A stretch of 64,000 nt of DNA, taken from NCBI RefSeq assembly GCF_001467695.1, contig NZ_LNYE01000020.1:616368-680367 (forward strand). Reading direction: 5' to 3'. Shown one piece after another: positions 1-64,000 of the stretch. A model generated the notes under the pieces. The model made no database searches. It worked only from the letters and a program-made list of their open reading frames with translations, and was not told where the DNA came from. This stretch comes from Legionella gratiana. GTDB taxonomy: Bacteria; Pseudomonadota; Gammaproteobacteria; Legionellales; Legionellaceae. A program made the position numbers and the translations under genes. The number at the start of each line of letters is the position of its first letter. The first letter of the stretch is position 1.

Positions 1-1
1 G

Positions 2-1504
2 CATCTTAAAGATTCTACCCGCTTAGTAGGATTACCTGAGCACGCATTAAATACAGCCAAAGAATTGGCTGCTGAGAAGGGACTTGAAGGGTATGTACTT
101 ACCTTGGAGTTTCCTTGCTATTATGCAGTGATGACACATGCTGAAGATCGTAGTTTACGAGAAGAGATGTATTATGCTTATATCACTAGGGCTTCCGATC
201 AGGGGCCCAGTGCAGGAACCTATGATAATACACCGTTGATTCAAGAAATTTTAGCATTACGTCATGAAGAAGCTCAGCTTTTAGGTTTTAACAATTATGC
301 CGAATTGTCTTTAGCCACAAAAATGGCTGAATCAACCAATCAAGTTATGGATTTTATGGAGGATTTAGTCAAACGTGCTCATCAGCAAGCTGAAAATGAG
401 TTTAAAGAATTAGAGCAATTTGCTGAGGAGCAATTTAGGTTAAATCGTGTAAAACCTTGGGACATAGGTTATTTGTCTGAAAAAAGAAGACAAGTGTTAT
501 TTACCTTATCACAAGAAGACTTACGACCTTATTTTCCTCAGCTAAAGGTGATGCAAGGTTTGTTTGAGCTTGTAAAAAAACTCTATGGGATGTCCATTGA
601 GGAAATCAAGGGCGTAGATGTTTGGCATAAAGATGTTCAATGTTATTGTGTCGTTGATGAGCATAATAATGTACGCGGTTATATCTATACGGATTTGTTT
701 TCCAGGCCTAATAAGCGCAGTGGTGCGTGGATGGATTCGTTACAAAGCCGTAGAAAATTGGAGGATGGTACAGTACAACTGCCTATTGCGACTTTGACGT
801 GTAATTTTGCAAAGGCATCTGCAAATAAGCCAGCAATGCTTGCTCATGAAGAAGTAATCACTTTGTTCCATGAGTTTGGCCATTGTCTTCACCACGTTTT
901 AACACAAGTAAACTATTTAGGTGCCTCGGGTATTAATGGCGTAGAGTGGGATGCGGTCGAGTTACCCAGTCAATTTTTTGAAAATTGGTGTTGGGAGAAA
1001 AGTGGTTTAGAAGTCTTAACTGCGCATGTGAATACTGGAGAATCTCTTCCTGATTCTCTCTTCGAACGCTTAATTACCGCAAAGAATTTCCAATCAGCAA
1101 TGGCTATGTTAAGACAAATGGAATTTTCTCTTTTTGATTTTCGTATTCATAAAGAATACGTTCCGAATCAAGATTCACTTGTTAATGAGATTTTAGCTGA
1201 TGTACGCTCCAAATCTGTTGTACCTATTGTTTCTTACAATCGTTTTCCACAGAGCTTTAGTCATATTTTTGCTGGTGGATATGCAGCAGGCTATTACAGT
1301 TATAGCTGGGCAGAAGTTTTATCCAGCGATGCTTTTTCTCGCTTTGAAGAAGAGGGTGTTTTAAATCCACAAACAGGCCATGATTTTTTACGCCATATAT
1401 TAGAAGTAGGTGGTTCTAAAAAAGCTGCAGAAGCTTATAAAGAATTTAGGGGGCGTCCTGCGACCATTGATGCCTTATTACGTCATAATGGCATTCAAGG
1501 ATAA
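2..1504 (+). CDS. prlC: Oligopeptidase A, M3 zinc metallopeptidase (3' part)
   Basis: Cytosolic zinc oligopeptidase that degrades short peptides, including cleaved signal peptides. The frame is open from base 2, so the N-terminal part lies outside the window; about 500 C-terminal residues of a roughly 680-residue family member are present. The zinc site HEFGH is encoded at 869-883, followed by the conserved GVEWDAVELPSQF stretch and the FSHIFAGGYAAGYYSY block near the C-terminus. I recall close similarity to E. coli PrlC along the whole visible length. No defect is seen. It is followed by a weak hairpin and the tmRNA gene on the same strand. Confidence 0.95.
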   Translation, partial: HLKDSTRLVGLPEHALNTAKELAAEKGLEGYVLTLEFPCYYAVMTHAEDRSLREEMYYAYITRASDQGPSAGTYDNTPLIQEILALRHEEAQLLGFNNYAELSLATKMAESTNQVMDFMEDLVKRAHQQAENEFKELEQFAEEQFRLNRVKPWDIGYLSEKRRQVLFTLSQEDLRPYFPQLKVMQGLFELVKKLYGMSIEEIKGVDVWHKDVQCYCVVDEHNNVRGYIYTDLFSRPNKRSGAWMDSLQSRRKLEDGTVQLPIATLTCNFAKASANKPAMLAHEEVITLFHEFGHCLHHVLTQVNYLGASGINGVEWDAVELPSQFFENWCWEKSGLEVLTAHVNTGESLPDSLFERLITAKNFQSAMAMLRQMEFSLFDFRIHKEYVPNQDSLVNEILADVRSKSVVPIVSYNRFPQSFSHIFAGGYAAGYYSYSWAEVLSSDAFSRFEEEGVLNPQTGHDFLRHILEVGGSKKAAEAYKEFRGRPATIDALLRHNGIQG

Positions 1505-1510
1505 ATTGAA

Positions 1511-1541
1511 TTCCGGGTTAAGAAAAAGGAATAGCCCGGAA
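1511..1541 (+). terminator. Hairpin after prlC, possible weak terminator
   Basis: The arms TTCCGGG (1511-1517) and CCCGGAA (1535-1541) form a 7-bp GC-rich stem seven bases after the prlC stop codon. There is no T tract after the stem, so intrinsic termination is doubtful. It could instead stabilise the mRNA 3' end. Confidence 0.35.
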
Positions 1542-1597
1542 CGCTCTGTTGAATGCGACGAAATTTGATGGGAGGAAGCTTATTTTTTAACATTTTA

Positions 1598-1606
1598 TGG
1601 TATACT
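1598..1606 (+). promoter_or_regulatory. Extended -10 promoter of the tmRNA gene
   Basis: TGGTATACT is a TGn-extended -10 element whose hexamer (1601-1606) lies nine bases before the predicted mature tmRNA 5' end at 1616. No convincing -35 hexamer is seen at the normal distance, which fits extended -10 promoters. Confidence 0.55.
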
Positions 1607-1615
1607 TAAATGTAA

Positions 1616-2021
1616 GGGGGCGACCTGGCTTCGACGTGGGTTGCAAAACCAGAGGTGCATGCCGAGAATGAGAACTCTCGTAAATCAGACTCAACTAAAT
1701 ATAAATGCAAACGATGAAAACTTTGCTGGTGGTGAAGCTATTGCTGCCTAATAAGCACTTTAGATAAACCATCACTGTGTACTGGCCAATAAACCCAGTA
1801 TCCCGTTCGACCGAGCCCGCTTATCGGTATCGAATCAACGGTCATAAGAGATAAGCTAGTGTCCTAATCTATCCCGGGTTAAGATGCGAAATTTAGGGAA
1901 TCGCTGTGTATCATCCTGCCCGTCGGAGAATCCACAGTTAAATTCAAAAGACAAGGCTACGCATGTAGAGCTGAAGGCAGAGGATTTGCGGACGCGGGTT
2001 CGATTCCCGCCGCCTCCACCA
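1616..2021 (+). ncRNA. ssrA: Transfer-messenger RNA (tmRNA)
   Basis: Rescues ribosomes stalled on broken mRNAs by acting first as alanyl-tRNA and then as a short mRNA encoding a degradation tag. The 5' end GGGGGCG pairs with CGCCTCC just before the terminal ACCA, forming the 7-bp acceptor stem with one G-T pair. The T-arm GCGGGTTCGATTCCCGC is at the 3' end. The tag reading frame is 1707-1748, ANDENFAGGEAIAA, followed by tandem TAA stops. CCA is encoded. The length of 406 nt is slightly longer than that of E. coli. The 3' end is a classical integration site, which fits the mobile-DNA debris just downstream. Confidence 0.97.
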
Positions 2022-2140
2022 ATCATTAAAACTATTTCTGACCACTAATGACCATCATAAACCCATGTAGATCAACGAGTTAAATCCACTTTTCTGGTTG
2101 ATGGGGTTGTCTTTTGTGGTGTTCTGTTGGCTCAAAAATC

Positions 2141-2192
2141 ACCCAAAATATGTCCAAAAGTTTTGGAAAAGTACCCAATATCTGCCCAAAAT
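2141..2192. repeat. Two integrase arm-type-like repeats beside the tmRNA
   Basis: Two related 20-mers beginning ACCCAA lie at 2141-2160 and 2173-2192. A third copy matching the second over 19 bases (ACCCAATATCTGCCCAAAA) lies at 5116-5134. Short ACCCA-containing repeats next to a tRNA or tmRNA gene resemble arm-type sites of tyrosine integrases, but no integrase gene remains. The surrounding stretch 2022-2252 contains no credible gene. Confidence 0.4.
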
Positions 2193-2252
2193 TTTAGGAG
2201 AATTTAGTCACTTTGGATTGCCTTGTAGGAAATTGCGTAATGGAGTTCAAAT

Positions 2253-2396
2253 TTGCAGTTGATTGTGATTCAAAATTGCAGGCGATTACAATTCAAAATT
2301 GCAGTCAATTGTAATTGAAGACTGCAGGTGATTACAATTCAAAATTGCAGTCAATTGTAATTGAAGATTGCAGGTGATTGTAATTCAAAATTGCAG
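2253..2396. repeat. Tandem array of 23-bp repeats
   Basis: Six complete 23-bp units start at 2253, 2276, 2299, 2322, 2345 and 2368, each opening with TTGCAG (CTGCAG in one), and a seventh starts at 2391 and is cut short. Two unit types alternate, one ending GATTCAAAA or CAATTCAAAA and the other ending GTAATTGAAGA, which gives a higher-order 46-bp period. The array lies 80 bp before the istA fragment, so it may be the transposase-binding repeat block that IS21-family ends often carry. An iteron-like origin is the alternative. Confidence 0.7.
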
Positions 2397-2475
2397 TATC
2401 GAGTGATAGCGACATTGGCAGATTAAATAATCTATGTTAGCGCTTTCTTCTTAAGCACATAAGGTAGAAAGTGAG

Positions 2476-3114
2476 ATGCCAATGGAGCGCCTAGATATGA
2501 GAAAGATCAAAGAAGTCCTACGGTTAAAATATAGTTGCGGATTAAGTAATGTAAAAATAGGACTAAGCTGCAATATCTCACGGGAATCAGTGCGTTTGTA
2601 TTTGTTACGTGCATCAGCTGCTGGTTTAAGTTGGCCTGTACCCGAAGATTTGGATGATGAACAATTAGAAGGTTTGTTATTTCCAACGGAGTTAATCAGC
2701 GCACGTTTACCGCAGCCTGATTGTCAGCAGATTCATCAAGAACTGAAACGCAAAGGCATGACCCTATGGCTTTTATGGGAAGAATACAAAGTAAATCATC
2801 CAGATGGAATGAGCTATAGTCGATTTTGCCAATTATATCGTGATTTTAAAGACACATTGTCGGTCAGTATGCGCCAAACGCATGTAGCCGGTGAAAAGCT
2901 TTTTGTTGATTATGCAGGGATGACAGTTCCCTGGATTGAACCATTATCAGGTCAAATACATCAGGCACAAATTTTTGTTGCAGTTCTTGGTGCTTCTAAT
3001 TACACCTATGTTGAAGCGACTGCAAGCCAAAGTATCCCTGACTGGATTAGCTTCCACGTTCGAGCTTACGGTGGATCCCTGATAAGTCCACTGTTGCTGG
3101 ATATCAACCGGTGA
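2476..3114 (+). pseudogene. IS21-family transposase IstA, C-terminally truncated
   Basis: Only 212 residues remain of a protein normally about 500 long. The N-terminal helix-turn-helix region that binds the insertion sequence ends is visible (residues about 1-50, with MRKIKEVLRLKYSCGLSN), followed by the start of the DDE nuclease domain with LFVDYAGMTVPW, which carries the first catalytic aspartate. The protein breaks off just after DWISFHVRAYGG, where other family members continue into the second catalytic aspartate region. No istB ATPase follows. The upstream 23-bp repeats may be the left end of this element. It is a dead remnant. Confidence 0.85.
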
Positions 3115-3247
3115 GTGATTGGAACTTAAGCATGGGCACTACCAAGATCGGATAGTTAATTTATGCGGTCTAGTTGAGATTCTTAACAAGATATGTAAAG
3201 TTACTCAATCAAATTGCAGAGTACATGTTTCTTGCGAACGCTCGATT

Positions 3248-3306
3248 TTTGACAAAATCAGTCGGCATTACTAATTTAATTAGTGATACTGACAAATAAT
3301 GTCAAA
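3248..3306. repeat. 59-bp nested quasi-palindrome
   Basis: Outer arms TTTGACA (3248-3254) and TGTCAAA (3300-3306) are perfect inverted repeats. Inside them, after equal 6-bp spacers, lie 15-bp arms (3261-3275 and 3279-3293) matching at 12 of 15 positions around a TTA centre. The element sits between the istA remnant and the 3' end of the DUF4143 ATPase gene. It could be a protein-binding or recombination site. It is AT-rich and lacks a terminator T tract. Confidence 0.6.
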
Positions 3307-3344
3307 CTCATATGAGTTGCACTTGGTTTTTTGCACTATATATG

Positions 3345-4712
3345 TTAGTTGAGCAAACTAAGTAATCTATGTATCTGCCCCACAAGATAAAAGGGAATGG
3401 ATATAAAAGTATAGTTTACGGATTTCCCTAAATTATCTTTTACATCTACATTAGTTTTACTTGGATAATCAGAATTAATTCGCATGGCGAGAGGTAATTT
3501 TTTTAATCCCATGAAAACATGTAGTGACTTTAGGCTTCCTGTGGCACCAGCTTTTACTTCAATAGGTATAATTTTATTACCATGTTGGATTACATAATCA
3601 ATTTCAGCACTTGAACCAGCCTCTTCTCTATGCCAATAATACAAAACTGGTTCAATATAGGGTGGTTCAATTGTTCTTAGCAATTGGCCAACTACCTGTT
3701 CAGCGATGCCGCCATTATTAATCAAAAGAATTTCATTTGTTGAATTAATTTGGTTTAAACTCAGTCCTAGTGCTGTACTACATAAGCCTATATCAAGGAA
3801 AACTTCTTTAAAAAATTTTTCTTTAATTTCAGATGCGAGGGGAACACCATTTGCTGAGCTACTTTGTACTCGGTGGCTAATTCGGGCTTTTTCTAACAGA
3901 TCTAATACATGCTTTATTGTCGATGCTTGAATCGTTTTATTAACTCTACTAAATACAAATTTTTGTCCAAGCATTTTTGGAATAGAATTAAGTACTTCGT
4001 CTAATCTTTCTGTCGCTAAACGACCTTTATATTTTGAAAAGTCATCGCGATAGGTGGCCAATAAGTCATTTTGTATTTGACTAACTCTATTCAGAGAGCG
4101 TTCAGCAGCCCAATTAGAGACTACAGCGGGCATACCGCCGATAATCAGATATTCTTTAAATAAAGTAGTTAATTGCTCGTGAATCGCAGAGGGGAGCTCG
4201 ACACTTAGGTCATATTGATTTAAATAGTCATAAAGTGATTCTTTGTCATTTGCTAATAAAAATTCATCAAATGACAATGGTTCCAAATGCATATAGCTAA
4301 CTCGCCCAACCGGCATACTAAATGAGTGCTCCGCTAGAATAAATTCTAATAGAGAGCCAGCGGAGATTACTGCTAGTTGGGGTAAATCTTCTGCAAACCA
4401 ACGGAGTTTGCTAAGCAGTTGAGGTGCTGCCTGTATTTCATCTAGGAATAATAAGCACTTTGGGGGATCTATTTTCTGATTTAATACCGTACTTAAATTT
4501 AATAAAATTTGATTTACATCATTAGAAGCAAAAAGACTGGCATAGGAAGGTTGCTTCTCGAAGTTGAGTTCAATTAATTGCATTCCTGTCTTTTCAGCTA
4601 AGTGCCTTACTAGCCATGTTTTACCAACTTGTCTTGCCCCACGAATGACTAATGGTTTCCGGTCAGGTGAAACTAGCCAGTTATCCATATAATTTAATAG
4701 AGTTCGTTTCAT
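3345..4712 (-). CDS. AAA ATPase with C-terminal DUF4143 domain
   Basis: A 455-residue P-loop ATPase of the AAA_14/DUF4143 type; the cellular role of this family is not established. Walker A is GARQVGKT (about residues 25-32), Walker B is LLFLDEIQ (about 88-95), and a sensor-like SAGSLLEF follows. The C-terminal DUF4143 region includes the AEIDYVIQ and IPIEVKAG motifs, which resemble the core of PD-(D/E)XK nucleases. The gene stands alone inside mobile-element debris, with a 59-bp palindrome after its stop codon and three helically spaced dyads before its start. Length is normal for the family. Family assignment is firm, function is not. Confidence 0.9.
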   Translation of the reverse strand: MKRTLLNYMDNWLVSPDRKPLVIRGARQVGKTWLVRHLAEKTGMQLIELNFEKQPSYASLFASNDVNQILLNLSTVLNQKIDPPKCLLFLDEIQAAPQLLSKLRWFAEDLPQLAVISAGSLLEFILAEHSFSMPVGRVSYMHLEPLSFDEFLLANDKESLYDYLNQYDLSVELPSAIHEQLTTLFKEYLIIGGMPAVVSNWAAERSLNRVSQIQNDLLATYRDDFSKYKGRLATERLDEVLNSIPKMLGQKFVFSRVNKTIQASTIKHVLDLLEKARISHRVQSSSANGVPLASEIKEKFFKEVFLDIGLCSTALGLSLNQINSTNEILLINNGGIAEQVVGQLLRTIEPPYIEPVLYYWHREEAGSSAEIDYVIQHGNKIIPIEVKAGATGSLKSLHVFMGLKKLPLAMRINSDYPSKTNVDVKDNLGKSVNYTFISIPFYLVGQIHRLLSLLN

Positions 4713-4770
4713 TTAATATACTTATCATTAGTAATATACTAAATTATAAGCAATAATATATTTAAGTCAA

Positions 4771-4855
4771 CAAAACAGACGGTTGTTTTGATTATTAAAC
4801 CAACAAAACAGCGTCCTGTTTTAATTAATAGCCATGGAAAACAGAGGGTTGTTAT
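4771..4855. promoter_or_regulatory. Three operator-like dyads with a 33-bp period
   Basis: Copies of an 18-bp dyad of form AAAACAGNGNNNTGTTTT start at 4772, 4805 and 4838, exactly 33 bp apart. The first has arms CAAAACA and TGTTTTG, the second AAAACAG and CTGTTTT, and the third is less perfect. They lie 60-145 bp upstream of the DUF4143 ATPase start. Equal spacing of about three helical turns suggests cooperative binding of one protein on one face of the DNA. Confidence 0.55.
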
Positions 4856-4896
4856 TTGAATTTTTAAAGTATTGAGGGCTAGTAACACCACATGAT

Positions 4897-4955
4897 ATTT
4901 ACTTTAATCTCCATTAAATACTAATACTTACCTATTACTGGAGATTAAAGTAAAT
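4897..4955. repeat. Perfect 16-bp inverted repeat, 27-bp loop
   Basis: ATTTACTTTAATCTCC at 4897-4912 is exactly mirrored by GGAGATTAAAGTAAAT at 4940-4955. The stem is AT-rich, and the T-rich run that follows it (4969-4976) is 13 bases away. It may be an inverted-repeat end or a transcript hairpin. The rest of the gap 4713-5214 holds the operator-like dyads and a 19-base repeat, and no convincing gene. Confidence 0.55.
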
Positions 4956-5115
4956 GATGGTAGAACAATTTTTTTATGACCACTCAACCAACCACAAATT
5001 GGGTTATCAAGCAACACCGAAGGTTAATTAAAAAATATAGCGGTTGTAAGGAAACAAATTCAATTCCCATATACGGAATCAAACTGAACAAAAACGCAAT
5101 TGTTAACAAAAAACC

Positions 5116-5135
5116 ACCCAATATCTGCCCAAAAA
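5116..5135. repeat. Distant copy of the tmRNA-proximal repeat
   Basis: ACCCAATATCTGCCCAAAA recurs here exactly as at 2173-2191, in the same orientation. The two copies bracket the istA remnant and the ATPase gene, and may mark the two sides of a decayed integrated element. No copy of the tmRNA 3' end is visible beside it. Confidence 0.5.
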
Positions 5136-5214
5136 AGTTGAGCAGGATTTTGAGTTAAAATTTCAAGCAAAGTGATCTGGGTTGGGCTATGCCACCGATT
5201 TTTCGGATAGGCTC

Positions 5215-6114
5215 TTAAATTTTGGAATTAAATTGATTATTTAAATCAAGTGTCTTGATATACTCTTCTTTAGCAAGTTCGATGTATTCTGTTAATGTAA
5301 TTTCACTATTTAAATGCATGCCTGCCAACTGTTTATAGAGTAAAATTAAAGTGCTCATCTTATCAAGAGAAACCTGTGTCGCAAGATACATAGGTCTACG
5401 TTCATCTGTTTCTTCTTGCTTCGTTAATTGGTCTAGATTTACATTAACTAGTTCAGTGCTTGTTGGTGTGAGAAGGTAGAGTTCCTTATAGAGTTCTTTC
5501 TTCTTTTCAATGGATGTTTTCGGGTCAAATAGCTGCTGTACTTGAGTGATATGGGAGGATAGGTTAATGCAGGTACATTTTTTATCTTTTAACCAAGAGA
5601 CAAGAGAGAACGCTTGATTATTTGTTCCTTTTGCAACATTAGATTGATAAATATATCCGTAACATTCGTTTTCTTTTTGATGTGTCGCAAGCATTACATA
5701 GGAATGTCCCGGTACATCTATTCTGACGAGTTTAGGTAGATTTGTCATTAATTCATCATGGAGTTTTGTTATTGGCCGGGATAGGTCGTGATGAATAGCT
5801 GTTGACATATTTCTCCCTGTCATTAACTTACAAAAGCCGTTCGCCGTATAACCACAGCCTATAGGCAAAAAAAGACCTTGCTCAACTGGTATGTGATCCT
5901 TTGAGTCTTTATTCACAGTATTATCCATCATGAGTGCTGCATTTAACACCATCTCAAAAGGGAGGCCTTGTATGCTAATAAGAAAATTGGCATCGATTAA
6001 ACTGTCTTTATTATTTTCAGCGTTGCATAAAATAGATTTATATAATTGGTGAAATTCAGCCCCATTGGTATTAGATGCATCCTCTTTTTTGTTTTTCTCT
6101 ACATTAAAAAACAT
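5215..6114 (-). CDS. Unknown protein, effector candidate with Cys/His motifs
   Basis: A 299-residue soluble protein with no family I can name. The start at 6114 is chosen because GGAG lies six bases upstream; a longer start at 6162 has no such site. Possible papain-like protease features are Cys87 in LPIGCGYTANGFC, His137 in PGHSYVML, and a polar residue in YIYQSN (about 154-159), in the order expected for a Cys-His-Asn/Asp fold. The C-terminus is rich in glutamate and lysine (EITLTEYIELAKEEYIKT), as in many Dot/Icm substrates. It has no signal peptide or membrane segment. The protease and effector readings are inference. Confidence 0.75.
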   Translation of the reverse strand: MFFNVEKNKKEDASNTNGAEFHQLYKSILCNAENNKDSLIDANFLISIQGLPFEMVLNAALMMDNTVNKDSKDHIPVEQGLFLPIGCGYTANGFCKLMTGRNMSTAIHHDLSRPITKLHDELMTNLPKLVRIDVPGHSYVMLATHQKENECYGYIYQSNVAKGTNNQAFSLVSWLKDKKCTCINLSSHITQVQQLFDPKTSIEKKKELYKELYLLTPTSTELVNVNLDQLTKQEETDERRPMYLATQVSLDKMSTLILLYKQLAGMHLNSEITLTEYIELAKEEYIKTLDLNNQFNSKI

Positions 6115-6247
6115 ATTTATCTCCGTTTGTAAATCAATGGTTGCAATAAAATAAAACATCATTTTTAATTATAGCATTGGTTGGGTTTTTATAGATTCTG
6201 TCGAGATACAGCAGAAAACTCTTATCAACGTGAGTTCGATATTATTT

Positions 6248-6400
6248 TTAAGCCAAAATCAAAGGAATTTGCTGTAAATTAAGTGAAGGTTTTTTAGGCT
6301 GCAATGCGTAAACAGCTAATCCTACTAATAGATTCACCGTAAAATTGTTAATACTTCTGTGTCTCGAGTGCTCGATTTGGCTGATGTTTTTAAGTTGATC
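6248..6400 (-). pseudogene. IS982-family transposase, C-terminal remnant
   Basis: Reading the minus strand from 6400 to the stop codon at 6248-6250 gives about 50 residues containing [16 protein letters not shown] and then QPKKPSL, which I recognise as the C-terminus of IS982-type DDE transposases. Nothing upstream of residue DQ remains: the frame runs directly into the broken epimerase copy that starts at 6397. The DNA after the stop codon contains the motif TCGAACTCACGTT (on the minus strand, 6239-6227), which I recall near IS982 ends. It is a dead fragment. Confidence 0.7.
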
Positions 6401-6555
6401 ATAGAAGTCTTTATAGTATTTCTTATAAGGAGTGTCGTATATGGATTTAGCTTCATTAAAAATGGATAGGCTTAAATATAAATTGTCACAACCATTCGAT
6501 TTTGAGAACGGTTATCGCTATTAAACAACCCGTGGAAAAGCATGATTATTCAAGG
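6397..6555 (+). pseudogene. Internally deleted copy of the dipeptide epimerase gene
   Basis: Bases 6397-6496 match the promoter-proximal and 5' coding DNA of the intact epimerase gene (8537-8636) with only a handful of differences. Bases 6497-6555 match 9203-9260 of the same gene. The intervening 566 bp are missing. The ribosome-binding site and ATG (6441) are kept, but the frame reaches a stop codon at 6531-6533, after about 30 codons. It is a recent decayed duplicate. Confidence 0.85.
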
Positions 6556-6659
6556 TGGATAAATATATCACTATTTTGGTCTAAATAAAAAATCTCTATA
6601 TTCAGTGTAAGATAGCATATGGTAAATTGCTTGCAAAACCCCATGTCAAGGAAAGAATT

Positions 6660-7970
6660 ATGAATAAAGAAGCCAGGGTTGTTCTTGTTTTATTATTGAT
6701 TAGCTTGGTGACCTATGCTTCTAAGTACTCACTTAACGTTTTTATGACGCATCATCTTGCAAAATCTATTTATGGCGATTTCAGCATTGCTATTAAACTT
6801 TTGACGATAATGACAGCCTTGTCTCTTTTGGGAACAGATATAAGTTCAAAACGTTTCTTAGGTAAATATATAAATTTAAATCAAAAAGCAGATGCTATTG
6901 AATATGTTGCCTGGAATCTTAGGCTCATTAGTGTGACTTTTTTTATTTCACTACTTATTGCGCTAGCATCAACATTGCTGATGATTTTACTTCATCATTT
7001 CAGAGTGAAACATATTAACGATTATCATTTGGCGGTTTATGTCTTATGGCTCATCCCATTTTCTGCACTGCTATCATTGTTAAGTAGTTATCTTATAGTG
7101 GTTGATCGCATTTATTTATCTACATTATTGACCGAATTTTTAAAATATTTATTGCAAGTTCTTTTATTTATTTCTGTGGTTCTATTTGTTGAGCCAATAT
7201 TAACGAATTTTTACATAGTCTCAGTATTACTAATCACGTTTATTTTACTTTTAACCTTGTCTCTTTTTTCTTTAAATCAGGACATCTTGGAGTTATTTAA
7301 GTATGGGTTTCATAAAGTAAGAAAAACACCGCTTACTAAAATGGATTGGCTAAAAACATCAGTACGATTAATTACAAATAACATCCTCTTTGTTATAGTT
7401 TCAGCTCTGGATTTACTTATAGTGGAGGTATTTGGCAGTAATGAAACAATGGTTGGCGATTATGCGGCCATTCTTACAATAATTGGTTTTTTGTGGCTTA
7501 TTCCTACAACTGCCCTACAAGCTTTAAAATCCAAACTATCTTTTCTCCTCGAATCAGAGATGGGGAAAAAAGAGTTGCAATGTAAAATTAACAGCACTAT
7601 GATGATTATTATTCCCACTACGATACTTGCTGGCTCAACGATTGTACTGTTTTCAAAAAATATCCTTGGTCATTTTGGACCAGATTATGTCAATGCCTCT
7701 CCCGCATTAATCATTTTAACATTCGGAGTAATGATGTCTTGCTTTGGTCGTATTGCTCCGGTTATTTTGATTTTTGGGGGATATGAGCAACTAGTTTTGC
7801 GTTGGACAATTTTTGAGTTGACATTCATGATTTTTGTGGCCATTCCTGCAACATATTATTTTAATATTATAGGAACGGCTTCTGCCACGGCGCTTCTTTT
7901 AACTGTAAAACCAGCGATATTAATTTCTATAGTTCGTAAAAAATTTGGATTGCGTGTGCTTTTTTTGTAA
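6660..7970 (+). CDS. Polysaccharide-type flippase (Wzx/MATE-like membrane protein)
   Basis: A 436-residue integral membrane protein with about 12 hydrophobic segments and few charged loops, in the style of the polysaccharide biosynthesis (Wzx/MurJ/MATE) superfamily that flips lipid-linked glycans across the inner membrane. The start at 6660 has AAGGAA six bases upstream; an earlier TTG at 6627 has no such site. N-terminal features are KYSLNVFMTHHLAKSIYGDFSIA, with glycine- and asparagine-poor helices after it. No glycosyltransferase gene is nearby, which is unusual for a flippase. It is bracketed by the broken and the intact epimerase copies, suggesting it arrived with that duplication. Substrate unknown. 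Confidence 0.75.
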   Translation: MNKEARVVLVLLLISLVTYASKYSLNVFMTHHLAKSIYGDFSIAIKLLTIMTALSLLGTDISSKRFLGKYINLNQKADAIEYVAWNLRLISVTFFISLLIALASTLLMILLHHFRVKHINDYHLAVYVLWLIPFSALLSLLSSYLIVVDRIYLSTLLTEFLKYLLQVLLFISVVLFVEPILTNFYIVSVLLITFILLLTLSLFSLNQDILELFKYGFHKVRKTPLTKMDWLKTSVRLITNNILFVIVSALDLLIVEVFGSNETMVGDYAAILTIIGFLWLIPTTALQALKSKLSFLLESEMGKKELQCKINSTMMIIIPTTILAGSTIVLFSKNILGHFGPDYVNASPALIILTFGVMMSCFGRIAPVILIFGGYEQLVLRWTIFELTFMIFVAIPATYYFNIIGTASATALLLTVKPAILISIVRKKFGLRVLFL

Positions 7971-8366
7971 AAAATTGGCATCTGTCAGCAAGAATGTCAC
8001 ACCCCTAACGTTACTCAGGCATAGTCCTAATTGATGTTTATTCTTAAATTGCAATGAAATTCCTAGCTATATCTAAATGAGCGTTCTTCTTGCTCAATCT
8101 CTTGTGATTCATCTAACTCAACCTTCTTTGAACTTTCCTGAGTATATCCCTAATTTCAGCCACCTTATATTAAACCTAATCCAACGCATATCTTCTTGAG
8201 ACTTTTCAATTTGGAGTCATTGGGTGGGGTTATCCACGTTCAATTTGATTTATAATTATTTAGGCAAAATATTCTTAATTGTGACAGATTTTGTTTGCCA
8301 AATGTTGTAGAGGTAAATAATAATAAAAGAATTTTATGAATTAGAATATATAAAGAATCGTAGAGA
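7971..8366. other. Intergenic stretch with possible coding debris
   Basis: No intact gene is present. On the minus strand two short open stretches, 8118..8216 and 8063..8149, overlap in different frames and read like a broken protein tail (for example VELDESQEIEQEERSF). This may be a frameshifted remnant of an unknown gene, but the evidence is only composition and phase. Confidence 0.25.
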
Positions 8367-8405
8367 TTGATAGCTATCTTATGTTCTAATTTAGATAGCT
8401 ATCAA
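8367..8405. repeat. 12-bp inverted repeat of two perfect palindromes
   Basis: TTGATAGCTATC (8367-8378) and GATAGCTATCAA (8394-8405) are inverted copies, and each contains the self-complementary GATAGCTATC. They are centred 25 bp apart, about 180 bp before the epimerase start, and could be a paired operator. The broken copy at 6397 does not carry them. Confidence 0.45.
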
Positions 8406-8580
8406 GCCTGTACCTAAATAATTATATGAGGATATATTTAATTTTTTCCTAGAACGATTAGAAGGTCTATAGTTCTCAATTTTATGTCCGCGTTAGTTTC
8501 GACTGTTCCGTGAATCCTTTTTTGTGTAGGTAAAATGATTATAGAAGTCTTTATAGTATTTTTTATAAGGAGTGCCATAT

Positions 8581-9714
8581 ATGGATTTAGCTTCATTAAA
8601 AATGTATAGGCTTAAATATAAATTGCCACAACCATTTTCTATTGCTACACATACCTGGACTCATTTAGAGACTATTTTAGTTCAACTTCACTATGATCAT
8701 TTTATTGGTATTGGTGAGGCAGCGCCGTTTGCACTTTCGACTGGAGAAACTTATGATTATGTGGTTTCTCAGTTACAAAAGTTTAAAAGTTATGCGATAA
8801 ATCCTAATGATGACGCACCACACGTTTTTTATAAGTTCCTCCAAGACAATGTGAACAGTTTTCATGCGACTGCTGCTTTGGATAGTGCTTTTCATGACTT
8901 ACTAGGAAAGCTCCAAAATAAACCTGTATATGAGCTTTTTGGTAATGAAAGGAATCTCTCACTCAATACCTTGACCATACCGGTTTTAGGGTTAAAGGAA
9001 ACTAAAGAGTTTGCGCTGAGTCTTCTTCAACATCATCCTCAAGTACAATTAATTAAGATTAAACTGAATAATGATAAAATTAATCCTGAAATAGCAAGGG
9101 TAATTAAAGACGTATTTGCCGAAAATGTAGCTTATGTCATTGATCCAAATCAATCCTTTAACGATTCACATCAAGCGATTGAAGTTTTAAAAGAAATACA
9201 ATCGATTTTGAGAACGGTTATCGCTATTGAGCAACCCGTGGAAAAGCATGATTATCAAGGATTATTTGACATAAAAAGCCAGTTTGATGGGGTCGATATT
9301 TATGCTGATGAGAGCATGGTGGGTATGGATGGTCTGGAAAAATTAATTCGTATGAAGGCTGTAAATGGAGTTAATATCAAGATCCAAAAAGCAGGTGGAA
9401 TTTGGAAAGCAAGGCTTCTGGCGCAAAGAGCTCATGAAGCTGGATTAAAAGTAATGGTTGGCAGCATGATGGAAGGGCCTTTAAGCGTTGCAGCAGGTAT
9501 TCATTTTGCAGCATCAATGCCCAATGTCGCATTTACTGATTTAGATAGTGATTTATTCATATTTCAGGATTTAAAAGAACCCATTTTTACCCAATCTCCC
9601 TATATTCAGGGTATGAGAATACCTTTTAAAAAGCCAGGTCTTGGGATTGAAGTTAATGAGTCTGTTCTGAAACATTTGGCACTACAAAAAGTACTGATTT
9701 ATGAAGAACTGTAA
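8581..9714 (+). CDS. Dipeptide epimerase (L-Ala-D/L-Glu epimerase type)
   Basis: Enolase-superfamily enzyme of the muconate-lactonizing subgroup, expected to epimerise L-Ala-D/L-Glu or a related dipeptide, usually in murein peptide recycling. The KxK base pair is K159/K161 in LIKIKLN, metal ligands are the Asp of YVIDPNQ (about 188), the Glu of IAIEQP and the Asp of YADES, and the opposite catalytic lysine lies in VNIKIQKAGG. ATG 8581 is chosen over the GTG at 8572 because AAGGAG ends eight bases before it. Length of 377 residues is normal. It has a truncated duplicate 2 kb upstream and a full paralogue at 16938. Exact substrate is not visible. Confidence 0.88.
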   Translation: MDLASLKMYRLKYKLPQPFSIATHTWTHLETILVQLHYDHFIGIGEAAPFALSTGETYDYVVSQLQKFKSYAINPNDDAPHVFYKFLQDNVNSFHATAALDSAFHDLLGKLQNKPVYELFGNERNLSLNTLTIPVLGLKETKEFALSLLQHHPQVQLIKIKLNNDKINPEIARVIKDVFAENVAYVIDPNQSFNDSHQAIEVLKEIQSILRTVIAIEQPVEKHDYQGLFDIKSQFDGVDIYADESMVGMDGLEKLIRMKAVNGVNIKIQKAGGIWKARLLAQRAHEAGLKVMVGSMMEGPLSVAAGIHFAASMPNVAFTDLDSDLFIFQDLKEPIFTQSPYIQGMRIPFKKPGLGIEVNESVLKHLALQKVLIYEEL

Positions 9715-9944
9715 TTGAACGGCTGAGTTGTTATCATAAAACAGCTTGAGGATGAGCCGGGAGTTCCACTTTTTACATATAACTCAATTAATTTTTATTG
9801 TACTTATTGATCATGCGGCTCGAAATTTCTTAAAGTATTAATACAACTTGCTCTAACTCCGTAAAATTGGGTTTACAACATAACTATATGTGTTATATCT
9901 ATTAACTATGTATTGTTATGAGGCACTCAGTAGGAGATCAGTAT

Positions 9945-12236
9945 ATGCAATCAAAAAAAGAAGAAATGAAGCGTGCCAATTCACCCGTAGAAAAAAAAGT
10001 AGATTATGTTCATGCATTCGAACAGTTCATGCGCACAGATCTCACGCGACAAAATCTCAATAAACCGGCCTCAGCAGCCTATGATCGAATCAAGCAGGAG
10101 ATAACTGACGCAGAAAAAGAATTAAATACAATAAAAGCAAAAAAAGGAAAAGCTAAAAAGAAAGCTTCATTAAATGAAACGATCATTAAAAAGAAAAAAT
10201 GGTTAAGTGATGTAGACGATGAGGAAAGTAAAAACTTCTTGCCTCTCTGGTCTGCTATGTTTCATGGTTATCTGATTGATTTAGTGGTTAATCAAAAAGA
10301 ACATATTAGAAAACAGGGCATAGTTGTTAAAGCAGCTAGTGAAGAATTTGTTAAACTCTTGTTAACAGTTCTCTCACAAAACATTAAAGTCGAAGGAAAA
10401 ACATATACTGCTGCTGAGTTAAAGGAATATAAAAGTGTTTTTAGTCGGTTTTCTGAGTCAATTAAGACAATCGTTATTGAAAATAAAAATGAAATTACTT
10501 TAAAAAGAATTAGGAAGATCCTCTTTGGTAATGATTTAACAATTGAGCATGACTGCAATGGTCATGCAATTTATACCCAAATCTATAAAGAAGGAAAGCA
10601 ATTAGTCATTACGCATTGCAATCGTGGTAATGGTCAAAGATCAACTTATAATTTAGTTTATCGCATTAATATTGCTGGCTTAGATGTAGCTAAGTTAAGA
10701 ACAGCCATTGAAACAATTACTGGATTAGGTGTCGTCAACGGTAATGAAGAGAATTATAAGAAATTTTATGATCAATATGATAAGACATTAAAAGATTTAG
10801 GTTTCAGTTTTAGCTGGGGCAAACATGTAAAATCCCAAAAAATAGGTAATTGTGTTCTGGCGAATTTAAAAAGTCTGTTGAAAGAACGATTACCTGAAGA
10901 TGTTTATAAATGGTGTACAACGCAAATGAGGGATCTAAGTACTATCCAACATTTGATAAATCCTATGCTGCAATCAGGAAGAAATCTAAAAAATAAACAA
11001 TTTAATATTGATATTGATGATGAATTTTTTCACCTAAGACAATTAATTAATTATATTTTTGATAAATCGGTAGAGGGAATAGTCAACTGCTATTTTGATA
11101 ATCCTAGGAAATCTGAAGCTCTAAAGAAAGCATTCAAGGCTATCGGAAATTATGAGAATGTTATTAATGAAAATAAAGCTTTGAGTAAGGCATGCAGAGC
11201 TGATATTAAAAATTATATTCATTCAAAAATAGATACATACAAAAAAATATCAATTAACACCGAAATGCGAAATCCGAAAATATTTTATCAAGTATTGTGG
11301 AATGAGGCAGAGAAAATTGGTTCCCTATCCTCTGATGATCTAAGTAATAAAGAGTTTTTCAAACATTTAATTAGAAAAGCTGTGAGCAATCCTCATTTTT
11401 TTAGCGATGTTTATGATTATTTTAATCGAGAAAAAAAAGAAAACAGCAGCGTCCTACTTAAATTAGTATTTACCCAAGCGATAGAAATCATAACCGATGA
11501 TTCTATTCTAAATGATCTCGAATACATTGCTGTCTACCAAGACTCGCTGAGAAGAATACTTTTAAAAGAATGTGAAAAGGTTCCTTGTGATCAAGAACTC
11601 ATTGCTTTATTAACAAATACTCATTTGACTAATACAGATCCAACTTTGTATACAGCCGCTTCCGCTACTATGAAAGCTCGTAAAAACGATGGTAATAAGT
11701 ATGAAACGCTTAAATTATTGTTAGAATCTACTTTAAAAAATTGTGAATTTTTAGATTTATTTGTTCGCAAAAAGAAGCCTCCAGTTTCTACTTTTTTCAA
11801 ACAGCAGCAATCTCAAGGAAGTTTCGATCTTGCTGCTTTTTTTAAAGAAGCGGCAGAATTTGTTATTAATAATACAGGACTCCCTTTGACACAAGAAAAA
11901 TTGCAGCTACAGATAAGTAAAATTTCTCATAGTACCATTGAGCGTAGGGCTGACAAAGATAAAGTAAAAAGATTTTTAGAACTTTTCTGTTATAAACAAT
12001 TAATTGATTCTGAAAAAATCAATGCAAAAAATAGAACCTATTGGAAAAATCTGCCTGTACTTGCTAATCAATGCAAACAAATCAACTATTGCTTTCCTGA
12101 TGCACTTGAAGTAGCAAACAGTGTACTTGATAAGTATCATCAATTAAAAACTTTAACTACGAGATTAATATCTAAACAAGAGGAGTCTCTCTTTGATCGA
12201 GTTGAAACTACCAAAAATTGGGGCATGAGGTGGTAG
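9945..12236 (+). CDS. Large unknown protein, Dot/Icm effector candidate
   Basis: A 763-residue lysine-rich cytosolic-looking protein with no signal peptide or membrane helix. The start at 9945 follows AGGAG by eight bases; the earlier ATG at 9918 lacks a site. Residues about 45-85 are strongly charged and likely coiled. Between about 200 and 330 the pattern THCNRGNGQRSTYNL (His224) followed by QKIGNCVLANLKSLL (Cys303) resembles a degenerate cysteine-protease-like arrangement that I associate with some Legionella effectors. The C-terminal half is helical with no recognised domain. It stands alone with its own upstream region. The effector and protease readings are inference; that it is a real gene is clear. 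Confidence 0.75.
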   Translation: MQSKKEEMKRANSPVEKKVDYVHAFEQFMRTDLTRQNLNKPASAAYDRIKQEITDAEKELNTIKAKKGKAKKKASLNETIIKKKKWLSDVDDEESKNFLPLWSAMFHGYLIDLVVNQKEHIRKQGIVVKAASEEFVKLLLTVLSQNIKVEGKTYTAAELKEYKSVFSRFSESIKTIVIENKNEITLKRIRKILFGNDLTIEHDCNGHAIYTQIYKEGKQLVITHCNRGNGQRSTYNLVYRINIAGLDVAKLRTAIETITGLGVVNGNEENYKKFYDQYDKTLKDLGFSFSWGKHVKSQKIGNCVLANLKSLLKERLPEDVYKWCTTQMRDLSTIQHLINPMLQSGRNLKNKQFNIDIDDEFFHLRQLINYIFDKSVEGIVNCYFDNPRKSEALKKAFKAIGNYENVINENKALSKACRADIKNYIHSKIDTYKKISINTEMRNPKIFYQVLWNEAEKIGSLSSDDLSNKEFFKHLIRKAVSNPHFFSDVYDYFNREKKENSSVLLKLVFTQAIEIITDDSILNDLEYIAVYQDSLRRILLKECEKVPCDQELIALLTNTHLTNTDPTLYTAASATMKARKNDGNKYETLKLLLESTLKNCEFLDLFVRKKKPPVSTFFKQQQSQGSFDLAAFFKEAAEFVINNTGLPLTQEKLQLQISKISHSTIERRADKDKVKRFLELFCYKQLIDSEKINAKNRTYWKNLPVLANQCKQINYCFPDALEVANSVLDKYHQLKTLTTRLISKQEESLFDRVETTKNWGMRW

Positions 12237-12312
12237 ATTGAGTGAGGAAAAATGGCATCTATTAAAAACGTAACAGGATTGCCTTGTTCCGATTAAGTAC
12301 TTCTACGCTATA

Positions 12313-13719
12313 TTATTTTCCTGGGACAATTCGAATATTAATAAACTGCCAAGGATCGCTTTGATCAATATATTTATTATTTGAATTGCTTCTATCCCGT
12401 AGGGGAGTCCAATCTGTATAATAACCACCGATTTTACCAAGATAAGGAGAGGCTAAACTCAAAATATACTCATGGTCCATATTTTCGGGCTCTATAATTC
12501 CACGTTCTGGATTTTTAATTGCCCAAATCATACCCGATAAAACTCCAGCTGCAACTTGTAGGCTTGTAGCATTATTATGGTTAGCTAATTTTCTAGCTTC
12601 ATGTATGGATAGGTGAGAGCCATACCAATAAGCCCCTTTTTTATTCCCCATTAATAAAACTCCGAGTTCATCGGTGCCATCAACAATTTCTTTTAAAATA
12701 ATTCGTTTTTCTTTTTGAGGCATGTATTTTCTTTGCACGAGCTCTTTTAAAGATAAAATAGCATCAGAGCAGGGATGATAGGCATAATGAACTGTTGGTC
12801 TGTAATACACTTTATTGTCTGTTTTTAAAGTTAAATATTCTGCAATAGACAAAGATTCAGCATGAGTAATTAAAAAACCATTAATAGGGCCAGAGTTAGG
12901 GGTCCAAGTACGAACTTGAGTCTCTGCTCCTGGCTGACTCAGATATATTCCACAATTTGAGCCAAAGTTGTGATGATTTGCATCATGAGGCCAATGACGT
13001 TCATGGCTTCCCCAGCCTAGTTCAGCAGGTCGAACCGCTTCAGAAATTAAGGCATCAACTGACCATGTATTTATAAATTCATCCGTTTTTTTAGTTTGAG
13101 AGGAAGTTTGAGTATCATGTTCAGAAATATGTATCGTTTTTATATCAAGATCATGAGCCAATTGAGCCCATTCTACAGCTTTTTGTGGTAGCTCACCTTG
13201 CCACTTATTATCTTTTGCCAAATTCCATAAGGCTTGTTTAAGAAAGTGGGATACCAATCCCGGATTAGCTCCATGTGTTAAAACGGCAGTAGGACCCTGC
13301 TTTTTATGTTGTAATATCGCATCACGTAACGCATAATTAGAAAGGAGTTGATTATTGCTGTACCTTTCTTCCCAAGATTCAGCGGCTGCATCCAAGTATA
13401 ATATTTTATTTAACTGGCAATATTTTATTAAGTCAATACTGGATACTCCTACGGATAAATTTAACAAAAAATCACCAGATTTAAGAATAGAGGATAAAAG
13501 TTCTTGATAGTTATTTTCTTTAACAGCACTTTCTTTGAATGAGACGTTATAATGGTTTGCTACATCTGCACCTAGATTATGTTTTGATAGGATGTAAATT
13601 TGAGAGGGATCTAATTTAAGACATTGAAATAAAAGAGGTAATATTGCTTGACCAATACTTCCAAATCCAAGAATTAGAATTTTATTTTTAAATACTATTT
13701 GAGTCGCAGATTTATCCAT
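12313..13719 (-). CDS. hss: Homospermidine synthase
   Basis: NAD-dependent enzyme that joins two aminobutyl groups from putrescine, or putrescine plus spermidine, to make homospermidine in the cytosol. The N-terminal Rossmann motif is LILGFGSIGQ (about residues 14-23). Family blocks seen are TAVLTHGANPGLVSHF, HISEHDTQ, PAELGWGSHE, PTVHYAYHPCSDA, GTDELGVLL and the C-terminal SDPWQFINI, all closely matching my memory of the Blastochloris viridis enzyme. Length of 468 residues is typical. It is transcribed divergently from the aldehyde dehydrogenase operon, separated by 425 bp containing dyads, which suggests linked polyamine metabolism. Confidence 0.93.
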   Translation of the reverse strand: MDKSATQIVFKNKILILGFGSIGQAILPLLFQCLKLDPSQIYILSKHNLGADVANHYNVSFKESAVKENNYQELLSSILKSGDFLLNLSVGVSSIDLIKYCQLNKILYLDAAAESWEERYSNNQLLSNYALRDAILQHKKQGPTAVLTHGANPGLVSHFLKQALWNLAKDNKWQGELPQKAVEWAQLAHDLDIKTIHISEHDTQTSSQTKKTDEFINTWSVDALISEAVRPAELGWGSHERHWPHDANHHNFGSNCGIYLSQPGAETQVRTWTPNSGPINGFLITHAESLSIAEYLTLKTDNKVYYRPTVHYAYHPCSDAILSLKELVQRKYMPQKEKRIILKEIVDGTDELGVLLMGNKKGAYWYGSHLSIHEARKLANHNNATSLQVAAGVLSGMIWAIKNPERGIIEPENMDHEYILSLASPYLGKIGGYYTDWTPLRDRSNSNNKYIDQSDPWQFINIRIVPGK

Positions 13720-13914
13720 AACTCCCCCAAATAGAACATCTATTTATTATTAAAATGGAGGTACAAATTCCAGAGTGTTCATCAATATAAATTTAGCTAC
13801 CTCATTCTATTTTAAGTATAGCTCACAAAGATAATCTAATTATAAAATTTTAATGTAAATACGATCGTTGACTGATGAATTAATTTACAGCTTTCTCATA
13901 TCTATAAATATATT

Positions 13915-13994
13915 TGATGAGTCATCATGAAATGATATGCTGAATTAAGTCCACAAGGTAAATTTTTTCTGACTCACCGGTGATTTTTCCTTGT
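13915..13994. promoter_or_regulatory. Dyads in the hss / aldehyde dehydrogenase divergent promoter region
   Basis: TGATGAGTCATCA (13915-13927) is a 6-bp dyad around one base. TCACCGGTGA (13974-13983) is a perfect palindrome, itself enclosed by ACAAGG (13953-13958) and CCTTGT (13989-13994). The 13720-14144 gap holds no gene, so these are candidates for operator sites serving one or both divergent units. Confidence 0.4.
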
Positions 13995-14144
13995 AGAAAA
14001 AAATTAATTGATACAGTTCGAATAATTCTATGGATTTACAGTTCAAATTCACTAGATTAAATTACTTTGTGGGCCATAAATAATTTTGCAACCCACCGAG
14101 TGGCAAATGAATTTAGTGCATTCAATAAAAAAGGTGCTCAATAA

Positions 14145-15611
14145 ATGAAAAGTTATGAAATGTATATTGATGGAAAATTTACTTCAGCTAAAACCGGAGG
14201 CACTCGCGATATTATTGATCCTGGTAATGGCCAATTGATTGCAAAAGTTCCAGAAAGTACCAAAGAAGATGTGGTGCTCGCAATCAACGCTGCACGTAAG
14301 GCATTCGATGAAGGTGAGTGGAAAAAAACATCAGCGCTTGAGCGAAGTAAACTATTATTTATGGTTGCCAATTTGATTCGTGCCAATGCAAAAATGTTAG
14401 CAGAGCTGGAAACGCGAAACTGTGGAAAACCTTTGGCAGAAGCAGAGTATGATGTGACTGATGCAGCTAATTGTTTTGAATTTTATGCTGGACTTGCTAC
14501 TAAAATTCATGGCGAAACGATGTTGGTTCCAGCAAACTCTTTTAGTTATGTTGTACGAGAGCCTATCGGAGTGTGTGGACAAATCATTCCTTGGAATTTC
14601 CCGCTACTTATGGCTGCTTGGAAACTTGCCCCCGCGCTAGCAGCAGGGAATACCGTACTATTAAAACCTTCAGAACTAACACCATTGACTGCGCTTGAGT
14701 TATTCAAGCTGATTGATCAATGTGGATTTCCAGCGGGTGTAGTGAATCTCATTACTGGCCCTGGCGTGGGAGTAGGTGAAGAATTAGCAATGAATTCGAT
14801 GGTGGATAAAGTTGCATTCACAGGCGGAACAGTAACCGGCAAAAAAATAATGCAGGCCGCTGCGGGAAATTTGAAGAAAATATCATTAGAACTTGGTGGA
14901 AAAAATCCAAATATTATATTTGCAGACTGCGATCTTGAGATGGCAATTGATGGTGCTCTTTTTGGTGCTTTTGCCAATCAAGGCGAAGTATGTTCTTCTG
15001 GCTCTCGCTTGATAGTTGAGCGTTCTATCCACAAAAAAATCGTAGAAGGGATGTTGAAAAAAATTCCAAATATCAAGCTTGGTCATGGTTTAGATGATGG
15101 AGTAAAAATGGGTCCACTGGTTTCAAGTGCTCACCGCGAAAAAGTAGAACATTACGTCAAGATAGGGATTGATGAAGGTGCGAAATTGATTTGTGGCGGG
15201 AAACGTCCTCTAGGGGAAGCTTTTGAAAAAGGAAATTTTTTTGAGCCAACTATTTTTGATGAGGTGAGGCCAACAATGCGCATCGCCCGAGAAGAAATTT
15301 TTGGTCCAGTACTCGTAGTCATCCCATTTGATAGTGAAGAAGAGGCAATTCAAATTGCAAACGATACCGATTATGGTTTGGCAGCAGCTGTGTGGACCAA
15401 GAACCTTACTCGTGCTCATCGTGTGACGTCTCAAATTCGTGCTGGGGTTCTTTGGGTAAACCACTACCATCCAACTTATAATGAAATGCCTTGGGGTGGA
15501 TACAAGCAAAGTGGAGCAGGTCGTGAGTTAGGTTTGTATGGAATCGAAAGCTATCTTGAAACTAAGCAGGTGAATATTAACCTGGATGAAACACCGATTG
15601 GGTGGTACTAA
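14145..15611 (+). CDS. NAD(P)-dependent aldehyde dehydrogenase
   Basis: Cytosolic aldehyde dehydrogenase that oxidises an aldehyde to its acid. Catalytic Glu249 in LELGGKNP and Cys283 in GEVCSSGSR are present, as are GQIIPWNFPL, LKPSELTPL and FGPVLVV. The length of 488 residues is standard. It resembles betaine- or aminobutyraldehyde-type enzymes. With the following GABA-type aminotransferase it forms a plausible pair for catabolism of aminoaldehydes from polyamines. It is the first gene of a four-gene operon: its TAA overlaps the next ATG by one base. The exact aldehyde cannot be read from the sequence. Confidence 0.92.
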   Translation: MKSYEMYIDGKFTSAKTGGTRDIIDPGNGQLIAKVPESTKEDVVLAINAARKAFDEGEWKKTSALERSKLLFMVANLIRANAKMLAELETRNCGKPLAEAEYDVTDAANCFEFYAGLATKIHGETMLVPANSFSYVVREPIGVCGQIIPWNFPLLMAAWKLAPALAAGNTVLLKPSELTPLTALELFKLIDQCGFPAGVVNLITGPGVGVGEELAMNSMVDKVAFTGGTVTGKKIMQAAAGNLKKISLELGGKNPNIIFADCDLEMAIDGALFGAFANQGEVCSSGSRLIVERSIHKKIVEGMLKKIPNIKLGHGLDDGVKMGPLVSSAHREKVEHYVKIGIDEGAKLICGGKRPLGEAFEKGNFFEPTIFDEVRPTMRIAREEIFGPVLVVIPFDSEEEAIQIANDTDYGLAAAVWTKNLTRAHRVTSQIRAGVLWVNHYHPTYNEMPWGGYKQSGAGRELGLYGIESYLETKQVNINLDETPIGWY

Positions 15612-16927
15612 TGAATCAAATTGATATTAAAACTCAAATACCAGGACCAAAATCACAAATATTGATGGAGCAACGTTATAAACATGTTGCGCGAGGTCCA
15701 TTTCATGCTACTCCCATCTTTGTGGAACGAGCAAAAGGTTCTTTTGTAGAGGATGTGGATGGAAATGTATTTTTGGATTTCTCATCTGGAATTGGGGTGG
15801 TGAATACAGGGCACTGTCCCGATGCGGTAGTCAATGCAATCAAGGCTCAGGCTGAAAAATTCATTCACACAAGTTTTAATATTCTGCCTTATGAAGGTTA
15901 TATCAATGTATGTGAAAAATTAAATTATCATACTCCTGGAAGTTTTGAAAAAAAATCAATCTTGTTGAATTCAGGAGCGGAAGCTGTAGAAAATGCGATT
16001 AAAATTGCTCGTGCCTATACTGGAAAACAAGCGGTGATTTGTTTTGATCATGCTTATCATGGTCGCACTTACATGGCTATGGCCCTTACAGCGAAGAATA
16101 AACCCTACAAGCATGGATTTGGTCCATTTCTTTCAGAAGTTCATCGTGCTCCCTTTCCGTATGAGTATCGTTGGAAGGGAAAAAATTGTGTGGAAGAATG
16201 TTTCAATGATTTTTCTGAGCTCGCTAATTTTCGTGTCGGCGTTGAAAATATCGCTGCAGTGATTTTAGAACCCGTGTTAGGTGAGGGGGGATTCCTACCC
16301 TTTCCAGCGCCATTTTTGCAAAAACTTCGTGAGTTTTGTACAGAAAATAAAATTGTTTTCATTGCAGATGAAATTCAATCTGGTTTTGGTCGTACTGGAA
16401 CTATATTTGCGATGAAGACACTGGCAGTGGATCCTGATCTTACTGTATCAGCAAAGGGGTTAGGTGGTGGAACAGTGATCGCTGCTGTGACTGGTAAAGC
16501 TGAAATCATGGATGCTGCAATGGTGGGTGGGTTAGGAGGAACCTTTGGAGGGAATCCTCTGAGTTGTGCAGCGGCTCTTGAAGTATTCAAAATCTTTGAA
16601 GAGGGGAGGCTTTTGAAAAATGTCGCTAACCTTTCAAAGGTATTTCATTCCAAGCTTTCTGGATTTAAAGAAAAATATAAAATAGTAGGTGATGTTCGTG
16701 GTTTGGGTGTTATGCAGGCGATCGAACTTGTGAACGATATAAGTACGAAGGAACCCAATAAAGTAGCGGCGGACAAATTAGCAAGATTTTGTTTAGAGCG
16801 CGGACTGATAATTCTCAGTTGTGGGATATACGGAAACATAATTCGCCTCCTCATGCCGCTTTCTACTGATGTAAACGATTTGGAAATTGGACTTTCTATC
16901 ATTGAGGAAGGACTCAAGACATTATAA
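15611..16927 (+). CDS. Class III aminotransferase, 4-aminobutyrate type
   Basis: PLP-dependent transaminase resembling GabT/PuuE, which moves the amino group of 4-aminobutyrate or a similar omega-amine to 2-oxoglutarate. The ATG at 15611 overlaps the stop codon of the preceding gene (TAATG), so translation is likely coupled. Key features are NSGAEAVENAIK for cofactor phosphate, FIADEIQSGFGRTG with the aspartate that contacts the PLP nitrogen, Schiff-base Lys282 in VSAKGLGGG, and GGTFGGNPLSCAAA. The length of 438 residues is normal. Neighbours suggest use on products of polyamine or peptide breakdown. Confidence 0.9.
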   Translation: MNQIDIKTQIPGPKSQILMEQRYKHVARGPFHATPIFVERAKGSFVEDVDGNVFLDFSSGIGVVNTGHCPDAVVNAIKAQAEKFIHTSFNILPYEGYINVCEKLNYHTPGSFEKKSILLNSGAEAVENAIKIARAYTGKQAVICFDHAYHGRTYMAMALTAKNKPYKHGFGPFLSEVHRAPFPYEYRWKGKNCVEECFNDFSELANFRVGVENIAAVILEPVLGEGGFLPFPAPFLQKLREFCTENKIVFIADEIQSGFGRTGTIFAMKTLAVDPDLTVSAKGLGGGTVIAAVTGKAEIMDAAMVGGLGGTFGGNPLSCAAALEVFKIFEEGRLLKNVANLSKVFHSKLSGFKEKYKIVGDVRGLGVMQAIELVNDISTKEPNKVAADKLARFCLERGLIILSCGIYGNIIRLLMPLSTDVNDLEIGLSIIEEGLKTL

Positions 16928-16937
16928 AGGTGCTTAG

Positions 16938-18041
16938 ATGAACATTACTGAGATTCATATTGCACAATTAACTATTCCATTAATTCGCCCATTTATAACT
17001 GCCGTAAGACGTACGGAATGTGTTGAAGATGTGGTGGTAATGATTAAAACGGATAGTGGCAATTGGGGCTATGGTGCAGCAGCTTCAACGCCAGCCATCA
17101 CTGGAGACAGTACGGAATCTATTATCATTGCAATTAAAACCATTCTTGGTCCACAGTTAATTGGACGAAGTATTTCTGAATTGAATGTATTACTCCAAAT
17201 GAATAACCAGGCCATAGTAGGTAATACTTCTGCGAAAGCTGCTATTGATATCGCATTGCATGATTTATTTGCTCAATATTGTGGCTTACCTCTTTATAGA
17301 TTGCTGGGCGGTAATACGAACAGCATTAGCTCATGTATCACTATAAGCGTTAAAGAGATTGACGCTATGGTGCAGGATGCTATTGACCTAGTCAATCAAA
17401 GGCACCAAACTATAAAAATAAAATTAGGATTAGATCCCATTGAAGACATCAAGCGCGTCCATGCTATTCGTCAAGCTGTAGGCAATTCTATCACTTTACT
17501 TGTAGATGCGAATCAAGGATGGTCTTATGAAGATGCCTTAAAGGTTATTCATTCATTGCAGCAACAGCATTTGAATATCCCTTTGGTCGAACAACCTATT
17601 AGTGCTCAAGATCTACTGAACTTAAAGGCTATTAACGAACAAGTTGACTGTCTTATCATTGCTGATGAGGCTTGCTTTTCACCAGAAGATACTATGAATA
17701 TTGCGAAAATTAATGCGTGTGATGGTGTTAATATAAAGTTGATGAAATCGGGTGGTATTGAGAATGCTCAAGCGATTTATACTATTGCTAAAACAGCACA
17801 AATGAAAATCATGGTTGGGTGTATGCTGGAGTCGCCCATTGGAGTTGCTGCTATAGCCAGTTTTGCTTTAAGTAAGCCTGATATTCTTTATGCGGATCTC
17901 GATCCTATTTATTTGATTCGTGACAATTATATTCTTGGTGGGGCACAACGCCTTGGCAATAAAATTATTTTGTCAGACAAGCCTGGTTTGGGAATTGAAG
18001 GGATTAGTCAAGGATTAAACCGGATTGGAGTGATCCACTAA
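16938..18041 (+). CDS. Dipeptide epimerase (second paralogue)
   Basis: Enolase-superfamily dipeptide epimerase of 367 residues, clearly related to the protein at 8581. Acid-base lysines are in TIKIKLG and in GVNIKLMKSGG; metal ligands are in LLVDANQGWS, LVEQPIS and IADEACF. It starts ten bases after the aminotransferase stop codon and its own TAA overlaps the ATG of the next gene. Placement between an aminotransferase and a permease suggests it prepares a dipeptide or amino acid derivative imported by that permease. Specificity is unknown: the family covers Ala-Glu and many other dipeptides. Confidence 0.88.
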   Translation: MNITEIHIAQLTIPLIRPFITAVRRTECVEDVVVMIKTDSGNWGYGAAASTPAITGDSTESIIIAIKTILGPQLIGRSISELNVLLQMNNQAIVGNTSAKAAIDIALHDLFAQYCGLPLYRLLGGNTNSISSCITISVKEIDAMVQDAIDLVNQRHQTIKIKLGLDPIEDIKRVHAIRQAVGNSITLLVDANQGWSYEDALKVIHSLQQQHLNIPLVEQPISAQDLLNLKAINEQVDCLIIADEACFSPEDTMNIAKINACDGVNIKLMKSGGIENAQAIYTIAKTAQMKIMVGCMLESPIGVAAIASFALSKPDILYADLDPIYLIRDNYILGGAQRLGNKIILSDKPGLGIEGISQGLNRIGVIH

Positions 18042-19327
18042 TGTCTTCGTACATTCAGTTAGCCAGTTTAGCCATTATTGTTCTTTATGTCGTGATGTTA
18101 TTTTGCGATGTTGATGCATTAATAGCGACCGCACTCTGTGTTGGACTAGGCTATTTGTGGAATCTAAGCAGTCCAATTGACATTGGAACTTCTATGGCTA
18201 ATGCGTTAGGCTCATTCATGGCCTTAGTTGGATTTATTATCATGCTAGGCCATGGTCTAGGTGAGATCTTAACGCATACTCAGGTCAGCCATACTTTAGT
18301 GCACCAAATTGTTTCTGGGATTGGGGTTAATACTCAGCGACGTGCTAAAGTTGGTATTGTGCTTTCATCGTTTATCGTTGTAGGGTTGCTTGGCACCTTG
18401 GCTGGAGGATTAGCTATTTTAGCACCCAGTTTACGCCCTATTGCAGGTTCTGTTGGACTATCACGTCCTAGCTTGGCTGTGTTAATGCAGGCTTCCGCTG
18501 AAGAAGCTTTAATTCTTGGGCCTTTTGCTCCTCCAGTAGTGACTTTACTGGGTATTACAGGACTAAATTATGAGGTCGTACTTTTGTATGCATCTCTTCC
18601 AGTGGCTCTGGTTACTTTAATTACTACATGGGTTATGGCTAACCGATTACAACGAAAATATGCGGATGAATCTTACGAAGAAGAGGACACCTCAGAGCCA
18701 TTTGTTCCCAGTAAACAACAAAAGCGCACTACTTTGCTTTTTTCGATCTCCTTTATGGCGTGTGTCGTCTATGGCTTATTTGCTCAGGCAAAAACCACCT
18801 ATGTTATTTTTGTCATGTTATTTCTGGCGCTTATTACTGGATTGACGAGTAGATTAAGCTTAAATCAAATTTTTAAATTGCTCGTTGAGGGAATGCGAAA
18901 AAGCATGCATCTCTTCTTTTTGTTTATTTTATTTGATCCTTTTATGGTTTTAATTCATCAGGCTGGAGGATTTAGGGCATTAACAGAACTATTAACACCG
19001 TTGATTCATTTAGGTGGAAAACCTGTATTATCGATGCTAATAGGTTTTACAGGGGCTTTTGGTATGCCAGGTGCTGCGGAAGCAACCATTAAAATGCTGC
19101 ATCAGCTTTTTTTCCCTAGTGTACTTCAGATGGAGTTACCCATGATAACTTTTGCTTTGTGCATGATCTTTGCGACCCGGGTTACTAATTATGCTTATCC
19201 TGGTGCTAATATGTTTGCTGCAATGGGTTTTGCTGGCAGCGAAAATGTCAAAGCAATGATACAAAACGGACTAACCGTGACAGGGGCACAAGTCTTATTT
19301 CTAATTGTATATAGTTTATTTCTATAA
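18041..19327 (+). CDS. Ion-transporter-superfamily permease
   Basis: A 428-residue inner-membrane protein with about 11-12 hydrophobic segments. Repeated amphipathic motifs such as MLGHGLGEILTHTQ and QASAEEALILGPFAPP, and a mirrored second half with TGAFGMPGAAEATIKM, fit an inverted-repeat transporter of the ion-transporter or Na+/H+ antiporter-like group. A charged loop (about residues 205-230) divides the halves. It is the last gene of the operon and starts by TAATG overlap with the epimerase, so it probably imports the dipeptide or amino acid used by the other products. The transported compound is not known. Confidence 0.75.
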   Translation: MSSYIQLASLAIIVLYVVMLFCDVDALIATALCVGLGYLWNLSSPIDIGTSMANALGSFMALVGFIIMLGHGLGEILTHTQVSHTLVHQIVSGIGVNTQRRAKVGIVLSSFIVVGLLGTLAGGLAILAPSLRPIAGSVGLSRPSLAVLMQASAEEALILGPFAPPVVTLLGITGLNYEVVLLYASLPVALVTLITTWVMANRLQRKYADESYEEEDTSEPFVPSKQQKRTTLLFSISFMACVVYGLFAQAKTTYVIFVMLFLALITGLTSRLSLNQIFKLLVEGMRKSMHLFFLFILFDPFMVLIHQAGGFRALTELLTPLIHLGGKPVLSMLIGFTGAFGMPGAAEATIKMLHQLFFPSVLQMELPMITFALCMIFATRVTNYAYPGANMFAAMGFAGSENVKAMIQNGLTVTGAQVLFLIVYSLFL

Positions 19328-19379
19328 GAGCAGTTATCCATTTTCAATCGCAGCATTACCATGACGTAATAAGTTGGTT

Positions 19380-20129
19380 TCAAAGTAGAAATGGAATGAG
19401 CGCTTTTCTTTCCTTAGGATAATTGGAAAAATGTAAGTGATACCAACGATGATGGGTGATTGCTCGAGGAGCTAAATTGGCTATTGTCCACAAAGTAAAC
19501 GAAAAACCAGCAAGCGACCAGGTCGCCACGCCCCAACCAATCCATTCGAGAATTTCACCAAAATAGTTTGGACTGCTTAAAAAACGAAACATTCCACCAT
19601 AGGGTATTTTATAAGATCCGGGTTTTTTATTCTTATTCAGGTCAAACAAAATGTTGTCCGAGTTTTGATTGATTACAAATCCCGAAGCAAAAAGTATCAA
19701 ACCAACGATAAAATGGGGTGTTTGCAACGTTGAAAGTGTAATTTCTTGAAAATGAGTGAGCCAATAGGCATTTACAAAACCATTCACCGTGGTAAAAATC
19801 GTGGCTGATATCGTGATAACAATTGGAACCATTTTTGCATTTTTCAAGCGAAATGGATAGATTAAGGAACGATAGACGTAATGAAATTGCCACATTCCAA
19901 AAAATACCCACGTATAAGCAGATGGTTTTGTCATTAGAAAAACAACCAAAAATGTGATCACAGATGGCAATTCCATAAAACACCAAGAAACATTTGCAGG
20001 AATTTTAGGCGATTTGTTCTGTTGATCATAACGTCCGTAAGGCGCTCGTTTGAAAAAAAGCGTGAAAAATACGATAACCGCTAAAGCATTCCAGAAATGA
20101 AGAAATAAAGTTAGATCGTTTTGAGTCAT
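19380..20129 (-). CDS. Steroid 5-alpha-reductase family membrane enzyme
   Basis: A 249-residue membrane protein with about six segments and the C-terminal steroid 5-alpha-reductase domain. The diagnostic stretch runs YKIPYGGMFRFLSSPNYFGE, then EWIGWGVATWSL, ANLAPRAITHHRWY and FSNYPKERKALIPFLL, which closely follows eukaryotic SRD5A1-type enzymes that reduce the delta-4 bond of 3-ketosteroids with NADPH. The start at 20129 makes an ATGA overlap with the upstream dehydrogenase gene; an in-frame TTG at 20159 is less likely. It is the last gene of the sterol-modification operon. Some bacterial relatives act on other lipids, so substrate is inferred from context. Confidence 0.85.
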   Translation of the reverse strand: MTQNDLTLFLHFWNALAVIVFFTLFFKRAPYGRYDQQNKSPKIPANVSWCFMELPSVITFLVVFLMTKPSAYTWVFFGMWQFHYVYRSLIYPFRLKNAKMVPIVITISATIFTTVNGFVNAYWLTHFQEITLSTLQTPHFIVGLILFASGFVINQNSDNILFDLNKNKKPGSYKIPYGGMFRFLSSPNYFGEILEWIGWGVATWSLAGFSFTLWTIANLAPRAITHHRWYHLHFSNYPKERKALIPFLL

Positions 20130-21121
20130 AATTGTATTTTGCCACACTGTGAAAACCAATGAAGCGTATCATGAATCGTTGTTTCGATTTCAGTTTTTTT
20201 GTACCCTAATTCATTTTCAGCTTTCGTACAATCCACTGTTGGTGAATACATCAAAGTTTCAATTGAGTATTTTGTAAAGAGCGGTTCTGTATTCGTGATT
20301 TTAGAAAAAAACTCCATGAGGGGTACCACAAAGTAAAGCATGTTTGGGGGAAGAAACATACGAGTCATTTTTTTTTGTTTTACAATGGATATCAATTTGA
20401 CCAAATGATGCATGTTTATGTCATGGCCGCCTAAGATATAGCGCTCTCCAGATTTGCCTTTTTCAGCAGCAGCTATTGCTCCTTGAACCACGTCACGAAC
20501 ATCAACAAAATTGAATCCTCCTCGCACCAAAATAGGGATATGTCCTTTGTATATTTTAATTATTGCAGTTCCCATGAGGGATAATTTATGGTCATTTGGA
20601 CCGATTGTTCCTGTGGGATTAACCACAACGGCATTTAATCCTTGCTTACAACTATCAAGCACTATTTTTTCAGCATAGGCTTTAGATTGATCGTAAATAT
20701 TTACGGATTCTAAAGCAAGGGGGTAATTTTCATTTAAAATAGGAGTAGCATGGGATTTTTTATAATTTTGAATGAGGGCGTGAATGGAACTAAAATGAAC
20801 TAGCTTTTTTACTTGATTTTTAAGGCAAGCATTGACCACATTTTGGGTGCCTTGGATGTTTGTTTTACGAACTTCCTCTTTTTCTCGATTTGTAATGGTA
20901 ATTTTCGCGGCTAAATGAAAAACTGTATCAATATCTTGAGTGGCATCATACAAAGATTGCGGATGTAAAATATCTCCTTTGCACACTTCCAAAGGAAAAT
21001 GAGTAAGGTATTTGGGTATTTCACTTCGCACAAGTATTCGGACATCATATTGTTTTTTAATAAGCTCGGCAACGAGGTTATTTCCAATGTGTCCACTAGC
21101 TCCCGTGACTAATATTTTCAT
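20126..21121 (-). CDS. Extended SDR, 3beta-hydroxysteroid dehydrogenase-like
   Basis: A 331-residue NAD-binding dehydrogenase or epimerase. The Rossmann motif is VTGASGHIG (residues 5-13), the catalytic serine region HFSSIHALI (about 119-127), and Tyr/Lys occur as YDQSKAYAEK. The C-terminal FNFVDVRDVVQGAI and GGHDI pattern is shared by 3beta-HSD, NSDHL and dihydroflavonol reductase relatives. ATG 21121 is chosen because AGGA lies upstream; the in-frame ATG at 21145 has no site. It lies 55 bp after the methyltransferase gene and overlaps the 5-alpha-reductase gene by four bases. A role in oxidising a sterol 3-hydroxyl is inferred from that company. Confidence 0.85.
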   Translation of the reverse strand: MKILVTGASGHIGNNLVAELIKKQYDVRILVRSEIPKYLTHFPLEVCKGDILHPQSLYDATQDIDTVFHLAAKITITNREKEEVRKTNIQGTQNVVNACLKNQVKKLVHFSSIHALIQNYKKSHATPILNENYPLALESVNIYDQSKAYAEKIVLDSCKQGLNAVVVNPTGTIGPNDHKLSLMGTAIIKIYKGHIPILVRGGFNFVDVRDVVQGAIAAAEKGKSGERYILGGHDINMHHLVKLISIVKQKKMTRMFLPPNMLYFVVPLMEFFSKITNTEPLFTKYSIETLMYSPTVDCTKAENELGYKKTEIETTIHDTLHWFSQCGKIQL

Positions 21122-21176
21122 GATTGTTGATTTCCTATCCAGCATTTTAAAGTGCCAGTCATAATAAGGCTAGACA

Positions 21177-22181
21177 TTAGGAGTCGGTCTTTCTAAAGAC
21201 GAATAACCGAGAGAACGACACAATCCCTAAGCGGTCCGCATCGACCAGGGCATTCACAGTCCCTGCAATGAACGTGTTGTAGAAGTCTGAAAATCCTTTT
21301 GGAAAAAGACGGACTGTTTCAAGGCCTAAAATCGCATTCTTCACTGCCCGAGAGCGAAGCGCGCCAGCCAGAAGCTTGTTTTCGGTAAAAAAATAGCTCC
21401 ATCCAAGATCTTTTGAAATCTCTGTTTCAGAGAGTAGGCTTAAGCCCACGCTGCGGGCCGCATCTATCAGATCTTCGCTTGTGTGCAGAGGCGGCATTCC
21501 AGTAACAAATTCAATCCGCTCAACCAACGCGCGATGCTGTGGGCTATTCACATCGTATTTGGATGTCAGAACTGCATCATAGACTACATATCGTGCATTT
21601 GGTTCCATTACACGATGGACTTGTCCAAAGACTTTTGGAAGCAGGTTTTTGGAAATGTATTTAAGTGAGTAAATGCTGTAAGCTGAGCCCAGGAAATCAT
21701 TAGGAAACGGCAAATTTTGTGTATAGTCACCTTGTCTGACTTCGCACAAGTGATCCAGATTTTGTTCGTGATTGAGGGCATTCGCTCGTTCTACTTCGGC
21801 CTGAGACAATGTGAGCCCAAGCACTTTTCCCTGGGAAAGACGGGCAATATCACGCGCTGCGCCACCAAGACCGCAGCCCATATCGAGGGCTGTTTTTCCC
21901 GGTAAAAGACAGAGTACTGAATTGATCCGTCTATGCAAGTTCGAAATGGTTTCCTCGCGTGACTGTCCCACATGATCGGGCGGATAAAAAACCCAACTAC
22001 TGCCGTAAGCAATTTCAATCACCTCCGCCATGAGGTCATAATAATGAGAAGCAACGACTGCATGGTTATGGGTCTGCTTCGCAAGAGAGAATAGGCGGTC
22101 GTGTTCTTTTACAAAAGAGCCCAAGTCATTCCGCTTTAACAGGAAGCGTAACGTCTTCATGTAATTGATTAATAGCGACAT
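21177..22181 (-). CDS. Sterol C-methyltransferase family protein
   Basis: A 334-residue SAM-dependent methyltransferase resembling sterol methyltransferases (ERG6/SMT, nematode STRM-1 type). An aromatic region, IAYGSSWVFYPP (about 57-68), sits where SMTs have their YxxGWGxSFHF sterol motif. SAM motif I is LDMGCGLGGAARDIA (about 99-113). YDAVLTSKYDVNSPQHR matches the SMT block after motif III, and the C-terminus with FPKGFSDFYNTFIAGTV resembles the Sterol_MT_C domain. AAGGAG lies six bases before the ATG. G+C is visibly higher than in its neighbours, suggesting recent transfer. Whether it methylates C-24, C-4 or a non-sterol cannot be told. Confidence 0.85.
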   Translation of the reverse strand: MSLLINYMKTLRFLLKRNDLGSFVKEHDRLFSLAKQTHNHAVVASHYYDLMAEVIEIAYGSSWVFYPPDHVGQSREETISNLHRRINSVLCLLPGKTALDMGCGLGGAARDIARLSQGKVLGLTLSQAEVERANALNHEQNLDHLCEVRQGDYTQNLPFPNDFLGSAYSIYSLKYISKNLLPKVFGQVHRVMEPNARYVVYDAVLTSKYDVNSPQHRALVERIEFVTGMPPLHTSEDLIDAARSVGLSLLSETEISKDLGWSYFFTENKLLAGALRSRAVKNAILGLETVRLFPKGFSDFYNTFIAGTVNALVDADRLGIVSFSRLFVFRKTDS

Positions 22182-22582
22182 AGGTTTCTCCTTGAAATTT
22201 GAACGCGTTCCTATTTTATGTGAGGATATCGTGATTTATCCACATCAAATTGTATACCTTTGACTAGGATGTGTGTCAACAGCCCCAGTATGAAGATAAA
22301 ATTTGTACTGATAGTTGATTTTCTAGGATTATTGCGTTTGCATTTTGTTTCATTTGATCATGAAAACAACTATGCTTTTTATTAATGATCAATTATAAAA
22401 ATAACGAATTAAGAATTCTGCGTGTTTTTAAGAATTATTAACTTGGATTGATGTTATTCGTTCAGTTCGTGCAAGGGATACAAAAAAATAGCCCAATTCA
22501 AGGGATGATAAATTGACGAAAAATGAATAGAAGTGTTGCTCAGCATAATTCATTTACTCAAGAAACCACATGGAGCATACGT
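22182..22582. promoter_or_regulatory. Divergent intergenic region, sterol operon and NRPS
   Basis: This AT-rich gap separates the start of the methyltransferase gene from the NRPS gene and must hold promoters for both. No clear -35/-10 pair, dyad or small gene was recognised. The stretch from 22523 could be coding if the NRPS uses its upstream ATG. Confidence 0.3.
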
Positions 22583-25500
22583 ATGACCTCATCATTAATG
22601 GATTTGAGTTCAGAAGAACGGCACAAAATCTTAGAAAAATGGAATCAAACTGAATCTAAATATCCTCATAATAAAATCATACCGGAGTTGTTTGAGGAAC
22701 AAATTGAAAAGAAATTACAGCAAACAGCGTTGATCTATAAATCAAATATACTTGCTTACAAAGATATTAATAATCAAGCTAATCAATTGGCGCACCATTT
22801 AAGAGAAATAGGGGTCAAACAAAATACCTTAATCGCAATCTGCATGGAGCCTTGTTTTGAATTATTAATCAGTATCTTAGGAATTGTAAAATCGGGAGGT
22901 GCTTATATTCCATTGGATCCGAACAATCCTGCACTACGTCAAAAAATCATATTATCTGATTCGCGTGCAAAAATTCTAATTACTCATTCTCATCTAGCGA
23001 ATCAATTTGAAGGCATGAGACTTTCTCAATTGATATATTGGGATATCGTCAAATCTAAGCTAGCTACATATCCTACCACCAATCCTAAGCATATTAATAA
23101 AATGAATGACTTAGCTTATGTAATTTACACATCAGGATCGACTGGGAAACCTAAAGGTGTCATGATAACACATCGTAATGTAAATCATTTTGTGCATTGG
23201 TTTGGTAAGGCTATTTCAATTTCATCGAAAGATATTTTTGATTTTTCATCGTCTATCTCATTCGATTTTTCAGTGGCATGTACTTTATTTCCCTTATTAA
23301 AAGGAATAAAAATAGCAATTTGTTCTGAAACCGATAAAAAAAATCCTTACTTGTACTTAAAGCATTTACAGGATGCACATGTTTCTATCATTAAAATCAC
23401 ACCAAGTCGTTTTAGACAAATCAACAGTATTGTATTGAGCGAGAAAAAAAAACTTGATTTAAAATACATTGTCTTTGGCGGTGAGACTTTGTTAGCAAAA
23501 GATATTAAGGATTGGTTAAAGCAGTTCCCACAGCATAAGCTGTTTTGTGAATATGGTCCCACAGAAGCTACTGTTGCTTCATCATGGATTATTATTGATA
23601 AAAATAATATTGATCACTATAAGCATCGAATTCCAATTGGAAAACCAGCACTAAATACGAAATTTTTTATATTGGATAAAAATATGCAACCTGTACCTGT
23701 TGGTGCTTTGGGGGAGTTATATATTGGTGGTGATGGCATTGCTAAAGGATATTTAAATAAGAAAAAAATAACAGAGAAACGATTTGTTGATAATCCCTTT
23801 AACTCAGGTCGATTGTTTAAAACCGGTGATTTATGTCGCTATTTAAAAGATGGAAATGTTGCTTTTGTTGAAAGAGAAGATCATCAAATTAAAATTAGGG
23901 GATTCCGAGTTGAAACTGGTGAAGTTGAAACATGTTTGGCATCGCATGCGAACATTCAAAATGTTGTTATTGTAGTGAGGTCCATGCAGGGAGAGTTTGA
24001 CGAAAAACAATTAATTGCTTATTGCATTCCCAAAGAATCCGCAAAATTAGATGCGAATGAATTGCGTGATTATCTTAAAAACCAGTTGCCTGATTATATG
24101 ATACCTTCATTTTTTATGATTTTAGATGAGTTCCCTTTGTCTGCAAGTGGTAAATTAGATACCCATAAATTACCTGGACCCGAAGATAAAGAATGTAACC
24201 AAGTTATTGAACCACGAAATGAGATTGAAATGGTACTTAAAAAAATTTGGTTAGAAACATTAAATTTAAAACATCTTAGTATCAATGATAATTTTTTTGA
24301 CTTAGGTGGCAATTCATTGTCAGCAGTTCGATTAATCACTAAAATTCGAAAAATCACGAATAAAAATATTTTATTACAGGATTTGTATCATACAGAAACA
24401 CTCGTTGATCTTGCTGAGGTTATCAAGGGTGCAGCAGATATTTCTGAAGATGAAGATGAAAATTATCGTCCATCACGTTTAAAAGCAATGCCATTAAATG
24501 AATTGCAATTTTTATTATGGTTAATGAGATTATTTTATCCGAAGTCGAAAGTATCCAATATAGTGGCTAGAAGACGTATAGCTGGAAATTTGGATGAAAA
24601 GAAATTAAATTTTGTCTTTGAATTATTATGTAAAAAGCATCCAATACTATGCTATCGCATAGCAAGATATTCACCTTTGCAATATCCACAGAAGAATATG
24701 CGTCAATTTAAAGTCATTGAAAAAGATATTAGAGGCTTGAAATTGGAAGAACAAGAGCACGAATTACATAGGTCGTTAGATGATTTAGCGAATCGAAGGT
24801 GGAAGAAAAGGCTACCATTAATCCTAGTTAAATTATTCCGACTTGGAAATAATTCTTGTGAACTACAAATTGCCCTATCCCATTTTATCAGTGATGAACT
24901 ATCGGCGGATATTGTATTAAATGAACTATCTCATGCGTATGTTACGTCTAAGAATGAATCGGAGACAGTTGGGCAACAGGAATTGGTTTTTTACGATCAT
25001 ATTTTACGTGAACAAAGAGATCTTAGTAAAAACTTATCAAGAAATATCGATTTCTGGAGCGATTATTTAAAAAATGTTCCCTTATTGGTTTTCCCGCGAA
25101 ATCAAATTTTAGAGAGTATTGATTCATCTTGTACTACTTATTTTGAAATACCCAAAAATACCTTGCAAGGATTACAGCACTTTTGCGAAAAAAATCGAGT
25201 TAGTATTGCAGATACATTGATAGCAGCAACTGGTTATATTTTGGCACCGTACGTACATGATAAAAATAAAATAGTGGCTATGAATTTTGTTAAATCAATT
25301 CGTAATAGTGAGATCTATGATAATGCAATAGGTCTTTTTGTTCGAAGTGATGTTATTAAAATCGACTTAAATCAACAAGTCACCTTATTTAAATTAGCAA
25401 AGCAAATACAGAGTTCGCGAATTGAAAATTATTCTTATCAAGCATGTCCCGTTATTATAAAAATTGCGTGTCTTTTAAAAAAAGATTGGGAAAACAAAAA

Positions 25501-25879
25501 AATTAGAAATTTTTTTGTAACGCTTGTCGCAAAAATATATACGTGTATTTTCTATAAATATAAATTAAATTATGAAATTTTATTGATGTTTGGTCGCGTA
25601 TTTTTGGCACGTAAAAAACACAGTTTTCTAGTTAATATCAATATTATGAATAATTTTATTTATGATAGCTCTGAAACCAAATTGTTAGGGTTTAAGCAAA
25701 AGCCATTTAAAGCATATCATGATGATAAGTTGGTTGAAAAAAATGTATTGAATGTTTGGTTTAATCAAGACGGGGATGGTACGTCATATCTCATAATTTC
25801 GGGTAATTTAAAGTCTGAATTTCGAAATACTCTTGGTACCCATTTATTAGAAATAATGGCCTCGTGTACATTACAGTGA
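22583..25879 (+). CDS. Single-module NRPS: adenylation, carrier and condensation domains
   Basis: Nonribosomal peptide synthetase of about 1,098 residues. The adenylation domain (about 1-520) has YTSGSTGKPKG, SISFDFSVA, EYGPTEATVASS, LFKTGDL and LSASGKLD, so it should activate an amino acid. The carrier domain has DNFFDLGGNSLSAV with the phosphopantetheine serine. The C-terminal part (about 640-1098) is condensation-like: SHFISDE replaces HHxxxDG, keeping the second His and the Asp, and IGLFVRSDVI matches a later motif. No thioesterase follows. ATG 22583 has GGAG seven bases upstream; 22523 is an alternative start. A terminal condensation domain implies transfer to a free amine or alcohol acceptor. 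Confidence 0.88.
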   Translation: MTSSLMDLSSEERHKILEKWNQTESKYPHNKIIPELFEEQIEKKLQQTALIYKSNILAYKDINNQANQLAHHLREIGVKQNTLIAICMEPCFELLISILGIVKSGGAYIPLDPNNPALRQKIILSDSRAKILITHSHLANQFEGMRLSQLIYWDIVKSKLATYPTTNPKHINKMNDLAYVIYTSGSTGKPKGVMITHRNVNHFVHWFGKAISISSKDIFDFSSSISFDFSVACTLFPLLKGIKIAICSETDKKNPYLYLKHLQDAHVSIIKITPSRFRQINSIVLSEKKKLDLKYIVFGGETLLAKDIKDWLKQFPQHKLFCEYGPTEATVASSWIIIDKNNIDHYKHRIPIGKPALNTKFFILDKNMQPVPVGALGELYIGGDGIAKGYLNKKKITEKRFVDNPFNSGRLFKTGDLCRYLKDGNVAFVEREDHQIKIRGFRVETGEVETCLASHANIQNVVIVVRSMQGEFDEKQLIAYCIPKESAKLDANELRDYLKNQLPDYMIPSFFMILDEFPLSASGKLDTHKLPGPEDKECNQVIEPRNEIEMVLKKIWLETLNLKHLSINDNFFDLGGNSLSAVRLITKIRKITNKNILLQDLYHTETLVDLAEVIKGAADISEDEDENYRPSRLKAMPLNELQFLLWLMRLFYPKSKVSNIVARRRIAGNLDEKKLNFVFELLCKKHPILCYRIARYSPLQYPQKNMRQFKVIEKDIRGLKLEEQEHELHRSLDDLANRRWKKRLPLILVKLFRLGNNSCELQIALSHFISDELSADIVLNELSHAYVTSKNESETVGQQELVFYDHILREQRDLSKNLSRNIDFWSDYLKNVPLLVFPRNQILESIDSSCTTYFEIPKNTLQGLQHFCEKNRVSIADTLIAATGYILAPYVHDKNKIVAMNFVKSIRNSEIYDNAIGLFVRSDVIKIDLNQQVTLFKLAKQIQSSRIENYSYQACPVIIKIACLLKKDWENKKIRNFFVTLVAKIYTCIFYKYKLNYEILLMFGRVFLARKKHSFLVNINIMNNFIYDSSETKLLGFKQKPFKAYHDDKLVEKNVLNVWFNQDGDGTSYLIISGNLKSEFRNTLGTHLLEIMASCTLQ

Positions 25880-25898
25880 GCTTTTATTCGTCCTGATC

Positions 25899-26750
25899 CT
25901 ATGCTTTATCCATATATAATTTTGCGGTGCATTGTTTTAAATAATCGATGCACTTAAATAATTTTTTCCAACATTCAAGACGAATATTAGGATCAATTGT
26001 ATTAACGGCATAAGTTGTATCTAAGTCAGTCACCTTTTCATGAGTAACATAGTAACATTTATTATCTTTCAATGATGAAATAACTCGCACTAAATTAAAA
26101 TTCTCAAAATGCAGCATACAATCATCTGGCACAGCAAAACCTGCTGGTAATATTCCTTGCTTCACTGCATTGATATAGGCATCCATGCGTTCTAGATATT
26201 GATTATCGCTATAAATGCACAGCGATTTTATTTTAGAATTAGCATGAGGACAGAAACTTTCTTTAAACCAACCTAAGCAGAGTAACGCTTTATATTGTCC
26301 AAATGTAGAGTCACTTAATCCTGAATGAAAGGGATACATGCCTCCAGCACTTACACCGGCTAAAATGGGCAATCGTTTTTCGGATTTCAATTTATTTAAA
26401 ACAAAATTAAATCCAGATTTTTCCCATGTTTTCAACATTTTTTCTGTATTACCACCACCAACAAAAAGTACATCCTGTTGAGTAAGATAGTTTTCAAGTT
26501 GTTCTTTTGTTAACTGTGATTTTGTCAAGATTAACTCTGAAGTAATGACCTTTTTTCCAAATTTTGCACGAACAAATCGAGTAAAGAAAATTCGCTCGAT
26601 CAATCTATCATTACTGGCTGTGCCGATATAACAAAAACGAACATTCGATTTTTTTATTAAACTAAAAGCATACTCCATAAATCGATTGAGAGTATGATTT
26701 AATTTCATAAAATTACTGTCATCAAAGCTCATTAACAACATATGACTCAT
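25899..26750 (-). CDS. Peptidase E-like S51 family protein
   Basis: A 283-residue protein of the S51 (dipeptidase E/cyanophycinase) branch of class I glutamine-amidotransferase-like folds, which cut after aspartyl residues or related bonds. LFVGGGNTEKM (about 94-104) and the nucleophile elbow GVSAGGM (about 134-140) are characteristic, with an N-terminal beta strand CYIGTAS. No signal peptide is seen, so it is likely cytosolic. It is convergent with the NRPS gene across a 20-bp gap, which may be coincidental. Substrate is unknown. Confidence 0.8.
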   Translation of the reverse strand: MSHMLLMSFDDSNFMKLNHTLNRFMEYAFSLIKKSNVRFCYIGTASNDRLIERIFFTRFVRAKFGKKVITSELILTKSQLTKEQLENYLTQQDVLFVGGGNTEKMLKTWEKSGFNFVLNKLKSEKRLPILAGVSAGGMYPFHSGLSDSTFGQYKALLCLGWFKESFCPHANSKIKSLCIYSDNQYLERMDAYINAVKQGILPAGFAVPDDCMLHFENFNLVRVISSLKDNKCYYVTHEKVTDLDTTYAVNTIDPNIRLECWKKLFKCIDYLKQCTAKLYMDKA

Positions 26751-26856
26751 GCTTCTGCCTGCTATTAAAGAAGGAATTCGTGAGAATATTTCTAATTGGT
26801 ATGCTTGTATTAATAATTATAGCATGTGTATATAATCCTAAATTCAACTGCCGAAT

Positions 26857-27510
26857 TTAGGAGCCAATAAAGTAAAGTTTGGCTTCAGTGAAATGTCTTG
26901 TTACTTCATAATGTACTGTTTTGCTGCTTAGGTTTGCCTGGCGTAATTGATTCATAAGTGTTTCATTGTGACGAAAACTGTCAATCCATTTTTTGACTCT
27001 TTTTAGACGCCATATATGTTTGTAAATTTTTTTATTCTTTATCTCTTTAATAACAATAATCCTAGGTAACTTAAAGGGCAGCAATTCTTCATTGACAAGA
27101 AGTATTGCCAGTAGCCAACGTAGCGAAAGGAATGAGGGGTAAAAGTCGCCACTGCGGTGGCTGATATTTTTTAAAACAGCCCCTGTTTTATCTTTAAATT
27201 TTATATTTCCTGCAGTCAAGCAGCATGCAGTCTCTAGAGGGTCACCGGTCATTTGAAAATGTTTCGGTGCTTTATTATGAGGACGAGTTTCATAAGCAAA
27301 CCACAACTTACCTGCGGTATCTACTAAAAAGCGAAAAATGGTTTCTTCTTCTTGTTCCAGTAGTTGATTTAAAGTAGATAAAGACTTTATAGAAAAAGAA
27401 TTAGCTTCACAATTAACGGCTGTTTTCCCTGCATAAAAAATATGAGTTGGATCTGGCGGACTTGAGAAAAATTCTTTATCTAATTGGACACGTTTTAAAA
27501 ATGTAATCAT
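26857..27510 (-). CDS. Conserved hypothetical protein of Legionella type
   Basis: A 217-residue soluble protein that I do not recognise by name. The block FRFLVDTAGKLWFAYE, then HFQMTGDP and the strongly patterned ISHRSGDFYPSFLSLRW (about 117-133) recall a recurrent domain in Legionella hypothetical and effector proteins. It has no signal peptide; the C-terminal third is basic. It lies between the S51 peptidase and an outer-membrane protein gene, with its own upstream gap. No function can be proposed from sequence alone. Confidence 0.7.
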   Translation of the reverse strand: MITFLKRVQLDKEFFSSPPDPTHIFYAGKTAVNCEANSFSIKSLSTLNQLLEQEEETIFRFLVDTAGKLWFAYETRPHNKAPKHFQMTGDPLETACCLTAGNIKFKDKTGAVLKNISHRSGDFYPSFLSLRWLLAILLVNEELLPFKLPRIIVIKEIKNKKIYKHIWRLKRVKKWIDSFRHNETLMNQLRQANLSSKTVHYEVTRHFTEAKLYFIGS

Positions 27511-27828
27511 ATTTTTTATTAGGGTAATGGGGCACTAATTAAATGAATCATAACAAACAAATAGACATCGTCAAGTTAATAAATCCAGTGTAAAAAATAC
27601 CAATATCTTAAATTTTAGGCGCAAATAAATCCAAAAGGAGCATCGTCCTAAATTGGTTTTGCCTTACCAAACTGCTGCCATTGTATGAGTTTTTGATTAA
27701 AATATCCTCCGATGAAGATAACAAAGAGGGTACTCCAATAACTTCGAACTCACGTTTTAGATATAAAAGGATTGCAAATTTAATGTAACTCGATAACATG
27801 ATCTGCAAAGAAATAACAAAGGAATGTC
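27511..27828. other. Gap before the beta-barrel gene
   Basis: No convincing gene. A 66-codon minus-strand frame (27608..27808) has no ribosome-binding site or recognisable family. The stretch contains TCGAACTCACGTT at 27744-27756, the same 13-mer found beside the IS982 transposase remnant at 6227-6239, and it may be another scrap of that element or chance. Confidence 0.3.
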
Positions 27829-28455
27829 ATGAAACTTGCACTATTTACTATCGCTTTATTAGCTCCTGGAGTTGCTTCTGCCTCAACCACAGCTAATAGC
27901 TGGTATTCCAGCGGTTTTGGTGGTTACACATACTTATCGTCTAATGTAGAAACACGTTATTATGGTTTCTTGCTCTCTGATGTGCATTATCGCTATGGTT
28001 ATAATGTGGGTGGTAGCATTGGATACCAAAGTAATCCTATTCGTTATGAATTTCAATATACTTATTTATATGCTGATACGAATCAGTATAGTGTAAATCA
28101 TAAAAAAGCATTGGATATCGATGGTGGTACTAGAGCAAATATTCTTATGGCGAATCTTTATTATGATTTTCCGGAAATGTTGGGTGAAATTTCTCCCTTT
28201 CTTGGGGTAGGTATTGGCTATGCCTTTATGCACGCCACTTTAAACAGTACCAGCCGTTTCCACCGTCCTCATTTTAATACAGACCTAAACTCCTTTGCTT
28301 ATCAAGGAACGGCAGGGTTGACTTACAATTTTATGGAAAATTTTGCAATCAATGCAGCATATCGCTATACAGCTACAACCAATAAAGGTAATTGGGGCAG
28401 AACCCTCCAAGCACAAATGGGTAATGTTGGCGTAGTTTATCGGTTCTTTACTTAA
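27829..28455 (+). CDS. Small outer-membrane beta-barrel protein
   Basis: A 208-residue exported protein. The N-terminus MKLALFTIALLAPGVASAS is a signal peptide with cleavage expected after ASA. The mature part has alternating aromatic strands (for example GFGGYTYLSS, NVGGSIGYQS, ANILMANLYYDF, GNVGVVYRFF) and ends in phenylalanine-threonine, typical of an eight-stranded OmpA/OmpW-like barrel. A purine-rich AAAGGAA precedes the ATG. It is a single-gene unit. A surface or stress role is likely but specific function is unknown. Confidence 0.85.
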   Translation: MKLALFTIALLAPGVASASTTANSWYSSGFGGYTYLSSNVETRYYGFLLSDVHYRYGYNVGGSIGYQSNPIRYEFQYTYLYADTNQYSVNHKKALDIDGGTRANILMANLYYDFPEMLGEISPFLGVGIGYAFMHATLNSTSRFHRPHFNTDLNSFAYQGTAGLTYNFMENFAINAAYRYTATTNKGNWGRTLQAQMGNVGVVYRFFT

Positions 28456-28537
28456 ACTCCTTAAGCCAATTTTAAAGGCTTTTCATTGATCTGACTTTGT
28501 AGATTTTGAGGTAATAATCGTATCTTTCTCTCTTTTT

Positions 28538-28566
28538 AGCCTTTTATCTACTTTCAGGCTTTTTTT
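28538..28566 (+). terminator. Possible intrinsic terminator after the beta-barrel gene
   Basis: AGCCT (28538-28542) pairs with AGGCT (28556-28560), directly followed by six further T residues. The stem is short and the loop is 13 nt, so this is only a moderate candidate. Confidence 0.4.
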
Positions 28567-28625
28567 GTATTGGAAAAGAATGCCTGTTATAATAAATATT
28601 AACCAAATTGATTTAAATATGGTTA

Positions 28626-29813
28626 ATGTGTGTAATTATGAAAGAAAAAATACCCCAAGACATTATTTTAAAAGAAGAAAATAAAGTTGGGTCAGATATT
28701 ATTATTGGTGATGTCCATGGAAATGCGAACTGTTTTAAACAAGATTTAGAATCTCTTTCAAAGACAGATCGCTTGTTTATTGTTGGTGATTTAACAGATA
28801 GAGGACATAACAGCCAAGAAGTTATTAGGCAAATATTAAGCCATAAAGAACAAATATTTTCTATTCGCGGCAATCACGAGGATATATGTTTAGCAACGAT
28901 AAATGCCTTAGAACGATTAACTCAAGAAAAGAGTAGCTTTATTTTTAATGATACTCATCCATTAAGAGATTATATAAAATCGGGTAAAAAATCTTCACGT
29001 AAGCTGGCTCTATTATTGAAAAGTTTAGATGATTTATATGCCCATGAACGTGAATATAAAGCTTTGGGAACAACCATTATTAATGGTGGGAGTTGGATAA
29101 TTAAATTATTTCTAAACGAATTGGAGAATAAGAGCATTAGATGTTTAGGAGGAGCGATTCAATATCAAGAATTCAGTGAAATAAAATCCATCAAAGAATT
29201 TATGGAGCATTTACCTTATATTATTCATGTCACAGGAAAAAAGCCGTTTAATATCGTCCATGCAGATATGCCCTTTGAGGATGTAGAACTTTATAAACGA
29301 ATCGCTCATAATAACATGACATTAACAAATAAAGAAAAAGTCTATGCTACTTGGGCGCGTCACGATGATCCTAAGTTGGAATTAAAGATTAGAACTAAAA
29401 AAAGACATAAAGGATCTATTCCATCCTATGTTGGTCATACCCCAATAGTGAAAGAGGAAAAATTCGTACCTATCGTGCGTTATGATTCAAATACAATTAA
29501 TTTAGATGTAGGCACCTATGCACTTAATGTGAGTCTTGCTGTGAATCATACTAAGGGATGTTCAGAATATATTGGAAAAAAAGATAAGTTAAATAAATCT
29601 ATGCTAGAAAAACAAGTAGAATTAAACCACCATTTACAAAATAATCCTTACGATCCTTCATTATATAAACTGGATCTTGTGAAATCATCCAAAGAAAAAG
29701 TTTCATTTAACTTTAATTCATTTTGGAAACCTCACTATGAGCGAATAGATGAGGAGGACAGACAAGATACTTATCTTAATCGGGGTGACGATAATAATTT
29801 AAAGCCTAAATAA
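28626..29813 (+). CDS. PPP-family metallophosphatase, effector candidate
   Basis: A 395-residue calcineurin-like phosphatase carrying all metal and phosphate motifs of the PPP (serine/threonine phosphatase or ApaH) family in order: GDVHG (28-32), GDLTDRG (54-60), GNHE (82-85), VHADMPF (about 215) and GHTPIV (about 272). A charged insert lies between the third and fourth motifs and a hydrophilic tail of about 80 residues follows the domain. No signal peptide is visible. No strong ribosome-binding site is seen; ATG 28638 is an alternative start. It could dephosphorylate proteins or hydrolyse dinucleotides. The long tail suggests a secreted effector, which is inference. Confidence 0.85.
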   Translation: MCVIMKEKIPQDIILKEENKVGSDIIIGDVHGNANCFKQDLESLSKTDRLFIVGDLTDRGHNSQEVIRQILSHKEQIFSIRGNHEDICLATINALERLTQEKSSFIFNDTHPLRDYIKSGKKSSRKLALLLKSLDDLYAHEREYKALGTTIINGGSWIIKLFLNELENKSIRCLGGAIQYQEFSEIKSIKEFMEHLPYIIHVTGKKPFNIVHADMPFEDVELYKRIAHNNMTLTNKEKVYATWARHDDPKLELKIRTKKRHKGSIPSYVGHTPIVKEEKFVPIVRYDSNTINLDVGTYALNVSLAVNHTKGCSEYIGKKDKLNKSMLEKQVELNHHLQNNPYDPSLYKLDLVKSSKEKVSFNFNSFWKPHYERIDEEDRQDTYLNRGDDNNLKPK

Positions 29814-29960
29814 TAAGACATTACTACTCTCAAGTCGGCTCTTTATTTTTGCTAACTATTCACTTCTATAAAATACTACTGCATAGTGTATGAAGCACTT
29901 TGTAGTTTTGTATTAAGAAAAATTAATTTGACGAATAAGAACTTGGTGTAGCACATAGTC

Positions 29961-30839
29961 ATGAATATTTTATTATTAGTCTTTGTTTTATTAGTTTGGG
30001 GTATGAACTGGCCTTTAATGAAGTTAGCGATGAATTTTCTTCCTCCTCAATGGTTTGGTTTTACACGAACGCTTACAGGCAGCTTATTTCTTTTTTTATT
30101 AGTCATCATTCAGAAAAAAATGACTTTTCCAAAACGAGGAGATATTGCTCATTTATTGAGTGTTGGTGTATTACAAATTGGTCTTTTTACGGCATTGGTT
30201 AATTTTGGTTTATTTTATAGTGGGGTAGGCCATGCCGTTATTTTAGTCTATTCCACGCCTCTTTGGGTGACACCTATAGCGGTTATATTCTTTGAGGAGC
30301 GTTTGAATTTTATAAAAACCTTGGGCTTAATTGTTGGTATCTTAGGTATCGTAGTTCTTTTTAATCCCTTTAATTTTAATTGGTCCGATCATAATGCATT
30401 AGTCGGCAGCATTGCATTATTCTCGGCAGCACTTTTATGGGCGATTGCTATTCTTCATGTTCGTTTTGTGCCTTCGCAGTCATCAATAGGGCAACTCATG
30501 CCTTGGCACCTGTTAGTAGGAGCGATGATACTTGCAATCAGTGCTCTTGTTTTTGAACCCCATCCAGTGCTCCACTGGACTACGTTCTCAATATTATTGA
30601 ATCTTTATATGGGAACGATTGCCACGGGTTTGGCTTTTTGGGCGGCTGTTGAAATGAGCAAACGTTTTCCTGCGGTCACTACTTCTTTATCTTTAACCGG
30701 AGTACCAATTATCGGAATTATTTGTTCTTTATTATTCCTTGGAGAAAAACCAACCCTGACGGTCTTGATATCTCTTGCACTGTTAATCATAGGTTTGGTT
30801 TGTGTTATTTTAGGAGATTATCAAGAAAAGAAATCGTAA
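29961..30839 (+). CDS. EamA/DMT-family transporter
   Basis: A 292-residue inner-membrane protein with ten hydrophobic segments in two EamA repeats, the usual drug/metabolite transporter architecture. Typical features are the N-terminal LVWGMNWPLMKLA, the end of the first repeat with FFEERLN, and the end of the second with LFLGEKPTLTVL. It probably exports a metabolite or amino acid. It has no obvious operon partner: the gene after it is a decayed DUF808 gene on the other strand. Substrate is unknown. Confidence 0.88.
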   Translation: MNILLLVFVLLVWGMNWPLMKLAMNFLPPQWFGFTRTLTGSLFLFLLVIIQKKMTFPKRGDIAHLLSVGVLQIGLFTALVNFGLFYSGVGHAVILVYSTPLWVTPIAVIFFEERLNFIKTLGLIVGILGIVVLFNPFNFNWSDHNALVGSIALFSAALLWAIAILHVRFVPSQSSIGQLMPWHLLVGAMILAISALVFEPHPVLHWTTFSILLNLYMGTIATGLAFWAAVEMSKRFPAVTTSLSLTGVPIIGIICSLLFLGEKPTLTVLISLALLIIGLVCVILGDYQEKKS

Positions 30840-30861
30840 ACTAACTATACATTCCCTAGTA

Positions 30862-31478
30862 TTAAAATTTTGATTTAATTTTGTTATAGGTAAAATAGGC
30901 AACAGTCAAAATCGCACCTGAAATGAACCCTGTAAAGACATTAACTCCCATAGATATAATGGATGACAGATTTTCTGTGTAATGAGGATGGCAGGTATTT
31001 CATGAGTAATAATACTGCCTCCTACTAAAAACATAGCGATTGTTCCTACTGTACTTAAAATTTTCATAAGTATAGGAGCCGCATCAATTAAAAGAATCCC
31101 AATTTGTTTCAGTGGATGCCTTTTTTCACGTAAAATGAAGCCTAAATCATCTAATTTTACAATGCATGCAACCAAACCATAAACCCCAATAGTCATAATT
31201 ATTGAAATTATAGCTAGTACGATTAGTTGGTTAATCAGGGATGTAGAAGCTACTGCGCCTAACGTTATAACAATAATTTCAGCTGATAATACAAAATCCG
31301 CGCGCACAGCACTGTTAATTTTTTCTTTTTCGAATTGGTGTAAATCGATATGTTGCAAATCTATTTTCTTTGAATCATCGTTTTTTTTATGGAAAACCTT
31401 CTCTACAATTTTTTCAAAACCTTCAAAACACAAATTCGAGATGAAGAAATGATTTATATAGGTGTTTTCATAGTTTTA
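30862..31478 (-). pseudogene. DUF808 (YedI-like) membrane protein, truncated and frameshifted
   Basis: The frame from 31433 gives the middle and later part of a DUF808 protein: LCFEGFEKIVEK, AVRADFVLSAEIIVITLG, YGLVACIVKLDDLGF and GTIAMFLVGGSIITHEIP. The first 90 or so residues normal for the family are absent. After HEIPAI the sequence leaves frame near 30985; the true C-terminus, SMGVNVFTGFISGAIL, continues in another frame to a stop at 30862. One missing base explains this. Both lesions indicate a dead gene. Confidence 0.8.
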
Positions 31479-31683
31479 ATCCTTAATTCCATAATGAAGA
31501 AAATAGGTAACTTCTCATCAAATAAAATTTATTATGATTGAAACATAAAGAGATTATTAGTTTTTGTTCAACTTTTTTAATAATAGTGGCGAAACACATA
31601 TATAATTATATGAAGTATATTCAGATTATAGTATTAAATATTTAATTGTTCCGGTCTTAATTTTATAAAAAAAGGATTTTTAT

Positions 31684-34137
31684 ATGGCTAAGAAAGCGGA
31701 TAAACCAATTGTCATAATCACGGGTTCTAGTGGCCGAATTGGGACTGCTCTTGCCAATGCTTTACGAAAATCCTATAAAATTGTTGGATTTGATCAAGAT
31801 AAAGATGCTTGTGAAATTCCGTGTGACATTACTTCAGCTACTTCATTAGCTTTATCTTTTCGATTATTTAAAGAGAAATATGGGAGTAAAATTGCGGCAG
31901 TGATTCATCTTGCTGCCTATTTTGATTTTACAGGCGAAGAGTCGCCTTTGTATCAGTCTGTAAATGTAAATGGTACAAAAAAGTTACTTATGGCATTACA
32001 AGATTTTGAGGTGGAGCGATTTATTTACGCCAGTACTATGCTCGTACATGAGCCTTGTATTTTAGGCGAAGTCCTTAATGAAAATGCGCCTCTTAAGCCG
32101 AAATGGCCCTATCCAAAATCCAAATTAGAAGCTGAAAAGGTAATTAAAAAATATCATGGTAAAATACCTTATCTGATTTTACGCTTAGCAGGTTTATATG
32201 ATGACGTGACCTGTGTTCCGACACTTGCGAACCAAATTGCTCGAACATATGAACGAGAGATTAAAAGTCATCTATACGCGGGCGATTTAAATGTTGGTCA
32301 ATCATTTATTCATCAGAAAGATTTAATAGACCTTTTTAAAAAAGCTCTTTTTTACCGGAATGAATTATCCCAAAATGAAATAATCCTTGCAGGAGAGCCC
32401 AAAACAGTCAGTTATGGAAAATTACAAAATCTTATAGCTCAATTAATTCATGGAGAACAATCTTCTCTCTATAAGGTTCCATCTTCCGTTGCTAAAGCAG
32501 GTGCGTGGCTTGAGTACCAGGCAGAACCATTAATACCTGATGATTTTGATCAAGGGGAAAAGCCATTTATTCGTCCATTTATGATTGATCTTGCTTCAGA
32601 TAATTATGCTTTAGATATTACTAGAGCAAAAAAATATCTGCATTGGGAGCCTAAATACTCAATTGAAGAAACTCTTCCTAAAATTATCGATTCTTTAAAG
32701 GCCGACCCAGAAAGTTGGTATAAACAAAATAGATTAATCCAACCAGACTGGATGGCTGCTATTAAGCATAATCCAGAGAAAATACGCTCTCTTTATGAGA
32801 TTAACTTTCGCAAACAACACCAGCAAACCCTATGGGCACATTTTTTAAATATGGGTTTTGGCTTGTGGCTTATAATTTCACCAGCATCCCTAGGATATAC
32901 ATCTTATCCTCTAATATTAAGTGATATTATTAGTGGTGGTGCACTTCTTTTATTTGCATCTTTAAGCTTATCCTGGCGTTTATCATCAGCTCGATGGGTT
33001 TGTGCTTTGATTGGTCTGTGGTTAATATTTGCCCCTTTGGTTTTTTGGGCGCCTACAGCTGCTGCGTATTTAAATGATACTCTTATTGGAGCACTAATTA
33101 TTGGTTTTTCTGTACTAATTCGACCTGAAATAGGGGTGGCTCCTAATGCGGCTTTAGAAGGGCCGGTTATTCCTCCGGGATGGGGCTATTCACCTTCCAG
33201 CTGGTTCCAGCGGCTGCCAATAATAATCTTAGCTTATGTAGGTTTTTTTATTTCACAATATATGGCGGCTTATCAACTCGGTCATATTGATCATGTATGG
33301 GAACCATTTTTTGTGGGTTATTTACCCGATGCAAAAAATGGAACTGAAGAAATTATTACCTCTTATGTATCTAAAGCATTTCCAGTCCCAGATGCAGGAT
33401 TAGGTGCTACGGTTTACATTTTAGAAATTTTAACAGGGATTATTGGTGGCCAAAATCGGTGGCGTACCATGCCATGGTTGGTACTTTTGTTTGGTTTTAT
33501 GATTGTGCCATTAGGAATAGTCTCTATTACCTTTATCGTCATTCAACCAATTCTATTAAATACATGGTGTACTTTATGTCTAATTGCCGCGGTTGCCATG
33601 CTTATCCAAGTCCCCTATTCTTTTGATGAGATAATTGCAACGTGTATTTTTCTTTGGCGAAGATGGAAAGCTGGGAGGCCATTATTGAGAATTTTCTTTG
33701 TTGGTGATAGCGATGAGACAACACAATCCAAAAAAGAATTAGATTCTTTTGAGCAATCGCCTTTTGTAATTCTACGAGAAATGTTAAGTGGAGGCATCAC
33801 TTTGCCTTGGAATTTAATGGGATGCATCCTCATTGGTATCTGGTTAATGTGCACGCGTATTGTTTTGGATACAACGGGACCAATGGCTAATAGTGATCAT
33901 CTCATTGGTTGTCTTATCATAACGGTAACCATAACAGCATTAGCTGAAACAGTTCGTATCTTGCGCTTTCTTAATTTATTTTTTGCTGTTGCTTTGTTAA
34001 TTACACCATTTATTTATCATGCATCAGGATGGGGGATCTTTGCAAGTCTGATTAGTGGCGGTCTTTTATTCTTCTTATCCATTCCACGGGGGAAAATTCG
34101 ATTCTCTTACGGAACTTGGGATAAAGTTATTCGTTGA
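31684..34137 (+). CDS. SDR-SPW-VKOR fusion membrane protein
   Basis: An 817-residue fusion. Residues 1-345 form an extended SDR domain: VITGSSGRIGTAL is the NAD-binding motif, YASTMLVHEP the serine region and YPKSKLEAEK the Tyr/Lys pair. Residues about 380-480 are paired membrane segments of the SPW-repeat type (NMGFGLWLIISPASLGY and ALIGLWLIFAPLVFW). The rest is a polytopic domain of vitamin K epoxide reductase type with the redox pair TWCTLC and an upstream extracytoplasmic loop. Membrane redox chemistry on a quinone or lipid is expected. AAGGA precedes the ATG. The architecture exists in other bacteria as far as I recall, but its substrate is unknown. Confidence 0.8.
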   Translation: MAKKADKPIVIITGSSGRIGTALANALRKSYKIVGFDQDKDACEIPCDITSATSLALSFRLFKEKYGSKIAAVIHLAAYFDFTGEESPLYQSVNVNGTKKLLMALQDFEVERFIYASTMLVHEPCILGEVLNENAPLKPKWPYPKSKLEAEKVIKKYHGKIPYLILRLAGLYDDVTCVPTLANQIARTYEREIKSHLYAGDLNVGQSFIHQKDLIDLFKKALFYRNELSQNEIILAGEPKTVSYGKLQNLIAQLIHGEQSSLYKVPSSVAKAGAWLEYQAEPLIPDDFDQGEKPFIRPFMIDLASDNYALDITRAKKYLHWEPKYSIEETLPKIIDSLKADPESWYKQNRLIQPDWMAAIKHNPEKIRSLYEINFRKQHQQTLWAHFLNMGFGLWLIISPASLGYTSYPLILSDIISGGALLLFASLSLSWRLSSARWVCALIGLWLIFAPLVFWAPTAAAYLNDTLIGALIIGFSVLIRPEIGVAPNAALEGPVIPPGWGYSPSSWFQRLPIIILAYVGFFISQYMAAYQLGHIDHVWEPFFVGYLPDAKNGTEEIITSYVSKAFPVPDAGLGATVYILEILTGIIGGQNRWRTMPWLVLLFGFMIVPLGIVSITFIVIQPILLNTWCTLCLIAAVAMLIQVPYSFDEIIATCIFLWRRWKAGRPLLRIFFVGDSDETTQSKKELDSFEQSPFVILREMLSGGITLPWNLMGCILIGIWLMCTRIVLDTTGPMANSDHLIGCLIITVTITALAETVRILRFLNLFFAVALLITPFIYHASGWGIFASLISGGLLFFLSIPRGKIRFSYGTWDKVIR

Positions 34138-34173
34138 TCAATCGTATTATAGGAAAATCAATTTCGCCCTGGG

Positions 34174-34341
34174 TTAAATCTTTTTAGCTTTGGGATTTGA
34201 CTTTATTTTTTGTTTAGAGTCCTTATGTTTATTCACTTTGTCACAAACTTTTCCTGTAAGCGGGGCGCTAGGTGTAATGTCGCAAATATGTTCAATATGA
34301 GTGACTTCAGGATGCTTTTTCTCTTCCTTGTGTTTTTTCAT
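34174..34341 (-). CDS. Small lysine-rich protein, 55 residues
   Basis: A complete short frame starting MKKHKEEKKHPEV and ending KAKKI, with AAGGA nine bases before the ATG. It has two cysteines (in HICDITPS and GKVCDKV) and both ends are strongly basic. Codon use matches the surrounding genes and the gap is otherwise empty. It could bind nucleic acid or metal, but no family is recognised. Confidence 0.6.
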   Translation of the reverse strand: MKKHKEEKKHPEVTHIEHICDITPSAPLTGKVCDKVNKHKDSKQKIKSNPKAKKI

Positions 34342-34673
34342 AACATATATTCCTTGAGCTGATTATTTATAACATATAGTAACATTTTGACAATTAATCC
34401 AGGTTAAGAAAAGGAAGAACAACTATAAAATCGGCTAGTTTTCATTTATTTTCATTACAAACGTAACAGGGTTTAATTTTTTACTTTTGTTTATGCTATT
34501 GCAATGAATATTCTTTTGTTATCGATGGAATTGTGATTTTACCCAATCATTTCTATTTGATGATTTATAACTTTAGATAATAAATAAGCTATTCTTAAGT
34601 ATGCATCTATTAAATTTAGCGTTATAGAGCGATGAAATAATGCAATTTGAATGGTGTTTGTTTCGGTAAGGCA
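34342..34673. other. AT-rich gap with no gene seen
   Basis: This is the divergent upstream region of the 55-residue gene and the LysR gene. Apart from the dyad at 34674-34692 no coding frame, RNA or repeat was recognised. Confidence 0.4.
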
Positions 34674-34692
34674 TTTATTTAATTTAAATAAA
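34674..34692. promoter_or_regulatory. Perfect 9-bp dyad upstream of a LysR gene
   Basis: TTTATTTAA (34674-34682) and TTAAATAAA (34684-34692) are exact inverted repeats around one T, ending 56 bp before the LysR start codon. The position fits an autoregulatory LysR site, though AT-rich dyads also occur by chance. Confidence 0.4.
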
Positions 34693-34748
34693 ACTGCCAG
34701 ACTGTATTGCAAAAGTTAATTACAATATTTTTAACCAATCTTTAAATT

Positions 34749-35648
34749 ATGAATATGTTACATTGTTTAAAAAGTTTTCTCGCTGTTGTTGATTATAAAA
34801 ATTTTTCGGCTGCGGCAAGAAATCTCCACATATCTCCATCTAAAATAAGCAAACAAATTACATGGTTAGAAGACAAGCTAAAAATAAAGTTATTGGTTCG
34901 CTCAACTACCAGCTTAATCTTAACCGAGAAAGGCTATTATCTCTATAAACAAGCATTGATTCTTTTTGAGCAATTAGGAAAAATCAAAGCTATAGGAAAT
35001 GCTGAAAAATTAGAACTAATAGGTTCTCTTAGAATATATTTTACTGTTACACCCATGATTCCTTACTTAACTTCGTTAAGTATTCAGTTTATGAAAACTC
35101 ATCCTAAATTAGAAATAAATATCGATATTGGTTATCAAGCGATAGACGTTCATTTATCCGAATTCGATCTAGCTGTGTCCTTCGATAGAATTAATAACCA
35201 GAAACTAGCCTGTACCAGGTTGTTTTCTGTTCAGCGTAAAATTTTTGCTTCTCCCAATTATTTAAACGAGCACGGTATTCCTGAAACATTACAGGACTTA
35301 GAGCATCATTGTTGTTTGATTAATACATTATATGGGTTACAAAATAAATGGATTTTCAAAAAGAATGTTATTTCTGTTGTGGGTAATTTTAAAAGTAATA
35401 GTGCCGATTTATTAAAACAAGCAGCCATAAACGGAATGGGACTTATCTGGGTACCTTATTTTTCGGTGCGTACAGAGGTAGATACAGGGCTATTAGTACC
35501 AGTATTACCCGAGGAAACTTCACCTGAGATAAATCTTTATGCTATTTATCCAAAACATTTAACTTATGAAGAGAAAATTTGTCAATTATTGAATTATTTT
35601 CAGGAACAAGCATTGGCTGATGGAATTGCTAATAAGCCTAATTGTTGA
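34749..35648 (+). CDS. LysR-family transcriptional regulator
   Basis: A 299-residue DNA-binding regulator. The N-terminal winged helix-turn-helix (residues 3-62) has AVVDYKNFSAAARNLHISPSKISKQI followed by LEDKLKIKLLVRSTTSLILTE, the standard LysR pattern. The remaining 200 residues form the substrate-binding domain. The gene next to it on the same strand is an effector candidate 240 bp away, so its target is not evident; autoregulation through the upstream dyad is likely. Confidence 0.9.
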   Translation: MNMLHCLKSFLAVVDYKNFSAAARNLHISPSKISKQITWLEDKLKIKLLVRSTTSLILTEKGYYLYKQALILFEQLGKIKAIGNAEKLELIGSLRIYFTVTPMIPYLTSLSIQFMKTHPKLEINIDIGYQAIDVHLSEFDLAVSFDRINNQKLACTRLFSVQRKIFASPNYLNEHGIPETLQDLEHHCCLINTLYGLQNKWIFKKNVISVVGNFKSNSADLLKQAAINGMGLIWVPYFSVRTEVDTGLLVPVLPEETSPEINLYAIYPKHLTYEEKICQLLNYFQEQALADGIANKPNC

Positions 35649-35889
35649 CTTAGAAACTTAAGTAGATATCCATTCTAAATCTCATAGTGAATGGAGCTTT
35701 CTTAGATAACTGAATATTTTTTCCATTTTAGAAATTATTACTTTCCTAATTACTGTATTCTCCAGTGTCGACAATGGTATTAAAATTGATCACGTTAGAC
35801 AAATAAATGGCAAATAGCCTTAATTGCTACTTACCGATTGGCTAATAAAAATTTTGTAAACGATTAGAGAAATTTCGGAGATTAATTTT

Positions 35890-37353
35890 ATGAAGGCGAA
35901 ACAAGAGCGAAGCGTATCAGGCGTTGCTAAGAAAATTACTATTTTAGATTTTGATCAGACAGTCAGTATTCAACACACTTTCGGTGAGCATTGTTTAGAC
36001 AATCATCAAAATCTATCAATGACTGATATTTATCAGCTTGGAAAAAATCATGCGATCCAGAATGTAAAAATGGGCATTGAAGCGGTGCTAAAGCATAATG
36101 ACAGTGATGAGTTAACTGCCATTGCGACCTATCATAACAATCCAACCTACATTGCTGGGTATGTTTCTCGGATTCTAGGTAAAGAACTTATTTTTCAGAA
36201 AACATTATACTCAACTCAGCCAACTACTGCCATTAACGTATATAAGGTCGCTGGCATAGAAAGACCCTTCTTAATTTCTTATCTTCCCGACTTAGGCCTT
36301 GCATTCCAAACAAAGGTGAACCAATTAGCAGGTAAAAATAACCAAATTAATTTTTTAACACAAGTACTGAATAACGAAGGTCAAATTGATATAAATAATT
36401 TTATCATTAACTTTTATGATGACACTCAGAAAAACTATACTAATGCGAAAGGATTGCCGAAGGTGAATTCTTTTTGGGTTCAAGGTAATACCAGCAAATT
36501 TTCACTCCAAGAGCAACATCTTTGTACGGAGCAGACTTTTGTAAATGTTGAGAACAACCAAACACTTCAAATACCTGCTGTTGTTAATCTCCCGATCCAG
36601 CCTGTTGCCATGGTTAATCCGAATACGCCGACCAGAAATCCTGCAGTTTACACCGTGCAACCGGTAGTACCTCTGAATAATAATCCTTATGGATATGTTA
36701 CTGGACGCGATGCACATCCACACTACTATGTGAGTCTTCCTCCAAATAACAACCCAAACCCCGTTGTTAGTTCGCCTGCTGTTGCTAATCCTGTTACCAT
36801 GGTTAATCCGAATCCGATGAATATGCCGACCAGAAATCCTGCAGCTTACGCCCCGCAGCCGCTAGTACCTCTGAATAATAATCCTTATGGATATGTTACT
36901 GGGCGCGATGCACGACCTGAGCAGTATGTGAGCGTAGCTCCAAATAACAACCCAAAACCTGCTGTTATTTCGCCTGTCATCACAATGAATGTAACCGCAA
37001 CACCAGGTGTTGATTTAAGTGGCGTTCGAGTGAATGAACGAAGACTGACTAGCGACAACGTTTCTTGCACAGAAATCTCTTGCTCTCAAGATCAAGCAAA
37101 TTTTATTATGATGGAATTGAAAAAGAAAGGCATCAGTGTTCTCCAGCAGCCCTATATGTATAATAATTTTTTTCGAATTAAAATTGCTAGCGATTTAAAA
37201 TCTACAGTATTCATTAATAATCTTATTCAGAATTATAGTTTAACCCTGAGTACTAATAGGGCTGTTAATGGGGGTGATTTTTTCAATGCAACTAATCGCA
37301 ACAATACCTCGCTAGAAGGAATTGTGAATCCATTAAATTTATATAAAAATTAA
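35890..37353 (+). CDS. HAD-like effector candidate with Asn/Pro tandem repeats
   Basis: A 487-residue protein. The N-terminal part has HAD-phosphatase-like motifs in order: DFDQT (about 19-23), a threonine in IATYHNNP (about 77-84) and FYDDTQKN (about 176-183). Residues about 240-360 contain two copies of a 60-65-residue asparagine/proline-rich repeat with the shared core VPLNNNPYGYVTGRDA and a preceding PTRNPA. A C-terminal domain of about 110 residues follows with ISCSQDQANFIMMELKKKG. There is no signal peptide. Repeat expansion and modular layout suggest a Dot/Icm effector, which is inference. The second motif lacks the usual serine, so catalysis is unproven. Confidence 0.75.
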   Translation: MKAKQERSVSGVAKKITILDFDQTVSIQHTFGEHCLDNHQNLSMTDIYQLGKNHAIQNVKMGIEAVLKHNDSDELTAIATYHNNPTYIAGYVSRILGKELIFQKTLYSTQPTTAINVYKVAGIERPFLISYLPDLGLAFQTKVNQLAGKNNQINFLTQVLNNEGQIDINNFIINFYDDTQKNYTNAKGLPKVNSFWVQGNTSKFSLQEQHLCTEQTFVNVENNQTLQIPAVVNLPIQPVAMVNPNTPTRNPAVYTVQPVVPLNNNPYGYVTGRDAHPHYYVSLPPNNNPNPVVSSPAVANPVTMVNPNPMNMPTRNPAAYAPQPLVPLNNNPYGYVTGRDARPEQYVSVAPNNNPKPAVISPVITMNVTATPGVDLSGVRVNERRLTSDNVSCTEISCSQDQANFIMMELKKKGISVLQQPYMYNNFFRIKIASDLKSTVFINNLIQNYSLTLSTNRAVNGGDFFNATNRNNTSLEGIVNPLNLYKN

Positions 37354-37362
37354 ATATCCCCT

Positions 37363-37391
37363 GTGCTTTCTTGCTTTGAGCAGGAAAGCAC
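37363..37391 (+). terminator. Strong 13-bp hairpin after the repeat protein gene
   Basis: GTGCTTTC and GAAAGCAC enclose a further T-G pair and TGCT/AGCA, giving 13 paired positions around a 3-nt loop, nine bases after the stop codon. No T tract follows, so it may protect the transcript end rather than terminate intrinsically. Confidence 0.5.
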
Positions 37392-37486
37392 TCCTCTGAT
37401 GATAGAAGATGATCCAAATATATTGGACAGAAGGAACCGTAATAGCGAGTACTCTTGTTGATTAAATAAATAGGGCCCCCTTTAAG

Positions 37487-38467
37487 TTAAGAATATCGCA
37501 TCTGCAATGCTTGTTGCTCTGAAGATAAAGATTCAGTGCCGGATGTTGCAAACAGGCCATCTCGCGAGTTTCCAATAGAAACTTGAGAAGGAATAAATGA
37601 AGGTAGGATGGTTTTAACCACACTATCATTAAAGATTCCAGAAGCTACTTTATTGCCTTTGTAATCGCGTACTTCTTTAATATCTTCATTGTTCACTGCG
37701 CTGACCAACTCAGAAGTTTTAAATACATAATATCCAGGACGCTCACTATAGCGGCCTATTGTGTGTTTAAACAGGCTCATAAGTTCGTCATAGGATTTGA
37801 TTTCATTCAATTTGGCTAATGCTTGGGCAACGGTTTGAGTTCCAAAAACTTCAGTTGGTTTAATTAATAGAGTATTTTCATCAGTTTGTTCTAATTTTGC
37901 AATCAAGTCAGCTCTTGCTACAGACGGTGATTCCCAGTAGGCTGAAAATGTATCATCTTTGGGGGCGTTTCTTGTGTGTGGGAACAAGAAGTTACCGATT
38001 TGATTCCAGAATGCAGCTGTAGGATTCATTTGCATTTGCGCGGTTTCCAATTCATCCATAGTTACTGTTTTACAAACTGCAGTAAACGTCACATAAGCAT
38101 ATTTTCCAGGCTTATAAGATAGAAAACTTTTATCATCTTGAACAGTAAGAGCATGTTGTTTTCCATTCAAATTGAGTTGATAACCAGTTTCTTGAGAATG
38201 GGTTATTTTTAACACACCAAAAGTTTCTTCTTCAATTTCTTCTGCAAGTTGTGTTAAGAAAGGATCATTTTTATTTTCGACAGTTCCACCATTAACGGTT
38301 AGTACAGAACCTCCACGAGGCCCAGCAAATACATAATTCTCTCCATTGATTTTAAAGACAATCTGTAAACCTGTTCCATCTGGAACAACACCTAACTCAG
38401 CTGCATTTTGATCATAATACGTTTGAGGTGTTACTCGAGGACTAAGTGTAATTACTTGTTCAGTCAT
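37487..38467 (-). CDS. Nudix-box-like protein, effector candidate
   Basis: A 326-residue soluble protein. Residues about 75-105 contain AGPRGGSVLTVNGGTVEN followed by LAEEIEEETFGVL, which resembles a Nudix box (G-x5-E-x7-REUxEExGU) with the usual Arg replaced by Glu and one extra residue. A real Nudix enzyme would hydrolyse a nucleoside diphosphate derivative, but the altered box makes activity uncertain. The rest is unfamiliar. The start at 38467 is preferred to the GTG at 38479, although no strong ribosome-binding site is seen. It lies between two HAD-like genes and probably belongs to the same set of host-directed proteins. Confidence 0.7.
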   Translation of the reverse strand: MTEQVITLSPRVTPQTYYDQNAAELGVVPDGTGLQIVFKINGENYVFAGPRGGSVLTVNGGTVENKNDPFLTQLAEEIEEETFGVLKITHSQETGYQLNLNGKQHALTVQDDKSFLSYKPGKYAYVTFTAVCKTVTMDELETAQMQMNPTAAFWNQIGNFLFPHTRNAPKDDTFSAYWESPSVARADLIAKLEQTDENTLLIKPTEVFGTQTVAQALAKLNEIKSYDELMSLFKHTIGRYSERPGYYVFKTSELVSAVNNEDIKEVRDYKGNKVASGIFNDSVVKTILPSFIPSQVSIGNSRDGLFATSGTESLSSEQQALQMRYS

Positions 38468-38631
38468 TATATTACCCACTGTAAAACTATTTGAAGTTAT
38501 TGTATTAGGAGAATATCCTGGGCAAAATTATATACAATCAAAATGAGAGAAATAACTGTTATTTTTTAACAGTTATGAGCCTAATTATTCCATGTATAAT
38601 CGCCCAGAAAGTCATTATTTGGATAATAATT

Positions 38632-39711
38632 ATGTATGAATGTGTTGATACGCTACAAAAAAATACTCATAGGGATTTAGTGGGATTACTCCAAACGGGA
38701 AAAGCAATAATAATCCTCGATAATGATGGAACTATTTTCAACTCACAACCCTCCGAGGCTTGGCGAATAAGAACAATTTTATCGACTCTTGGTGAAACGC
38801 AACTACCCACAATGGAAGCCCTTCTTGAAATTGGTTATGGTAAAAAAAACTGGGCAGATGGGCTAATTAACGCGTTAAAAGAGCAATTTCCACATCTTTC
38901 TGTTGACAACCTTGAAAAACTCAAAAGTAAATTGGAGCGTGGATCTGTAGATGAGGTCATTGTGCGCATGGGACAAAATATGCTCCCCATCCCTGGTGCA
39001 GAGCGTTTTTTACTAGAAATGAATAAAAAGGGGCATAAGCTTGCAATTTGCAGTGATAATTATTCAGATACTGTTGCTGAAGCAGTGAATCATCATATTA
39101 GAGGCGTGCATTGTCAGTTGCCAGATAATCGGGAACCTCATGAACATGCAGCTAAGAAAACAATGTGTCCGGGGGATTACCTCATTACCTTAAATGACAC
39201 TATGGGCGTTAATCTTAAGCGCAAATATAAGCCCGATCCCACCAAGTTATTAATTCAGCAATTTAAAGCATTAATGGAACTAAACGTAGTAAATGCAATG
39301 CAACTCGAGGAATTCATTGCTAAACCAGAATTTAGACGAGAATTAAAATCGAACGCAAATTATCGAAAAACGGTATATATAGGTGATGATATTAACGATT
39401 ATTTAGCTGCTGCAAATGCAAATTTTGATTATTTTATTGCATCGACAAAGAGTGGCAAATGTGATGAGGAACAGTTCTCCTCTAAAATTGATTCGAATAT
39501 GTTCGCGATTGAAACGATAATGGTTGATAACCTACAAATGCTTCATGAGTGGATCAATGTAGTACCCTGCAGAATCACTACAGAGATTATTACAAATACA
39601 AAAGTAACTCACTCAAGAGCGGGAGCAAATTCGAATGGTTTTTTTGATTCAAATTCTAACGTAAGCACTCAAGAAACCGTTCAAGCTTCTTTACCTACTC
39701 ATAGTTTTTAA
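38632..39711 (+). CDS. HAD-family hydrolase, effector candidate
   Basis: A 359-residue protein with all four HAD motifs: nucleophile Asp in IILDNDGT (near residue 28), serine in AICSDNYSD, lysine in KRKYKPDP and the acidic pair in YIGDDINDYLAA. It should be a phosphatase or phosphotransferase. A long insert between motifs two and three and a hydrophilic tail of about 90 residues exceed a plain HAD enzyme. Start 38632 is chosen at MYECVDTLQ; an upstream ATG at 38575 would add 19 hydrophobic residues and lacks a site. Its position beside a Nudix-like and another HAD-like protein suggests a functional cluster. Confidence 0.8.
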   Translation: MYECVDTLQKNTHRDLVGLLQTGKAIIILDNDGTIFNSQPSEAWRIRTILSTLGETQLPTMEALLEIGYGKKNWADGLINALKEQFPHLSVDNLEKLKSKLERGSVDEVIVRMGQNMLPIPGAERFLLEMNKKGHKLAICSDNYSDTVAEAVNHHIRGVHCQLPDNREPHEHAAKKTMCPGDYLITLNDTMGVNLKRKYKPDPTKLLIQQFKALMELNVVNAMQLEEFIAKPEFRRELKSNANYRKTVYIGDDINDYLAAANANFDYFIASTKSGKCDEEQFSSKIDSNMFAIETIMVDNLQMLHEWINVVPCRITTEIITNTKVTHSRAGANSNGFFDSNSNVSTQETVQASLPTHSF

Positions 39712-39818
39712 GAGAGGAAGTAACTGAACAGCGTCCTCAAATGTTGGGGATAAATAAGATTGTATTTATCCCGATCATTTCCAAAGATGTTCCTATTACG
39801 GATATTTATATTCCATTT

Positions 39819-41102
39819 TTATATTTTTGTTTCGGTTCCCCGTTTTTTAGGAAACGGAATAACACAGGCAATAACTAAGCCCAACAAGGAGACGATAATC
39901 AGTAAATACATCGTATGCTGCAGTACTATTTCTGAATATAGATTTTGTTTATTCACTAGATTAGTTTTATGAAAATAATAAATAAATTCTCCCATTACCC
40001 ATAAGATGAAGGCACCAAATAACTGGGCTATCATAGTATTAAAGCTGAAAGCGCTTGCTGTAATATCTTCGGGAATGGATAATTTGATTAGGATGGTACT
40101 TAAAGCAAATGCACCCGCAGTAAAACCTAATAATATGAAACAATTTATTAAAAAAAACTCGTTGAAATTAGAAACTGTTATCAGAGTTAACATCGCGGAA
40201 GCCAAAGCAGAAGAGAGAACCATCATTTCTTTTAGGCCAACTTTTTGAGCTAAAACAGCAATAATTGGAGCACCTATCGCATAACCAACAAAAGTAGCGG
40301 AAATAAAATAGGTGGTCTTTAAGTGATCCATATGATAGTGAAGTTTTAAAAAGGGTGTTGCCCAGAAACTTGCAAAAGCAATGATAGGAGTAAGAACACA
40401 TCCTCCATACAAGCCTGTTAACCAGTTACTCCATTTCTTTAAAAAAAATCTGCAGTCCTTAAAAAAAATTTTCATACTTTTATTATTGTTTTTATGCGTG
40501 CTATATTTCGTATCATGTAAATGGACAGAAATAAAAAACAGTAAGGCAATTACTAGGGCAAAAAAACCTGCATAAAGCAAGGAGGCACGCCAATTAAATG
40601 GGGCAGTGAATTTGAGAAGAATAAAACTACCGCAAATAGCACCAGTTAGGCCTATGGTGAGCGTTAAACCAGAGAGTAAGGGGAATAGATTGGCATGGAA
40701 ATATTTTTTAATAATTGTGTACGAAGAGATTAGTGTAAAAGTTGCATAGGCACCCATTAACAAGCGGGCTATGATTAATTCAACATCAGTTTTAGCCAGA
40801 TAGAATAAAAAACAGGATATCGCAGCTATTATCAATGAAAGAGGCAACATTCTTTTTACGCCATAACGATCAATTAAAACACCACTAAATGGTAAAGTAA
40901 GCACGTAGGATATGAAGAAAAGAGCGGCTAAATCGGTTAGATCAACAATAGTTAGGAAAAAATCATTGATTAAATAATGAGATAAAGTGCTTACTACTTG
41001 ACGTAAAAAATATTGATGAGAATAAGTCAAGCTTGCTAAAAACCACATTGACCAAATTAAGATAAATGTAAAGATATTAATTTTATGACCACTCTTTTTC
41101 AT
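39819..41102 (-). CDS. MFS transporter
   Basis: A 427-residue inner-membrane protein with twelve hydrophobic segments. The loop motif SGVLIDRYGVKRMLPLS (about 74-90) is the MFS signature between helices two and three. AAGGA lies upstream of the ATG. It is divergent from the FUSC-family gene, with 180 bp between. Substrate is unknown; a drug or metabolite exporter or a siderophore-type permease would all fit. Confidence 0.88.
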   Translation of the reverse strand: MKKSGHKINIFTFILIWSMWFLASLTYSHQYFLRQVVSTLSHYLINDFFLTIVDLTDLAALFFISYVLTLPFSGVLIDRYGVKRMLPLSLIIAAISCFLFYLAKTDVELIIARLLMGAYATFTLISSYTIIKKYFHANLFPLLSGLTLTIGLTGAICGSFILLKFTAPFNWRASLLYAGFFALVIALLFFISVHLHDTKYSTHKNNNKSMKIFFKDCRFFLKKWSNWLTGLYGGCVLTPIIAFASFWATPFLKLHYHMDHLKTTYFISATFVGYAIGAPIIAVLAQKVGLKEMMVLSSALASAMLTLITVSNFNEFFLINCFILLGFTAGAFALSTILIKLSIPEDITASAFSFNTMIAQLFGAFILWVMGEFIYYFHKTNLVNKQNLYSEIVLQHTMYLLIIVSLLGLVIACVIPFPKKRGTETKI

Positions 41103-41283
41103 GCTTATCCTTTTTAAATAAGCCTAAAATAGTGAAATTTTTCTATATTATCAATAAGCTTGATAAGATGAGTTTAGGAAATGTGATTCATGCCGGGCAA
41201 CCGATGAGTGTTCAAAAAATAGCATTTAGTATTTTTTGAGTATACTCTATAGCTAGACGATTAAAAAACCAACTGGAGTTGGA

Positions 41284-42306
41284 ATGATTTTATCTAGACG
41301 TAATAATTATATTGATTCCCTGAGAATCACTATTTCATTATTTCTTCCTATTGTTTTAGCCGCATCTTTAAATCAGCTCGATAAAGGTTTAATTATTGGA
41401 TTTAGTTCATTTTTAAATGGAATATGTGGGGTAGGGGAAAACAATTGGCAACGTTTTTATGCGACTTTAAGCGCTGGAATGCTTATTACTTGCACGACTG
41501 TTTTAGGGTCCTTATTTGCGCCAACATCATCTATAATCTTGGTTTTATTTGGCATTAGCCTCTTTATCGCAGGTCTTGTTGTTCATTTGAAAAATGAAGC
41601 AATCTCTATTGTAACTTATTTTGGGGCAGTAGGTTGGTTAATTGGTAGTAGCATGCATGCAGGAGGAATGAGCTCGCAAAGTTTATTTCTCCTATGGATA
41701 GCTGGAGTTATTTTATCGCTACTATTTCTGATTATTAGTTTTCCAATTCAGTCTCAAGAGATGATGCATCAAAAGAAATCCAAACATAAAATTGATTTGT
41801 GGCAATTTGATGGCATCATTTATGCATTTGAATTAGCGAGCTTAGGAATATTGTGTACGGCAATCGCTTTTCATATCAATCCTCAACATGGCATTTGGGC
41901 AACTGCCACAGCACTTGCTGTACTTCATCCTGAACATAACACAAGGTGGCTTCGTATTATTTATCGTATGATTGGAACATTAATTGGGGTTGCTTTAACA
42001 ATCATTTTTGTACATCTCTTACAACAATCAATTTATCTTTTGCTATTTGCTGCTTGTTGTTCATTGATAGCACTTATCATGCGAAAGCAACATTACGGAA
42101 TATTTATGGTATTCGTAACGCCAATGATTATTATTGTAGCTGGCATAAATTCCCCAGCTATAATTCCTCTTGCTGAAGAAAGAGCTCTTTATACGGGAAT
42201 GGGTATCGGATTTGCTGCCTTGTTTACTCTAGTGATGTCGCTACGATTTTGGCGAAAAAACTCCCACATTGATAATGAGGCATATATCAATATTGACTCA
42301 AATTAA
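41284..42306 (+). CDS. FUSC-family inner membrane protein
   Basis: A 340-residue protein with two clusters of hydrophobic helices around a short basic loop (about 160-170), matching the FUSC/aromatic acid exporter-like family. LAASLNQLDKGLIIGFSSFL opens the first half and NPQHGIWATATALAVLHPE marks the second, where such proteins have a conserved Trp-Ala-Pro-like turn. GGAGTTGGA precedes the ATG. It probably exports small organic compounds across the inner membrane. It is divergent from the MFS gene. Confidence 0.8.
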   Translation: MILSRRNNYIDSLRITISLFLPIVLAASLNQLDKGLIIGFSSFLNGICGVGENNWQRFYATLSAGMLITCTTVLGSLFAPTSSIILVLFGISLFIAGLVVHLKNEAISIVTYFGAVGWLIGSSMHAGGMSSQSLFLLWIAGVILSLLFLIISFPIQSQEMMHQKKSKHKIDLWQFDGIIYAFELASLGILCTAIAFHINPQHGIWATATALAVLHPEHNTRWLRIIYRMIGTLIGVALTIIFVHLLQQSIYLLLFAACCSLIALIMRKQHYGIFMVFVTPMIIIVAGINSPAIIPLAEERALYTGMGIGFAALFTLVMSLRFWRKNSHIDNEAYINIDSN

Positions 42307-42614
42307 ATAGCTTCTGTAATGAAAAAACTTGCAAGAAAAAAATCAAAGCAAACGATATACGGCTACTTTTTTCATATAAAAACTTGGAACTTGGAAGAAA
42401 AGAAGAAAACAGACTATCTTTATTTGAAAGCGATGTTATTTATAGAAACCAGTTTTATGGGGGGTTATTCCAAGGATGCTAATCCCCATTAGGTATAGGA
42501 AATAGGAAGTCCAAATTTTTGCAATGGAGCCGTTCAATGAGTATAGATCAGCTGCAATACGCAATCATTTATTAATTGAAAGGCCCCTGATAGCATCCAA
42601 ACAAGGAGGTTATG
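42307..42614. other. Gap before the G+C-rich gene
   Basis: No gene recognised. A 6-bp inverted repeat ATGGGG/CCCCAT (about 42458-42490) is the only structure of note. The last bases carry a perfect AAGGAGG ribosome-binding site (42603-42609). Confidence 0.4.
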
Positions 42615-44153
42615 ATGAATATTGATTTAGGAAACGCAGATGCAGCGGTTGGAATTTCTTTCAGTGTCATCACCGATTTTCTTCGCGAGCTAACTCGGCT
42701 TGGGCGGTTACCGAACCATCTGGAGTTTGACCGGGACATTGGCGGACAACCTTCTCATATTATTGTTCTGCTCGATCCCTTTGAGTTTGTAATGGTAACG
42801 CAGGGGCCTGATTCTCCCCGAAGTATTTTGCGTATTTTGGGAACGATCGAGATACGACCTGCTTCTGACCCAGACGCAACTCCCTTGGTAGTCCCTCTTG
42901 ATGCGGCAGCAAGATTAACCGTGATCTTGGTCGATGCTGAAGCAGTTGCGGAGATTGGCTTTCGTTATGATGGGGTTGATGGAACCCCTTCACCCGCAGA
43001 AATAGCAACTGATATTGACAATTTCATGAATAGCTCCGAGGTACAAGACATACTTACAAATACACGACTTGCGATTGCCGATAGCCTTGTTCGAGGTCTG
43101 AATGACACAAGATTCATCGACCCTAATACCAAGCCTGAAGATTCTGAATGGAATGTTGCGCTTACCTTAACACCAGCCGGAGCAGACAGCGCTGATGCTT
43201 TCGTCCTATCAGCCAGTCCACCGGCAACAGCTCCAGCATTAACAATCACAGAAAGTTTTGTTGCACCACGAACAGGGCTTGCTATTGCTTATAATAGGAA
43301 TTTCTTGGACATGGTTTTAGAGCGGGGTGCAGCGGCCAAAGTGGGGCAAGAAGTTGACGGTGCAGAGGTAACCTCCTTGTCAATGTCGATGGCTGATAAT
43401 GGAATTCAAATAACCGGGCATGTAATTCGGGAGATTGATACGCCTATTATTGATGTGGCTCCTGATGTTGATATCGACTTCAATGGCGTGGCTATTCCAC
43501 GGCTGATCCGAGGTACAACGGGGATGACGATGGATACATCTGGAATTGATGTTGATGTTGATGATAGTGATGAGATCTTTTATGGAGCGCTAAAATGGGT
43601 GCTATCTATTGGGGCATCGGCACTTCTCTTTACGGGAGTAGGGAGCTTAACTGCCCTAGGTATTTTTTTGTGGATAACACTTGTGCAGAAAGTTTGGAAC
43701 GGTGCTGTGGAACTTGACAATGCTCCGAATGTTCTCAGAGAAAGTTTGGGGACTGGTCTCGGCGCTCAACTAAGCGTACTTGCTGATTCTCTTGATGATT
43801 CAACTCCTGCTGGAGAGCTAACGGTTGATGGAACTCCTGATTCAGCTTTAGTGGTGAATGGCAATATGGTTCTATTTGCTCAGGTTATTAGTACCTCGAT
43901 AATGGCACGGATGCGTTCTGCTGAATACTCTCACCGATTACGACGTTTCGTCATTTTTGAACTTGATGACAGGCGAAGATTTCGTGCGCAGGAACTGGCT
44001 AGGTTGATGAAAGCAGGTAAGATTTTTGTGTCGGGTTTTCATCATGTCAACGGAAAATATGTACGTTCTGATCACGATAATTCGGCGGCCAACAATTTGC
44101 TCAAGATGTTTAAATCCAATGAGACGAGAGAGGTTGTTGTGAAAAATCGTTGA
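42615..44153 (+). CDS. Unknown two-part protein in a G+C-rich patch
   Basis: A 512-residue protein. Residues 1-330 are acidic, beta-rich and repetitive (MNIDLGNADAAVGISFSVITDFLREL and then VDIDFNGVAIPRLIRG), loosely recalling lipid-binding TULIP-type domains. Residues about 325-350 are hydrophobic, and the C-terminus has KAGKIFVSGFHHVNGKYV, which resembles a DUF3892-type end. The start at 42615 lies five bases after AAGGAGG; the ATG at 42612 would be too close. G+C is visibly higher than in most of the window, so recent acquisition is likely. I cannot assign a function; the lipid-binding idea is weak inference. Confidence 0.65.
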   Translation: MNIDLGNADAAVGISFSVITDFLRELTRLGRLPNHLEFDRDIGGQPSHIIVLLDPFEFVMVTQGPDSPRSILRILGTIEIRPASDPDATPLVVPLDAAARLTVILVDAEAVAEIGFRYDGVDGTPSPAEIATDIDNFMNSSEVQDILTNTRLAIADSLVRGLNDTRFIDPNTKPEDSEWNVALTLTPAGADSADAFVLSASPPATAPALTITESFVAPRTGLAIAYNRNFLDMVLERGAAAKVGQEVDGAEVTSLSMSMADNGIQITGHVIREIDTPIIDVAPDVDIDFNGVAIPRLIRGTTGMTMDTSGIDVDVDDSDEIFYGALKWVLSIGASALLFTGVGSLTALGIFLWITLVQKVWNGAVELDNAPNVLRESLGTGLGAQLSVLADSLDDSTPAGELTVDGTPDSALVVNGNMVLFAQVISTSIMARMRSAEYSHRLRRFVIFELDDRRRFRAQELARLMKAGKIFVSGFHHVNGKYVRSDHDNSAANNLLKMFKSNETREVVVKNR

Positions 44154-44226
44154 TGAGTTGTTAGCAGCTTTCAAAAATAGCCTACTTGAATGACAGTATG
44201 AGTGGAAGCAGAGTGAATTATCATAG

Positions 44227-45078
44227 TTATTCTACCAACCACTGCGCTTTGCGCCGCATCTTTTCACTGCGGGATAATCGTTTATGACCCGATTCGTCCT
44301 TCCAGTATTCCCGTTGTTGAACAAACGGTACTATCATTACCTGTTTTAAGTGATTATCCTTTTTCCGCGCATATCCAGGAACACCGATATCAATGCGTTC
44401 CTGGGAGACACCTAAACCTATAGTTTGGTGTAATCTGTCCCAAATCGAAAAAACAACAGAGTAGTTTGAATCCGTTTCTCTCCGAAAATTAGAGTGATGA
44501 ATTCCATGCATTCTTGGTGTGACGAAAATAAAGTTCAGCGCCTGCTCCAAACGCAAAGGTAAACGCATATTTGAATGATGGAAAAAAGTACTCATCTGAA
44601 ATAAGACTTCGTACATCAAAAAAGTACTCGTTGATACGCCGATGAACGCTACTTGAAGAGCTCGAAAAAACGTAGAAAGCGCCACTTCACCAGGGTGAAA
44701 TCGAAAACCAGTGGAAACATCAAGATCGGGATCGAGATGGTGTACATTATGAAAACGCCATAGGAACGGAATTTTGTGGTTGGCAATATGCCAATAATAG
44801 AAGCTAAGATCCAACAATAAAAACCCGACCAAAACTTCCCAAAGGCCTGTAACTTTAAACCACTGCATTAGTCCGAACGGCGTGTTGGCGGTCCAACCAA
44901 GGAAAAATCTTGTTGTCGGACGTATCAGAAAAAAGGCTACAGTAAAGGTCGTTAAGGAAACTGCAATATTAACAGTCAGGCGGGAAAGGGTGTCTCTTTT
45001 ACGTTTCCTGAGGGGAAACATTCTTTCCAGAAAAAATAAAATGAGTGTAAATACAGTCGCAATAAATATTCCAGTCAA
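44227..45078 (-). CDS. Sterol desaturase / fatty acid hydroxylase family protein
   Basis: A 283-residue membrane di-iron enzyme that would hydroxylate or desaturate a lipid. Histidine clusters are YYWHIANH, FHNVHH and the late RMHGIHHSNF, as in the sterol desaturase superfamily; about four hydrophobic segments precede or surround them. The reading frame begins at a TTG (45078) with AAGGA seven bases upstream, while the nearby ATG is out of frame, so TTG is the probable start. It is 21 bp after the small exported protein gene and on the same strand. G+C is raised, as in the neighbouring unknown gene. Substrate is unknown. Confidence 0.85.
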   Translation of the reverse strand: MTGIFIATVFTLILFFLERMFPLRKRKRDTLSRLTVNIAVSLTTFTVAFFLIRPTTRFFLGWTANTPFGLMQWFKVTGLWEVLVGFLLLDLSFYYWHIANHKIPFLWRFHNVHHLDPDLDVSTGFRFHPGEVALSTFFRALQVAFIGVSTSTFLMYEVLFQMSTFFHHSNMRLPLRLEQALNFIFVTPRMHGIHHSNFRRETDSNYSVVFSIWDRLHQTIGLGVSQERIDIGVPGYARKKDNHLKQVMIVPFVQQREYWKDESGHKRLSRSEKMRRKAQWLVE

Positions 45079-45099
45079 TGCATGATCCTTAAAGTCGCC

Positions 45100-45561
45100 C
45101 TACGGTTGTATTTTTTTCGGCGGTATGACAGGAATGCTGTCAAAATCACAGGTGCAATTACTGGTTGCTTCCGGAGGAAGTGGTACTTGTGTAAAATCAG
45201 CGGGAAAACAAACGGAGATATTCCACGCCGAATCACCAGGATTTATTGTCCCTGGCAAAGGCCAAAAACGTTTAGAAACATAGACTTTATCTTTATCGTT
45301 TTCCCAAAAAACGGGAGAAAATTGTGCACGAAACATTAAACTCTGGGCAACCGAACAGGAAAAAGTCTCACGTACCCAAGATTTTCCCGCAGGCACTGTA
45401 GGCGTTATTAAAACTTTTTCTGTTAACCCGTCTATTACTTGTACAGTAACGTTATATTTAGTCCAACAATTATCCTTGGCTAAGGTGTAGTAACAAGTAA
45501 AAGCCCACAATGAGCAAGAAGCAATAAAGCTTAGAATAAAAATAAAGAGTCGTGCTAACAT
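45100..45561 (-). CDS. Small exported cysteine-rich protein
   Basis: A 153-residue protein with a signal peptide (MLARLFIFILSFIASCSLWAF) and six cysteines in the mature part, as in TCYYTLAKDNC, FSCSV, SVCFP and NCTCDF, likely forming disulfides in the periplasm. It has a proline-rich tail (PVIPPKKIQP). I recall similar conserved hypothetical proteins in Legionella. It is the first gene of a pair with the sterol-desaturase-type gene, which could mean a shared role at the envelope. No function is known. Confidence 0.75.
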   Translation of the reverse strand: MLARLFIFILSFIASCSLWAFTCYYTLAKDNCWTKYNVTVQVIDGLTEKVLITPTVPAGKSWVRETFSCSVAQSLMFRAQFSPVFWENDKDKVYVSKRFWPLPGTINPGDSAWNISVCFPADFTQVPLPPEATSNCTCDFDSIPVIPPKKIQP

Positions 45562-45745
45562 GATGCAATCCTTTTATTATTAGGGTCTGTAACCATTTTT
45601 CCTGCTTCAAAATGACACTCTCATAGAATGAAATGCTACAACGAGTTTTCATTTTAAGTGTAGCATACTTATATTTTTCGCTGATTTAATCAAAATTCGA
45701 CACTCGTAGTAGATTCAACTACTGAATTTAGGTTTAAGAGGAACT

Positions 45746-46594
45746 TTAGATTGGAACGTTGTCATTGTTTATAGATGATCTAATAATTTGAATAATTTTT
45801 TTACTTACCGGATTGTTATGTTTTTCAGGTCTATAGACTAAACAAATCTCATCTTTAAATACAGGCGCATCGTCTAATTTTTTAAGATGTTTGTATTGAG
45901 ATGTCACCCTTGTAGGTAGAATACCATAGCCAAGACCTAAAGAGGTTAGTTTAGCTACAACCTCAAGGCTGGTAGAATTAATCTCACCCTTAAAAGTTAG
46001 CTTTTTGCCAATTTTTTTAAGTATGTATTGTGATTGAGCAAGCTTTCTATCATAAATAAGTTTATTTTGGGCATTCTTGGCATAAAAGACGGAGACTTCA
46101 TCAGTAGATAGCTTTATGATAACGAGATCAGGATGTTGTATGGGGTTCACAACAATACCAAAATCTGCTTCCCAACTTATCACTTTTTCTGTCATCTCTC
46201 GTGAATGGCCATGAATAAAATTAAAGTCAAGCCCAGGATAATGCACTTGAAGTTTTGGCATAAAGTACTCAAGCGCATAAAGAGCGACCGAAGGGTGAAG
46301 AGCAATGGTATAGTTTCCTTGAACAAAGCCTGATTCAGGATTCGCTATGTTTTGAAGTTGCTCCCATTCATATAATAGACAATGAGCGCGTTGCTTAAAC
46401 TCTTCTCCAAGTTTCGTGAGCTGGATCCCATTTTTAAGTCTAATAAATAACAGCCCGCCAAGTTTATTTTCGAGTCTCTTTATGGAATAACTAAGTGCAG
46501 GTTGCGATATTCCAATAATTTCAGATGCTCTTGTAATATTGAGCGTATCACTGGCAACTATAAAATACTTTATATCATCCAATAATAAAGACAT
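45746..46594 (-). CDS. LysR-family regulator of the pvc cluster
   Basis: A 282-residue LysR-type regulator. The N-terminal winged helix-turn-helix (about 1-60) reads FIVASDTLNITRASEIIGISQPALSYSI and then LENKLGGLLFIRLKNG. The ligand-binding domain follows. It is transcribed away from pvcA across 111 bp that contain a T-N11-A dyad at 46619-46633, the usual arrangement for a LysR regulator of the neighbouring biosynthetic operon. The inducer is unknown; the pathway product or a tyrosine-related metabolite would be normal candidates. Confidence 0.88.
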   Translation of the reverse strand: MSLLLDDIKYFIVASDTLNITRASEIIGISQPALSYSIKRLENKLGGLLFIRLKNGIQLTKLGEEFKQRAHCLLYEWEQLQNIANPESGFVQGNYTIALHPSVALYALEYFMPKLQVHYPGLDFNFIHGHSREMTEKVISWEADFGIVVNPIQHPDLVIIKLSTDEVSVFYAKNAQNKLIYDRKLAQSQYILKKIGKKLTFKGEINSTSLEVVAKLTSLGLGYGILPTRVTSQYKHLKKLDDAPVFKDEICLVYRPEKHNNPVSKKIIQIIRSSINNDNVPI

Positions 46595-46618
46595 AAATTC
46601 ATCAGATTAACATGAGAT

Positions 46619-46633
46619 ATAAATAAAATTTAT
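46619..46633. promoter_or_regulatory. T-N11-A dyad between the LysR gene and pvcA
   Basis: ATAAAT and ATTTAT are exact inverted repeats around AAA, containing T-N11-A, the classical LysR recognition form. It lies 25 bp before the LysR start codon and about 70 bp before pvcA, suited to control of both directions. AT-rich sequence makes chance occurrence possible. Confidence 0.45.
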
Positions 46634-46705
46634 CACAACCATTAAAATAAATCATTTTAATTATTTGTTGAAGATCTGTACTCTTCATTTTAGGAGGGAA
46701 GGAAA

Positions 46706-47758
46706 ATGAAAAATACAGCATTCACTTTAATTACAGAGAATCATTACCCTAAAGATTCCGTACTTATAAAGTCATTAGATAAAGCCTCTGCTATGGAAAT
46801 TGCCCAAAGAATATTAATGGAAGTAATGATTTTTCGTCGTGTTCCGAAGGGTATTAGCTTATGTAGTAGAGATTGTCAAAAGTGCTCTTTACCCCATTTG
46901 CCAAAAATCATCTCAGCAGTTAAAAAGAATGAGCCTGTTACTTTTATAGTACCGGCTTTCCCTGGAAAGTCTCCAAATCCTGAAAAAGTTCTGGGTCCTT
47001 TGCCCGATCATGCTGAACGACTTTCTCTTAATTTTTTGGGAACACTTTGTCAGCGAATAAAAAAATTTTATACACCCGGCGTTAAAATTATTCTGTGTTC
47101 TGATGGCAGGGTTTTTAGTGATGTGCTGGGCATGAAAGAAAGTAATGTGACCGCCTACCAAGTTGAGCTAGATAGACTTATAAAGGAAATGTCTCTTTCA
47201 GACCTATCTCTTTTTAACCTTGATTACGTTTATAAAGATCTTCATTTTGTCCGAATGCGTGAGGAGCTTATGAAAAGTTATGGACAGTCCTTAGAGTTTC
47301 TTAAGCTCAAAATTCGTAACGGCGCCAAATCATCAGCAAATCCTGATGAGGAAGAGGCAAACCGTATGTACAGTGGAATCATTCGTTTTCTATTTGAAGA
47401 TGCCATGCACGCAGGTCAAACAAAAAGTCGTTCTGCTGTCCAAAAAGAATCTCGTTCTAAAGCATATGAGGTCATAAGAAGAAGTAATGCTTGGAGTGTG
47501 CTCATTTCTGAGCGTTTTCCTGAGGCAGTGCGACTGTCCATTCATCCACAAACTTGCGGATCAAAAAAATTAGGAATTCGTTTAATAGGAAATGAAAGCT
47601 GGATGACCCCCTGGCATGGTGTTGCTGTTGAAAGCAAGAAAGGGTATGTCTTACTAAAACGTTTAGAAGCGGAAGCTTTAGGTGCAAAATTGATTTATTC
47701 TTCTGATGGACGTTCTAGCCATTATCGATTAATGACGGAGGTGTCTTATGAAGTATAA
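46706..47758 (+). CDS. pvcA: Isocyanide synthase, PvcA/Dit1 family
   Basis: A 350-residue enzyme of the isonitrile synthase family, which turns the alpha-amine of an aromatic amino acid (tyrosine or tryptophan) into an isocyanide using ribulose-5-phosphate. Typical family blocks are FIVPAFPGKSPNPEKVLG (about 80-97), KIILCSDGRVFSDVLG (about 129-144), SIHPQ and LIGNESWMTPWHG. GGAGG precedes the ATG. Its last 11 bases overlap pvcB. It opens the four-gene cluster. I recall that PvcA homologues exist in Legionella and are iron-responsive, but the amino acid used here cannot be read from sequence. Confidence 0.92.
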   Translation: MKNTAFTLITENHYPKDSVLIKSLDKASAMEIAQRILMEVMIFRRVPKGISLCSRDCQKCSLPHLPKIISAVKKNEPVTFIVPAFPGKSPNPEKVLGPLPDHAERLSLNFLGTLCQRIKKFYTPGVKIILCSDGRVFSDVLGMKESNVTAYQVELDRLIKEMSLSDLSLFNLDYVYKDLHFVRMREELMKSYGQSLEFLKLKIRNGAKSSANPDEEEANRMYSGIIRFLFEDAMHAGQTKSRSAVQKESRSKAYEVIRRSNAWSVLISERFPEAVRLSIHPQTCGSKKLGIRLIGNESWMTPWHGVAVESKKGYVLLKRLEAEALGAKLIYSSDGRSSHYRLMTEVSYEV

Positions 47759-48584
47759 AGTAACGCATCTGCAACCATTTGGTGTGCTCTTAGAATCTAT
47801 GTATGAAAAGACGAAGGTGAAGGATCTAGATGTAGAGAACTTGCGTCATTTATTTGAGAAGAACCAACTTCTTGTATTAAGAGGGTTCGAGACATTTCAA
47901 AACGCTGAGGATTTTTCTAATTATTGCGAATTCTGGGGCCAAGTTAGTCTTTGGCCATTTGGAAAAGTGCTTGAGTTAATTGAGCAAGACAACCCAGAAG
48001 ATCACATTTTTGATCACAGCTATATGCCGCTGCATTGGGATGGTATGTATCGACCTCAAGTTCCCGAATATCAGATTTTTCATTGTGTTAAAGCGCCCTT
48101 GCCTGGACAAGGAGGACGGACGACTTTTTCAAACACCATTTTAGCATTAAAGTGTGCCTCTTCTGAAATAAAAGAGTTTTGGAGTAAAGTGACGGGTACT
48201 TATCAACGAAAAATGGAATTTTATAGTAGCAAGACGGTATCACCAATTATTACTAAGCATCCGCAAAAGAATTGTTCAGTAATTCGTTACAATGAACCTC
48301 CATCTATAGATAAAGGCCATTTTATAAACCCACCTGATCTGGAATTTACTGGTATTAACCATGAAGAGTTAGATAGGTTCCATCGAAGTTTAGAAGAAGC
48401 CCTTTATTCACCGGATAATTTCTACGCCCATGAATGGCAAACAGGGGATATAGTCATCGCTGATAATTTTTCGCTATTACATGGTAGAGAGGGATTTGCC
48501 TCCAAGTCCCCTCGTCATATCCAACGAGTTCATGTTTTGAGTAATCCTCCTTTTGATAATCCTGGTCTGGAGTCTTATGAATGA
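47748..48584 (+). CDS. pvcB: Fe(II)/2-oxoglutarate dioxygenase, PvcB-like
   Basis: A 278-residue TauD-type oxygenase. The iron triad is His96-x-Asp98 in PLHWDGMY and the late histidine in FSLLHGREGF (about 248), with the 2-oxoglutarate arginine in SPRHIQRVH (about 260). In the pvc pathway PvcB desaturates the isocyanide amino acid, with loss of the carboxylate in some homologues, to give a vinyl isocyanide. It begins inside the pvcA gene and its TGA overlaps the next ATG, so translation is coupled. Confidence 0.92.
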   Translation: MKYKVTHLQPFGVLLESMYEKTKVKDLDVENLRHLFEKNQLLVLRGFETFQNAEDFSNYCEFWGQVSLWPFGKVLELIEQDNPEDHIFDHSYMPLHWDGMYRPQVPEYQIFHCVKAPLPGQGGRTTFSNTILALKCASSEIKEFWSKVTGTYQRKMEFYSSKTVSPIITKHPQKNCSVIRYNEPPSIDKGHFINPPDLEFTGINHEELDRFHRSLEEALYSPDNFYAHEWQTGDIVIADNFSLLHGREGFASKSPRHIQRVHVLSNPPFDNPGLESYE

Positions 48585-50050
48585 GTGCGCAAGTTGCAGA
48601 TGTTGTGATTGTTGGTGCTGGTCCGGTAGGTCTCATGTGTGCCTACCTAGGACAACTTTGTGGTATCCATACTGTTATTGTCGATAAGTCTGAGGGTCCT
48701 TTAAAGGTTGGAAGAGCTGATGCGCTTAATGCACGTACCTTACAACTTCTTGAGTTAGTTGATTTATTTGATGAACTTTATCCTTTAGGAAAAACCTGCA
48801 ATACCAGTTCTGTTTGGGCTAACGGAACATTCATCTCCCGACAATCGTCATGGTGGGAGGAGCTGGAGGGTTGTTTGCATAAACATTTCCTCATGCTGGA
48901 TCAGTCCTATATAGAAAAACTGTTAGATGAGAAACTTAAAGAGACTGCTGCAGCAGTAAAGCGTTCAACAGCAATCATAAACATTGAGCTTAATAAATCG
49001 GGATGTCTCACGACTCTTTCAAATGGAGAACGTATTCAATCAAGATACGTCATTGGCGCGGATGGTGCGCGTTCCTTTGTTCGAAATCACTTTGAAATAC
49101 CTTTTGAAATCACCCGGCCACAAATTATATGGGCTGTAATCGACGGCATTATCGACACCGATTTTCCAAAAGTTCCTGAAATCATTGTTTTTCAGGCTGC
49201 GACATCCGATGTAGCTTGGATTCCAAGAGAAGGTGAAATCGACAGGTTTTACGTAAGAATGGATACGAAAGACTTTAGCTTGAATGAAGCAATTGACAAA
49301 ATTAATCATGCAATGCAGCCTCATTCCTTATCTTTTAAGAAGATTGTCTGGTTTTCACAATTTTCGGTCAAGGAGTCTGTAGCCGAGAACTTCTTCGTGC
49401 ATGATCGTATTTTTCTTGCAGGGGATGCATGTCATATTCATTCAGTAAATGGGGGACAAGGCCTCAACACAGGTCTTGCAGATGCATTTAATCTCATGTG
49501 GAAGTTATATAGGGTTCTTTATTGCGGAGCTCCCCGAGAACTTTTACAGAGTTATGAAGACGAGCGTAAACCAGTGGCGCGTGATGTGATAGAGACTTCA
49601 GGTGAGCTCGTCCGTTCGACTAAGTATTCACTGAATGGGACTCACGCCCAGGACTACGTAAAGATTATCCAAAGACGGGCTGGAAACATCACGGGGATGG
49701 GTATTCGTTATGGAAACCTAGGACTCAATGGTTCTCGACTCTTTGATTTTGAAGTGTTTAACGGCATTGTCAAAACGCGACTTTACTCTCTTTTAGACTA
49801 TATGAAATTTACGTTACTCCTCTTTGGTTCTTGTGAGTTGGATCTAAAATTTCCAGAGTTTGTCTCCGTTATTCAAATTTATCCAAACCAATGTCAAGGA
49901 AATTTTTGGACAAATAACATTCAATATATAAACCAGGCAATTTTAGTAAGACCCGATTCCTATATTCAATCCTCCACGTCATTAGAGAATGTTGAGTCTT
50001 TAGTTGAATTGGCCAGAAAAATCAATACAAATAAGGTACCTAGTATATGA
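48581..50050 (+). CDS. FAD-dependent aromatic monooxygenase
   Basis: A 489-residue flavoprotein of the para-hydroxybenzoate hydroxylase type. The FAD motif is VVIVGAGPVGLM (about 8-19), the second flavin motif ADGARSFVR follows, and FLAGDACHIHSVNGGQGLN (about 284-302) is the third. It would hydroxylate the aromatic ring or otherwise oxidise the isocyanide intermediate. This is a different family from Pseudomonas PvcC, so the product likely departs from paerucumarin. It overlaps pvcB and the next gene by four bases on each side. Confidence 0.9.
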   Translation: MSAQVADVVIVGAGPVGLMCAYLGQLCGIHTVIVDKSEGPLKVGRADALNARTLQLLELVDLFDELYPLGKTCNTSSVWANGTFISRQSSWWEELEGCLHKHFLMLDQSYIEKLLDEKLKETAAAVKRSTAIINIELNKSGCLTTLSNGERIQSRYVIGADGARSFVRNHFEIPFEITRPQIIWAVIDGIIDTDFPKVPEIIVFQAATSDVAWIPREGEIDRFYVRMDTKDFSLNEAIDKINHAMQPHSLSFKKIVWFSQFSVKESVAENFFVHDRIFLAGDACHIHSVNGGQGLNTGLADAFNLMWKLYRVLYCGAPRELLQSYEDERKPVARDVIETSGELVRSTKYSLNGTHAQDYVKIIQRRAGNITGMGIRYGNLGLNGSRLFDFEVFNGIVKTRLYSLLDYMKFTLLLFGSCELDLKFPEFVSVIQIYPNQCQGNFWTNNIQYINQAILVRPDSYIQSSTSLENVESLVELARKINTNKVPSI

Positions 50051-51273
50051 ATAAACCTGTTATTATTGTCGAGCCAGTATCCTCAGGAGTAGAGTTGGCT
50101 CCAGCGTTTAAAGCTCGAGGGATACCTGTTATTGCGGTTACACTTAAATCTCTAGATTGGGTTGGATTTGGAGCTAAAATCCAAACTTCCGACTTTGTTG
50201 CGATTATTCCAGACCAACCAAATCTTATAGAGATTCTTAGGAAGTATGAGCCTCTTGCCATTATTCCTGGTGCTGAGGAAGCGGTTCCTCTTGCGGAAGC
50301 TCTGGCTATAGCGTTAACACCTCAGTTTGCCAATGATCCTAAAAAATCAGTGCATCGATTCCATAAGGCGTTCATGCAAAAAGCGTTGCAGGAAGCAGGG
50401 GTTCCAGCCCTTAAGACGCTCCATACTTCGTCTGAAAATGAAGCTGAAAGTTGGATTAAGACCAACGGATTCGTTGATTCTCCGTTTATAATTAAACCCC
50501 CGGCATCTGCTGGCAGCGATAAAGTTTTCCACATTCCAGCAAAAGGAGATTGGAAAAAGGCATTCAACCGAGTTTTATCTGAACCCTCTAAACTTACTGG
50601 GAAAATGAACGAAAGCGTTGTCGTTCAGGAACTGGCAATGGGTACGGAATTTGCTGTAGGTACTGTGAGTGCCAATGGAAAACACCATTTGGCACATTTA
50701 ATTAAATACAATAAAACATCATTCAATGGTCGTAAAACGGTTTACGACCATGTTGAATTTGTACCTTATAGTGAAGAACTGTATGGTGAGTTATTTGACT
50801 ATACTCAAAAGGCATTAGATGCTTTGGGAGTCCGCTGGGGAGCTGCTCATAATGAAATCATGCTTACTAAAGAAGGTCCTCGCCTCATCGAAACAGGTGC
50901 CAGAATGTGCGGTGGTCCAGTTGTGGGCTTTGCTCGCGAAGCTACTGGCAGCAGTCAAGCGGATAAATTAGTTGAGATCTATGCTGATGGTGATGTCGCA
51001 ACAAAAAAATATGTATTTAAAAAAACGGTTGTACCTGTCTTTTTGAAGTCACCAGCTCAAGGAACAATATCGAATGTTGAAACCTTCGCTGACATTTCTA
51101 AATTGCCGACTTTTCTTAATGAACATATTTGGTTTAAAAATGGTGATCTTGTTCCCCAAACAGTAGATTATCTAACGAGTATTGGAATAGTGGGGCTGGC
51201 TGGAGATAGGGAGTCAATTTTATTAGATTATGAAAAAATTCGAACTATGGAAGCGAAATTAGTTATCGAATGA
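50047..51273 (+). CDS. ATP-grasp carboxylate-amine ligase
   Basis: A 408-residue ATP-grasp enzyme of the kind that joins amino acids (BacD-like L-amino acid ligases). ATP-binding features are FIIKPPASAGSDKVFH (about 140-155), VVVQELAMGTEFAVG and the metal-binding LIETGARMCGGPV (about 281-293). It starts by ATGA overlap with the monooxygenase gene and ends the operon. It may attach an amino acid to the isocyanide product or to its carboxylated precursor. The pairing with pvcAB seems to be a distinguishing feature of this cluster. Substrates are inferred only. Confidence 0.88.
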   Translation: MNKPVIIVEPVSSGVELAPAFKARGIPVIAVTLKSLDWVGFGAKIQTSDFVAIIPDQPNLIEILRKYEPLAIIPGAEEAVPLAEALAIALTPQFANDPKKSVHRFHKAFMQKALQEAGVPALKTLHTSSENEAESWIKTNGFVDSPFIIKPPASAGSDKVFHIPAKGDWKKAFNRVLSEPSKLTGKMNESVVVQELAMGTEFAVGTVSANGKHHLAHLIKYNKTSFNGRKTVYDHVEFVPYSEELYGELFDYTQKALDALGVRWGAAHNEIMLTKEGPRLIETGARMCGGPVVGFAREATGSSQADKLVEIYADGDVATKKYVFKKTVVPVFLKSPAQGTISNVETFADISKLPTFLNEHIWFKNGDLVPQTVDYLTSIGIVGLAGDRESILLDYEKIRTMEAKLVIE

Positions 51274-51337
51274 TTCTATTTTGATTTTTAATGCCGACCA
51301 ATAACTTCAAATCATTAGGGATGATTGTCAACAGACC

Positions 51338-51712
51338 CTAGATTTCTTCTAATATTTGCTTAAGCTTCGCTAAATCAGGTGGTTTAGCGAGATGATAATC
51401 AAATCCTGCAAGGTGCGAATTTTCAATATCATTGGGTTGGGCATATCCAGAAAGTGCAATAAGATAAGTTGCACTCAGATTTTTATCAGACTTGAGGGTT
51501 TCAGCAACTTGATAGCCATTCATACCAGGTAAGCCAATGTCACATAAGATTAAATTGGGTTTTATGGCCTGTGCTTTTTGAATTCCATCAGGTCCATTAT
51601 GCTCAATGTAAATTGTGTGACCAAACATCTCGATCACCATGCCTAGACTATCTGCGGCATGAATAATATCATCGATGATGATATTATTTTTTGCTTCACT
51701 TCTTCTAAGTCG
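51338..51712 (-). pseudogene. Receiver domain remnant of a hybrid histidine kinase
   Basis: The frame is open from 51712 and gives a response-regulator receiver domain: NIIIDDIIHAADSLG carries the acidic pair, LILCDIGLPGMNGYQVAE has the phosphoacceptor Asp, LIALSGYAQ the conserved Ser and YHLAKPPD the Lys. Nothing recognisable lies before it: the frame stops at 51713-51715 with no start codon or ribosome-binding site upstream of the first acidic residues. I think it is the C-terminal tail of a lost hybrid kinase. Confidence 0.65.
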
Positions 51713-51740
51713 TCATTCTTTAATACTAAGAAGAAGTGAA
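51695..51740. repeat. 12-bp inverted repeat at the edge of the receiver remnant
   Basis: TTCACTTCTTCT (51695-51706) and AGAAGAAGTGAA (51729-51740) are exact inverted copies with a 22-bp spacer. It spans the point where the receiver frame loses homology and ends nine bases from the CBS gene stop codon. It may mark a deletion scar or be a transcript hairpin for the CBS gene. Confidence 0.5.
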
Positions 51741-51748
51741 ATAATTGA

Positions 51749-52165
51749 TTAATGTACAGAGATATCTTTCAATGCGTCACCGGATAGTTTTGTGTCGCAA
51801 TGTAATGCTATATCACCTAGAGACAAAATGCCGGATAATTTTTTATTCTTATTTAGTACAATTAGACGACGAATTTGTTTCTTTTTCATGCTATCAAATG
51901 CTTTTTGAACATCATCATTCTCATAGCAATAACATACCTCTTGATGCATTACATTTTTCACTGGCGTATCTAATTCTTTTTTATTAGCAAGGGCTGAGAT
52001 AACGATATCACGATCGGTGAGTATACCAACGATTTTATCGGTTGCTTTATCGCCAACCGGCAAAAAGCCTGTATCTAATTCGCGCATTTTCTTTGCTGCA
52101 TCAAAAATGGTAGCAGTGGTGAGCAAAAATTCTGGTTCTTTGCTCATGATTTCCTTAACTTGCAT
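51749..52165 (-). CDS. Two-CBS-domain protein
   Basis: A 138-residue cytosolic protein made of a tandem CBS pair, a module that senses adenine nucleotides. The first domain spans about 8-65 with TGFLPVGDKATDKIVGILTDRDIV, the second about 73-125 with QIRRLIVLNKNKKLSGILSLGDIA. A perfect AAGGAGG lies just before the ATG. It has no partner domain, so it is likely a regulatory or stress protein of the YrpA/CBS-pair type, free to bind another protein. Confidence 0.9.
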   Translation of the reverse strand: MQVKEIMSKEPEFLLTTATIFDAAKKMRELDTGFLPVGDKATDKIVGILTDRDIVISALANKKELDTPVKNVMHQEVCYCYENDDVQKAFDSMKKKQIRRLIVLNKNKKLSGILSLGDIALHCDTKLSGDALKDISVH

Positions 52166-52436
52166 GATAACCTCCTTGAAATAATTTTCTTAGAGAATTT
52201 ATTTGATACATATTGCATATTAATAGTACACTAAATTTTCAGAAAATCAACTTTTTAAGCAAGATTAATTCATCAGTTTTGAACGTTTTGGTTATCGAAT
52301 AGGGTTCATTTTTGAATGTCCTTTTGAAAAGCGATAGCAATGGCGTCAGGTTATCAATTATGCGTCATCACTATTGAAATTCCATCAAATTGGATGTAAA
52401 ATGCTCATTTTGACAAAGTATAATCCTTTTAAAAGC

Positions 52437-53558
52437 ATGAAAATTTATTTAGTAGGCGGCGCAGTCCGTGACAAATTACTCGGATTTCACCCCAAAGATA
52501 ATGATTGGGTTGTTGTAGGAGCAACCCGAAATGAACTATTAGAGCTGGGTTATAAGCCAGTGCATAAAAGCGATTTCCCTGTCTTTTTGCATCCTGAAAC
52601 CAAAGAAGAATATGCTCTTGCTCGGCTTGAAAAGCGAACAGGCTATGGGCATGGTGGTTTTGAGTTCGATATTGCTCCTACGATTACTTTAGTAGATGAT
52701 TTAAAGCGACGAGACTTGACAATTAACGCTATGGCGTTCTCTTTTGAAGAAGAAAAACTGGGTGAATTAATTGATCCTTATCATGGAAAAGTTGATTTGG
52801 AAAAACAGATATTACGGCATATATCGCCTGCATTTGTTGAAGATCCGCTTCGATTAATACGTACGGCGCGCTTTGCTGCTTGCTTAGGTTTTGAAGTTGC
52901 CCCAGAAACAATGGAGCTCATGAAGCAGATGGTTGCTGAAGGAAAACTCAGTGAACTCAGTAATGAGCGAATTTGGAAAGAAATGGAACGGGCACTCATG
53001 GGACCACAGCCAGAGAAATTTTTCGATGTATTAAAAGAATGCGGTGCGTCTCGTCTTTTATTCCCTCATATAAAAATACCCGGGCCTAGTATCAACGCCA
53101 TGCAACGAGCCGCAGATCATAAAAATTCAGCTCCAGTACGTTTTGCTGCTTTGATGCATGATTTGACACAAGAAGAAATAATCAAATTTTGCAAACAATT
53201 CAACGTATCCAATCAATACCGTGACTTAGCATTATTAACAACCAAAAATTTGCCACAATTCCGACGTGTTTCTGAATTGCAGGCTCCAGAATTATTGGAT
53301 TTAGTAACAAACATTGGTGCGTTCCAAAATAAGGAACGCTGTAACGATTGCTTGGATGTTTTTGAACGATGCACCCAGGAGTCGGCCTCTATAGAAAAAG
53401 TACGCCATGCTATTCAAACAGTTAAATCCATTAATACTAAAGAACTTGCTTTGAAATATATAGGTCATGAGATCACTAAAAGAATTAAAATAATGCGTAT
53501 TGAAGCAATCCAACAATGTATGCATTTGGAATTAGAAGGACATAGCCTGGATATTTGA
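52437..53558 (+). CDS. cca: CCA tRNA nucleotidyltransferase
   Basis: Adds or repairs the 3' CCA of tRNA. The catalytic start LVGGAVRDKLLG (about 4-15), DNDWVVVGA with the two metal-binding carboxylates and RRDLTINAMAF are all present, then EDPLRLIRTARFAA. Length is 373 residues. The HD-domain region is reduced: VRFAALMHDL is kept, but the later histidine-rich motif of the E. coli enzyme is absent, so the accessory phosphohydrolase activity may be lost. ATG 52437 matches the family start; upstream in-frame ATGs add a poorly conserved leader. No strong ribosome-binding site is seen. Confidence 0.92.
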   Translation: MKIYLVGGAVRDKLLGFHPKDNDWVVVGATRNELLELGYKPVHKSDFPVFLHPETKEEYALARLEKRTGYGHGGFEFDIAPTITLVDDLKRRDLTINAMAFSFEEEKLGELIDPYHGKVDLEKQILRHISPAFVEDPLRLIRTARFAACLGFEVAPETMELMKQMVAEGKLSELSNERIWKEMERALMGPQPEKFFDVLKECGASRLLFPHIKIPGPSINAMQRAADHKNSAPVRFAALMHDLTQEEIIKFCKQFNVSNQYRDLALLTTKNLPQFRRVSELQAPELLDLVTNIGAFQNKERCNDCLDVFERCTQESASIEKVRHAIQTVKSINTKELALKYIGHEITKRIKIMRIEAIQQCMHLELEGHSLDI

Positions 53559-53626
53559 GATCCCTGATAAAAGTAATTTAATATAAAACACACATAAACT
53601 GCGGTTTAGTTGTGGCTTTTATTTAT

Positions 53627-53647
53627 TTGGTATTAATAAAATACCAA
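53627..53647. terminator. Hairpin after cca
   Basis: TTGGTATT (53627-53634) pairs exactly with AATACCAA (53640-53647) around a 5-nt loop, 70 bp after the cca stop codon. No T tract follows on the plus strand, so the terminator call is weak. Confidence 0.35.
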
Positions 53648-53817
53648 AAGATAAAATGTGGTGTGAATCTAAATCCAGAACCTTTACAAACTAATTCTAT
53701 TTCTCATCTAAACAAGCATCATGAAGGCATGAGCTACATGTGTTACTTGACGATGCTCCCAAGATGTAATAGCGTCTTAGGGTAAGAAAAATAGCCAAAT
53801 AATAATTAAGGATAATT

Positions 53818-54558
53818 ATGCAATTGCGAATCAAGAAACATGTGCTTTTTACATGCTTAGTACTGCCTCTATCGTGCATGGCTGGAACGATGGGCAATAG
53901 TGGAAGTTCTAAACTTTGGTCTATTCCACTTCAAGGAGGTTTTTTTGGGGCTTCTCAAGGCAAAGCACAACATATTGATATTGAAAGTTTGATTGGGAAC
54001 CGTTATACCGTAGAAAATAACTCGCAAATCAGTGGCCTTGCTGGTATTGGCTTGTATTTCAATGGTTATTCTCAAGAACGCATACAGCTTTCTTATGGAG
54101 TGAACTTGTTCTATTTAGGGCAGACAACTGTTCGTGGCGATATAGTACAAGAAGATTTATTCACCAATCTTTCTTATCAATATAACATTCAAAATCTACC
54201 ACTTTATGCTGCGGCAAAAGCAATAATTGCTACAAACAATCCAACATACAACATTACTTTTGATGCTGGAATAGGTCCAAATTTTATGTGGACTTCGAAC
54301 TATCGTGAAACACCATTAGCTGATTTTATTGTACCGGATAACGCATTTAAAGGATCTAGTTCAACGACATTCAGCGTTACAGCAGGTGTGGGATTACGCT
54401 TGAATGATATTCTCGGTCCAATGCCAATTGAGTGTGGCTATCGTTTCTTTTATCTAGGTAAAGGAAATTTGAGTAAAGAAAATGATTTATATCTCAATAC
54501 ACTAAACACGGGTGATACGTATGCTAATGCACTCGTGTGCTCGGTTACCGTTTTCTAA
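53818..54558 (+). CDS. Outer-membrane beta-barrel protein
   Basis: A 246-residue exported protein with a signal peptide (MQLRIKKHVLFTCLVLPLSCMAG). The mature part consists of alternating strands such as SGLAGIGLYFNGYS, RIQLSYGVNLFYLG, YNITFDAGIGPNF and TFSVTAGVGLRLND, ending in ALVCSVTVF with a terminal phenylalanine, as required for BAM-mediated insertion. It likely forms an eight- to ten-stranded barrel. Legionella genomes carry many such paralogues. It stands alone; specific function is unknown. Confidence 0.85.
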   Translation: MQLRIKKHVLFTCLVLPLSCMAGTMGNSGSSKLWSIPLQGGFFGASQGKAQHIDIESLIGNRYTVENNSQISGLAGIGLYFNGYSQERIQLSYGVNLFYLGQTTVRGDIVQEDLFTNLSYQYNIQNLPLYAAAKAIIATNNPTYNITFDAGIGPNFMWTSNYRETPLADFIVPDNAFKGSSSTTFSVTAGVGLRLNDILGPMPIECGYRFFYLGKGNLSKENDLYLNTLNTGDTYANALVCSVTVF

Positions 54559-54647
54559 GTTGAGCACGACATAAAAAATATGGAATGCTTTTTCTGTCAC
54601 TAAATATGACCTGTATGAGCGGTGCTTCATATGGCTTTGGAACGTTA

Positions 54648-54975
54648 TTTAGACCCTCCGCTTTTCGCCTGAATCTTCTACACATCTTGTCTATCGCAAA
54701 TAAAACAGGATCCAATTATTTTTTTTGCAGAAGGAGACGGTATTGAGAGCATCGTCACCCTCTGCGTAAGCAGGGGGTCTCATACGCGTATGACTGCAAG
54801 GTGAAGTTTAGAGCAAAGATTTGTTACTTTTAGACCTTCCGCTTTTGCGGAAGGAGACGGTATTGAGAAGTCCCCCCCTCTGCGCAAGCAGCTGTCTCTT
54901 GATGAGATAGGATCAAGAGACAGGCTTTTCGCGGAGGGTGACGTTCTTTCGAAACTAAAAGTTGCTACCGACACC
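54648..54975. repeat. Complex intergenic repeat element with several hairpins
   Basis: TTTAGACC(C/T)TCCGCTTTT occurs at 54648-54665 and 54829-54846, and AAGGAGACGGTATTGAGA at 54731-54748 and 54851-54868. CCTTCCGC/GCGGAAGG (54835-54854) is an 8-bp hairpin with a TTTT loop. CTGTCTCTTGAT/ATCAAGAGACAG (54892-54923) is a 12-bp hairpin. A near-inverted copy of the CGTCACCCTCTGCG stretch (about 54754) occurs near 54932. Overall the second unit behaves as a long quasi-palindrome. It looks like a REP- or MITE-type repeat. The rest of the 54559-55126 gap has no gene. Confidence 0.6.
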
Positions 54976-55126
54976 CCATTCTTTCCTCAAGTTAACGCTA
55001 TTGAGTGTTCACGGAGAGCGTCTTATTCTACGCTTATGAACTAATATAGTGGGGATATTTTCCTGGAGAAAATGAATACATCATTATAAGATATCATTAT
55101 GTGTAGTCGTTGAATTCTTGGAAAAA

Positions 55127-55480
55127 ATGATTTTAATGTTTGCGATCCCTAATTGTGAGACTGTCAAAAAAGCTCGCCTTTTCTTAGAGAAAAATAAAAT
55201 TGATTATGAGTTTATCGATTTCAAAAAATGCCCACCAACAAAGGCACAAATAAAAGCATGGAGTGAGTACTCTGGTGAACTTCCAATCAACAAAAAAGGA
55301 ATGACTTATCGAAAATATAAAGACCATTATGAATCATTAAGTCTTCCAGAAAAAATAGATTTTATAATCGCAAATACCTCGCTTATCAAGCGACCTATTT
55401 TGATGCAAAATGATAAAACAGTTGCGTTAGGTTTTAACGAAGAACATTATAAAGAACTAATAACGATATTTATCAGGTAG
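55127..55480 (+). CDS. ArsC/Spx-like reductase family protein (YffB type)
   Basis: A 117-residue thioredoxin-fold protein of the ArsC/Spx family. The N-terminal FAIPNCETVKKARLFLEKN has one active-site cysteine. SLIKRPILM supplies the family arginine and GFNEEHYKEL the C-terminal pattern seen in YffB. The TTG at 55118 could also start it, but ATG 55127 is normal. YffB-type proteins are thought to be glutathione-linked reductases rather than true arsenate reductases. Function here is not proven. Confidence 0.85.
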   Translation: MILMFAIPNCETVKKARLFLEKNKIDYEFIDFKKCPPTKAQIKAWSEYSGELPINKKGMTYRKYKDHYESLSLPEKIDFIIANTSLIKRPILMQNDKTVALGFNEEHYKELITIFIR

Positions 55481-55511
55481 CCTACTTTTATAGTTTAAGT
55501 TCAAGGGATTA

Positions 55512-55685
55512 TTACGTCACCTTATGTACCAATAGATTAAATCGATAAACTATATCCGAAATATCATTAAGAGCGGTTGTTGAGCGTACTATGTGATGCG
55601 CTTCTTGGCTTGTTACTGGTAATTTTTTAGCGCGCTCATCTGGGTTAAAAAACGAGTCTTTAGGCGAATTGGAATAATGTTTCAT
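55512..55685 (-). CDS. Small hypothetical protein, 57 residues
   Basis: A complete frame starting MKHYSNSPKDSFF and ending LLVHKVT, with GGGGAA four bases before the ATG. It is convergent with the ArsC-like gene, whose stop codon lies 31 bp away. The composition is ordinary for a soluble, partly helical protein (QEAHHIVRSTTALNDISD). I do not recognise a family. The frame, ribosome-binding site and position make a real gene likely. Confidence 0.6.
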   Translation of the reverse strand: MKHYSNSPKDSFFNPDERAKKLPVTSQEAHHIVRSTTALNDISDIVYRFNLLVHKVT

Positions 55686-55929
55686 TACTTCCCCTTTGTT
55701 ATTTAATAAATTAACAAAAAGAGCAAAATTTCATCAAATGAATATTAAGGAAATCTTAATTTGCTTAAGTTTTATGTAAAAAAATTTTCGGGAAATAGAG
55801 AAATCAAACAGAATGTTGTTCCTATACACACTTTTTTAGAATACAAAATACAATTATTTATGTAATAATATAAACCTAGATAAAGGGAGACTCGTGGTGA
55901 TCAGGCACTCAGCAAGCTTATTGAATTAG

Positions 55930-56529
55930 ATGCATTATTTTCAAATACTCATGAAATCAAACCACCTATTAAAAATCATTCTGGCTAGCGCTTCTCCGCG
56001 GCGTTTACAAATATTGCAGGAGCATGGGTTTACTGCTGTGGTTATGCCTGCGGATATTGAAGAAATTTTGCAAAAAGACGAAGAGGCTAAAGAATATGTA
56101 ACCCGTCTTGCTCGAGAAAAAGCTCAAACTGTTTTGTCTCAAGTTGCAATAGACGACGCGGATCTCATTTTGGCAGCAGACACTACAGTGGTTTATCGGA
56201 ATCATATTCTAGAAAAACCTCACAACTACGAAGATGCATATAGAATGTTGCGCATGTTAAGCGGCAATTCTCATGAAGTTTATACGGGTTATGCCTTGGT
56301 TTTTCTACCACAACAACAATGGTGTATTGATTATGTGACAACCAATATTACTTTTCACTCCCTTACCGAACAACAAATAAAAAACTACATTGATTCAGGA
56401 GATCCTTTTGATAAGGCTGGAGGATATGGTATTCAGCAAGTACGAGATACTTTTGTTAAAGAAATTAAAGGCTCCTATTACAATGTAATGGGATTACCCA
56501 TAGAGGAAATTTTGAAAAAAATATCGTAA
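55930..56529 (+). CDS. maf: Maf-family nucleoside triphosphate pyrophosphatase
   Basis: A 199-residue cytosolic enzyme that hydrolyses non-canonical nucleoside triphosphates, most likely dTTP/UTP in the YhdE branch. LASASPRRLQIL (about 18-29) is the signature, followed by LILAADTTVV with the metal-binding aspartate, EKPHNYEDAYRML, GDPFDKAGGYGIQ and YYNVMGLP. Two starts are possible, 55930 and 55951; neither has a strong ribosome-binding site. Length and motifs are complete. Confidence 0.92.
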   Translation: MHYFQILMKSNHLLKIILASASPRRLQILQEHGFTAVVMPADIEEILQKDEEAKEYVTRLAREKAQTVLSQVAIDDADLILAADTTVVYRNHILEKPHNYEDAYRMLRMLSGNSHEVYTGYALVFLPQQQWCIDYVTTNITFHSLTEQQIKNYIDSGDPFDKAGGYGIQQVRDTFVKEIKGSYYNVMGLPIEEILKKIS

Positions 56530-56548
56530 GCGCTTCATGCACCGGGCG

Positions 56549-58666
56549 TCATCTATTTTTTTGCCATATAGATAATTGCGCTATGGAGTGCTGAAACTGG
56601 CGCTCTGTTTCACGAATTACAAAAGGAATGTCCTCAGTTGCAATTAGGTTAAATCGAGATTTTAGCAAAGATTTTATGCCCTCTATGGTTTTTTGAAATT
56701 CTCCATTAACTCTAATCCCTCCTAGCCAATTGGATTTATCAGTGTATTCTTCTAGCCAGGTATAGGAGGAGGTTAAAGCCAGAATTCCTTTAGGACTAAG
56801 ACGATCACTGATTGATTTTAAGAAAAGGGCTGGATTGTAAAGTTTGTTTATTAGATTTCCACAAAATACGAAATTATAATCTTTAAAAATCGGCTTTAGA
56901 TTGCATGCATCTCCTTGAATAAAATGAATTTTATCAATTAAATCGTAATAGCCTAGATCAGATAATTTCAGTTCTTTATAATCAACTAAATCACCTTCAG
57001 ACGTTATTGCATAGCGAATGATTCCTGTTTCTTTTAAACGCACTACTTGCTGTATAAAACGAGTTGAAAAATCAATTGCATCAACATGTTCAAAATACTT
57101 CGCTAATTCAAAGCTAAAACGACCCACCGAACAACCAAGGTCTAACGCTTTTAAAAGAGGAACATGAATAAAAAATTCCTTGCATCGGTTAATACACGTT
57201 ACCGGAAAGTTGGGTACTTCGAAGTATTCATTTCCATAATGAAATTCTAAAGATCGAGCGATTATTTGATCCGTTTCATAACCATTCATTTTTTCTGTTA
57301 ACAGTAAGGGGGTGTCACTTTGTACATAGCGAAAACCTGCATGCTGAAAGAAATGACGCCTAAACGCATAACGTGATTTTTTTGTGGCCAAATTACCTGT
57401 CGAAATCCAAGATCCCCCCTTAATTAAATTGTGTTGTCCATCAAAAGTTGGGGTAGAGAAATCATCATACAGTGGATGCACTTTAAAACCTGGAAATGCA
57501 TCTATTGGCGTTTCAGTCCATTGCCATACATTGCCTATAACATCATAGAACGATCCCATTTTAAATTTATTTATTGGGCATGATGAAGCGTAGTACTCAA
57601 GATTGATATTCCCAGGGGCCTTTTGCCAATCAGTGATATTCCCTTCGATTTTATGACGTAGAATAGTCCATTCTTCCTCTGTAGGTAAGCGGATATATTT
57701 TTTTTCAGTAAGTGATTTCCAATTACAAAAAGCTTTAGCCTCATGATAATTCACTTCAACAGGCCAGTTAAGTGGCAAAGGTATTTCTTCACATAAATTT
57801 CTTTGCCAAAATTGACCATTTTCAAAGCGCCAAAAACGGGGCATTTGGGCTTTGGTGTACGTCAGCCATTGTTTTCCTTCAGATGTCCACCACTCTAACT
57901 TTTCATATCCTCCGGCTTCAATAAAAAGTAAAAATTCCTGATTAGAGACTAAAAATTTTGAGGCAAAAAAATCATTGACCCCAACTTCTTTCTTACCGTA
58001 TTCGTTATCCCATCCAAAGAGTGTATGCTCCTGTTCACGACCTAATAAGAGATGTTTACCAGTTACTGCAATTAATTCATTTAGGGGAGCACTACCAACT
58101 TCAGTACAGGCTTGCCAGTTTTTCGATTTACGTAAGTAGATTAATGGAACCATTCTTAAAATGACAGAAGATGTTTCAAGGTGAATTCGCTCATGTTCAA
58201 TACCCATCAAAATAAGCCAAATTAGAGAATCTTGGTTTATCGTTGTTCCGATAGGTAGGTTATCAATTAAGCGCTCAATTAATATTTTTACTTGCTTACG
58301 ATAATCAGCAACTTCTTTAACTTTAGGCCAATTATAATGGGTTGTATTCAAATCATCCCAGGACATTTCATCAACCCCAACGGCAAACATGGATTCAAAT
58401 TGTTCATTAATTCTTTTATCAATGTATTGTCCAAGAATCAGTTTATTGATAAAAAAAGTTGCTGTATGGCCGTAATAAAATATCAACGGATGTCTTAAAG
58501 GTTCGGCACGAAGGTAATAGGCCTCGTCATTAGCAATACACGTAAATAGATTTTCATAAGTTTCAAAAGTGTTCCTGAAATATTTTTTCAGCTCATCTCG
58601 TTTTTGTACGGTCAATAAACTATCTAGTACAGGCGTTTTGAATGTATTTATCGTGTTTGCTTCCAT
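56549..58666 (-). CDS. ovoA: 5-histidylcysteine sulfoxide synthase with methyltransferase (OvoA)
   Basis: A 705-residue ovothiol synthase. The N-terminal DinB-like domain has the iron ligands His158, His162 and Glu164 in GIEHERIHLE. The central FGE-like domain (about 190-450) has FFASKFLVSNQEF, RLPTEEEW, DVIGNVWQWTETP and FRRHFFQHAGFRYV. The C-terminal methyltransferase (about 480-705) has LDLGCSVGRFSFELAK. The protein would join cysteine to histidine C5 as the sulfoxide and N-methylate the product after C-S cleavage by another enzyme. The three-domain length matches OvoA, not EgtB. It is divergent from a glutamate-cysteine-ligase-like gene, which fits thiol metabolism. Confidence 0.92.
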   Translation of the reverse strand: MEANTINTFKTPVLDSLLTVQKRDELKKYFRNTFETYENLFTCIANDEAYYLRAEPLRHPLIFYYGHTATFFINKLILGQYIDKRINEQFESMFAVGVDEMSWDDLNTTHYNWPKVKEVADYRKQVKILIERLIDNLPIGTTINQDSLIWLILMGIEHERIHLETSSVILRMVPLIYLRKSKNWQACTEVGSAPLNELIAVTGKHLLLGREQEHTLFGWDNEYGKKEVGVNDFFASKFLVSNQEFLLFIEAGGYEKLEWWTSEGKQWLTYTKAQMPRFWRFENGQFWQRNLCEEIPLPLNWPVEVNYHEAKAFCNWKSLTEKKYIRLPTEEEWTILRHKIEGNITDWQKAPGNINLEYYASSCPINKFKMGSFYDVIGNVWQWTETPIDAFPGFKVHPLYDDFSTPTFDGQHNLIKGGSWISTGNLATKKSRYAFRRHFFQHAGFRYVQSDTPLLLTEKMNGYETDQIIARSLEFHYGNEYFEVPNFPVTCINRCKEFFIHVPLLKALDLGCSVGRFSFELAKYFEHVDAIDFSTRFIQQVVRLKETGIIRYAITSEGDLVDYKELKLSDLGYYDLIDKIHFIQGDACNLKPIFKDYNFVFCGNLINKLYNPALFLKSISDRLSPKGILALTSSYTWLEEYTDKSNWLGGIRVNGEFQKTIEGIKSLLKSRFNLIATEDIPFVIRETERQFQHSIAQLSIWQKNR

Positions 58667-58833
58667 TCTCTAATACCTATATTTTAATAAATAAGATCTT
58701 AATTTATATATGCATATTTCGCGCCAAAATTTCATAGCAGGAAGTATCCACGATATTTTCTTATATCAATAAGGGTCTTTTTCTTTGATTAATAAATTAA
58801 ATTAATCTATCCTAAATGCACTTGTCTTAATAA

Positions 58834-59988
58834 ATGGCCATAAACATGGATGCTTATGAACTGTCTATTGGGTTGGAATTAGAAGCCAATGTGATTGATA
58901 TAAATACAGGTAAGGCAAGTATTGATTTTAATAACAAAGACTTTCAAAAATTTTCATCGTACTTTCTTGCCCAAGGCTATCCTGCACCTCAAACTGAGTT
59001 TGATGCGGCTACAGTTGAGCTGGCAACCTTACCTTATCACGATTTAGACTTAGCATTTAATCAGCTTTCTGTAAGTGTGGATGATGCTAATAATTTTTTA
59101 TATCAACAAGGATGTTTATTGCTTTTATTGGGCCTACATCCAGGAAGAGGTCGTGACGAATTAATAATGACAGATAGTCCATATTGCAGGGCTTCGTTAC
59201 CCTTAATGGCTGAGCAGGGTGGGCCATTATTTTATTGCAGTTACCAAATAAATCTCGGAGTGGGTTTGCGAGACATTGATTATTTGATTCCATTGTGTCA
59301 TTGGTTGCAAATATTCATGTGGCCTTGCTCTGTAATTACACAATCATCACCTATTTTCGCACATAGAGACACTAATTATAAATCATTTAGAGTCCGCCTG
59401 AATGATTCTCTAAGTGGGAGTCGGACTGGCCCATTGCCTTTAGATATTCGTAATTTAAATGAATTGCAACACTATTGTAACCATTTACCCGATGAAGCGA
59501 ATGCATTACGTAAATATAATGTCTGGTATGATATACTTCCAAAATTAATTAACCCAACAGATCCAACATCAGGATATCGCATCGAAATTAGAGTTGCTGA
59601 TACTTCTGCGTTATCAAAGCTTTATGTATTTACTCAGGCGATGTTCCTAACCTTTATGAGTATTTTTCATCAATTAAAATCGAAGGAATTAGTACCGTTA
59701 CCAGAACATCGATGGTTAATCCTTAATCGTGATAGTGTATTAAAAAAAGGGAGTAAAGCCAGAATAACTCATAATGGAGAAGAGTTCTATTCTATAAAGG
59801 ATTATCTTAACACCATTTGGCGCCCAATGGTTACCGACTCCGCGCGGTATTTGAGTATCGATATGGATAATCTGATTTCTAAACTTACTGGCGAGTCGCG
59901 CGCTGAACACATCTTGCACCAATTTCAAGTGCTATCAGCCGATCAAATGGCACTTAATTATGCTTATTGTGATTTCAATTCAAACTAG
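58834..59988 (+). CDS. Glutamate-cysteine ligase family 2-like protein
   Basis: A 384-residue protein of the GCS2 carboxylate-amine ligase group. LSIGLELEANVID (about 10-22) holds the metal-binding glutamates, TEFDAATVELAT the next acidic motif, and LGLHPGRGRDE and YRIEIRVADTS later ones. Such enzymes form gamma-glutamyl or related amide bonds with ATP. It is divergent from ovoA by 167 bp, so an amide-forming role in thiol metabolism, perhaps gamma-glutamylation of ovothiol or its precursor, is possible. That link is inference. No strong ribosome-binding site; the ATG chosen is the first of two. Confidence 0.75.
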   Translation: MAINMDAYELSIGLELEANVIDINTGKASIDFNNKDFQKFSSYFLAQGYPAPQTEFDAATVELATLPYHDLDLAFNQLSVSVDDANNFLYQQGCLLLLLGLHPGRGRDELIMTDSPYCRASLPLMAEQGGPLFYCSYQINLGVGLRDIDYLIPLCHWLQIFMWPCSVITQSSPIFAHRDTNYKSFRVRLNDSLSGSRTGPLPLDIRNLNELQHYCNHLPDEANALRKYNVWYDILPKLINPTDPTSGYRIEIRVADTSALSKLYVFTQAMFLTFMSIFHQLKSKELVPLPEHRWLILNRDSVLKKGSKARITHNGEEFYSIKDYLNTIWRPMVTDSARYLSIDMDNLISKLTGESRAEHILHQFQVLSADQMALNYAYCDFNSN

Positions 59989-59991
59989 AGA

Positions 59992-61653
59992 TTACTGATC
60001 GCGCCATAAAAGTGCTGCTATCGTTCCTTGGTCTTGAAAGACTTCCAACAAATTATCCAATGAGTTGATAGGGATGTTATTAACAACTAAGTTAAATATC
60101 AACTTATGATTATTTTTACTATGAATATACCCCGCTAAGGCTTGTCCTTTAAGAATCATTCCAGATTCACCACCGATTACATAAGTACCTGGTTTTGCAT
60201 AAACATGACCAGCTGCTCCTGAGAGTGTTGGGTTTGACTTAAAATTCGTAACAAAATCTAATGAGCCATCGTGTGCCAGAATAGGTAAGGCATTAAAAAA
60301 AGCATCGAAAGAAGTTTCTTTTGACATTATTGCTAACCATTTAGTAATGATCTTATTGGTTGCTGTCGTATCACCTCCTCCGCTCCCATCAATAAAATGG
60401 TATTCTGACGATGCAATGCCGTATTTGTTCTGGAGTTCTTTTTTCTCCATAGCTAAACTGCCAGCCATTGTGCGCTCTCCATTGGTGAGTCCCAAAAGCA
60501 TTAAGCTTGTATCAGCCCCTATATTGTAACTTACCTTGAGAATAAATTTTGCATGCTCTTGGTACGGAAGTGATTTAAGGGTTGTAATTTGATTCTCTTC
60601 ATTATAAAAAGGGCTAGGTTTGAGTAGATTGACAGGATTATCTTTCACTTTTGTGATTTTAGACACATCGACTCCTGCTTGTTGCAGCGCCTCAATGAAT
60701 ACAGTTCTTGCGAAATTAGCAGGTTTTGTGATTCTATAAGTTTGAATCAGGGGATAGCTGTTTGTCAAAGGTGGAGAAAAATTGATGGGTAGATCTCCTT
60801 TAATGATACCGAGACAATTCGGGTTTCCGATACACTTAGGTAGGACAGGGTGGAGCTCCAGCGTGTATTTTTTATTGGGTTGTGCGGTGACAAGCTCATT
60901 GATTACACTAAAAGCGGCCGATTTGGGACTCCAGTCCACAACGGATTTTTCGTTAACTTTGCCAGGCTTAATGATGACGTCCACTACATCATCATTAACA
61001 AATATGGGGGAGACATCAAATTGATTTCTGAAGTTAAACGCATCAAAAAGTCTATCATCAATAATTACGTCACCGGTTATTGCATGAATGCCCAATTTTT
61101 TTATCTGTTTTGCTAAATTTTGATATCCTGCTAAAGGATTTGTTTGGGTCAATATAGCATTGCCTAGTGAATCCGCTTCATTATGATCAAATGGGGTAAA
61201 AGCGATTTTACCATTAGGAAGGGTACGGCCACCCATGGTCAAATCTCCAGATGCGACAAGCACCAGATTGCCATTTAGGGTTCCATTCTGAATTACGCCA
61301 TCCTTATGTACAGTAGTCACAGAATAATAGTTGGGTCCTACTTTATTTAATAACTCACCAATACTGAATATCTTACGAACTGAACCTATAAAAAAATGAG
61401 TGTCTGAATTTAAATTTAACAACTCTTGTCCTGTTTCAAGATTAAGAACACGTAATCCCCATTGGGCATTTTTATACATAGGTTTATTCATGATTGCCTC
61501 TATATCTGCAGGAATAGCAGTTTCTGACTTCGAAGAAGCTGTTTGAAGCTGATCATTGCTTTGGATTAACGTAGTTACGGCACTCAAAATTGGCATGGAT
61601 ACGATCATTAAAAGAATAGAAAGTGATAAGCTGGTCAAGCAGTTCTTAAACAT
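59992..61653 (-). CDS. dacB: PBP4-type D-Ala-D-Ala carboxypeptidase/endopeptidase (S13)
   Basis: A 553-residue exported penicillin-binding protein that trims or cuts peptidoglycan peptides. The N-terminus (LSILLMIVSMPILSAV) is a signal peptide or anchor. The SxxK motif is Ser91-Val-Arg-Lys94, the SxN motif is SYN in VSYNIGADTSL, and the third motif is KPGT in HVYAKPGTYV rather than the usual KTG. S13 proteins have a long insert between the first two motifs, present here. AAGGA lies upstream of the ATG. It is convergent with the GCS2-like gene, stops four bases apart. Activity is expected unless the altered third motif weakens it. Confidence 0.88.
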   Translation of the reverse strand: MFKNCLTSLSLSILLMIVSMPILSAVTTLIQSNDQLQTASSKSETAIPADIEAIMNKPMYKNAQWGLRVLNLETGQELLNLNSDTHFFIGSVRKIFSIGELLNKVGPNYYSVTTVHKDGVIQNGTLNGNLVLVASGDLTMGGRTLPNGKIAFTPFDHNEADSLGNAILTQTNPLAGYQNLAKQIKKLGIHAITGDVIIDDRLFDAFNFRNQFDVSPIFVNDDVVDVIIKPGKVNEKSVVDWSPKSAAFSVINELVTAQPNKKYTLELHPVLPKCIGNPNCLGIIKGDLPINFSPPLTNSYPLIQTYRITKPANFARTVFIEALQQAGVDVSKITKVKDNPVNLLKPSPFYNEENQITTLKSLPYQEHAKFILKVSYNIGADTSLMLLGLTNGERTMAGSLAMEKKELQNKYGIASSEYHFIDGSGGGDTTATNKIITKWLAIMSKETSFDAFFNALPILAHDGSLDFVTNFKSNPTLSGAAGHVYAKPGTYVIGGESGMILKGQALAGYIHSKNNHKLIFNLVVNNIPINSLDNLLEVFQDQGTIAALLWRDQ

Positions 61654-61755
61654 TGGCTTTGTCCTTTTTTTGCCATGAAATTGAGCCCAATAAACCGTGA
61701 GGCATTGGTAACACTGATCCTTAAAATCTTCTATTATATGGAGAGTTTTTTCAAC

Positions 61756-63012
61756 TTAAACTTTCGCATACAGTTTCTTCACCCAAGGACCAATGGTCAG
61801 TCCTTGAAACAAAATTGAGAAAATCACTACCATATAGGTCATCATCAAAATCGCTTCGAAGGCAAATTCATTTGCTTTGCCAACGGTGTCATGTAGAGAA
61901 AGAGCTAGTGCTACCGATATCCCTCCACGTAGGCCGCCCCAAGTGAGAATTTTGATGCTGTGTGGCGTGAAGTCCAATTGACGTCGCATTAACGCTAACG
62001 GAACTGCTACTGAGATCCATCGGGCCAGTAGGACTACTGGAATCGCCATAATTCCAATCAACAGATATTGTTTATTGATGGTTAAAACCAGCACTTCCAG
62101 GCCAATTAAAACGAAGAGCACTGCGTTGAGTATTTCGTCGAGTAATTCCCAAAAGGTATCCAAGTGTTCACGAGTTTTACTGGACATCGCAAATGTTCGT
62201 CCATGATTGCCGATAAGTAGCCCCGCTACTACCATTGCAATAGGTGCTGAGATATGAAGTCGTTCTCCTAAAGTATATCCTCCCATCACTAGTGCGAGAG
62301 AGATAAGAATTTCAACTTGATAGTTGTCTATGGATTTTAACATTTGATAGGTAATATACCCAGTTGCTAGTCCGAACAAGACTCCGCCAATTGCTTCTGT
62401 AACGAATAACATTAATAAACGTGAGACACTGATCTCCTGCATTCCCGAGGCCATTTCTAGAATACCAAGAAAAAGCACAACGCCTACTCCATCATTAAAG
62501 AGCGACTCCCCAGCAATTTTCATTTCCAAATTCTTAGGTGCACCTAAAACTTTCAAAATACTGAGTACTGCGATCGGATCAGTGGGAGAAATAAGGGCAC
62601 CAAAAAGCAGACAGTAGGTAAATGAGATTTGCATGTTGAGAGTATGGAGTAACCCATAAGTTAACAGACCTACAAGGATGGTAGATATAAATGTGCCAAT
62701 AAGGGCAAGCACGGTGACAACAATTTTTTGTTCGGCAAGCTGACTAATATTAACATGAAGTGCACCTGCAAAGAGCAGAAAAGCCAGCATTCCATGAAGT
62801 AATGCTTCATTAAAATTAACCTGCCCCAAAAAATTTTTAGCATTTGAAATAATTCCAGGCCATATCGTACCACTTACATTTAAGCTTAAAGAAAATACAA
62901 GGGCTATAGCCATCAATCCGATCGTTGGGGGAAGTTTAAACAGTTTAAAATTGACATAGCTAAACATCGCGGAAATCGTGATTAGAATGGCAATGATTTC
63001 AAAAAGCGACAT
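61756..63012 (-). CDS. Cation:proton antiporter, CPA1 (NhaP-like)
   Basis: A 418-residue inner-membrane antiporter with about 12-13 segments that exchanges Na+ or K+ for protons. The family blocks [14 protein letters not shown] (about 138-151) and [14 protein letters not shown] (about 170-183) contain the transport aspartates, and [17 protein letters not shown] (about 355-371) is the late CPA1 motif. Start 63012 is chosen because AAGGA lies six bases upstream; ATG 63018 overlaps that site. It is upstream of dacB on the same strand with 102 bp between. Role in pH or sodium homeostasis is standard. Confidence 0.9.
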
Positions 63013-63207
63013 AAACATTCCTTCGTTTAAACCGAATTATCAGAGTCAGCTATTAATACAATATGTAAGCGGACAAAAGCAAGTTTAAACTTAGAAAAAG
63101 CAGTTAAGTCCTACTGCGCAAGCTAAGAGCACTGAGTCTGCTGGATTTTTTTTAATCTCGTACACCCAAAACAAGCCGACATAAGACAAGGTTTTGTGAG
63201 TGGATAC

Positions 63208-64000
63208 TTAAGGCCTAATATGTCCATTCCCAAAGACAACCCATTTATAACTTGTTAAAGCATCTAGAGACATAGGGCCACGAGCATGTAATTTTTGCGT
63301 ACTGATTCCTATTTCAGCACCCATGCCAAATTGTCCGCCATCAGTAAATGCTGTTGACGCGTTCACGTAAACGGCTGCTGCATCAATATGATCAAGAAAA
63401 TAACTCTGTGTTGTATGATCTTCAGCAATAATTGCTTCGCTATGACCCGAGCTATATTCCATAATATGTTTCACTGCCTCTTCTACTGAATCAACAGTTT
63501 TTATTGCCATTTTATAAGATAAAAATTCTTGCCCAAAGTCATCAGGAGTTGCCTTATGAAGTAACTGTTTGGGGTAAAATAATTTAATTGCCTCATAGCT
63601 AAATTGATCTGCAAAAATTTCAACATTTTTATCGGCGAGTGATTTTACGATTAATGGTAAATCAAGCAATCGCTCTTTATGAATTATCAAGGTGTCGAGT
63701 GCATTACAAACGCTCACTCTTCTCGTTTTGGCATTGTCAATAATGGTACGACCTTTCTCTATATCCCCACTTTGATCGAAATAAATATGAACAATTCCAG
63801 CCCCTGTTTCAATAAAAGGTATTCTTGCATGTTCACGTACAAAATTGATTAATGATTGACTTCCTCTTGGAATACACACATCAACTAACTGGTTGGCTTG
63901 CAAAAGAATATGAATTGCCTCTCGTTCTAATGGTAATAAATAAACAATAGTTTCGCTAATATGATGATGATGGAGAACTTGGTGAATCAAGGAAACTAAA
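63208..64000 (-). CDS. proA: Gamma-glutamyl phosphate reductase, partial
   Basis: Second enzyme of proline biosynthesis; reduces gamma-glutamyl phosphate to the semialdehyde with NADPH. The visible 263 residues are the C-terminal part; the frame is open to the window edge, so the start lies beyond 64000. Features are [27 protein letters not shown], the catalytic cysteine in [32 protein letters not shown] and TYKW-like TSYKWVVFG. No defect is seen. Confidence 0.93.

What the first reader, a model, noticed from the sequence alone, without database searches (positions are those of the whole stretch)
19380..22181. Three-gene bacterial sterol-modification operon
The sequence shows a co-directional set with a 55-bp gap and then an ATGA overlap: an SMT-like methyltransferase with a Sterol_MT_C-like end, a 3beta-HSD-like SDR, and a steroid 5-alpha-reductase-like membrane enzyme. 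Each family alone is known in bacteria; as a unit they spell out oxidation at C-3, reduction of a delta-4 bond and methylation of the sterol skeleton or side chain. That set resembles the chemistry nematodes use to make 4-methylsterols. Legionella does not make sterols as far as I know, so the likely substrate is host sterol in amoeba or other eukaryotic membranes.
Basis: partly seen in the sequence, partly recalled or inferred. Interest (0 to 1): 0.85.

Follow-up and report, generated by a model that had tools for sequence, protein, structure and literature searches.

The report
Nematode-type sterol-methylating operon in Legionella
Seven Legionella genomes carry a three-gene unit whose methyltransferase is a relative of the nematode sterol enzyme STRM-1, and the three enzymes together would likely turn sterols taken from a eukaryotic host into 4-methylsterols, a reaction already described in nematodes.

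Summary
Three co-directional genes (minus strand, 22181 to 19380) encode a methyltransferase, an extended SDR and an SRD5A-type membrane reductase, with a 55-bp gap and an ATGA overlap. The methyltransferase groups with nematode STRM-1 (sterol C4-methyltransferase, 4-SMT; support 100/100 and 100/99), not with 24-SMTs or tocopherol methyltransferases. It aligns end to end with STRM-1 (34%), has the 4-SMT letter in all 19 diagnostic columns and lacks the 24-SMT aromatic region. Published work says C. elegans 4-SMT needs a 3-oxo sterol and rejects 3beta-OH sterols and cholest-4-en-3-one; a C3 dehydrogenase plus a delta-4 reductase would make its substrate. The trio is intact in 7 of 45 Legionella genomes, is the only gene set shared by all seven neighbourhoods examined, and is under purifying selection. 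The SDR-SRD5A pair alone recurs in distant phyla; the methyltransferase, of higher GC, looks added on. The own genome shows no squalene/oxidosqualene cyclase hit, so the substrate is probably host sterol. Main caveat: the reductase has M-E-Y where tested 5-alpha-reductases have Q-E-Y. No activity has been shown. The papers found here report no bacterial 4-SMT.

The parts
21177..22181 (-). STRM-1/4-SMT-type SAM-dependent methyltransferase, predicted to methylate C-4 of 3-oxo sterols
   Evidence: 34% identity over 333 columns to Acanthocheilonema viteae STRM-1; inside the STRM-1 clade; 19 diagnostic columns; AF2 model mean pLDDT 89.9
20126..21121 (-). extended SDR, predicted 3beta-hydroxysteroid dehydrogenase (C3 oxidation, possibly delta5 to delta4 isomerisation and final C3 reduction)
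   Evidence: PF01370 and PF01073 over their cut-offs; YxxxK at 143; one clade (94/97) with 10 SDRs that sit directly upstream of SRD5A-like genes elsewhere, apart from HpnA
19380..20129 (-). SRD5A-type membrane reductase, predicted 3-oxo-delta4-steroid 5alpha-reductase, M-E-Y subfamily
   Evidence: PF02544 166.7 bits; PbSRD5A 7c83 E 8.4e-61 and human SRD5A2 7bw1 E 2.1e-40; E57, Y91 and 7 of 8 NADPH residues kept, Q56 is M
20126..20129 (-). ATGA stop/start overlap joining SDR and SRD5A (translational coupling likely)
   Evidence: sequence; kept in 7 of 7 Legionella loci
21122..21176 (-). 55-bp spacer between methyltransferase and SDR
   Evidence: 24-112 bp in the 7 Legionella loci

Best explanation
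The three genes are one conserved co-directional unit whose methyltransferase belongs to the nematode STRM-1 (sterol C4-methyltransferase) clade; the unit likely works on sterols taken from a eukaryotic host, which its dehydrogenase and reductase would convert to 5alpha-3-keto sterols that the methyltransferase would then methylate at C-4. Step 1 (inferred): the SDR oxidises the 3beta-hydroxyl of a delta5 or delta5,7 sterol (cholesterol, or amoebal ergosterol and 7-dehydroporiferasterol), giving a delta4-3-ketone. Step 2 (inferred): the SRD5A-type enzyme reduces the delta4 bond with NADPH to a 5alpha-3-ketone. Step 3 (inferred from STRM-1 membership; the reaction is published for C. elegans 4-SMT): the methyltransferase enolises the 3-ketone and puts a SAM methyl on C-4alpha. 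Step 4 (inferred): the SDR reduces the ketone back to 3beta-OH, giving a 4alpha-methyl stanol or delta7-stenol (lophanol/lophenol type). Shown here: gene order and its conservation, clade membership of the methyltransferase, purifying selection, and no cyclase hit in the own genome.
For: (1) Profile search: outside Legionella, all named proteins among the hits at E 4.8e-71 or better are nematode ones, including C. elegans STRM-1 P0155; the rest there are unnamed. (2) Trees: one clade with nematode STRM-1, support 100/100 among 51 rows and 100/99 among 33; holding Legionella with 24-SMTs is rejected, AU p 0.0035, and with tocopherol methyltransferases, p 0.0046. (3) 19 columns kept in 41 or more of 43 4-SMT-clade proteins (one column in 42 of 42) and different in all six 24-SMTs compared (in one column, P68, these have a gap); the window protein has the 4-SMT letter in each (with the invariant list). 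(4) Published enzymology: C. elegans 4-SMT takes cholestan-3-one, cholest-5-en-3-one and lathosterone, not 3beta-OH sterols and not cholest-4-en-3-one (PMC6997595 section 16), so the two companion enzymes are of the kinds that would make its substrate. (5) The trio is intact and adjacent in 7 of 45 Legionella genomes, it is the only gene set shared by all seven neighbourhoods of 18-24 kb, and dN/dS is 0.07-0.24 over 21 pairs per gene. (6) An SDR lies directly upstream of the SRD5A-like gene in 10 of 15 non-Legionella loci. (7) No PF13243 cyclase hit in the own genome, while a PF01222 sterol-reductase-family gene is present. (8) Acanthamoeba trophozoites make ergosterol and 7-dehydroporiferasterol (PMC6495176 passages).
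Against: No activity has been measured. Identity to STRM-1 is 34%. The SRD5A has M where tested 5alpha-reductases have Q56; Q56A/L abolished human SRD5A2 activity (PMC7815742 section 9). M is the rule among its nearest homologues (117 of the best 120 of 835 hits), none of which is known to me to be characterised. R171, an NADPH contact, is N. The SDR's best NCBIfam models are HpnA (255.8 bits) and SdmB (197.2), both under their cut-offs. The SDR-SRD5A pair also occurs in an archaeal MAG and in Neomarinimicrobiota MAGs, where a sterol substrate is not obvious. None of the 15 other genomes of SRD5A-like loci searched has a methyltransferase near 4-SMT strength (best E 3e-37, a 24-SMT-like protein). 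No sterol uptake gene is shared beside the trio. The cyclase search used PF13243 only, and the squalene-epoxidase search was uninformative.
Confidence: 0.7

Rival explanations
1. The trio acts on a bacterial or acquired lipid other than a sterol (an isoprenoid or polyprenol-type enone, or a secondary metabolite), with the SDR and SRD5A doing oxidation, enone reduction and re-reduction and the methyltransferase an alpha-methylation of the ketone.
For: The SDR-SRD5A pair sits in 10 of 15 loci, several from lineages not known to me as sterol makers, and M-E-Y is a subfamily trait; an NRPS gene lies next to the trio in the window.
Against: The NRPS was not found in the other six neighbourhoods of 18-19 kb. 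The methyltransferase is inside the STRM-1 clade. The SRD5A is closest among solved chains to steroid 5alpha-reductases.
Confidence: 0.15
2. The SDR-SRD5A pair reduces host stenols to 5alpha-stanols and the methyltransferase works separately, or only caps a minor product; the unit is mainly a sterol detoxification or membrane-tuning system.
For: The pair exists without the methyltransferase beside it in 10 of 15 loci; the methyltransferase has a different GC (0.466-0.492 against 0.360-0.403) and so perhaps another origin.
Against: The methyltransferase is adjacent to the pair in all 7 Legionella genomes that have it and has the lowest dN/dS range of the three.
Confidence: 0.08
3. A 24-SMT-like enzyme that methylates the sterol side chain.
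For: Distant homology to 24-SMTs; sub-threshold Sterol_MT_C match.
Against: Region I lacks the 24-SMT aromatics; Y-x-L-K-Y replaces E-x-[TC]-C-H; union with 24-SMTs rejected.
Confidence: 0.03
4. Three unrelated housekeeping or relic genes that happen to be neighbours.
For: Surroundings are variable, as in accessory regions; 3' remnants of an SRD5A-like gene exist elsewhere.
Against: Same order and ATGA overlap in 7 of 7 loci, dN/dS well under 1.
Confidence: 0.02

Closest known systems
Nematode STRM-1 / 4-SMT (sterol C4alpha-methyltransferase; C. elegans H14E04.1)
   Same: End-to-end homology, same length as the C. elegans protein (334 aa), same clade, same diagnostic residues, same lack of 24-SMT Region I aromatics; published need for a 3-oxo substrate
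   Different: Here in a bacterium and in an operon with two enzymes of the kinds that would make its substrate; 34% identity; activity untested
SRD5A steroid 5alpha-reductases (human SRD5A2; bacterial PbSRD5A, 7c83)
   Same: PF02544, catalytic E57 and Y91, 7 of 8 NADPH residues
   Different: M in place of Q56 and N in place of R171; belongs to an M-E-Y subfamily often paired with an SDR
HpnA / SdmB / 3beta-HSD / NSDHL extended SDRs
   Same: Extended SDR by Pfam, YxxxK, PF01073 match
   Different: Below the HpnA and SdmB cut-offs; forms a clade with SRD5A-paired SDRs
Bacterial sterol demethylases SdmA/SdmB and bacterial 24-SMTs
   Same: Bacterial sterol C-4 or methyl chemistry
   Different: SdmA/B remove a C-4 methyl and 24-SMTs act on the side chain (PMC6385002 and PMC10070321 passages); this unit would add a methyl at C-4
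Legionella drancourtii sterol delta-7 reductase and Coxiella burnetii Stmp1
   Same: Sterol-modifying proteins of intracellular bacteria (PMC2667531 and PMC8787468 abstracts)
   Different: Reported as single genes and another reaction, not a three-step unit

Membership tests
4-SMT / STRM-1 | Groups with nematode STRM-1 and apart from 24-SMT and tocopherol methyltransferases | tested here: met
   100/100, 100/99; AU tests, whose groups were named after the first trees had been seen
4-SMT / STRM-1 | Region I without the 24-SMT aromatic signature (PMC6997595 section 16) | tested here: met
   I-E-I-A-Y-G against Y-E-Y-G-W-G
4-SMT / STRM-1 | SAM-binding motif I | tested here: met
   D100, G102, C103, G104, G106 invariant over 16 rows
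4-SMT / STRM-1 | C4alpha-methylation of 3-oxo sterols | not testable with these tools
   needs enzyme assay
24-SMT (ERG6) | Sterol_MT_C (PF08498) over its cut-off | tested here: not met
   15.5 bits, cut-off 21.7
24-SMT (ERG6) | Aromatic Region I | tested here: not met
SRD5A 5alpha-reductase | PF02544 over its cut-off | tested here: met
   166.7 against 22.6 bits
SRD5A 5alpha-reductase | Q-E-Y motif of tested 5alpha-reductases (PMC7815742) | tested here: not met
   M-E-Y: E and Y kept, Q is M, as in 117 of the best 120 homologues; so it is filed in the PF02544 superfamily and only predicted to work like a 5alpha-reductase
SRD5A 5alpha-reductase | NADPH residues N160, D164, R171, N193, E197, R227, H231, Y235 | tested here: inconclusive
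   7 of 8 kept, R171 is N
3beta-HSD-type extended SDR | PF01073 over its cut-off and YxxxK | tested here: met
   104.9 against 22 bits; YxxxK
3beta-HSD-type extended SDR | 3beta-OH steroid oxidation / delta5-delta4 isomerisation | not testable with these tools
   needs enzyme assay
HpnA | TIGR03466 over its cut-off | tested here: not met
   255.8 against 367.65 bits; separate clade
SdmB | NF052578 over its cut-off | tested here: not met
   197.2 against 600 bits

The most novel reading that the evidence does not exclude
A group of Legionella species carries a bacterial operon for C4-methylation of sterols: it takes host sterols, oxidises and 5alpha-reduces them with a bacterial SDR-SRD5A module found across phyla, and methylates them with a STRM-1-type enzyme, making lophanol/lophenol-type sterols inside amoebae or nematodes. 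In C. elegans such sterols cannot serve as hormone precursors. The wider SDR-SRD5A module would then be a general bacterial stenol-to-5alpha-stanol pathway.
Probability: 0.5. Interest if true: 0.87.

Novelty: new variant of a known kind. Interest (0 to 1): 0.78.

Why it matters
Sterol C4-methylation was described in a 2019 review as restricted to nematodes (PMC6385002 passages) and in PMC6997595 as sporadic across eukaryotes (passages). A bacterial homologue in an operon with enzymes predicted to make its substrate would be a ready-made, testable version of a pathway whose C4-reductase and C3-reductase were identified in C. elegans by biochemical analysis (PMC6997595 section 17). It suggests that an intracellular bacterium remodels host sterols, adds a bacterial source to consider for 4-methyl steranes in the rock record, and makes a bacterial origin of nematode STRM-1, or the reverse transfer, a question that can be tested.

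Tried and rejected
Side-chain methyltransferase (24-SMT): rejected. Tocopherol methyltransferase: rejected. NRPS-linked natural product: the NRPS was not found in the other six neighbourhoods. Solved-structure searches with the methyltransferase gave mostly general class I methyltransferases (MitM, cyclopropane synthases, terpene C-methyltransferases) and did not identify the substrate; a chain named 24-sterol C-methyltransferase (6f5z) was a weak hit (E 6e-6). Promoter scan: 8 sites against a shuffle mean of 9.6; terminators 4 against 2.6; no information. Squalene-epoxidase family PF08491: weak hits in 45 of 45 genomes and also in the E. coli and Caulobacter controls, so uninformative. Direction of transfer between bacteria and nematodes: unresolved; the non-nematode proteins as one clade are not rejected (p 0.286), nor is Legionella plus nematodes (p 0.163). 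Of 195 Myxococcota genomes 4 had methyltransferase hits at 1e-30 (5 places): four proteins carry the 24-SMT signature and the fifth (L110) is a partial frame that groups with one of them.
Full report
WHAT IS THERE. The window lies in a Legionella genome. Contigs of six same-genus relatives match by length the named records of L. parisiensis, L. bozemanae, L. steelei, L. steigerwaltii, L. anisa and Legionella sp. PC1000. The three genes are on the minus strand in the order methyltransferase (22181-21177), SDR (21121-20126) and SRD5A-like reductase (20129-19380), with a 55-bp gap and an ATGA overlap.

CONSERVATION. Searches of 92 relatives (45 same-genus genomes with the own one, 12 from other genera of the family, 35 from the class) gave hits at E 1e-145 or better for all three proteins in the same seven Legionella genomes and in no other. 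Below that level the reductase hit three more genomes: a class-level one with a 45% homologue (G073), one Legionella with a broken remnant (G008), and a weak match (G062, E 2.6e-4); the methyltransferase (39 of 92 at 1e-3) and the SDR (85 of 92) have many distant relatives. In 7 of 7 loci the order and the ATGA overlap are kept, with methyltransferase-SDR gaps of 24-112 bp; dN/dS over 21 pairs each is 0.067-0.146 (methyltransferase), 0.107-0.205 (SDR) and 0.089-0.240 (reductase). When genes around the seven loci (18-24 kb each) were clustered, only the trio was present in all seven; the next most shared genes, a GntP-like permease and an enolase-superfamily enzyme, were in four. The unit has therefore held together while its surroundings changed. 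The co-occurrence was not corrected for the relatedness of the seven genomes.

THE METHYLTRANSFERASE IS A STRM-1 RELATIVE. A single-sequence search gave 10 proteins; the first named one outside Legionella was STRM-1 of the nematode Acanthocheilonema viteae, 34% identity over 99% of the query, E 2.5e-57. A profile search gave 113 proteins; outside Legionella all named ones at E 4.8e-71 or better are nematode proteins, including C. elegans P0155, beside unnamed ones (P0007 59%, P0140 46%, P0142, P0162 and P0165 37-41%). Only the 7,999 and 7,997 candidates sharing most words were scored in these two searches. In a tree of 51 chosen rows the 28 STRM-1-type rows form one clade at 100/100; in a tree of 33 rows with Myxococcota 24-SMTs added, 19 rows form one clade at 100/99. 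Both trees carry long-branch warnings, and the 24-SMTs do not form one clade in them. Holding Legionella with 24-SMTs is rejected (AU p 0.0035), as is Legionella with tocopherol methyltransferases (p 0.0046). In an alignment of 43 4-SMT-clade proteins (11 non-nematode, 32 nematode or nematode-like, two of these unnamed) and six 24-SMTs, 19 columns separate the groups, among them Y171, L173, K174 and Y175 where 24-SMTs have E, T or C, C and H. The aromatic Region I of 24-SMTs is missing from the window protein, as PMC6997595 reports for C. elegans 4-SMT. AlphaFold2 gives a confident model (mean pLDDT 89.9); its structural neighbours are small-molecule and lipid class I methyltransferases and do not decide the substrate.

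RARITY. With profile A3 only the own genome scored at E 1e-30 or better among 398 genomes of the phylum. Among 369 genomes of the class, 17 passed 1e-20, but apart from the own genome none was better than E 8.1e-27 and the matches covered only the middle of the profile. In both searches at most five candidates per genome were scored. Of 195 Myxococcota genomes four had hits, of the 24-SMT type. Of the 15 other genomes behind the SRD5A-like loci, none came near 4-SMT strength (best E 3e-37, L086, 24-SMT-like). The phylum and class searches are samples, not full scans.

WHY THREE GENES. PMC6997595 (abstract, passages and sections 16 and 17 read) reports that recombinant C. elegans 4-SMT methylates cholestan-3-one, cholest-5-en-3-one and lathosterone at C-4alpha, but not 3beta-OH sterols and not cholest-4-en-3-one. 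A C3-oxidising SDR and a delta4-3-ketone reductase are steps that would give it a substrate, and these are what the companion genes look like. The order fits their C. elegans scheme: C3 oxidation, delta4 reduction, C4 methylation, C3 reduction. Acanthamoeba trophozoites make ergosterol and 7-dehydroporiferasterol (PMC6495176 passages), which have the delta5,7 nucleus (recalled) of the intermediate used by C. elegans.

THE REDUCTASE. It matches PF02544 with 166.7 bits and is closest among solved chains to PbSRD5A (E 8.4e-61) and human SRD5A2 (E 2.1e-40). Catalytic E57 and Y91 and seven of eight NADPH residues are kept, but Q56 is M and R171 is N. The PbSRD5A paper (PMC7815742; passages and section 9 read) calls the Q-E-Y motif highly conserved in all 5alpha-reductases studied and shows loss of activity in Q56A/L of the human enzyme. 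Since 117 of the best 120 homologues (of 835 hits) also have M, this is a subfamily trait and not decay, but it leaves the substrate open.

THE SDR AND THE OLDER PAIR. Among 15 non-Legionella loci chosen by similarity of the reductase (14, one), 10 have an SDR directly upstream on the same strand; the other five do not (L068, L069, L077, L080, L081; L069 and L080 have a weaker SDR relative nearby). The three Legionella SDRs used and those ten form one clade (94/97, just under the star level), apart from HpnA and from other Legionella SDRs. The methyltransferase has GC 0.466-0.492 in all seven loci against 0.360-0.403 for the other two genes, as if it had been added to an existing SDR-SRD5A pair.

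SOURCE OF STEROL. The own genome has no hit to the squalene/oxidosqualene cyclase family PF13243 (2 of 45 Legionella do), so it probably does not make sterols; it does carry a PF01222 sterol-reductase-family gene, as do 34 of 45 genomes. A sterol delta-7 reductase was reported in L. drancourtii (PMC2667531, abstract), and Coxiella Stmp1 alters host cholesterol (PMC8787468, abstract). Host sterol is the natural substrate to propose, but import was not addressed.

PRIOR ART. Ten paper searches were answered (one search was an error). One search (sterol methyltransferase, bacteria, C-4, Legionella) found no paper. In one search none of the 15 listed papers (of 37) shows Legionella together with STRM-1, 4-methylsterol, lophenol or lophanol; one, on oomycetes, holds Legionella and 'sterol methyltransferase'. 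The other 22 were not listed, so this is not exhaustive, and subscription papers are mostly not held. A term search of the main text on bacterial 24-SMTs (PMC10070321) gave no occurrence of STRM, nematode or Legionella. A 2019 review calls C4-methylation restricted to nematodes (PMC6385002 passages). In C. elegans, replacing cholesterol with lophenol leads to dauer larvae because the needed hormone cannot be made from methylated sterols (PMC517820, abstract).

VERDICT. The gene unit, its conservation and the STRM-1 membership are well supported. The pathway on host sterol is the best-supported reading, at about 0.7. The largest uncertainty is the substrate of the M-E-Y reductase.

Noticed in passing
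window 46706-51273 (+): Co-directional DIT1/PvcA-type isocyanide synthase, TauD-type dioxygenase, FAD monooxygenase and ATP-grasp protein: looks like an isonitrile-type cluster (the isonitrile link is recalled).
   Followed up: no
window 56549-58666 (-): FGE-sulfatase/methyltransferase fusion with a sub-threshold-stretch DinB match at its start, resembling OvoA of ovothiol synthesis (the OvoA name is recalled).
   Followed up: no
window 22523-25879 (+): Single NRPS gene (adenylation, carrier, condensation) divergent from the trio; not found in the other six neighbourhoods.
   Followed up: partly
window 31684-34137 (+): Unusual fusion of an SDR (Epimerase), SPW repeats and a VKOR domain.
   Followed up: no
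window 44227-45078 (-): FA_hydroxylase-family (PF04116) protein in the same window.
   Followed up: no
L060 4285-4498; L061 4423-4638: Remnants matching only the 3' end of the SRD5A gene, at other places, in one genome with (G033) and one without (G008) the intact trio.
   Followed up: partly
L008 1459-2472 (-), L010 1432-2445 (+), L009 1465-2490 (-): A second, divergent SMT-like methyltransferase family in two other Legionella and one other genus of the family, function unknown.
   Followed up: partly
L059, L070-L076, L078, L079: SDR-SRD5A pairs in Myxococcota, Acidobacteria, Neomarinimicrobiota and an archaeal MAG, among others: candidate bacterial stenol-to-5alpha-stanol module.
   Followed up: partly
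proteins P0006 and P0013: A methyltransferase (78%) and a reductase (78%) that both lie on a contig of 8830 bases, so probably an eighth, unnamed carrier of the unit.
   Followed up: no
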